A stretch of 25,297 nt of DNA from a virus, in the IMG/VR virus record IMGVR_UViG_3300013103_000057, positions 1 through 25,297 of that record, one strand, 5' to 3'. Positions 1 through 25,297 of the stretch are shown piece after piece. The notes under the pieces were generated by a model. That model did not search any database. It was not told where the DNA came from and saw only the letters and a list, made by a program, of their open reading frames with translations. A program made the position numbers and the translations under genes. Each line of letters starts with the position of its first letter. The first letter of the stretch is position 1.

Positions 1-422
1 CAAATGAACTTGATGTCCAAGGGGAAATTCTATATGATTGGTCGATGAACCATAAAACGATGGTGTCATTAAATGGTGGGGTCACTCCCGATTTACATAA
101 TTTGGTAGAGTTTTTGGAATATGGGAATTGTCCATATCCTTGGGCGTATTTTAATGAAGATGAATCATTGGGTGATCTGTTGACAAGCATTTCATTGGTG
201 TTGCCTGAGAAGATTTACGAAATGGCTTCATTATTGAGAACTAAGGTTATTTCAAATGTTGCTAACGGGTTTGTTGTCAATGACTGGGAAAAATACAATG
301 AATCATTTTCTTTAAATGAGTATGAAGAAATACAAAAGACGGTTCTTGGTTACGGACCATTTTCTGAATTTGATTTAGAGTTGATATCCAAATTGAACAC
401 ATATAGGTTGGCGTCAGTATGA
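1..422 (+). CDS. Hypothetical protein, 5'-truncated by window edge
   Basis: The reading frame is open from base 3 and runs without a stop to the TGA at 420-422, so the true start lies upstream of the window; the ATG at 45 is only the first visible one. The visible 139 or so residues are acidic and rich in aromatic and Leu residues, with no membrane segment, signal peptide or Cys cluster. I recognise no family. Its stop overlaps the ATG of the next (broken) gene in an ATGA arrangement, which suggests they were translated as one unit. Coding is supported by the long open frame and the tight junction only. Confidence 0.7.
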   Translation, partial: NELDVQGEILYDWSMNHKTMVSLNGGVTPDLHNLVEFLEYGNCPYPWAYFNEDESLGDLLTSISLVLPEKIYEMASLLRTKVISNVANGFVVNDWEKYNESFSLNEYEEIQKTVLGYGPFSEFDLELISKLNTYRLASV

Positions 423-617
423 GTAAAATTTACCTGATTGGAGATTCGGGTATGAAAACCACATACCTCCATCAATTCTTTCTCACCCAGCTAATTGTGA
501 AATAATTCAGCATGGAGAAATGTTTCGAGAGCACATAGAGGTTCTGGTGATAACCAGATTACATTAGAAGAATTAAAAGAAAGGATAGAAAATTATGATA
601 AAAAATATTCAAAATAA
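419..617 (+). pseudogene. Frame-disrupted small gene of unknown function
   Basis: An ATG at 419 overlaps the preceding stop and begins a good-looking start (SKIYLIGDSG), but the frame closes after 28 codons. Coding-like sequence continues in a second frame from about 451 (containing SHPANCEIIQHGEMFREHI) and then in a third frame from about 540 (GSGDNQITLEELKERIENY, stop at 615-617). The simplest reading is one gene of about 65 codons carrying two indels, each equal to -1 or +2. This could be real decay or sequence error. The beta-strand-like IYLIGD start resembles the N-terminus of the following metallophosphoesterase, but no family can be assigned. Confidence 0.45.
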
Positions 618-1184
618 GGAGGTTGTCCCCGAAAAGAAAGATCCAAAACTCTATCTCATAGGGGACACTTAACCCACTTTTTACATGATAATATTGTAAA
701 GTACTGTGACAGACCTGATGATCATGAAGAGATAATGATACGAAACTGGAATCTTATGGTATCAGAAATAGATACAGTTATTCATTTGGGTGATGTTGCT
801 GCCGGAATCAAGGGCAGAGAAGACAAACTTATAGATATTTTTGACCAATTGAACGGTAATAAAATTTTAATTCGTGGGAACCATGACCATAAATCTGCAA
901 AATTTTATAAAGAAAAGTTAGGGTTTGAAGATGTATGTGAATATATGATTATGGGTGACGTATTATTTTACCATTATCCACTTAGGATTAATGAATATAG
1001 TTCCGAAAAGGAAATTATCAATATTACTAGGACAAAAAAGCTTGCAGAAGAGAATAATATCAAGCATATTGTGCATGGTCATGTTCATCAACGTACCACA
1101 GATTTAAAAAATCACTATAATGTTTCAGTTGAAGCAATTAACTACTCTCCTATAGAAATCAACCAACTACTCCCACAACTTTAA
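595..1184 (+). pseudogene. Calcineurin-like metallophosphoesterase, frameshifted in first motif
   Basis: From an ATG at 595 the frame reads KLYLIGDT and hits a TAA at 670. The expected continuation THFLHDNIVKYCDRPD lies in another frame that stays open to 1184. Removing five bases (667-671) would restore GD-THF. The downstream part carries the family motifs HLGDV, RGNHDH and HGHVH, so this is a small phosphoesterase of the type with SDTHFGH starts, common in phages. The first motif (D-x-H, metal ligands) cannot be made in frame with the rest, so an independent product starting at ATG 735 (149 residues) would lack those ligands. Substrate unknown. Its stop codon lies inside the next promoter's upstream TTAAG box. 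Confidence 0.7.
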
Positions 1185-1212
1185 GCTAGTCTTAAGGTTG
1201 TTTTACTATAAT
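1181..1212 (+). promoter_or_regulatory. Promoter P1 (double TTAAG box type)
   Basis: TTAAG at 1181-1185 and 1192-1196 (11 bp apart), then 10 nt, then TATAAT at 1207-1212. It precedes the 47-46-33 transcription unit. The TAA stop of the upstream gene (1182-1184) lies inside the first box. Transcription would start around 1219, so the ATG at 1198 cannot be the start of the next gene. Confidence 0.8.
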
Positions 1213-1239
1213 GAAACCTATAATATATTAGGAGAAATT

Positions 1240-1515
1240 ATGGAAAGAAATTGTAACTCGTGTTATTATAGCCAACCAGCTTTAAATGAAGAACTGGTGG
1301 TTTGTAGCTATATGAATGACATACTATCAAACGGTGACATTTTAGACTCAAAAGAAGAATGGAGAAATGCAAGATATTTCGCACGTCTTTCTAATTTTAG
1401 TGGTGATGCGTTTGAAGCATATGCTAAAGAAGGTGAAGAAACGGTCTTAAAGGTTTGTGTAGATAAAAGTTCTATTTGTGGTAAATGGGCTCAGAAAAGA
1501 ACCACTGATGTTTAA
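1240..1515 (+). CDS. Small cysteine-containing hypothetical protein
   Basis: 91 residues. I chose the ATG at 1240 because it follows an AGGAG box (1230-1234) and lies downstream of promoter P1; the earlier in-frame ATG at 1198 lies inside the promoter. The N-terminus holds CNSC, then single cysteines at about residues 22, 73 and 80 (CVDKSSICGKW), a pattern compatible with a small zinc-binding domain. The last base of the stop codon is the first base of the gene 47 start (TAATG). No family recognised. Its place as first gene of the 47-46-33 operon suggests early or middle expression with recombination functions, but that is context only. Confidence 0.7.
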   Translation: MERNCNSCYYSQPALNEELVVCSYMNDILSNGDILDSKEEWRNARYFARLSNFSGDAFEAYAKEGEETVLKVCVDKSSICGKWAQKRTTDV

Positions 1516-2588
1516 TGAAGTTTATTGTATTAGGAGATACCCACTTTGGGGTCAAAGGCTTTAATGAAGATTTCTTAGATAATCAACTCAACTTTTTTCA
1601 CAAGCAATTATTCCCTTACATGCTAGAAAATGGGATAGATACGATCGTCCAGTTGGGTGATTGGCTAGACAATAGAAAAATAATCAATATCAAAACATTC
1701 AATCGCATCGTAAATGAATTTTGCGAACCTATGAAAGAACATGGGTTTAAATTCATAAGTTTCCTTGGAAATCACGACATTTATTATAGTTCGACTTTAG
1801 ATATTAATATGGTTCAGTATTTTCAAAAGCTATATCCTGACAATATAACAGTTCACCAAAAACCAGGGACAATTAAGTTAGGTTCATATAAATATAAGTT
1901 ATTTCCTTGGGTTGTTGATAAACATATTGATATCAAGGAACTTCAGGGGGCTGACGTAATATTTGGTCACTTTGAGATTAAGAATTTTGAAATGGTTAAA
2001 GGTCATGTCGATGGGAAGTCCGAATTGAGTTCTGGATTTTTTAAGAAGATTAAGGGTCTAAAATTAGTTGTTAGTGGTCATTACCATATACAATCTACAG
2101 ACGGTTTTATCGTTTATGTCGGAACTCCATATCAATTAAATTGGGGAGATTATAAAACCCCAAGAGGATTTTTTGTTTTTGAAGGTCACGATTATGAATT
2201 CATTGAAAATACGGTAAGTGCGAAGTTCATAAAGATTAAGTACAATGACCAAGCTAAGAAATGTCTTGAACTTTCTGGGTATTATCCTGAATCAAAATTC
2301 TATGATTCAGTTGATGAGTTACCTGATTTGAGCCACCATAAGGTGAAACTTTTCATTAACCATGCAATTGATAAAGAATATGAGACGGTTAGTTTTAATC
2401 TTCATCAAGAAGGGGTCACATTTGATGTCATCAATAATGTTGAAATTTCTGACCTCATTGGGACTGATTTTAAAGAAGGAATTGATAATATTGGCGGAAC
2501 TGAATTACTATATAGAACTGTCAAAGATAAAAAACCACATCTAGTTAAATTATTAGATTTGATTATGTCTGAAATAGAGGAGGTTTAA
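1515..2588 (+). CDS. 47: Recombination endonuclease subunit gp47 (Mre11/SbcD-like)
   Basis: 357 residues, close to T4 gp47 (about 339). The calcineurin-like metal-binding motifs are all present in order: GDTHFG near the N-terminus, QLGDWLDNR, FLGNHDIYY, FGHFEIKN, and SGHYHIQ. Together with gp46 it forms the phage Mre11-Rad50-type complex, which processes double-strand DNA ends for recombination-dependent replication and takes part in host DNA degradation in T4. The start overlaps the previous stop (TAATG), and its own stop overlaps the start of gene 46, so the two subunits are translationally coupled. The C-terminal third, beyond the phosphoesterase fold, is less conserved and is expected to contact gp46. 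Confidence 0.92.
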   Translation: MKFIVLGDTHFGVKGFNEDFLDNQLNFFHKQLFPYMLENGIDTIVQLGDWLDNRKIINIKTFNRIVNEFCEPMKEHGFKFISFLGNHDIYYSSTLDINMVQYFQKLYPDNITVHQKPGTIKLGSYKYKLFPWVVDKHIDIKELQGADVIFGHFEIKNFEMVKGHVDGKSELSSGFFKKIKGLKLVVSGHYHIQSTDGFIVYVGTPYQLNWGDYKTPRGFFVFEGHDYEFIENTVSAKFIKIKYNDQAKKCLELSGYYPESKFYDSVDELPDLSHHKVKLFINHAIDKEYETVSFNLHQEGVTFDVINNVEISDLIGTDFKEGIDNIGGTELLYRTVKDKKPHLVKLLDLIMSEIEEV

Positions 2589-4321
2589 TGAAGATTATAT
2601 TTGAGAAATTGAGATATAAGAATGTACTAAGTTACGGGAATGCAACAACCGAATTCAATTTTGAAGAAGGGATTGACCTCGTGGTCGGTTCAAATGGGTT
2701 GGGGAAATCGACATTTGTAGATGCATTAACTTACGGTTTATTCGGTAGACCTTTCAGAAAGATAAAAATAGGGAACTTAATTAACAATAAGAATAATAAA
2801 AACTTATGGGTTGAAGTTACATTTAAAGTGGCTGAAAATAGGTTTAAAGTTGTCAGGGGTATGAAGCCTGATTTATTTGAAATCTACAAAGAAGATGACG
2901 GTGGGTTTTCATTGGTAGAAAAACCAAGCACCAATAGAGATTATCAGGCATTATTTGAAGAAAGCATTTTACAATTTGGTGAGAATGTTTATAGGCAATT
3001 AATTGCTTTGGGTGCAAATTTAAGTTCTTCAAGGAACTTTATGGATTTAACCAAACATGAAAAAGAAGAAGTTCTTCAAGTGATTACTGACACGGCTATT
3101 TTCAATCAGATAAAAGAAAAAGTTAAAGAAAGTAAATTAGTAGAGAAAACAAACCTTACTGAATACAAATACAAGGTTGAAGTACAAAAAGCAAGTTTAG
3201 ATTCATTGCGAATGAATATTGTAGCCATGGAACAACAAAATGAAGAATTCAACATCAATAGAGATTCTATTCTTATTGAATTGAAAGAGGAAGAATTTGA
3301 AATTTCAGATAAAATTGATAAATACCCTTTACTTTATGAAGCTTTAGGTAAATTAGAGCGAGAATGGCTTGAGATGAAGCCTGAACTAGATGAACTAGAA
3401 TCCACGCTAGATAACCTACTGGAAAAAGAGCAGGACCTCAAGGCAAAGATACGGAAGTTTATGGCAAATGAAGAAAACAAAGTCGTGTGTCCTGAGTGCA
3501 GTCATGAAATTAAGGAGGATTTACCTTATTCAGCTTCAGAACTTAAAGAAAATTTGACAGAAGTTTTAGATCAAAAGAGCTCTTTGAAAGAGAGTATTGA
3601 AACGTTGAATTCTTCCATGTCTGTGAAATATCAAAAGTTCAACAATAAGGTAAGGCTAGAACAAAATGAAAATGCTCTCAAGGCAAATCTTGAATCTATC
3701 CATGAGAGAACAAAAAAGATAAATACATGGAAAGCAGTGGACATTGATTATTCAGAACTTGAAGAGTTAGAAAAGACATTTGATTTATCAAAAGAACGGT
3801 TACTTATTATCAAGGGTGACATTACAGATTTAATGGAACTTGAAGAAATGGTTTCTGATAAAAATCTCAAGGGAGTTATATTAAATCAACAACTTCCTTT
3901 CTTGAATAAGTACATTAATGAATTCTTGGAGTTATTTGGCTCAAAGTTCAATTTTATAATTGATAATGAATTCAATGAAAAAATTATTTCTAGAAACGCA
4001 GATAATGATTTTAACTCATTATCAAATGGGCAAAAACAAAGAATATCATTAAGTATTTTATTTGCCTTTTTGAAATTAATTGAGGAGAAGAACGGAATAA
4101 GTACGAATTTATTGATACTGGATGAATATTTGGATAGTTCTTTAGATATAAATGGTATAGAGGAAGTTATGTCAATTCTTGATGAAGTATTTAGCAGTAA
4201 GAAAGATGTTGTGTTGATTTCACATAATCCTGATATCAAAAATAGACTTGAGCTCTTGAATAGGGTGATAACAGTCAAACAACAAGAAGGATTCAGTTCT
4301 TTCTCAGTAGAAGGGGTTTAA
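2588..4321 (+). CDS. 46: Recombination endonuclease subunit gp46 (Rad50/SbcC-like ATPase)
   Basis: 577 residues (T4 gp46 is about 560). It has the SMC/Rad50 layout: a Walker A at residues 34-42 (GSNGLGKST), long charged coiled-coil arms, a zinc-hook C-P-E-C at residues 301-304 in the middle, then the ABC signature LSNGQKQR and Walker B LLILDEYLD near the C-terminus, followed by VLISHN (H-loop). The ATPase partners gp47 and the hook should dimerise through zinc. It starts at the gp47 stop (TAATG) and is followed one base later by gene 33, so 47-46-33 form one operon from P1. Nothing looks damaged. Confidence 0.93.
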   Translation: MKIIFEKLRYKNVLSYGNATTEFNFEEGIDLVVGSNGLGKSTFVDALTYGLFGRPFRKIKIGNLINNKNNKNLWVEVTFKVAENRFKVVRGMKPDLFEIYKEDDGGFSLVEKPSTNRDYQALFEESILQFGENVYRQLIALGANLSSSRNFMDLTKHEKEEVLQVITDTAIFNQIKEKVKESKLVEKTNLTEYKYKVEVQKASLDSLRMNIVAMEQQNEEFNINRDSILIELKEEEFEISDKIDKYPLLYEALGKLEREWLEMKPELDELESTLDNLLEKEQDLKAKIRKFMANEENKVVCPECSHEIKEDLPYSASELKENLTEVLDQKSSLKESIETLNSSMSVKYQKFNNKVRLEQNENALKANLESIHERTKKINTWKAVDIDYSELEELEKTFDLSKERLLIIKGDITDLMELEEMVSDKNLKGVILNQQLPFLNKYINEFLELFGSKFNFIIDNEFNEKIISRNADNDFNSLSNGQKQRISLSILFAFLKLIEEKNGISTNLLILDEYLDSSLDINGIEEVMSILDEVFSSKKDVVLISHNPDIKNRLELLNRVITVKQQEGFSSFSVEGV

Positions 4322-4322
4322 A

Positions 4323-4580
4323 ATGTGGGAAACAAAATCAGGGAACGCTATGTTCCAAGAAATAGTGAAGTTTAAAAATGAAAGAGAAATTACGGGATAT
4401 TCGATCATGGAAGTGGTTTTAATGTATTGCGAAGAGTTAGATGAGGATATTGATGAGGTTGGTGAATTACTGAAGAAGGATAAGAACTTTAGAGAAACTT
4501 TGAAAGAAGATTTAAAGTTTCATAATCAAGCCACATTTGGCGAAGAAAAGAAACAAAGTAAAATGAGTGAATGGCTTTAA
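4323..4580 (+). CDS. 33: Late-promoter transcription co-activator gp33-like
   Basis: 85 residues (T4 gp33 is 112). The core, with the segment ITGYSIMEVVLMYCEELD followed by two further helices, matches in pattern the short gp33 proteins of T4-like phages (roughly 'I-x-Y-x-[DE]-A-[VI]-x-x-Y-C-E-x-x-[GD]'). In T4, gp33 binds the RNA polymerase beta-flap and, through its C-terminus, the sliding clamp, coupling late transcription to replication. Here the C-terminus is MSEWL, the same tail found on the polymerase and five other proteins in this window. The gene begins one base after the gene 46 stop. Its own TAA is embedded in the upstream box of promoter P2. The assignment rests on remembered family pattern, not alignment. 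Confidence 0.72.
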   Translation: MWETKSGNAMFQEIVKFKNEREITGYSIMEVVLMYCEELDEDIDEVGELLKKDKNFRETLKEDLKFHNQATFGEEKKQSKMSEWL

Positions 4581-4608
4581 GTGGATATTAAGGTTAATTC
4601 ACTATAAT
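4577..4608 (+). promoter_or_regulatory. Promoter P2 (double TTAAG box type)
   Basis: TTAAG at 4577-4581 and 4588-4592 (11 bp apart), 10 nt, TATAAT at 4603-4608. It drives the gp59-like/gp44 pair. The stop codon of gene 33 (4578-4580) lies within the first box. Confidence 0.8.
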
Positions 4609-4625
4609 ATGGAAAGGAGATTTAG

Positions 4626-5183
4626 GTGCTATCATTTAATCAACAATATGACATAGCTAATGGGATTTTCATCACTTATGATTCTCAATTAGATTATAGG
4701 TTACTTCATTCTAAACATAAACAAAATACTCGAAATAATTTGAAAATGTCTTTTCCACATCAAAAATGGGAAATTAGGACTAAGGAAACTTTTGTTTTGG
4801 CTTGTCTCTATATTATCTTTACCAAGACACCAAGTTCGTTTCGCTCTATGGTTGGTGAATTAAGGGAAGTAGATTTCAAGGAAATTGAAAAGTTCAAAAG
4901 GGAAATTCTCAATAATCAAGATTATATAGGTCAGGATGTTGGGTATTTGAAAAAGGTTTACGGCTCAAGTGTCGACCCTCAAAAAGTTTTGAAGGAATAT
5001 CTTGACGGTAAAATAAAGTTCTTTACTGCTTGGTGGTTCATTAAATTGAATTCGAGTGATTGGGAACCAGGAAGAACATTCTCTCATGTTATCCGGAAAT
5101 TGAAGTTTTTGATGCTGTTTCTTACATTTAAAGAAGAATCAGTTGAAAGAATTAGAGAGCTATTTAAACAAATTGAAATTTAG
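4626..5183 (+). CDS. 59: Probable helicase loader, gp59-like
   Basis: 185 residues, starting at a GTG 7 nt after AAAGGAG (no ATG is better placed). All-helical, basic, no membrane segment. The middle and end follow the order of T4 gp59 (217 residues): a hydrophobic helix (ETFVLACLYIIF), a W/R-rich turn, a long charged helix ending in Y-I, a V-G-Y-L-K-K helix, a helix of the form KFFTAWWFIKL where T4 has IISFETFILLDSF, and a C-terminal basic helical pair. T4 gp59 loads gp41 helicase on gp32-covered DNA. It is shorter at the N-terminus than T4 gp59, and identity must be low, so this is a fold-order call supported by its place next to gene 44. Alternative: an unrelated helical replication protein. 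Confidence 0.5.
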   Translation: MLSFNQQYDIANGIFITYDSQLDYRLLHSKHKQNTRNNLKMSFPHQKWEIRTKETFVLACLYIIFTKTPSSFRSMVGELREVDFKEIEKFKREILNNQDYIGQDVGYLKKVYGSSVDPQKVLKEYLDGKIKFFTAWWFIKLNSSDWEPGRTFSHVIRKLKFLMLFLTFKEESVERIRELFKQIEI

Positions 5184-5191
5184 GAGATAAA

Positions 5192-6139
5192 ATGGTTATT
5201 GACAACGAACAATATTTGTGGACTGAGAAGTATAGACCACAAACACTAGAGGATTTAATTTTCCCACAATCTGATAAGGATATAATTCAAGGTTGGATAG
5301 ATGCTGGTGAAATTCCAAATATAGGAATATTTGGTCTTTCTCCTGGAACGGGTAAATCTTCATTTATGAATGTTCTCATGACACAACTTGACACAGAAAC
5401 GCTTTGGATTAATGGTTCAAAGGATAATGGAATTGACGTCATGCGTAATGAAATTGGTGAATTTGCTAAGGGTCGTTCGATGATTGGTAAGCATAAAATT
5501 GCTTGTATTGATGAGTCCGATTATCTTACAACTGCTGCCCAGTCTACACTTAGATCAGATCTTGAACAATATTCAAAGAATGTGAGGTTTATGTTCACTG
5601 GGAATTACAGTGACAAAATAATTCAACCTTTGATGGATAGATTACAAGTTTTCAACCTTGATGATATTTACAGTCAAAATAAGAAAGAATTGGGGATTAT
5701 GATTTTCAAGAGACTTATTGCTATTCTAGACAATGAAAGTATTGAATATGATAAACAAGATGTTCTGCAAGTAGTCAGTACACTATACCCTTCTTCAAGA
5801 AATATGACCCTATTTTTACAGAAGCATTCTGGTTCAGGTGTTTTGAAGTTTGATAATATTTCTAAGCCAGATGATACATTTGTTGCATTAACTGATGCTA
5901 TGCTTAAGAGAAAATTCAAATTGGTAAAAGAAGCTGTGAATGATATTATGATCCCTGATAATTTTTATTCTTATGTATATAAACATTTGGACGATATTTT
6001 TAAACCAGAAGGGCAACCAATGGTGATTTTAGATTTAGCAGATTACCAAGATTTTTCACAACGAGCAAAGAACAAACATATACCCTTGTTGGCTTTTGCA
6101 GTTAAGATTATTGGTGATACTAACATCAAATTTAAGTAA
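5192..6139 (+). CDS. 44: Clamp-loader large subunit gp44 (AAA+ ATPase)
   Basis: 315 residues (T4 gp44 is 319). It opens with the RFC-type WTEKYRPQTLEDL box. It then has Walker A at residues 48-57 (GLSPGTGKSS), Walker B CIDESD at residues 106-110, sensor 1 FTGN and an arginine-finger segment PLMDRL; the usual S-R-C at that point is D-R-L, though the arginine is kept. With the small subunit gp62 it opens the gp45 sliding clamp and loads it at primer ends. It follows the gp59-like gene by 8 nt with an AGGAGA site, sharing promoter P2. In T4 gene 62 follows 44 directly; here the probable 62 is about 1.9 kb downstream. Confidence 0.92.
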   Translation: MVIDNEQYLWTEKYRPQTLEDLIFPQSDKDIIQGWIDAGEIPNIGIFGLSPGTGKSSFMNVLMTQLDTETLWINGSKDNGIDVMRNEIGEFAKGRSMIGKHKIACIDESDYLTTAAQSTLRSDLEQYSKNVRFMFTGNYSDKIIQPLMDRLQVFNLDDIYSQNKKELGIMIFKRLIAILDNESIEYDKQDVLQVVSTLYPSSRNMTLFLQKHSGSGVLKFDNISKPDDTFVALTDAMLKRKFKLVKEAVNDIMIPDNFYSYVYKHLDDIFKPEGQPMVILDLADYQDFSQRAKNKHIPLLAFAVKIIGDTNIKFK

Positions 6140-6163
6140 GCTCTAAGAGTAATAGGCTATAAT
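6132..6163 (+). promoter_or_regulatory. Promoter P3 (double box type, second box CTAAG)
   Basis: TTAAG at 6132-6136, CTAAG at 6143-6147 (11 bp apart), 10 nt, TATAAT at 6158-6163. It precedes the 143-residue gene and uvsX. The gp44 stop (6137-6139) abuts the first box. Confidence 0.72.
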
Positions 6164-6182
6164 GATAGATTAAAGGTAATAA

Positions 6183-6614
6183 ATGAAATTTAAAATAAAT
6201 ACACCACCTCAAAAAGCAATCCATTTTCTTATTTCAAAGGATGATTTGCTAATTGAGAAATTATATAAGGTTTTTCCAGATGGTTCGTTTTCTGAACTTG
6301 ACCAAATCAATCTCAGGGTTGATAACGTCCTTACTCATCCATTAAGAATTCAAGTTAATGGGGATACAGAATGGTCTTTGACGATTGATATGAAATATGG
6401 TGTATTATTTGAAAACGAAGAAAATCTTTCTATGTTTTTAGAGGAATTATTTTTTGTTATGGAAGATTTGAACGGAGTTCCGACAAACCTAAGAACTTCC
6501 ATACAGAAAAAAGAAATCTTAAATCTAAAGGAAGAACTAAAAGAATTGGAGATAAAGAATGGCGAAAAATTCGATGATAGCAAGGCTGTCAAAAAACAAG
6601 ACAATAAAGGATAG
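6183..6614 (+). CDS. Hypothetical protein upstream of and overlapping uvsX
   Basis: 143 residues, ATG preceded by AAAGGT. The N-terminal 90 residues look like a mixed alpha/beta domain; the C-terminus from about residue 105 is a strongly charged helix (KKEILNLKEELKELEIKNG), probably coiled coil. No family recognised. The 3' end overlaps the first 56 bases of uvsX in a different frame, so the last 18 codons are constrained by both proteins; the uvsX start is fixed independently by its GGAG site. Position suggests a small recombination or replication accessory, but I see no motif for single-strand binding or for UvsY. Confidence 0.65.
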   Translation: MKFKINTPPQKAIHFLISKDDLLIEKLYKVFPDGSFSELDQINLRVDNVLTHPLRIQVNGDTEWSLTIDMKYGVLFENEENLSMFLEELFFVMEDLNGVPTNLRTSIQKKEILNLKEELKELEIKNGEKFDDSKAVKKQDNKG

Positions 6615-7605
6615 TGTTTTAGAGAAAACTGATGAGCTTCAGGATTTCATTAATACTGGGTCACTTGTTCTGAATATTTTATTCAGTGGAAGATTAAGTG
6701 GTGGTATTGCAGTTGGGAAAATCTCTCAAATCGCAGCACCTTCTTCTTTAGGAAAATCATTCGTAGGGCTTAAGGTCGCTAAGAATGCACAAAAGAAATC
6801 AAAAGATTGGATTGTGGTTTATGTTGACACAGAAATGGCATTTGACTTTGATTTCGCTGATTCAGTGGGAATTGAGCAAGACAGACTATTGGTTATCCAG
6901 AGCAATCAAATCGAAGAAGTTCAACAACAAGTTATGGCATTGACTAAAGAACTTTCTAAAGATGAAAGAAAGAACGTTCTTATGGTTATTGATAGTTGGG
7001 GTGGGTTAGTTACTTCAAAGACAGTTAATGACGCGACAACTGGAAACGACGCAGCAGACTTCACGACGGCAAAAAAGAAAAACACATTTGCTAAGTTATT
7101 GACTGGAATGGGAATGACAATATTCGTTATTAACCAAGTGTATGATTCTATGAATCAATATGACCCTCTTACTATTGGTGGGGGTCGTGGTCTATATTTT
7201 GCATCAAGTACGATTGTTTTAGGTACTTCGAAAGCGAGGGCAAAAGATACAGCTTCTAGTACAGAAGTCACGGGTGCATTAATTTTGGCAACAACTAAGA
7301 AGTCAAGGTTCTGTAAAGAACTTACTAAATTGAGATATCTTATCAAATATGATGGTGGTATTGATCCTTATTACGGGATTTTGGAAGATGCGTTGGAAGG
7401 TGGTTATGTTACCAAACCAACTATGGGTTATTACTCAAGAGCGAATGTCCCAGATGACAAAAAGTGGCGTGAGCGTGAACTAAATGAAAACCCGCAAGAA
7501 TTTTGGAATACGGTTTTGAGAGATACTGATTTTCCTAATTACATTGAAAGAAAATATACTTTCTTACATAGTGAAATCAACGATGAGGATTTCGAGGGGC
7601 TTTAA
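6559..7605 (+). CDS. uvsX: Recombinase UvsX (RecA-family)
   Basis: 348 residues (T4 UvsX is 391). Walker A is at residues 60-67 (APSSLGKS), a conserved VVYVDTE strand follows, and Walker B lies at about 140-150 (VLMVIDSWGGL) with TTAKKKNTFAKLL and VINQVYD downstream, as in T4-like UvsX. It catalyses ssDNA-dependent ATP hydrolysis and strand exchange in recombination-dependent replication. The ATG at 6559 is preceded by GGAG with 8 nt spacing and overlaps the preceding gene by 56 nt. The C-terminus is acidic (NDEDFEGL), as is usual, and lacks the EWL tail seen on other proteins here. Its TAA lies inside promoter P4's first box. Confidence 0.92.
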   Translation: MAKNSMIARLSKNKTIKDSVLEKTDELQDFINTGSLVLNILFSGRLSGGIAVGKISQIAAPSSLGKSFVGLKVAKNAQKKSKDWIVVYVDTEMAFDFDFADSVGIEQDRLLVIQSNQIEEVQQQVMALTKELSKDERKNVLMVIDSWGGLVTSKTVNDATTGNDAADFTTAKKKNTFAKLLTGMGMTIFVINQVYDSMNQYDPLTIGGGRGLYFASSTIVLGTSKARAKDTASSTEVTGALILATTKKSRFCKELTKLRYLIKYDGGIDPYYGILEDALEGGYVTKPTMGYYSRANVPDDKKWRERELNENPQEFWNTVLRDTDFPNYIERKYTFLHSEINDEDFEGL

Positions 7606-7633
7606 GTTCCCCTTAAGATCTATTGAATATAAT
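7602..7633 (+). promoter_or_regulatory. Promoter P4 (double TTAAG box type)
   Basis: TTAAG at 7602-7606 and 7613-7617 (11 bp apart), 10 nt, TATAAT at 7628-7633. The uvsX stop (7603-7605) is inside the first box. An AGGGG/CCCCT inverted repeat of 5 bp flanks the first box. It drives the 124-residue gene and the gp62-like gene. Confidence 0.78.
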
Positions 7634-7653
7634 AAACAAAAATAGGAGCAAAT

Positions 7654-8028
7654 ATGCAAAAAGATTTACGAGAAAAATTAAACGAGATTACGGTTCGACA
7701 AGATTTACTATTTAGTGTAATTTCTAATGAATATTTATCAACACAAGCAATGAGCGTATATACTTCAGTTATGAAGGGTGTAGAAGCTGAACCAAATAAT
7801 AAAGAATTGAAAGAAGTAGCTGAGAAGTCACTTGAATCTTATAAATTTCACGGTGAAAATGTAAATGATGCAATTTCATATTACTATGATATTTTCGGTG
7901 AAGAAGCAAACGTTGGTGTGCATGATCTTATGAAAATGCGTGGGATTTCTAGGGATGAAAATCCTCCAGAACCGAGCCCAGTAGCTACTATTGAAAGCAA
8001 GGGAAAAAATACTTCAGAAAAGGTTTAA
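7654..8028 (+). CDS. Hypothetical helical protein before gp62-like gene
   Basis: 124 residues, ATG preceded by AGGAG. Predominantly helical, acidic, with a proline-rich, probably disordered tail (ENPPEPSPVATIE). No catalytic motif, membrane segment or Cys. No family recognised. It is first in the P4 unit and ends 2 nt before the gp62-like clamp-loader gene, so it may be co-translated with it; a replication accessory role is inference from position only. Confidence 0.65.
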   Translation: MQKDLREKLNEITVRQDLLFSVISNEYLSTQAMSVYTSVMKGVEAEPNNKELKEVAEKSLESYKFHGENVNDAISYYYDIFGEEANVGVHDLMKMRGISRDENPPEPSPVATIESKGKNTSEKV

Positions 8029-8030
8029 TT

Positions 8031-8474
8031 ATGGATATGTCAGAATGGGGAATTGCTCCAACTGAAGAAGCAGAAGTTGTCATGTATAAGGCTCCGAAGG
8101 GGCGTTCTATGTGGGATGTTATGAATTCAGCCATTGATAAAAAAGTCAAACCAACTCTTTCTGAGAAACAAGGTGTGAGTGAGTTTATGTTTCATAAACT
8201 CCTAGCAAGGTTTGAGGGTACTTTAGATTTTGCATTGATGTTTACCACGAAAGATATTCCCATTGAACATCAATGGGATGTTATTAATAAAATGGTTCCA
8301 AAAAGTAATGTTGGTTTTGAAAGAGGAAAGAAAAAGTTTGATGACCAGACTTTGAATAATGTGGTGAAATATTATAGATGTTCCGAAAGAGTTGCCGAAC
8401 AATATTTAGAAATCATGCCTGAATTTGAAATTGAAAGAATTAACGGAAAATACAATAAGAATTCTAAGAGGTAA
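8031..8474 (+). CDS. 62: Probable clamp-loader small subunit, gp62-like
   Basis: 147 residues (T4 gp62 is 187). The segment from residue 40 follows the gp62 pattern: a Q/K-x-x-x-x-x-F-M helix, L-x-x-F (LLARFEGTLDFALMF), a helix with HQWDVINKMVP, then VKYYRCSERVAEQYLEIM, which corresponds to the 'Y-x-x-[ST]-x-x-x-A' end region of T4-like gp62. gp62 pairs with gp44 to load the sliding clamp. Unusually it begins MDMSEWG, echoing the SEWL tails of other proteins here, and its separation from gene 44 differs from T4. Divergent, so moderate confidence. Its stop lies in the first box of promoter P5. Confidence 0.58.
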   Translation: MDMSEWGIAPTEEAEVVMYKAPKGRSMWDVMNSAIDKKVKPTLSEKQGVSEFMFHKLLARFEGTLDFALMFTTKDIPIEHQWDVINKMVPKSNVGFERGKKKFDDQTLNNVVKYYRCSERVAEQYLEIMPEFEIERINGKYNKNSKR

Positions 8475-8502
8475 GTGAACTTTAAGGTTCATGAGCTATA
8501 AT
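8471..8502 (+). promoter_or_regulatory. Promoter P5 (first box GTAAG)
   Basis: GTAAG at 8471-8475 and TTAAG at 8482-8486 (11 bp apart), 10 nt, TATAAT at 8497-8502. It drives DHH-41-(88 aa)-43. The stop of the gp62-like gene (8472-8474) is inside the first box. Confidence 0.78.
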
Positions 8503-8522
8503 AGGTAAAATAAAGGATAATA

Positions 8523-9509
8523 ATGTACGAAAGAATTAATCTCAGCCATAATGATATGGATGGAGCAGGGGCAAATTTAGTTTTGCGTGAAAAATTTGGA
8601 GATATGGAATCTTACCATGTTTCTTATGGTGATATAGTTGAAACTCTCCAAATAATTGATTGTGAAATAACTCCACATACAAAAACTTTATTCATCACAG
8701 ACTTGGCGTTTGATAGAGAGTGCTTTAATGAATTGATGCGTATTACTGAATCACGACCACACTTGAATGTAATTTATATAGATCACCACCCTTATGAGGG
8801 AGATGTTTTAGAAGCGTTTGAAGAGCTTCAAACTTTCACAAATGTATATACCCTTCATAGAATAGGGACAAGTGCTACAAAATTATGTTATGAGTTTACA
8901 AGAAGTGAGCACCCAGATTTAAAGAATATCGTAACGTGGATTGACGCATATGATATTTACAAGGAAGTTGAAGACCCACATAATTTTAAACTAGGTTGGT
9001 TCTTAAATTCAATTTTTTGGGAAATAAAAATGCCAGGGTTTAAGTCAAATTTAATAAACAATGACTTCAAAGTACCGAAGTTTTTCAAAGAACTTTATAA
9101 ACAAACAATCGTAGACAAAGATGAATATTTTGCAAAACTAATTAAGAATGGTTTGGTTATTTTTGATGATGAAGCTAATATTCTTCTTGCATTCTGTGAT
9201 AAACATAAGTCAAATTGGCAGATGGATTATCCAGATTATGATTACTATGTTCTCCCATACCATACTAAAGGAAACAATTTATCTATAAGAATTACGAATA
9301 GGTTGAGCGATTCTTGGGCAAAGAAAATTAAAGATGATGTTATCAAGTACGTTACTCAAAATCCATGGGTGGTTTCAGCTGGTGGTCACGACCACGCATT
9401 TGGAATTTCTGTAAATAATGATATGCCGAAAGATGAACACCTAGTCCTCATTGAAGGGATTGTGGAAATAATCTCTGAGTGGGACGCAAGTATAAATATG
9501 CCATTTTAA
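8523..9509 (+). CDS. DHH-family phosphoesterase
   Basis: 328 residues. N-terminal DHH domain: SHNDMDGAG at residues 8-16 (D-x-D metal site), ITDLAF with D60, and IDHHP at 86-90; the C-terminal DHHA1-like motif GGHDHAFG follows near residue 295. This is the RecJ/NrnA/oligoribonuclease superfamily, with Mn-dependent hydrolysis of phosphodiester bonds in short oligonucleotides, ssDNA or cyclic dinucleotides. All core metal ligands are present, so it should be active. Which substrate applies cannot be read from sequence. Being first in the helicase-polymerase operon favours nucleic-acid end processing or nano-RNA recycling; cleavage of a cyclic-nucleotide defence signal is an alternative. Confidence 0.82.
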   Translation: MYERINLSHNDMDGAGANLVLREKFGDMESYHVSYGDIVETLQIIDCEITPHTKTLFITDLAFDRECFNELMRITESRPHLNVIYIDHHPYEGDVLEAFEELQTFTNVYTLHRIGTSATKLCYEFTRSEHPDLKNIVTWIDAYDIYKEVEDPHNFKLGWFLNSIFWEIKMPGFKSNLINNDFKVPKFFKELYKQTIVDKDEYFAKLIKNGLVIFDDEANILLAFCDKHKSNWQMDYPDYDYYVLPYHTKGNNLSIRITNRLSDSWAKKIKDDVIKYVTQNPWVVSAGGHDHAFGISVNNDMPKDEHLVLIEGIVEIISEWDASINMPF

Positions 9510-9524
9510 TGGTAGGGAGAATAT

Positions 9525-10886
9525 ATGGAAGAAGTGATCTTAAAGAGTTTAATAACAAATGGGGAATATTTCTCAAAGGTGTACACGCACCTTAAGGAAG
9601 ACCATTTTGGGCAACTCGAAAATGTAGAGATTTTTAAGGCGTTATCATCTTATTTTTCTACATATGATGAAACACCGAATATTAAAGAGCTTGGATTGTA
9701 TATAAAGAATTCGGGTGAAGTTTCAGAACAAGTGCGTGACAAGGTTATTGATCAATATAAATTTGTAATGATGGAAGCACCAGTAGAAAATGATGAATTT
9801 TTAATTGACCAAACCGAAAAATACATCCAAAAGGAAGAACTTTCGGCAGCAATCTTTAAATCAGCAGACCTCATAGAAAATGATGAACCATTTGACCCAA
9901 TTATTGGGTTAATTGAAGGGGCGTTGGGAATTTCATTTGATTATGATACTGGAATGGCATATAAAGAAACATCTGCACTCGAAGATCGATATAATTACTA
10001 TACACAGAGAATAGAGGGTTTAAGTATTGGGCTCGATTCTGTCGATAGGTCACTTGGTGGTGGATTTAGGACTAAGACTTTAAACTTAGTAGTGGCTCCT
10101 TCACATGGTGGTAAATCAGCACTTTTAATGTCTGCGGCAAGCACGGCTTATATTGCTAAGAAAAACGTACTTTTTGTTTCATTGGAAATGACCGATATGG
10201 AAATAGCACGACGGGTTGATGCAAATTTATTGAATCACCCAGCGAATGATCTTGGTAAATTGAATAGGAATGAGTTTGAAAGAAGATTGGGGGAAATTGC
10301 AGAACTTTCTGGGAACTTAGTCATAAAAGATTACCCAGCTGGTACATTTAGTGTATTGACTCTCAAGGCACTTCTTGGTGAACTTAAGACTAAGGATGGG
10401 TTTGTACCTGAACTGATTTGTATAGATTATATTGGTTTGATGAATAGTACGCGTGTTTCAATAGGGACAGCTGGTGGTTATTCTTTCTATAAATCAATAG
10501 CTGAAGAGCTCCATGGTTTTTGTAAGAAAGAAGATGTAATAGTTTTCACGGCAGCACAATTGAATAGAGGGGCGTATGACAACTTAGAAAGTGGTTTGGA
10601 CTCAATTGCAGATTCATTGGGAGTTATTCAAACGGCTGATAATGTAATTGCTTTACTTTCAAATCCTCAATTAAGAGAAATGGACCAAAGTTTGATTAAG
10701 TTCTTGAAAAACAGAAATACTGGAAACCTGACATCTCACCTTACTGGTGTAGATTTTTCAACAGTAAGGTTTACAGATTTGGATGAAGATAGTTATGAAC
10801 AAGCTACAAGTGGTGTAAATGCCACAATTTTACAACAAGCAACTGACCATGGGTCAGTTTCCACTGATGTAATTAATTTTGATTAG
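9525..10886 (+). CDS. 41: Replicative DNA helicase gp41 (DnaB-like)
   Basis: 453 residues (T4 gp41 is 475). N-terminal helical domain, then a RecA-type ATPase core starting at IGLDSVDRSLGGG. Walker A is at 191-198 (APSHGGKS), followed by FVSLEMTDMEIARR, Walker B with D301 in LICIDYIGLM, and TAAQLNRG; the C-terminal KFLKNRNTGN segment matches the arginine-finger region. It is the hexameric 5'-3' helicase of the phage fork, partnered by primase gp61 (not in this window) and loaded by gp59. RBS GGGAGA precedes the ATG. No separate promoter; co-transcribed from P5. The C-terminus has no EWL tail. Confidence 0.93.
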   Translation: MEEVILKSLITNGEYFSKVYTHLKEDHFGQLENVEIFKALSSYFSTYDETPNIKELGLYIKNSGEVSEQVRDKVIDQYKFVMMEAPVENDEFLIDQTEKYIQKEELSAAIFKSADLIENDEPFDPIIGLIEGALGISFDYDTGMAYKETSALEDRYNYYTQRIEGLSIGLDSVDRSLGGGFRTKTLNLVVAPSHGGKSALLMSAASTAYIAKKNVLFVSLEMTDMEIARRVDANLLNHPANDLGKLNRNEFERRLGEIAELSGNLVIKDYPAGTFSVLTLKALLGELKTKDGFVPELICIDYIGLMNSTRVSIGTAGGYSFYKSIAEELHGFCKKEDVIVFTAAQLNRGAYDNLESGLDSIADSLGVIQTADNVIALLSNPQLREMDQSLIKFLKNRNTGNLTSHLTGVDFSTVRFTDLDEDSYEQATSGVNATILQQATDHGSVSTDVINFD

Positions 10887-10894
10887 GAGAAAAG

Positions 10895-11161
10895 ATGGAT
10901 TTATTGAAATTTTATAATAAAGTTGCTAGTAGGACTGGTTGGGTATTTGTAATTTCAAATTTTATAGAATTGAAATTCATCTTTGAAAACTTAAGGGACG
11001 CTTCTGAAAAGTTTGGGTTGATGTATCAATTTGAGCCATGGATAAATCATTCACATTTGGCAGTCTCTGTTTCATCAATGTCTGTAGTTGCATATGATTA
11101 CCACAAACGCAAGGGTCAAAATTATAGTTATTTATTAAGAAAAATATTCGGGAGCCTTTAA
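10895..11161 (+). CDS. Hypothetical protein directly upstream of gene 43
   Basis: 88 residues, ATG after AGGAGA. Rich in aromatic residues (F, W, Y) with a basic C-terminus (YHKRKGQNYSYLLRKIF), so possibly nucleic-acid binding. Its place just before gene 43 is that of the translational repressor RegA in T4, but I see no sequence resemblance to RegA, so I do not use that name. Stop and polymerase start overlap (TAATG). Confidence 0.65.
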   Translation: MDLLKFYNKVASRTGWVFVISNFIELKFIFENLRDASEKFGLMYQFEPWINHSHLAVSVSSMSVVAYDYHKRKGQNYSYLLRKIFGSL

Positions 11162-11583
11162 TGGAAAAATATACCAATGAGCAATATGAGAAAGTTTGGA
11201 GAAGTGGTTTTGATTACTTCTGTAGAACAAGAAACATAGAGACAAATCAAGTTAGAATTGAAAAGATCGAACCATCAATTGAGTTCTATGAAAAGAACCC
11301 AAACGGTGAAATGAGTTTCATCCTAGACCCAACTGTAAAGCTTTCTAAGAAGGAATTTAAAAATTCTAAAGAAGCTAAAGAATATCGAGGGTTAATGGAT
11401 TCATTGAATAAAGAAGTGTTTGGTGGTCAACCAAAAGAATATAAATTTATTAGAGACCATTTCTTTCAAAATGGGTTTAATAATGATATGAGAATTTGGT
11501 TTTTGGATATTGAAACTGTTGAAGAAAATAAATATGGTAGAGACCATGAAATAAGAGTTAGGGTAAAAGAAAAGAATATCTGA
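11161..11583 (+). CDS. 43: DNA polymerase gp43, fragment 1 (N-terminal domain and Exo I)
   Basis: 140 residues. The first 110 resemble the N-terminal domain of T4-type family B polymerases, and WFLDIETV (D116, E118) is the Exo I motif. The frame then ends after a charged stretch at TGA 11581-11583. The other frames just downstream remain coding-like: SDDAKKKHAERKLMKELEN in a second frame from about 11580, then the frame of fragment 2. Removing one T near 11581 and one A near 11632 would join fragments 1 and 2 into a single polypeptide with a charged insert of about 70 residues between Exo I and the FPDP segment. It is therefore either a real split, an indel pair, or sequence error. Confidence 0.8.
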   Translation: MEKYTNEQYEKVWRSGFDYFCRTRNIETNQVRIEKIEPSIEFYEKNPNGEMSFILDPTVKLSKKEFKNSKEAKEYRGLMDSLNKEVFGGQPKEYKFIRDHFFQNGFNNDMRIWFLDIETVEENKYGRDHEIRVRVKEKNI

Positions 11584-11633
11584 TGATGCTAAGAAAAAAC
11601 ATGCTGAAAGAAAATTAATGAAGGAATTGGAAA

Positions 11634-12893
11634 ATGGAAAAAATAATGAAAATGTCGGAGATTTTAGCTGAGGATTATAGTGATCGTGAAGTATTTGATG
11701 AGGAATTAAATGAATGGGTTTTATTTAAGAATTCATGTTATTATGCAGACAAGACCTTTCCTGACCCTCAATTGGCTGAAAAACCAGTTTCTCAGATTCA
11801 GATATGGGATAGCTACAGTGATAAGATAATAATCTTAAGTTTAGATAAAATGCAAGATGATACGAAATTCAAACACCACAAGAATCTTATATTTAAACAC
11901 TACCAAGATGAAAAGGCGTTATTCAAAGATTTCATAAAACTCCTTGAGAAATTAGAACCAACAGTCATTACTGCATGGAACGGAGATTACTTCGACTTTC
12001 CTTACTTAACGCATCGTGCTATGAAACTCGACGGGATAAATTATCGAAGATTGTCACCAATTCATAAGGTTTCTGAAATCAAAACCAAAGATGGTTTGAA
12101 CTTTGATTGGGAAGGAATTTATCTAATTGATATGATGCAAGCATATAAGAAATTTATTTTTAAACCACAAGCATCTTACGGTCTAGATAATATTGCAAAA
12201 GTGGAACTCGGTATGGGAGAAGGTAAGGTAGATTATGGGGAATTCGATGATATAATTGATTTCTACCATGGTGACATTGACAAATTTCTAGAGTATTCGA
12301 TTCAAGATGTTATAGTGCTTAAGAAACTTGAAGATAAATTGAAATTGGTCGAACTCATGCAAATTTTAGCTACTATGATGGGAATTAATATGGATGATTC
12401 ATTTGGGACGGTTAAGCCATGGGGGCAATACTTAACAAACTTGGCTATGAAAGAGGGCTTAGTGATGCCTCTAGACCGCAAATCACATTTGGATAAACCA
12501 ATCGTTGGTGGATACGTTCGTCACCCTCAGAAAGGAAAGCATAATTGGTTGGTTTCAGTGGATGTCAACTCAATGTACCCACTTCTTGGGATGCGAGCGT
12601 TTAATATGTCACCAGAGACATATATCAATGAATGGGAACTCCCTGAGGATTTACAAGCAATTCGTGAGAAATACCACAAACATGAGGATGAAGAGGTTTA
12701 TCTAGATGATGGGAATCTCAAAGAAATTAAGGAAGTGTGTCACAAATACGACGTTGCTTTTGGGATGAACGCATTTTTCAAGCGTGACAAAGAGGGTATT
12801 ATACCGACTATTGTTGCTGATATTTATAGCACAAGAAAGGAAGCAAAGCGACGTATGCTTATGTATAACGCATTAAAGGCTAAAATAGCGTAA
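11634..12893 (+). CDS. 43: DNA polymerase gp43, fragment 2 (exonuclease, palm motif A, part of fingers)
   Basis: 419 residues from ATG 11634 (weak AAGGAA upstream). It carries FPDPQLAEKPVSQIQ, Exo II at WNGDYFDFPY (N116, D121), Exo III at YSIQDV (Y221, D225), and polymerase motif A, DVNSMYP, with catalytic D310. The chain ends in the fingers helix after RKEAKRRMLMYNALKAKIA, before motif B. So it holds one palm catalytic aspartate but not the other, and must assemble with fragment 3 to polymerise. The last coding bases give way to A/T-rich leader DNA and promoter P6. Naturally split gp43 proteins are known in some T4-like phages; the extra interruption in the exonuclease domain is less usual. 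Confidence 0.9.
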   Translation: MEKIMKMSEILAEDYSDREVFDEELNEWVLFKNSCYYADKTFPDPQLAEKPVSQIQIWDSYSDKIIILSLDKMQDDTKFKHHKNLIFKHYQDEKALFKDFIKLLEKLEPTVITAWNGDYFDFPYLTHRAMKLDGINYRRLSPIHKVSEIKTKDGLNFDWEGIYLIDMMQAYKKFIFKPQASYGLDNIAKVELGMGEGKVDYGEFDDIIDFYHGDIDKFLEYSIQDVIVLKKLEDKLKLVELMQILATMMGINMDDSFGTVKPWGQYLTNLAMKEGLVMPLDRKSHLDKPIVGGYVRHPQKGKHNWLVSVDVNSMYPLLGMRAFNMSPETYINEWELPEDLQAIREKYHKHEDEEVYLDDGNLKEIKEVCHKYDVAFGMNAFFKRDKEGIIPTIVADIYSTRKEAKRRMLMYNALKAKIA

Positions 12894-12915
12894 TTTGGCT
12901 AAATTCTTTTCAAAT

Positions 12916-12985
12916 TTAAGCAAGGTTTAAGCTACATTACGGTATAATATAGTATAAACAAATTAAAGTTTGAAAGGCTTAAAAG
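12916..12985 (+). promoter_or_regulatory. Promoter P6 with repeated leader
   Basis: TTAAG at 12916-12920 and 12927-12931 (11 bp apart), 11 nt, TATAAT at 12943-12948 within CGGTATAATATAGTATAAA. The leader to the ATG contains GTTTGAAAGGCTTAAAA with a GAAAGG ribosome site. The same promoter and leader recur at 19701-19759 with few changes and a 9-nt difference in the leader. It drives the small genes that interrupt gene 43. Confidence 0.8.
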
Positions 12986-13321
12986 ATGGCAAGATTACCA
13001 AAAGTATTTAAAGTTCAAGAGAGTAAATCAGGACGTTTCGGTAGAGAAACTAGAACATACGAGCAAGTAGGAACATTGGTTCATTTAGTGAAATCATATA
13101 GTTATTCACTTGAAGTTGGTCAGTCATGGGAACACGAAAAGGGTAACAAAAAGATTAATAGAAATCCTAAGTCAATTAAGACTTTGGTATCAAATCTTTA
13201 TAACGCTAAAAACAATGCTGCGGCAGATGGTTATAGTGGTAGTTACTTTGAGCAAGTTGAAGTAACTGCGGAAGAATTGGCTACTTACTGGGAAGAAAAC
13301 CCAATTGAAGAGGTAGCGTAA
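12986..13321 (+). CDS. Small hypothetical protein inside gene 43 interruption (1 of 6)
   Basis: 111 residues with strong RBS GAAAGG and the repeated P6 leader, so probably well expressed. N-terminal half basic (RLPKVFKVQESKSGRFGRETR), C-terminus acidic (VEVTAEELATYWEENPIEEV). It contains NPKSIKTLVSNLYNAKNNAAADGYSG, which could bind nucleic acid or nucleotides, but no known motif is present. It is not a homing endonuclease: no GIY-YIG, LAGLIDADG or HNH pattern. First of six overlapping small genes between polymerase fragments 2 and 3. Function unknown. Confidence 0.75.
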   Translation: MARLPKVFKVQESKSGRFGRETRTYEQVGTLVHLVKSYSYSLEVGQSWEHEKGNKKINRNPKSIKTLVSNLYNAKNNAAADGYSGSYFEQVEVTAEELATYWEENPIEEVA

Positions 13322-13638
13322 TGGTCTTAGTGATAAATTTTGAAGACAGACACGGTGAGTTTGAAAACGAACTTCAAGAGGTTACAATTAACCTCAAAAC
13401 CAAAGAAATCTCAGGTAACGAAAATGGTATGAACGTATGGTCTAAAGTAGTCGATACGGGTGTTTATACATTAATTACTAAAGATGACAGACTTACAATT
13501 TATGACTATGTGCCTGATTGTATTCCAAATGAGTACGGTGACTATATTGACCTTGATGTAAAAGACGGTAAGGTAACGAACTGGACTTCAACGGATGAGG
13601 AAATTTTAGCTGAGTTTCAGGCGAAAACAAATGGCTAA
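13321..13638 (+). CDS. Small acidic hypothetical protein (2 of 6)
   Basis: 105 residues, starting on the last base of the preceding stop (TAATG). Very acidic, with alternating hydrophobic pattern suggesting beta sheet throughout (VTINLKTKEISG, YDYVPDCIPNEYGDYIDLDV, KDGKVTNWTSTDEEIL). No transmembrane segment or catalytic motif. Small acidic phage proteins often bind host proteins or mimic DNA, but nothing here proves that. No family recognised. Confidence 0.7.
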   Translation: MVLVINFEDRHGEFENELQEVTINLKTKEISGNENGMNVWSKVVDTGVYTLITKDDRLTIYDYVPDCIPNEYGDYIDLDVKDGKVTNWTSTDEEILAEFQAKTNG

Positions 13639-13816
13639 GATTAATAGACCAAAAAAGGAATATCAATGGCTTTATAAAAAGTCATCTGACCCTCTTTTGG
13701 TTGGTATTACTTATGAACATTATGTAACTCCAGAAGAACTATTCAAAGATTTTCCTGAACTTTATGGGACAATTTACGGTAGGTGTTGGTGGAGCGAAAG
13801 AATTAGAAAGGACTAA
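13631..13816 (+). CDS. Small basic hypothetical protein (3 of 6)
   Basis: 61 residues, overlapping the previous gene by 8 nt. It starts MAKINRPKKEYQWLYKK, basic and aromatic, and ends WWSERIRKD. No family recognised. Coding is supported by the overlap chain and a start within ribosome reach of the preceding stop; its small size keeps confidence moderate. Confidence 0.6.
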   Translation: MAKINRPKKEYQWLYKKSSDPLLVGITYEHYVTPEELFKDFPELYGTIYGRCWWSERIRKD

Positions 13817-13817
13817 T

Positions 13818-14015
13818 ATGTTAGATTATTGGGAAGCAGTAGAATTAATCGCAGATAATGCGTTTGAAGATTTATTAGCTGGTGGTCAGGGTCGTCTTGA
13901 CTCTGGGTTAGTTAATAAAATTTACAATATTGATGAAGATGAAGTTCTCGTTGATGCTAAAAGAAAGCTTGACGCAAAGTTTGATACATATAATAAGCGT
14001 TGGGATAAAAAGTGA
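13818..14015 (+). CDS. Small hypothetical helical protein (4 of 6)
   Basis: 65 residues from ATG 13818, chosen because AAAGGA (13807-13812) precedes it and it follows the previous stop by one base; an in-frame ATG at 13764 would overlap the previous gene by 53 nt without a ribosome site. Acidic helices (YWEAVELIADNAFEDLL, then VNKIYNIDEDEVLVDAKRKL) ending in a basic tail. It shares a general A/E-rich helical layout with the next gene but no clear identity. No family recognised. Confidence 0.6.
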   Translation: MLDYWEAVELIADNAFEDLLAGGQGRLDSGLVNKIYNIDEDEVLVDAKRKLDAKFDTYNKRWDKK

Positions 14016-14242
14016 ATTTAGAAAAATATGATACCATTTTACACCAAATAGCTGAGGAGTCTTTCTTCAGCACTCTTAAGGGTGAAAGTGGCTTGTACCA
14101 AATCGGTAAAATCCCCAACATTGAATTTTTAGATTATGATGACATTATGATCAAGTTGAACGGAATTACTCAAGTTCTCGAGCGTGAGTACATGGCTGAG
14201 TTTCCTATGGATTTAGAGGGTTTTGGATTTGATGATGAATAA
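14012..14242 (+). CDS. Small acidic hypothetical protein, GTG start (5 of 6)
   Basis: 76 residues beginning at a GTG that overlaps the preceding stop (GTGA). Acidic, helical; it ends in DLEGFGFDDE. The segment IAEESFFSTLKGESGLYQIGKI loosely parallels IADNAFEDLLAGGQGRLDSGLV in the previous gene, so the two may be old duplicates. No known family. The non-ATG start with stop overlap implies translational coupling. Confidence 0.55.
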   Translation: MNLEKYDTILHQIAEESFFSTLKGESGLYQIGKIPNIEFLDYDDIMIKLNGITQVLEREYMAEFPMDLEGFGFDDE

Positions 14243-14468
14243 ATTTATCGACGAAAATTCTCCCGAATTATACGAAGTTTCAAAAGAAGATGCAATTCTA
14301 GCATTATTTACCAGAGGACAATTTGTTTCGCGAGACGGTTGGGATAGTGATTATTTTATTTTTCTTGAAGATGGTTTTATTGTGTCTTCAAAATATGATA
14401 TCGAAGTTGAACCAAAATATTTTGCCAACTTTTTAAACGGCAAACAATTCTACATTCGAGGAAATTAA
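14232..14468 (+). CDS. Small hypothetical protein (6 of 6)
   Basis: 78 residues from ATG 14232 (a second ATG at 14235 is equally possible; GAGGG lies upstream), overlapping the previous gene by 11 nt. The pattern SKEDAILALFTRGQFVSRDGWDSDYFIF is compatible with a small beta-rich fold and slightly recalls the compact 'G-x-x-V-x-R-x-G-W' proteins of phages (DUF2829 type, some of which bind nucleotide signals), but the match is too thin to name it. The TAA (14466-14468) lies inside the first box of promoter P7. Confidence 0.6.
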   Translation: MMNKFIDENSPELYEVSKEDAILALFTRGQFVSRDGWDSDYFIFLEDGFIVSSKYDIEVEPKYFANFLNGKQFYIRGN

Positions 14469-14496
14469 GTCGTTCTTAAGGTTATTTTAGTATAAT
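14465..14496 (+). promoter_or_regulatory. Promoter P7 (double TTAAG box type)
   Basis: TTAAG at 14465-14469 and 14476-14480 (11 bp apart), 10 nt, TATAAT at 14491-14496. It gives polymerase fragment 3 and the downstream modification genes their own transcription start. A TATAAATA at 14502-14509, identical to the T4 late -10 consensus, follows it but may be chance. Confidence 0.8.
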
Positions 14497-14520
14497 TAAC
14501 CTATAAATATGGAGCGATTA

Positions 14521-15687
14521 ATGACATTAGACAAAATATACGAAAAAATAGAAGACGGTTCTATGACCGTCGATGATATCAATAAAATGGATTTGAGTGA
14601 ATTTAAAGGAATTGATACTACTCATATAGAGGACAGATCAGCATATTGGAATACATTCCAAATGGCTTTGAAAATTTCTATTAACAGTTTATATGGTGCA
14701 CTAGCGAACACTTACTTCTTACTGTTTAACCGTGACGTTGCTGCGTCTATTACGGGAAATGGTAGGATTTTCATTCAGGGATTAGCTACTTATATCAATG
14801 AAAAACTCCGGAAAGTATTACAAACCAATATAAACTTTGTTGTGTATGGCGATACGGACTCCGTTTATTTTAGTCTTGATGAATTAGTTAAAAAATTCAA
14901 GGAAGAAGATAATCATAAAATCCTAGAAAAGCTTATCAACTTTGACCACAAATACCTTGACGTCTGGACACAAGAATATATAGAAAAGTATTCTGATGAT
15001 TTCAATGCATTTAACGCTGAACCAATTGGGGCAAAGCTTGAAAAGATTGCTGACAAGGGTATGTTTGTTGCGAAAAAGAAGTACGCTCTTAGAGCCGTTT
15101 GGGATGAAGGTTCTATCCTTGTAGACGATCCTTACTTGGCTGTTACTGGACTGGAAATTGTTAGATCAAGTACACCTGCATTCTGTAGAAAATACCTCAA
15201 GGAAATGGTTGAAATTATTCTGGACAACAATGCCCAAACTACCATTAAAGAACTTGAATCCCTAGAAGAATTATTTCATCAAGCACCGTTGGCTGATATT
15301 GCTAGGGTTTCTGGAATTGGTTCTTTGGATTACGAGGGACACATAGGTAGATATACAACTTGGAAGAATGACAAAACATTAACGGCTGGGATGAATGTTC
15401 GTGCTGCTATGAATTTTAACTTGTTTGTAGACCAAACTGGGTTGACAAAATACCCTCAAATATTGGTGTCGGATAAGATTAAGTATATTTTCCTTAAGAA
15501 GCCAAATATACTCGGGGATGATGTAATAGCATTCTTAGACGAAGATTTTATTGAAGATGCTGGATTGACAAAATATGTTGACCGTGAACGAATGTGGACA
15601 GATTTCTTCATTGCCCCTATGAAAATTATGTTAGAAGCTGTTGGTTACGACCTTGATCAAAATTTTGCAATGGAGGAATGGATATAA
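14521..15687 (+). CDS. 43: DNA polymerase gp43, fragment 3 (motifs B and C, thumb)
   Basis: 388 residues. ATG 14521 is preferred over in-frame ATG 14509 because GGAG sits 6 nt before it and 14509 is only about 13 nt past the TATAAT box. After a short acidic lead comes motif B, KISINSLYGALAN, and motif C, YGDTDS at about residues 109-114 (catalytic Asp), then EPIGAKLEKIADKGMFVAKKKYA and thumb sequences as in T4-type gp43. The fragment needs motif A from fragment 2. It ends MEEWI, the tail shared with six other proteins here; in T4 the polymerase C-terminus binds the clamp gp45. Total length of the three pieces, about 947 residues, is near T4's 898. Confidence 0.93.
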   Translation: MTLDKIYEKIEDGSMTVDDINKMDLSEFKGIDTTHIEDRSAYWNTFQMALKISINSLYGALANTYFLLFNRDVAASITGNGRIFIQGLATYINEKLRKVLQTNINFVVYGDTDSVYFSLDELVKKFKEEDNHKILEKLINFDHKYLDVWTQEYIEKYSDDFNAFNAEPIGAKLEKIADKGMFVAKKKYALRAVWDEGSILVDDPYLAVTGLEIVRSSTPAFCRKYLKEMVEIILDNNAQTTIKELESLEELFHQAPLADIARVSGIGSLDYEGHIGRYTTWKNDKTLTAGMNVRAAMNFNLFVDQTGLTKYPQILVSDKIKYIFLKKPNILGDDVIAFLDEDFIEDAGLTKYVDRERMWTDFFIAPMKIMLEAVGYDLDQNFAMEEWI

Positions 15688-16064
15688 TGGATATATTTGG
15701 AAATAGTGAGAACGATGGAGATTGGATGGCTGGTCAATTTACGGTTGGGTATCTACCGAAAAAAAGTAAAAAGAGAATTCTTAAAGAAGAAATTAAACGT
15801 CTGAAGAAAAAGATTAAAAAACTTGAAAAGACGAACAAGAAATACCATATGTATGAAAAGGCTGGTTGTAGTAAATGCAAAGACGGCATTTGTAAAAGTT
15901 ATGCCCATGATGATTTGAGTGTAGATTCTTGGTGGCGTTGTGAATGTTCAGAAACCAAAACGGAAAAATATAGAAAATGGTTGAAAAAACATGAGGTTGG
16001 TCCATTCTATGATAATCATAATTCTATCAAGACGGGAAATAATGCGACTAATAGGAGTTGGTGA
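15687..16064 (+). CDS. Coiled-coil protein with Cys cluster, unknown function
   Basis: 125 residues from ATG 15687, which overlaps the polymerase stop (TAATG) and has GGAGG 10 nt upstream; the in-frame ATG 15678 would leave no spacing. Residues 27-55 are a very basic Lys-rich coiled coil. Next comes a putative zinc-binding cluster with GCSKCKDGICK and, about 20 residues later, WWRCEC. The arrangement suggests a small nucleic-acid-binding protein. No family recognised. It lies between the polymerase and a DNA-modification protein, and its stop overlaps the next ATG. Confidence 0.65.
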   Translation: MDIFGNSENDGDWMAGQFTVGYLPKKSKKRILKEEIKRLKKKIKKLEKTNKKYHMYEKAGCSKCKDGICKSYAHDDLSVDSWWRCECSETKTEKYRKWLKKHEVGPFYDNHNSIKTGNNATNRSW

Positions 16065-17239
16065 TGATAACAAAAGAAGCAGATATACTATATTGTGGCG
16101 TAGATGAAGAAAAGATCAAAAACGCAAACCCAGTTCTAAACGAAGAGGTTCTTGGGTATCACCATTCTTATATGGTTGAACGCCATAAAATTTACAAGCG
16201 TAAAGAAATTGAAAAGTTACCTCAAGACGAGTGGACTGAAGATGAAGTGTTTAAGAATTATAGGTTTACGAATGTTCGTAGGGAACTTGACCGTGAGTCA
16301 GTTTGGATGATTAAAAATATTAGTCACAATGACCAATTTACCCTTGAGGAAAAGGTCCTTTGGAGTATGTTATTTAGGACGTATAATAAATCATCAACTT
16401 TCATTAAGCTTGGTTTTCCTTATTCTATTGACATTTTGAATTTTGACGACAAAGTCAAGGAAACAATTAGAACGGTCATAGAGCATGAAACTGAACAAGA
16501 CCCCAAATATGTATGGTTTACGCCAGCATTTAACACGGGAGGGCTTAAGGCAACTTGGGCAATGCCTGAAACAAAAGGTATGTATGAGTGTACCAGCTCT
16601 AATATAGAAGTTGAAGTTGAAACTGACAATGGTATAGAAAAGATGACTTGGCGTGAAGCTAAGGACTTACAAAAACAATTCCCTGACTACAATATCAAGG
16701 GTGTTGAAAAGTCTATGCCTATGCGAATGATTCACTTGATTGACTATGTTAGAAAAACCGACATTGTTGAGCGTATTATAACGGCTGAAACTCAGGAAAA
16801 GTGCTATGATATTATACGGGAAGTTGATGGTTTCTCAAACTTTCTTGGTTATCAGATTTTCGTAGATTTCACATATATCCCTGAATATAAGTTCAGTGAG
16901 AATGAATTTACTATTTCTGGTCCAGGATGTGATAGAGGGCTTGACCTTATATTTGAAGATGCTGATGGAATGACTTCTGCGGAACAATTATTCTGGATTA
17001 GGGACAATATTGAAGCTGAGTGGAAGAAGCGTAATTTAGAAGCTAACTATAATGAATTATTTGACCATTTACCAGAAGAAGATAGGAAAATAAATGTTAT
17101 GATGTGTGAGAATAGTTTCTGCGAGTTGAGCAAGATAACATCTGCAAAGCGAAAAACTGGACGTCCCAGAAATCGTTATAAACGACACCCAGAGGATATA
17201 ATTACTCCAAATGAATGTTCAATCGACGAGTGGTTGTAG
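16064..17239 (+). CDS. Putative DNA base hypermodification protein (hmdU kinase helical-domain/aGPT-PPLase superfamily)
   Basis: 391 residues from ATG 16064 (AGGAG 6 nt before; overlaps the previous TGA). Segments match the phage family associated with thymine hypermodification: NYRFTNVRRELDRESVWMI, then FRTYNKSSTF, then GFSNFLGYQIFVDFTY and FTISGPGCDRGLDLIF. In phages such as ViI this helical domain is fused to a 5-hmdU DNA kinase; here no P-loop is present, and a separate kinase gene lies at 22781. The C-terminus has an AT-hook-like KTGRPRNRYKR stretch, a likely DNA contact, and ends SIDEWL, the putative clamp tail. The predicted role is recognising or activating hmdU in phage DNA. Family naming is from memory. 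Confidence 0.65.
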   Translation: MITKEADILYCGVDEEKIKNANPVLNEEVLGYHHSYMVERHKIYKRKEIEKLPQDEWTEDEVFKNYRFTNVRRELDRESVWMIKNISHNDQFTLEEKVLWSMLFRTYNKSSTFIKLGFPYSIDILNFDDKVKETIRTVIEHETEQDPKYVWFTPAFNTGGLKATWAMPETKGMYECTSSNIEVEVETDNGIEKMTWREAKDLQKQFPDYNIKGVEKSMPMRMIHLIDYVRKTDIVERIITAETQEKCYDIIREVDGFSNFLGYQIFVDFTYIPEYKFSENEFTISGPGCDRGLDLIFEDADGMTSAEQLFWIRDNIEAEWKKRNLEANYNELFDHLPEEDRKINVMMCENSFCELSKITSAKRKTGRPRNRYKRHPEDIITPNECSIDEWL

Positions 17240-17241
17240 AT

Positions 17242-17994
17242 ATGAAATACATGGGAAGTAAAAATAGGATATCGGGAGAGATAATTCCATTTATTCAAGA
17301 AGTTTTAGATAGTGGTGAGTTTGAATATATCGAACCATTTGTTGGTGGTGCAAATTTAATAGATAAAATAGAAAATCATTCGAAAATTGGGTCGGATATT
17401 AATGTTTTTCTCATAAATATGTGGCAGCGTCTTCAACTTGGGTGGAGCCCAAGAGTGGACATTTCTAAGGAAGAATATTCTAAATACAGGGATTTATCTA
17501 AGACTAAAGATCACCCTAATGATATGATGGCAGAAATTGGGTTTATTGGGTTTATTTGCTCATATGGTGGTAGATTTTATGACGGTGGATATGCCAACAT
17601 ATCTGGTAATAGGAATTATCAACAAGAAGCATATCGAAACATTATGAAGCAAGTCCCTGATATTTTGGACGTTAAGTTTATATTTGATGATTATAGAAAT
17701 TTAAAATTCAACTCACCTAGTGTAATTTATTGTGATATTCCGTACAAAGGCACGAAGGAATATACTGAAGCTGGTTTCGACCATGAATATTTCTATTCAT
17801 GGGTAAAGGAGAGAGTGAAAGAGGGACACCATGTATTTATTTCAGAATTTTATATGCCAGATGAATTTAGTGAAATTTGGAAAAAAGAAGTAAAATCTTC
17901 ATTGAATAAAGAAAACGTAAAAGTTCATGTTGAGAAATTATTCTATTTAGGTGACTATGATTTCAATAAGTGTAGTATAGATGAATGGCTTTAG
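17242..17994 (+). CDS. DNA adenine N6-methyltransferase, Dam/D12 class
   Basis: 250 residues from ATG 17242, two bases after the previous stop; the upstream in-frame ATG 17215 lies inside the preceding gene. It begins MKYMGSKNRISG as D12-class enzymes do, with the AdoMet motif EPFVGGANL at residues 31-39, a SDINVFLINMW segment, and catalytic motif IV as CDIPY at 164-168 instead of the usual D-P-P-Y. It should methylate adenine in a short site, either for protection from restriction or to mark phage DNA. The C-terminus is SIDEWL, the same six residues as its upstream neighbour, which suggests shared clamp recruitment. The Ile in motif IV could alter activity but occurs in some relatives. Confidence 0.85.
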   Translation: MKYMGSKNRISGEIIPFIQEVLDSGEFEYIEPFVGGANLIDKIENHSKIGSDINVFLINMWQRLQLGWSPRVDISKEEYSKYRDLSKTKDHPNDMMAEIGFIGFICSYGGRFYDGGYANISGNRNYQQEAYRNIMKQVPDILDVKFIFDDYRNLKFNSPSVIYCDIPYKGTKEYTEAGFDHEYFYSWVKERVKEGHHVFISEFYMPDEFSEIWKKEVKSSLNKENVKVHVEKLFYLGDYDFNKCSIDEWL

Positions 17995-18376
17995 ATTAGC
18001 AGTTATAGGTTCAAGAGACTTTGGCGATTTTGAACTATTTGTAAAGATAATGGATCGTTTAAGGTTAGTCAAAGAAATAGACGCTATAATATCAGGTGGT
18101 GCGTCAGGGGCTGACTCAATGGCTGAACATTATGCAGAAGTAAATAATATTCCACTTACAGTATTTGAAGCTGAGTGGGACAAGTACGGAAAAAGTGCTG
18201 GTTATATTCGCAATAAGGATATATGGGATGCCTCAGACATGGGAATAGCCTTCTGGGATGGCGTTTCAAAAGGGACTAAACATTCCTTTGATTTAGCCAG
18301 AAAACAAAATAAAAAATTACTGATATTCAACTATACGAAAAATCGTTGGGTAGATGACAAAGGAAATGAACTATGA
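17981..18376 (+). CDS. SLOG-domain protein (DUF2493/YspA-like)
   Basis: 131 residues. Rossmann-like SLOG fold, with VIGSRDFGD at the N-terminus, IISGGASGADSMAEHYA in the middle, and the EWDKYGKSAGYIRN and GVSKGTKHSFDLA segments typical of this phage-abundant family. SLOG proteins bind nucleotides or nucleotide-derived ligands; some have phosphoribohydrolase or sensing roles. The start overlaps the methylase stop by 14 nt, with only a weak ribosome site, so translation is probably coupled. In this context a nucleotide-pool or modified-nucleotide role is plausible but unproven. Confidence 0.8.
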   Translation: MNGFRLAVIGSRDFGDFELFVKIMDRLRLVKEIDAIISGGASGADSMAEHYAEVNNIPLTVFEAEWDKYGKSAGYIRNKDIWDASDMGIAFWDGVSKGTKHSFDLARKQNKKLLIFNYTKNRWVDDKGNEL

Positions 18377-18612
18377 AGGAATTTGATTTAGGTATGGAAA
18401 CTATTTATATGGTTATTAATGGTCAAGTACAAGAAATTGCTCAACAAGATAGTTTTCATAATGCATACTTTACTAAGGGAATTGTTGAAGACGGTATTAG
18501 AGATTGTCACATAACGATTGTTAGTGGGTTATCACATGAAGAAAAGATAGATGCGGTGCAAGCATATATAGATATGAGTGACGCACCAAGAACACAAATT
18601 ACAAACTTATAA
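18373..18612 (+). CDS. Small hypothetical protein, paralogue A
   Basis: 79 residues, ATG overlapping the SLOG stop (ATGA). It aligns over its length with the 72-residue protein at 18732: GMETIYMVINGQV against GMERIVVVKDKVI, then HNAYFTKGIVEDGIRD against HYAFFQREINENGLEN, then a C-terminal E/K helix of the same length. Small alpha/beta protein, acidic, no catalytic motif. Function unknown; local duplication is the supported fact. Confidence 0.65.
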   Translation: MKEFDLGMETIYMVINGQVQEIAQQDSFHNAYFTKGIVEDGIRDCHITIVSGLSHEEKIDAVQAYIDMSDAPRTQITNL

Positions 18613-18615
18613 GGA

Positions 18616-18721
18616 ATGAAATTATGAAGATTACTTAAAGAATAAAACTCCAGGAGAAAATGGGTGTAGTGATTGCTCAAACTGTAGTGGATTAGCTTGC
18701 GGTTGTGGCGTCAGTGGATAA
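18616..18721 (+). pseudogene. Broken Cys-rich mini-protein gene
   Basis: An ATG at 18616 with AAGGA nearby runs into TGA after three codons. One base over, a frame reads NYEDYLKNKTPGENGC and then a Cys-rich end (CSDCSNCSGLACGCG) to TAA 18719-18721, with no ATG, GTG or TTG of its own. Removing one A after the ATG would give a 34-residue peptide with six cysteines spaced like a metal-binding knuckle. It is either decayed, mis-sequenced, or dependent on frameshifting. It separates two paralogous small genes. Confidence 0.35.
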
Positions 18722-18731
18722 AGGAGAAGAA

Positions 18732-18950
18732 ATGGAAGAATTAGAAGAAGGCATGGAAAGAATAGTAGTGGTGAAAGACAAGGTCATTGACCTATTTATT
18801 TGGGGAGAACCGTACCACTATGCGTTTTTTCAAAGAGAAATAAATGAAAATGGGTTAGAAAATTACTATATTGATGTAGAAATCAGTTTAACAGAATCAC
18901 AAAAACGAAAGGAGATCGCAAAAGCAATCTATCTTTGGGACAAAAAATAA
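18732..18950 (+). CDS. Small hypothetical protein, paralogue B
   Basis: 72 residues from ATG 18732 (AAAGGAG 5 nt upstream; the in-frame GTG at 18705 would overlap the Cys-rich frame). Acidic N-terminus, a beta-strand pair, then a C-terminal E/K helix ending in YLWDKK. It is a diverged copy of the protein at 18373-18612, sharing the G-M-E-x-I start and the A-[YF]-F-x-x-x-I-x-[ED]-[DN]-G centre. No known family. Confidence 0.65.
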   Translation: MEELEEGMERIVVVKDKVIDLFIWGEPYHYAFFQREINENGLENYYIDVEISLTESQKRKEIAKAIYLWDKK

Positions 18951-18965
18951 ATTTAAGGAATGGAA

Positions 18966-19631
18966 ATGGAATTTCAAATTATGTCATTAGACAACTTCAA
19001 TGCGATTGTTCAAGCTCAAGCTGAACTTAATGTAAAATACACTGGTGAAAAATGGGCTGAGGAAATACCTATGTCACATCTACTTTCAGCAATGACGGCT
19101 GAGTTAGGTGAGTTATTGGAGAGTTCTCCTAGGACGGGTGATGTTGAATCGGGTTGGAAATGGTGGAAACCATATCTTGAAAATGATGACAATAATAACA
19201 AAGTAGAAGCAGTGGATATTATCCATTTTGCAAAAAGTGCTTTGATTGTTTCTTATGGTCAAGACCTCAGTACCTTGATGTCAGATTACAACGCATGTTC
19301 AACGACTTATATTGAAGAAGCTCATCAACTCCTTGAAGAAGATAACACGACTGGTGTCTCTCAGGATTTATTAACTTCTTTAGCAGCATTTACATTGACA
19401 GCATATGCTGATTCAAGAGAAGATCTACTGAATACTTATATGTTTGTTATCAATTCATTGTGTCAGTATGCTAAAATGACACCAGATGAAATGTTTGACC
19501 TATATATGAAAAAGAACAAACTTAACCACGAAAGGGTTGAAGGTGGTTATATGAAGTCGGCTGACGCATATGCTAAAATTGACGCTGACGGAAATGAAGA
19601 TAACGTAAAACTATTCGCTGAGAGCGAATAG
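18966..19631 (+). CDS. dut: All-alpha dUTPase/dUDPase (dimeric type)
   Basis: 221 residues; ATG 18966 is 6 nt after AAGGA, whereas ATG 18960 would leave one base. It has the all-alpha NTP pyrophosphatase metal site: TAELGELLESSPR near residue 42, then EAVDIIHFAKSAL near 78, and the dimeric-dUTPase end motif YMKKNKLNHERVEGGY. This family makes dUMP from dUTP or dUDP; it occurs in T4-like phages (gp56-related role) and in Campylobacter. In this window it would remove dUTP and supply dUMP to the TS-like enzyme at the 3' end. It closes the P7 operon. The last nine codons form half of a hairpin. Confidence 0.82.
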   Translation: MEFQIMSLDNFNAIVQAQAELNVKYTGEKWAEEIPMSHLLSAMTAELGELLESSPRTGDVESGWKWWKPYLENDDNNNKVEAVDIIHFAKSALIVSYGQDLSTLMSDYNACSTTYIEEAHQLLEEDNTTGVSQDLLTSLAAFTLTAYADSREDLLNTYMFVINSLCQYAKMTPDEMFDLYMKKNKLNHERVEGGYMKSADAYAKIDADGNEDNVKLFAESE

Positions 19632-19670
19632 TAACGTAATAAAAGTCAAAGTAACGTTCTTTCGTTACTA
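19611..19670 (+). terminator. Hairpin pair at end of dUTPase gene, possible terminator/attenuator
   Basis: A perfect 9-bp inverted repeat, CTATTCGCT/AGCGAATAG with a 3-nt loop, spans 19611-19631 and includes the stop codon. A second, AGTAACG/CGTTACT with a 6-nt loop, spans 19650-19669. TAGTAACG at 19629-19636 can also pair with CGTTACTA at 19663-19670, so alternative folds exist. No clean U-tract follows, so a classical intrinsic terminator is not proven; 3'-end protection or processing is the alternative. It is the clearest RNA structure in the window. Confidence 0.5.
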
Positions 19671-19700
19671 TTACTGAATTAAGGTTAATATAAGATTAGT

Positions 19701-19759
19701 TTAAGCAGGGTTTAAGCGAAGTTACGGTATAATATAGTATAAAGTTTGAAAGGCTTAAA
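19701..19759 (+). promoter_or_regulatory. Promoter P8 with repeated leader
   Basis: TTAAG at 19701-19705 and 19712-19716 (11 bp apart), 11 nt, TATAAT at 19728-19733, in the same CGGTATAATATAGTATAAA context as P6, followed by GTTTGAAAGGCTTAAAA and the ATG. It is a near copy of 12916-12985 minus a 9-nt leader segment. It drives a single 54-codon gene. Confidence 0.8.
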
Positions 19760-19924
19760 ATGAGATACTTATTAGGAATTGATGATGATGTTGTTGATGA
19801 AGGTAATTTAAGAGAAGTGAACACTGAAGATGGAATCGGGTATTATCCTGACCTTCAGGTGATTGCTACTGTTGCAGGTGCATTTTATTTGTTCGCATTA
19901 TTCGTTTATTGGATCAGTAGTTAA
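19760..19924 (+). CDS. Small single-pass membrane protein
   Basis: 54 residues, expressed from P8 with RBS GAAAGG. The N-terminal 30 residues are acidic (GIDDDVVDEGNLREVNTEDG); residues 33-51 are a continuous hydrophobic helix (VIATVAGAFYLFALFVYW) ending one or two residues before the C-terminus. It is thus a tail-anchored-type inner-membrane mini-protein. The strong, repeated promoter leader suggests it is made in quantity. Possible roles include superinfection exclusion or host takeover, but no family is recognised. Its stop lies inside promoter P9's first box. Confidence 0.7.
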   Translation: MRYLLGIDDDVVDEGNLREVNTEDGIGYYPDLQVIATVAGAFYLFALFVYWISS

Positions 19925-19952
19925 GTTAAAATTAAGTTATTTCCGTTATAAT
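19921..19952 (+). promoter_or_regulatory. Promoter P9 (double TTAAG box type)
   Basis: TTAAG at 19921-19925 and 19932-19936 (11 bp apart), 10 nt, TATAAT at 19947-19952. It drives the HAD-transferase-PLP-kinase-nuclease operon. The stop of the 54-residue gene (19922-19924) is inside the first box. Confidence 0.8.
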
Positions 19953-19976
19953 TAGTTAAAATTATGAGGGTATATA

Positions 19977-20507
19977 ATGAATAAAATATTAGCAATAGAT
20001 GTAGACCTGACCGTTGTAGATACGGTCACTCCTTGGAAAGAATGGTACACTAATCTTACTGGTCACGAATTAGGTGAAATCACCTCTGACAGTAACGACT
20101 TAGAGACCTTAATGAAAAATCACAACGACCCATTACAATTCTGGCGAAAGCCTGATTTATATGATAACCTCAAGCCACTTGATGGTGCTTTAGAATATAT
20201 TCCTAAGCTCAAAGATTTAGGGCTTGATATTGTATTTGTGTCAGCTTGTATGTCTGAACACGAACAATCAAAACGTTTCTTCTTACAACGAAATTTCCCT
20301 TATATGGACGGCTTCATTTCAACGGGTGATAAATCATTCGTGAGATGTGATTATTTTGTTGACGACTATAAAAAGTATTGTAGACAAATGACTGAACACG
20401 CTGTGGTATTTCATATCAAAACAGATTTGAATACACCAAGCGAAGAATTTCCTTACGTTACTTGGAAAGAAATTTTTGAGAATATATCTTTAATGGAGCA
20501 AATTTAA
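19977..20507 (+). CDS. HAD-family 5'(3')-deoxyribonucleotidase
   Basis: 176 residues. HAD motif I is DVDLT at residues 8-12 (D8 nucleophile, D10 acid/base), followed by the cap segment with PLQFWRKPDLYDNLKPLDGALEYIP, motif II in IVFVSACMS, and the acidic motif DYFVDDY. This is the pattern of phage and bacterial deoxyribonucleotidases that dephosphorylate dNMPs. In hmdU phages such as SPO1 a dTMP phosphatase helps exclude thymidine; the same job is a reasonable inference here, as it opens the operon of the modification genes. Substrate not determinable. Stop overlaps next start (TAATG). Confidence 0.78.
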   Translation: MNKILAIDVDLTVVDTVTPWKEWYTNLTGHELGEITSDSNDLETLMKNHNDPLQFWRKPDLYDNLKPLDGALEYIPKLKDLGLDIVFVSACMSEHEQSKRFFLQRNFPYMDGFISTGDKSFVRCDYFVDDYKKYCRQMTEHAVVFHIKTDLNTPSEEFPYVTWKEIFENISLMEQI

Positions 20508-21736
20508 TGGAATTAAGGAGATATTCTGAACTACATAGTGAAAATGAAATTACTGAACTTCAAGAGGGTATGGATTTTAGGAATCCTTTAGCTCGTAGAG
20601 AAGTTTTCTTAGATTTTTATGGTTTCCACCTGAAGTATAAATCTCATCCCGGAGCAGTGTATTATGTAATGCCTTTCTTAGCAGATAAGTATGAATGGGA
20701 CTTTGAAACAAAATTGTGGTTTGCTTTTATCAACGGAGCTACCCAAAACCCATTGACCTCTTGGGTGTTATTTAAACATTTCCCGAGCTACGGTGTTTCC
20801 CCAGAAAAAATGGAAACTTGGCATAGAGAATATTGGAGAAATTTAGATTATGATATAGATAGAAGATACCAAAAAGGTCATTTTGTTGAAATGTATGAAA
20901 ATTATAGGGAACTTCTTGGTGAAAAAACTCAAGTAGAATATTTCTCTGATATTTGTAGTTCTGATAATGTGTATGAAAACTTTACAAAACTCTGGGATAC
21001 AGTATTCAATGATTTCTTTATGTACGGACGCCTTTCGACATTTTCATATCTTGAATATTTGAAAATCATGGGGTTGAATATAGACTGTGATGATCTTTTC
21101 ATTTATGATAAATCAGGTTCTAAATCACATCGAAATGGATTATGTATAGTAAATGGCAGGGATGATTTAGATGTCCGCAAAGATAATGAAGATTTACCGA
21201 AAGAATTAGAAAAAGGTCACAATAAAGAAGTGATGACTTGGTTAGAACAAGAGGGTAAAAATCTATTGGCTGATGCGAAAGATAGGTTTGAGGGTGAGCC
21301 GTTCTTTGAAGATGTGAACTATTTTACATTAGAAAGCACACTTTGTTGTTATAAAAGTTGGCACCGAAAGAATAGACGGTACGCGAATGTATATAATGAC
21401 ATGTTCTATGACAGAATTAAGAAAGCTGAAACGAGAGATTGGGAAGAAATTGATGGCTCCGATATCAACTTTGATGATTTTTGGGAAGCAAGGAAAGCAT
21501 ACTTACCGAAAGAACTTCGACGTGAAGATAACCCCAATGACCCAGGATTAGTGAAGGTCAAGCAAAATTGGTACCGAAATACTGGCGAAGTTATAATGAT
21601 GGAACATTATAATCCAGTCTATAAAAATTCATTTATGGAGAATTACCCAACTAAAGAAATCGAATGGTATGGTAAAAAACCAGTAAAAAAGGCTAAAAAA
21701 GTTGAAACAAAATCAACTTTAGGAGAGTGGATATGA
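20507..21736 (+). CDS. Putative amino acid:DNA transferase (ADDT-like) of base hypermodification
   Basis: 409 residues. Segments recall the phage amino acid:DNA transferase group: RNPLARREVFLDFYGFHLKY, then a W-A-F-I-N-G-x-T-Q-N-P block, then YGRLSTFSYLEYLKIMGL, KSGSKSHRNGLC and FTLESTLCCYKSWHRKNRRY. In characterised thymidine-hypermodifying phages such proteins attach an amino acid to phosphorylated hmdU in DNA. The C-terminal 40 residues are a basic, Lys-rich, probably disordered linker ending LGEWI, so the enzyme looks tethered by a flexible arm to whatever binds the EW(L/I) tail. Lies between the HAD gene and the PLP enzyme, overlapping both. Family call from memory; specificity unknown. 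Confidence 0.6.
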   Translation: MELRRYSELHSENEITELQEGMDFRNPLARREVFLDFYGFHLKYKSHPGAVYYVMPFLADKYEWDFETKLWFAFINGATQNPLTSWVLFKHFPSYGVSPEKMETWHREYWRNLDYDIDRRYQKGHFVEMYENYRELLGEKTQVEYFSDICSSDNVYENFTKLWDTVFNDFFMYGRLSTFSYLEYLKIMGLNIDCDDLFIYDKSGSKSHRNGLCIVNGRDDLDVRKDNEDLPKELEKGHNKEVMTWLEQEGKNLLADAKDRFEGEPFFEDVNYFTLESTLCCYKSWHRKNRRYANVYNDMFYDRIKKAETRDWEEIDGSDINFDDFWEARKAYLPKELRREDNPNDPGLVKVKQNWYRNTGEVIMMEHYNPVYKNSFMENYPTKEIEWYGKKPVKKAKKVETKSTLGEWI

Positions 21737-22779
21737 ATAAAGAAAGAGAATCAATTAATGAAGATACCCACGACAGTGTAGTTCCTGACGGAGCAAAACA
21801 CTGGGCTGATTATATGGACGTATTGACGCCAATAGAACAAAAATCTGACGGGATGTGGTATAAGCGTGAGGATAAATTCGCGTTATTGGGAATTAACACT
21901 ATCAATGGTTCAAAATGTAGACAACTTCTTCATCTTTTTGAAACCAGACCTGACGGAGTTGATACTGTGATTCATGCAACAAATGTAAATAGTTCTCCCC
22001 AAACTCCCATGACGGCAGCAATGGCTGACCATTACGGTCTAAGGTGTATTCAGGTAGCAGGAGGTTCCAGCCATAAAAGTCTGTCCACAAAAGACTTACC
22101 ACTGTTCGCAACCATGTTCGGTACTGAATACGAGACAACTATGGGTTCAGGGTTCAATGTGAACATTCAACGTAGGGTAACTGCGATTATGAAAGACTTT
22201 CCGAATTCATTTACGATCGAACGAGATATCACACTAGACCATAAACTTAAGGAAAATAGACCTGAAAAAATACTAGCATTTCATAATGTCGGGGCTTTAC
22301 AAACTAAGAATTTTCCTGATTTCATTGAAGATTTGGTTATCCCATTTGGGTCAGCTAATTCTACCACTTCAGTATTGTTGGGTCTTTCAAGGGACAAACC
22401 TGAAAATCTGAAACGGATACACCTTATAAATGTTGGTGTCGACAAAAGGGATTATATGTTTGAACGCTTGGATATGATGGGTGCTGATTATTCACAATAT
22501 GAATTTATTTGGCATGAAAGTGGTTATCCTTATGCAAAGACTCTGAAAGGCGTTAATATTGATGATATAACTTTCCATTATAGGTATGAAGCTAAGGTTT
22601 ACCAACATTTACTTGATTACCACCCTGAGTTGTTCAAAGAAACTACTCTATTTTGGGTTATTGGGTCAGTACCAGATTTAAAAACGACAGCTAAGAATAT
22701 TGGGAAAGAAGTACCTGAGGAAATAAATGAGTTTTTCTGGGAAGAGAAATTAGTAATAAATGAATGGATAGGAGAATAA
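21733..22779 (+). CDS. Fold-type II PLP-dependent enzyme (ACC deaminase/desulfhydrase-like)
   Basis: 348 residues from ATG 21733, which overlaps the previous stop (ATGA) and follows AGGAGA by 6 nt. It has MWYKREDKF and TINGSKCRQL, where the Lys of G-S-K is the expected PLP Schiff-base lysine (family usually G-G-N-K-x-R-K). It also has SSPQTPMTAAMADHYGL and the phosphate-binding loop PFGSANSTTSVLLGL. Related enzymes remove amino, thiol or carboxyl-linked groups from amino acids. In phages ViI and M6 PLP enzymes remodel the amino acid attached to thymine, so I infer that role. The C-terminus is NEWIGE, the clamp-like tail with two extra residues, whose codons contain the next gene's GGAGA site. 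Confidence 0.75.
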   Translation: MNKERESINEDTHDSVVPDGAKHWADYMDVLTPIEQKSDGMWYKREDKFALLGINTINGSKCRQLLHLFETRPDGVDTVIHATNVNSSPQTPMTAAMADHYGLRCIQVAGGSSHKSLSTKDLPLFATMFGTEYETTMGSGFNVNIQRRVTAIMKDFPNSFTIERDITLDHKLKENRPEKILAFHNVGALQTKNFPDFIEDLVIPFGSANSTTSVLLGLSRDKPENLKRIHLINVGVDKRDYMFERLDMMGADYSQYEFIWHESGYPYAKTLKGVNIDDITFHYRYEAKVYQHLLDYHPELFKETTLFWVIGSVPDLKTTAKNIGKEVPEEINEFFWEEKLVINEWIGE

Positions 22780-22780
22780 T

Positions 22781-23506
22781 ATGGGTAAAGAAAACAAATT
22801 TTCTGTGATCAACTACATAGGGAGCAACGCAACGGGGAAATCTACAAGAGTGACGGTTTTGGTAAATTATTTAGAATCAAAATATGATGTTGAAGACGTT
22901 GAATTTACATACACCAAAAAGTCAAAGAAAAATGGGGATAAAGAAGTTACCACCAAAGTCGGTTTAAGATTCTCTAATAATTGGGTGATTTTTGGGAAAT
23001 TTGACGGAAGTAGAAAATGGATTGGGCTCGATACTGGAATGTGTTCATCTTGGGACCAAAGATCAGCATTTATCACAGAAATGAAAGAACGGGGCGTTGA
23101 TACTGTTGTATTTGAAGGTTACTTCAACAATAGAAGTAAGATCGCTGGACCTGAAACTTTCCATAATGCTGGTGCTGACGAAGTTCATATATTAGCAAGT
23201 TTCTATGATAAATGTGAAGATTTTCTTATGAGAACTAATGTTCGGTCAGGTAAATTAGAGCGTGGTATGGATTGGGCTGAAAACGCTCCTGGATGGAAAG
23301 ACAACAAGGGTATTATCAATTCACAAAAATATTGGAATGAACAATCCCTCGATGGTGACACAGTGACCCGTGTTTCTATTGATGAGCCAAAGGAGTATAT
23401 TGTTACTAGATTCATTGATGAGGACTTTGACGTAGATAAATTCTATGAAACGTTTGAAGTCCCTTCAGAAAAGGCAGAACCTTCAGGGATGGACGAATGG
23501 ATTTAA
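22781..23506 (+). CDS. P-loop kinase, putative 5-hmdU DNA kinase
   Basis: 241 residues. Walker A is at 14-22 (GSNATGKST), followed by a strand pair, WIGLDTGMCSSWDQR, and a Walker-B-like VDTVVFEGYF. The order resembles the kinase half of phage 5-hmdU DNA kinases, which are usually fused to the helical domain found separately at 16064. It would phosphorylate hmdU in DNA to prime amino-acid attachment. It ends GMDEWI after an acidic linker, again the shared tail. Preceded by AGGAGA and followed by an overlapping gene. A free nucleotide or nucleoside kinase is the main alternative. Confidence 0.58.
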   Translation: MGKENKFSVINYIGSNATGKSTRVTVLVNYLESKYDVEDVEFTYTKKSKKNGDKEVTTKVGLRFSNNWVIFGKFDGSRKWIGLDTGMCSSWDQRSAFITEMKERGVDTVVFEGYFNNRSKIAGPETFHNAGADEVHILASFYDKCEDFLMRTNVRSGKLERGMDWAENAPGWKDNKGIINSQKYWNEQSLDGDTVTRVSIDEPKEYIVTRFIDEDFDVDKFYETFEVPSEKAEPSGMDEWI

Positions 23507-24084
23507 CTAATATAATTAATAGTCTACAGAAGTCAAAATTCGTAACGGCTGATGATATTGCTTCTCAAGTTGATCAAATGATTTCTGAGATAAAAGAAAA
23601 TGGACAAACTCACGGACGAAGCGACGCTGTGTTAGCACAACACGTTAAGTCAGGGTGTATTTTAGAGGTGGGTATTGCTAAATTATTGGGTGGTGTAGTA
23701 AATCGCTCAGTCCACGATTCTAGAAATCCTGATACATTTGCTTGGGATGTTGAAGCTGATGGTATTAGATATGAAATCAAACCAACCAGAGAGAATGACA
23801 CTTGGTTCAACTTTAATATTCGTGGTGCTATAAATAATTCCGATGAGCAACTGACCCGTGCTGATTTGACAACTTATATGAAATATAAACAACATACTGA
23901 TTTTTTAATCGCTGCCCATTATAGGGAAGTTATGGGTGGTTGGGAAGTACAACCAAAATGGTTATTTGATTCTGGGAATTTTGATAATTTTACCCGAAAG
24001 TCTAATCCGTCTAGTAAAGGTACAACCCATTACTATCACATAAAGAACGGAATTCAAAATTCAGGGTGTGTGGCGTTAAGTTAA
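23497..24084 (+). CDS. Putative PD-(D/E)XK nuclease 1
   Basis: 195 residues, starting inside the kinase's DEWI codons (10-nt overlap). The segment TFAWDVEADGIRYEIKPTR contains D, then E-x-K at the end of a beta hairpin, the hallmark of restriction-like nucleases; an upstream E in CILEVGIAKLL may complete the site. The rest is mixed alpha/beta with YREVMGGWEVQPKWL. No specific family recognised. Position at the end of the base-modification operon suggests an enzyme acting on DNA, perhaps cutting DNA that lacks the phage modification; that is inference. Confidence 0.55.
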   Translation: MDLTNIINSLQKSKFVTADDIASQVDQMISEIKENGQTHGRSDAVLAQHVKSGCILEVGIAKLLGGVVNRSVHDSRNPDTFAWDVEADGIRYEIKPTRENDTWFNFNIRGAINNSDEQLTRADLTTYMKYKQHTDFLIAAHYREVMGGWEVQPKWLFDSGNFDNFTRKSNPSSKGTTHYYHIKNGIQNSGCVALS

Positions 24085-24108
24085 CATTAAGTTAAGTTAC
24101 GGTATAAT
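24076..24108 (+). promoter_or_regulatory. Promoter P10 (double TTAAG box type)
   Basis: TTAAG at 24076-24080 and 24087-24091 (11 bp apart), plus a third at 24092-24096; 11 nt after the second box is TATAAT at 24103-24108 in TTACGGTATAAT, as in P6 and P8. It drives the second nuclease gene. The upstream stop (24082-24084) lies between the two boxes. Confidence 0.78.
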
Positions 24109-24132
24109 AGGGAAATAAAATAAAGGTAGAAA

Positions 24133-24954
24133 ATGGTAGACTATTTATATGAATATGCAATGACGGGGAACTTAATAGAACCAGATAGTAAAGAGACCAC
24201 TTGGGAACTTTTAAAACAACATACCCTTTTAACAATGGGTGTAGAAAACGACATCAAAGAACAACTTGGGTTAGAGCTCATAAATGGTAAACATATCAAA
24301 GATAAACATGGGTGGGATGGATACCACGATAAGTTTTTCGTAGAAGTGAAAAGTGAAACTATTGGCGATGGTAAAAAGCTTTCCGGAAAGGGAATTTTTA
24401 ATAATATCACATTTGAATCCATTAGTAAGTATGAAAATGATAAGGGAATCCTTATGTTTGTTGGTTATTCGAGGACTGGACAATTCCTATATTCAATTGC
24501 GTGTGATATGAGTTTAGTAGCACCTCTCCTTAAAAAAGAACTACTGAAAAAATTCCCTGAGGGAAATTGTAGTGAAGGAGAAAATACCACTGTTACCATT
24601 ACTCTATCTAATTTGAAAGATATACCATTTGAAGTAGTATATTATCCAATGATTTCAGATAGGTCTTTGTATTCTGAAGAGCTTAGGAAGGTGTTAGAAG
24701 AAGGAAGTCGAAGAAAGAAAACAGTTTGTGGGATTTTAGGAAAGAAATTTTTATCAAGTCTTCAGGAATGTACTAAGAAACCAAAAAAATGTTATTCATT
24801 GAAAGAAAAGGTAAAATTAGTCTACTGTACTGATAATTTTTGTGTGGCTAAAAGTGGTAAAAAAATTGAATTTCTAGAAAACGGTTCTGTGTCCCATAGC
24901 GTTTTAGTGAAAACTCTAAATGTTAGGTTCAGTAAACTTTTAAGTCAATCTTAA
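24133..24954 (+). CDS. Putative PD-(D/E)XK nuclease 2
   Basis: 273 residues, ATG preceded by AAAGGT. The site is in the N-terminal half: HGWDGYHDKFFVEVKSETIG gives D-x(n)-E-x-K with a preceding helix (ENDIKEQLG), typical of restriction-endonuclease-like folds. A later strand pair (ILMFVGYSRTG) fits that fold. The C-terminal 80 residues are Lys- and Cys-containing (KKTVCGIL, KKCYSLKEKVKLVYCTDNFC), perhaps a DNA-binding region with a metal site. It differs from nuclease 1 and has its own promoter. Possible roles: host DNA breakdown, discrimination of unmodified DNA, or modification-linked repair. Its stop lies in promoter P11's second box. Confidence 0.55.
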   Translation: MVDYLYEYAMTGNLIEPDSKETTWELLKQHTLLTMGVENDIKEQLGLELINGKHIKDKHGWDGYHDKFFVEVKSETIGDGKKLSGKGIFNNITFESISKYENDKGILMFVGYSRTGQFLYSIACDMSLVAPLLKKELLKKFPEGNCSEGENTTVTITLSNLKDIPFEVVYYPMISDRSLYSEELRKVLEEGSRRKKTVCGILGKKFLSSLQECTKKPKKCYSLKEKVKLVYCTDNFCVAKSGKKIEFLENGSVSHSVLVKTLNVRFSKLLSQS

Positions 24955-24971
24955 GTTTCCCTCGGTATAAT
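24940..24971 (+). promoter_or_regulatory. Promoter P11 (double TTAAG box type)
   Basis: TTAAG at 24940-24944 and 24951-24955 (11 bp apart), 10 nt, TATAAT at 24966-24971. It drives the TS-like gene. The upstream stop codon (24952-24954) lies inside the second box. Confidence 0.78.
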
Positions 24972-24993
24972 TAAAACAAAAAGGGGAACAAGT

Positions 24994-25297
24994 TTGAAAC
25001 CTACATTAATCAATGGTAAAAGTATAAATGAAGTTGTTTTTAAATCACTAGAACAACTCATTCATAACGGCTACCGAACAAAATCAAGAAACGGTGATAT
25101 TAACACCGTTTATAACGCCTTTGTCACTCTAGACAATCCTAAGGCAAGACACCTTTCACTTGAAGGGCGTAAAAACAACATATTTGCAACAATAGCTGAA
25201 ACTTTCTGGGTATTTGCTGGTTCTAATGATATAGATCCATATTTGAGCTTCTTTCTGCCTAGAGCAAAAGACTTTTCAGATGATGGTAAAACTTGGC
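24994..25297 (+). CDS. Thymidylate synthase-family enzyme, likely dUMP hydroxymethylase (3' end outside window)
   Basis: The 101 visible codons start at a TTG 7 nt after AAGGGG, under promoter P11. The sequence follows the N-terminal region of phage thymidylate synthase-family proteins: VYNAFVTLDNP, LSLEGRKNNIFATIAETFWV, FAGSNDIDPYLSFFLPRA and DFSDDGKTW, where the last would lead into the conserved G-x-Y-G-x-R loop. The family makes dTMP or 5-hydroxymethyl-dUMP (or hmdCMP) using methylenetetrahydrofolate. The catalytic Cys region is beyond the window, so the product cannot be read here; with the hypermodification genes nearby, a dUMP hydroxymethylase is the best inference. The non-ATG start may lower expression. 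Confidence 0.75.
   Translation, partial: MKPTLINGKSINEVVFKSLEQLIHNGYRTKSRNGDINTVYNAFVTLDNPKARHLSLEGRKNNIFATIAETFWVFAGSNDIDPYLSFFLPRAKDFSDDGKTW

Follow-up and report, generated by a model that had tools for sequence, protein, structure and literature searches.

Whether the genes of this viral locus make up a thymidine hypermodification pathway, and how its enzymes might reach newly replicated DNA, is the question considered here. In ViI-type phages, about 40% of thymines are modified soon after replication, ahead of host nucleases or packaging. The joint explanation, which we consider quite probable, is a ViI-type thymidine hypermodification in a divergent T4-like phage, in which a C-terminal tail would dock the enzymes on a gp45-type clamp.

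Gene content of the locus

The window, that is, the whole stretch of DNA analysed, spans an entire IMG/VR contig (25,297 bases), and the genome is therefore represented by a fragment. The features are listed below, where "tag" denotes a C-terminal tail resembling that of the polymerase.

1515..10886 (+): T4-like replication/recombination module gp47, gp46, gp44, UvsX, gp41 (PHROG); C-termini untagged
4323..4580 (+): 85-aa small protein, C-terminal tag MSEWL, beside gp46 in relatives too
11161..12893 (+): split DNA polymerase, N-terminal parts (exonuclease region), two ORFs
14509..15687 (+): split T4-like DNA polymerase gp43, C-terminal half (phrog_262, 1.4e-86), tag MEEWI
16058..17239 (+): HMUDK_hel (aGPT-Pplase clade 1), partner/helical protein of 5-hmdU-DNA kinase (PF18723, 1.9e-56), tag SIDEWL
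17215..17994 (+): Dam-like DNA adenine methyltransferase (PF02086, 4.8e-11), C-terminal tag SIDEWL
17981..18376 (+): SLOG (YspA-like) protein (PF10686, 1.2e-13; ViI orthologue Vi01_144c), untagged
18960..19631 (+): all-alpha dUTPase, nucleotide pool enzyme (PF08761, dUTPase_2, 5.6e-18), untagged
19977..20507 (+): HAD 5'-deoxynucleotidase, NT5C-like (PF06941, 7.3e-12), untagged
20507..21736 (+): divergent amino acid:DNA transferase (ADDT / aGPT-Pplase clade 2; by orthology and fold), tag LGEWI
21727..22779 (+): fold-type-II PLP-dependent enzyme, Schiff-base Lys63 (ViI orthologue), tag INEWIGE
22781..23506 (+): HMUD2-type P-loop 5-hmdU-DNA kinase, Walker A GSNATGKST (PF18747, 8.8e-10), tag MDEWI
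24994..25296 (+): TS-like dUMP hydroxymethylase candidate, N-terminal 101 aa (phrog_3676, 1.5e-28), cut by the contig end

The modification genes, dUTPase and HAD nucleotidase named in the original prediction were all present and in frame (16058-25297), and profile searches placed the genes in the families it had anticipated. The T4-like replication surroundings it described were also recovered, with PHROG matches of 1e-55 to 1e-99 for gp46, gp47, gp44, UvsX, gp41 and the split gp43. Its comparison with Campylobacter phages found no support; the closest relatives of the window polymerase were Vibrio phage and cyanophage polymerases.

Judged by orthology and predicted fold, the window transferase is an ADDT. 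It fell below the Pfam threshold by itself, and its orthologues in two relatives (G001 and G004, 76% identical to it) matched the ADDT family PF18724 at 9e-21 and 3e-20. The ADDT of ViI aligned to it with an E-value of 1e-26 and 27-28% identity, and those of Mycobacterium and Glutamicibacter phages were nearer (39-41%). Its predicted fold was most similar to PUGT, the 5-PmdU glycinyltransferase of PaMx11 (8z2m/8z2n), with a probability of 0.99 but an E-value of 0.2. The PDB sequence searches with ADDT, PLP enzyme and HMUDK_hel returned no relative, the ADDT relative coming from fold comparison only. For HMUDK_hel, which was 39% identical to its ViI orthologue, the fold search was weak, and the best match was the same glycinyltransferase (probability 0.66).

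The PLP enzyme was 31-37% identical to that of ViI (E 8e-47), and K63 was invariant across the enzymes of the window, ViI, M6 and Montesquieu. The gene order ADDT, PLP enzyme, P-loop kinase was also found in the Glutamicibacter phage Montesquieu. In one close relative the transferase cassette is exchanged for a different chemistry, and such swapping between close relatives would be a source of new DNA chemistries.

The predicted P-loop kinase was present as the HMUD2 type (PF18747). HMUD1, the established kinase family (M6 gp54 and its ViI homologue), was not found in the window or in a 155-kb relative. Fusions of the PLP orthologue with HMUD1 (relative L001) and of HMUDK_hel with HMUD1 (G008) tie the modification proteins together.

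The proposed pathway and its product

The logic of thymidine hypermodification was supported by the profile families and by ViI orthologues of HMUDK_hel, ADDT, PLP enzyme, HMUD2, HAD nucleotidase and TS-like protein. From sequence comparison, we infer the substrates and the product. The dUTPase would supply dUMP, which the TS-like enzyme would turn into 5-hydroxymethyl-dUMP. A dNMP kinase, whose gene relatives carry further downstream, and a kinase of the host would then yield hmdUTP, and the NT5C nucleotidase would trim the competing pool. The gp43 polymerase would then incorporate hmdU into DNA instead of T. HMUD2 and HMUDK_hel, a candidate HMUD1-free kinase pair, would phosphorylate hmdU in DNA, ADDT would swap the phosphate for a free amino acid, and the PLP enzyme would remodel (probably decarboxylate) the amino acid. 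The outcome would be an aminoalkyl thymine, 5-NeOmdU for example. The enzymes acting from phosphorylation onward, and the Dam-like methylase, would dock on the clamp by a flexible C-terminal tail ending in the C-terminal peptide of the polymerase.

The product is likely to be 5-NeOmdU or a close derivative. Because of the differences from ViI in ADDT and kinase set, another amino-acid-derived thymine, based on glycine or some other amino acid, was given an even chance. The greater similarity of ADDT to the Mycobacterium and Glutamicibacter phage enzymes (39-41%, against 27% for ViI) and the kinase set unlike that of ViI point to such a product, whereas the retained PLP enzyme, 31-37% identical to that of ViI, argues against it. 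The predicted dUMP hydroxymethylase stood in so far as the full-length orthologues, 73-97% identical to the window part (97% for the L002 copy), were hydroxymethylase-like; the window copy itself stops before the active site, the catalytic residues falling beyond the contig end. These orthologues have PCN where TS has PCH, like SPO1, M6 and PhiW-14, and retain Asn177, which marks dUMP over dCMP by the published sequence rule (PMC8670742). Their nearest reference phage enzyme was that of PhiW-14 (E 1e-58), and their nearest solved structures were CMP hydroxymethylases. The gene thus looks like a dUMP hydroxymethylase candidate. It would be surprising if it were an ordinary thymidylate synthase, with the cassette acting on little or no DNA: just 101 aa of the protein lie inside the window, and the PhiW-14 authors caution that the two enzymes are hardly distinguishable by sequence (PMC5977210), but the lack of the PCH motif in the orthologues, the PhiW-14 enzyme as closest reference and the CMP hydroxymethylase structures all speak against it. 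A fusion of TS with a 2OG-oxygenase in L003 was considered and rejected, the extra residues being an intein-like element inserted at the catalytic Cys.

A C-terminal tail shared with the polymerase

The new observation is that the DNA-acting enzymes (HMUDK_hel, ADDT, PLP enzyme, HMUD2 and the Dam-like methylase) share the C-terminal tail of the polymerase, while the nucleotide-level enzymes, by comparison of C-termini, do not. In the rank test, the ORFs of one genome were ordered by C-terminal similarity to the C-terminus of its own polymerase. The five DNA-acting modification enzymes of the window were all within the top 6 of 53 ORFs (p 2e-6). Likewise, 4/4 DNA-acting enzymes of the relative G005 were within the top 5 of 396 (p 5e-9), and HMUDK_hel, ADDT and HMUD2 of ViI were within the top 4 of 598 (p 1e-6); p-values pooled over genomes overstate the significance because genomes of one lineage do not count as independent samples. 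As a positive control, the tail of T4 gp43 retrieved gp55 and gp33 as the top 2 of 190. The negative controls M6 and Montesquieu, which have other polymerases, showed no shared tail.

The tag also varied together with the polymerase. Five lineages had five tail sequences, each resembling that of its own polymerase (own 20.3 vs foreign 8.8); in ViI, LIMEstone1, a Vibrio phage, Cygsa01 and PhiW-14, the proteins ended in a sequence unlike that of the window that again matched the polymerase of the phage in question. Exceptions were found. HMUD1 was untagged in every case, and the ligase lacked the tag; the PLP enzyme was tagged solely in the lineage of the window (that of L001 was untagged), and the ADDT of L008 was untagged. 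In VPALA, HMUD2 was untagged and the polymerase tail was a partial match only, and in phiEa2809 an extension of the polymerase defeated the rank test. In the predicted models, the tail was flexible, with pLDDT < 50 for residues 394-409 of ADDT (the last 16) and 366-393 of HMUDK_hel.

The sliding clamp as the proposed docking partner

The clamp-tethered hypermodification is proposed because the T4 polymerase tail binds the clamp gp45. RB69 provides the one case in which the partner of a T4-type polymerase C-terminus has been solved, and that partner is gp45; the tails of T4 gp43, gp55 and gp33 are interchangeable, gp55 and gp33 being known clamp binders (PMC2988020). With a profile built from phage gp45s, gp45 homologues were found in four relatives (G001, G002, G003 and G005; 3e-9 to 7e-6) and not within the window fragment; PF02916 detected no clamp in ViI-like or window-clade genomes. 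The family phrog_207 had been a wrong guess for the clamp and was dropped. By analogy, we infer that the tagged enzymes attach to a sliding clamp of the gp45 type made by the phage, with modification taking place at the fork or immediately behind it. More generally, there is a somewhat better than even case that in T4-type phages the post-replicative hypermodification enzymes are sliding clamp clients through a polymerase-like C-terminal clamp-binding peptide that has changed in step with the polymerase across five or more lineages. Decoration would then be spatially coupled to replication, and the complex would also include a methylase of the Dam type and an exonuclease resembling Cas4.

The pathway could be real with the tail binding another replisome partner (gp32, helicase or polymerase) or serving as a stability or folding tag, which we regard as unlikely though deserving attention. 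A shared tag indicates a common partner without naming which, and HMUD1 and the ligase are untagged. Against another partner stand the binding of gp45 by the RB69 polymerase C-terminus, the interchangeable T4 tails (PMC2988020) and the recovery of gp55 and gp33 by the tail method; a generic stability tag, moreover, would not be limited to DNA-acting proteins. Far less credible is a repeated tail arising from DNA-level duplication or gene-junction sequence, without selection on the protein. HMUDK_hel and the methylase of VPALA do have an identical 3' DNA end, but the same tag residues are encoded by different synonymous codons in the window (HMUDK_hel vs methylase), G005 and ViI, and the tag persists where the preceding linker is unalignable. 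Outside VPALA, the codon differences led us to reject this source. If true, clamp riding would be a concrete and easily tested answer to the timing of post-replicative modification for hundreds of sequenced Ackermannviridae, and the polymerase-shared tail would be a sequence signature for finding new DNA-modifying enzymes in phages.

T4 alpha-glucosyltransferase, which modifies bases in DNA, binds the sliding clamp gp45, and this binding is reported not to be what sets modification levels in vivo (PMC13216743). It differs in glucosylating cytosine and in its C-terminus; none of T4 alpha-GT, beta-GT and Dam, when checked, had a polymerase-like tail. The 5-NedU cluster of Pseudomonas phage M6 has ADDT, PLP enzyme, HMUDK_hel and TS-like genes as in the window, but differs in its HMUD1 kinase, its replication system, the lack of a shared tail and a photolyase-annotated gene, probably a radical-SAM enzyme. 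Delftia phage PhiW-14 (putrescinylthymine) has a T4-like polymerase and the nearest reference hydroxymethylase, and its ADDT-like and P-loop proteins share the tail of its own polymerase, GLG[GSA]FF; it differs in its amine product, and searches gave no match for PLP enzyme, HMUD1 or HMUD2. In Vibrio phage VPALA, HMUD2, ADDT, HMUDK_hel, Dam-type methylase, HMUD1, TS and dNMP kinase form one block adjoining T4-like replication genes, an arrangement akin to that of the window, and the tag STAKRLW is common to HMUDK_hel, ADDT and methylase. In contrast to the window, HMUD1 is present and a PLP enzyme was looked for and not found.

Salmonella phage ViI (Ackermannviridae, 5-NeOmdU) is among the closest known counterparts. 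The same gene set has been listed for Ackermannviridae (PMC6336734). Its modification genes are scattered, whereas those of the window are clustered. The ViI orthologue of the HAD nucleotidase adjoins the HMUD2 of ViI. ViI has an HMUD1 homologue, unlike the window, and its tag is VNLL.. as opposed to.DEW. Since Ackermannviridae, PhiW-14 and VPALA already pair thymidine hypermodification with T4-like modules, the suggestion that it would be a distinct strategy there does not hold. ViI also has T4-like replication proteins, and its HMUDK_hel, ADDT and HMUD2 are tagged as in the window, where the PLP enzyme is tagged in addition. The HMUDK_hel, HMUD2, ADDT, PLP enzyme, HAD nucleotidase and TS-like protein of the window have one-to-one orthologues in ViI, and the pathway is of a known type because every core modification gene has a counterpart there.

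Gene region and family assignments

The window (25,297 bases, 34% GC) is an entire IMG/VR contig. Its left part carried a module of T4-like genes for replication and recombination, encoding gp47, gp46, gp44, UvsX and gp41 together with a gp43 polymerase in pieces, and its right part (16058-25297) the hypermodification gene region. The polymerase was split at 11161-15687, with its pieces about 1.6 kb apart and small ORFs between them, and the split recurred in relatives with differing gap lengths. In the right part, Pfam matched HMUDK_hel (PF18723, 1.9e-56), HMUD2 (PF18747, 8.8e-10), a Dam-type methylase, a SLOG protein, dUTPase_2 and NT5C. A transferase (phrog_3271) and a PLP-like protein (phrog_3650) were assigned to families by PHROG, which further matched a DenB-like endonuclease and the N-terminal part of a thymidylate-synthase-like (TS-like) protein.

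The Pfam names were calibrated against the reference phages M6 and ViI. The amino acid:DNA transferase (ADDT, PF18724) corresponded to M6 gp51 and Vi01_199, HMUDK_HMUD1 (PF18748) to M6 gp54 and Vi01_061c, HMUDK_hel to M6 gp55 and Vi01_130c, HMUD2 to Vi01_196, and the PALP-type PLP enzymes to M6 gp52 and Vi01_182. With the window proteins, tblastn found ViI counterparts of HMUDK_hel (39%, 9e-66), PLP (31%, 8e-47), ADDT (28%, 1e-26), HAD (33%, 2e-22), TS (42%, 4e-19) and HMUD2 (29%, 9e-5). The original prediction of a thymidine hypermodification pathway was borne out by these families and counterparts.

Among 50,697 phage records, nearly all homologues belonged to Ackermannviridae; for ADDT, Mycobacterium and Glutamicibacter phages were nearer. 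The window ADDT itself fell below the Pfam model threshold, and orthologues 76% identical to it passed. The best match of its AlphaFold model (mean pLDDT 82) was the 5-PmdU glycinyltransferase of PaMx11 (Foldseek probability 0.99, with a weak E-value of 0.2), far ahead of all others. The Schiff-base lysine K63 of the PLP enzyme was kept in 7/7 aligned enzymes, including those of ViI, M6 and Montesquieu.

In Coopervirus mycobacteriophages, as in Mycobacterium phage Fortunato (L052:1258-3462), an ADDT 41% identical to that of the window adjoined Ploopntkinase3. The records of these two proteins are annotated as hypothetical protein and terminase small subunit, and the Coopervirus mycobacteriophages likely have an unrecognised thymine modification. 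In addition, the 155-kb relative G005 carried 26 tRNA genes (L057:1529-10119).

Probable kinase and hydroxymethylase, and the exchanged cassette

ViI and VPALA possessed HMUD1, HMUD2 and HMUDK_hel, and M6 possessed HMUD1 and HMUDK_hel. The window and its relatives G002, G003, G004 and G005 had HMUD2 and HMUDK_hel only, and profile search did not find HMUD1 across the whole of G005. We infer that the window kinase consists of HMUD2 and HMUDK_hel. HMUD1 was fused onto the C-terminus of the PLP enzyme in G001 (L001:11218-13008) and to HMUDK_hel in G008, and these fusions support a single functional unit. Furthermore, HMUD1 was misannotated as terminase small subunit in the records of Vi01_061c, VPALA (L026:18091-18741) and M6 gp54.

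Only 101 residues of the TS-like protein lie inside the window, and this stretch was 97% identical in the relative L002 and about 80% identical in L003 and L005. The remainder of the protein was read from such relatives. The catalytic cysteine motif in relatives was PCN, as in SPO1, M6 and PhiW-14; thymidylate synthases have PCH, as does the ordinary TS of Cr30. The equivalent of E. coli N177 was kept as Asn, the region being interrupted in L003. Residues 147 and 177 separate modifying from ordinary enzymes, Asp177 denoting cytosine (PMC8670742). The nearest solved structures to the orthologues were CMP hydroxymethylases, and the nearest reference phage protein was that of PhiW-14, in which hmdUTP synthesis was demonstrated (PMC5977210). 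Because of PCN and Asn177, these structures and PhiW-14 as nearest reference, the gene probably encodes a dUMP hydroxymethylase. In the 140-kb relative (L003:10001-12073), an intein-like insertion (PC followed by FLSHTEILTNSGYKRIS...) interrupted the protein precisely at its catalytic cysteine. The gene immediately after that of the predicted hydroxymethylase was 2OG-Fe(II) oxygenase-like in L007 (11098-11898) and L002 (11326-12147), and might provide a further hydroxylation step.

The TS of the relative L002 was near-identical to that of the window (97%), and its HMUDK_hel (85%), SLOG (82%) and HAD (77%) were close. L002 lacked the PLP gene, as did L003, and its ADDT was only 27% identical to that of the window. 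Next to this divergent ADDT lay genes for a class-II glutamine amidotransferase and for a fusion protein of 700 aa with GNAT, amidoligase-like and HMUD2 parts (L002:4236-7962). These gene sets indicate that the amino-acid-installing part was exchanged between close relatives while the hmdU part stayed constant, which predicts a different final base. The exchange is consistent with the combinatorial picture reportedly drawn by Lee et al. in 2022.

Polymerase-like C-terminal tails

Several otherwise unrelated window proteins ended like the polymerase, and in other lineages the tail sequences differed, yet matched each phage's own polymerase.

C-terminal tails by phage
Window: polymerase FAMEEWI; HMUDK_hel and methylase CSIDEWL; ADDT STLGEWI; PLP VINEWIGE; HMUD2 SGMDEWI; 85-aa protein adjoining gp46 SKMSEWL
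ViI: polymerase RVNLLSMM; HMUDK_hel SVNLLDRL; ADDT SVNLMSLL; HMUD2 SVSLLGLM
LIMEstone1: similar to ViI
Vibrio 1.244.A: polymerase ARKLW; others KRLW/RKLW
Cygsa01: polymerase SVMDFF; others SVLDLF, NDLMGFF, NVFDLF
PhiW-14: polymerase KLGAFF; ADDT GLGSFF; P-loop kinase and Cas4-like exonuclease GLGGFF
VPALA: HMUDK_hel, ADDT and methylase STAKRLW

When C-termini were compared, the tail was absent from the window dUTPase, HAD, gp41, UvsX, gp44, gp46 and gp47; in relatives it was likewise absent from TS, the dNMP kinase and the 2OG-oxygenase-like protein. The motif [DENGSTL][DEN]W within the last nine residues occurred in 42/1381 ORFs of six window-clade genomes, against about 10 expected from internal 9-mers. 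Polymerase, HMUDK_hel, ADDT and HMUD2 (6/6 each), Cas4-like exonuclease and the 85-aa protein (4/4 each), PLP (3/4) and methylase (1/1) made up 36 of the 42. The tail codons differed between proteins, the tails were predicted to be disordered, and the tag Trp was the sole invariant residue in the otherwise unalignable HMUD2 tail.

Every ORF of each genome was then ranked by similarity to that genome's polymerase tail. The median percentiles of HMUDK_hel, ADDT and HMUD2 were 0.02, 0.02 and 0.01, respectively, and those of TS, dNMP kinase, HAD, dUTPase and HMUD1 were 0.27, 0.50, 0.53, 0.46 and 0.29, respectively. Mean tail similarity, over rows that are not independent, was 20.3 to the own polymerase versus 8.8 to those of other lineages. 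Moreover, the mutual likeness of the HMUDK_hel, ADDT and HMUD2 tails in each of 12 genomes was beaten by only 0-4 of 3000 random ORF sets. No likeness among the enzymes appeared in M6 (2233/3000) or Montesquieu (1666/3000), which have the modification enzymes and a polymerase of a different type.

Polymerase-like tails were also borne by the Cas4-like/phrog_107 exonucleases of the window clade and a similar PhiW-14 protein (L059:10197-11297, L070:6496-7356). Two small proteins had strongly polymerase-like tails, namely the 85-aa window protein (4323-4580) and the 70-aa Vi01_049c (L018:30355-30567), and might be candidate gp33-like late-transcription coactivators.

Proposed docking on the sliding clamp

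The tail of the RB69 polymerase has been crystallised in complex with the sliding clamp gp45 (PMC2988020; PMC7892883), and homologues of gp45 were found in four genomes of the window clade. Applied to T4, the tail ranking placed gp55 and gp33 at the top among 190 ORFs. By analogy, the best reading of the tails is that the post-replicative modification enzymes dock on the clamp; nucleotide-level enzymes would have no need to do so. The T4 alpha-glucosyltransferase binds gp45, and a 2026 study found that such binding does not set modification levels (PMC13216743). No report of clamp docking by hypermodification enzymes was found in the literature searched, specialist papers lying outside it, and novelty is to that extent uncertain. 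Compared with known systems, the pathway is a further member of an already known type, and the polymerase-like tails are its new element, with a testable mechanism.
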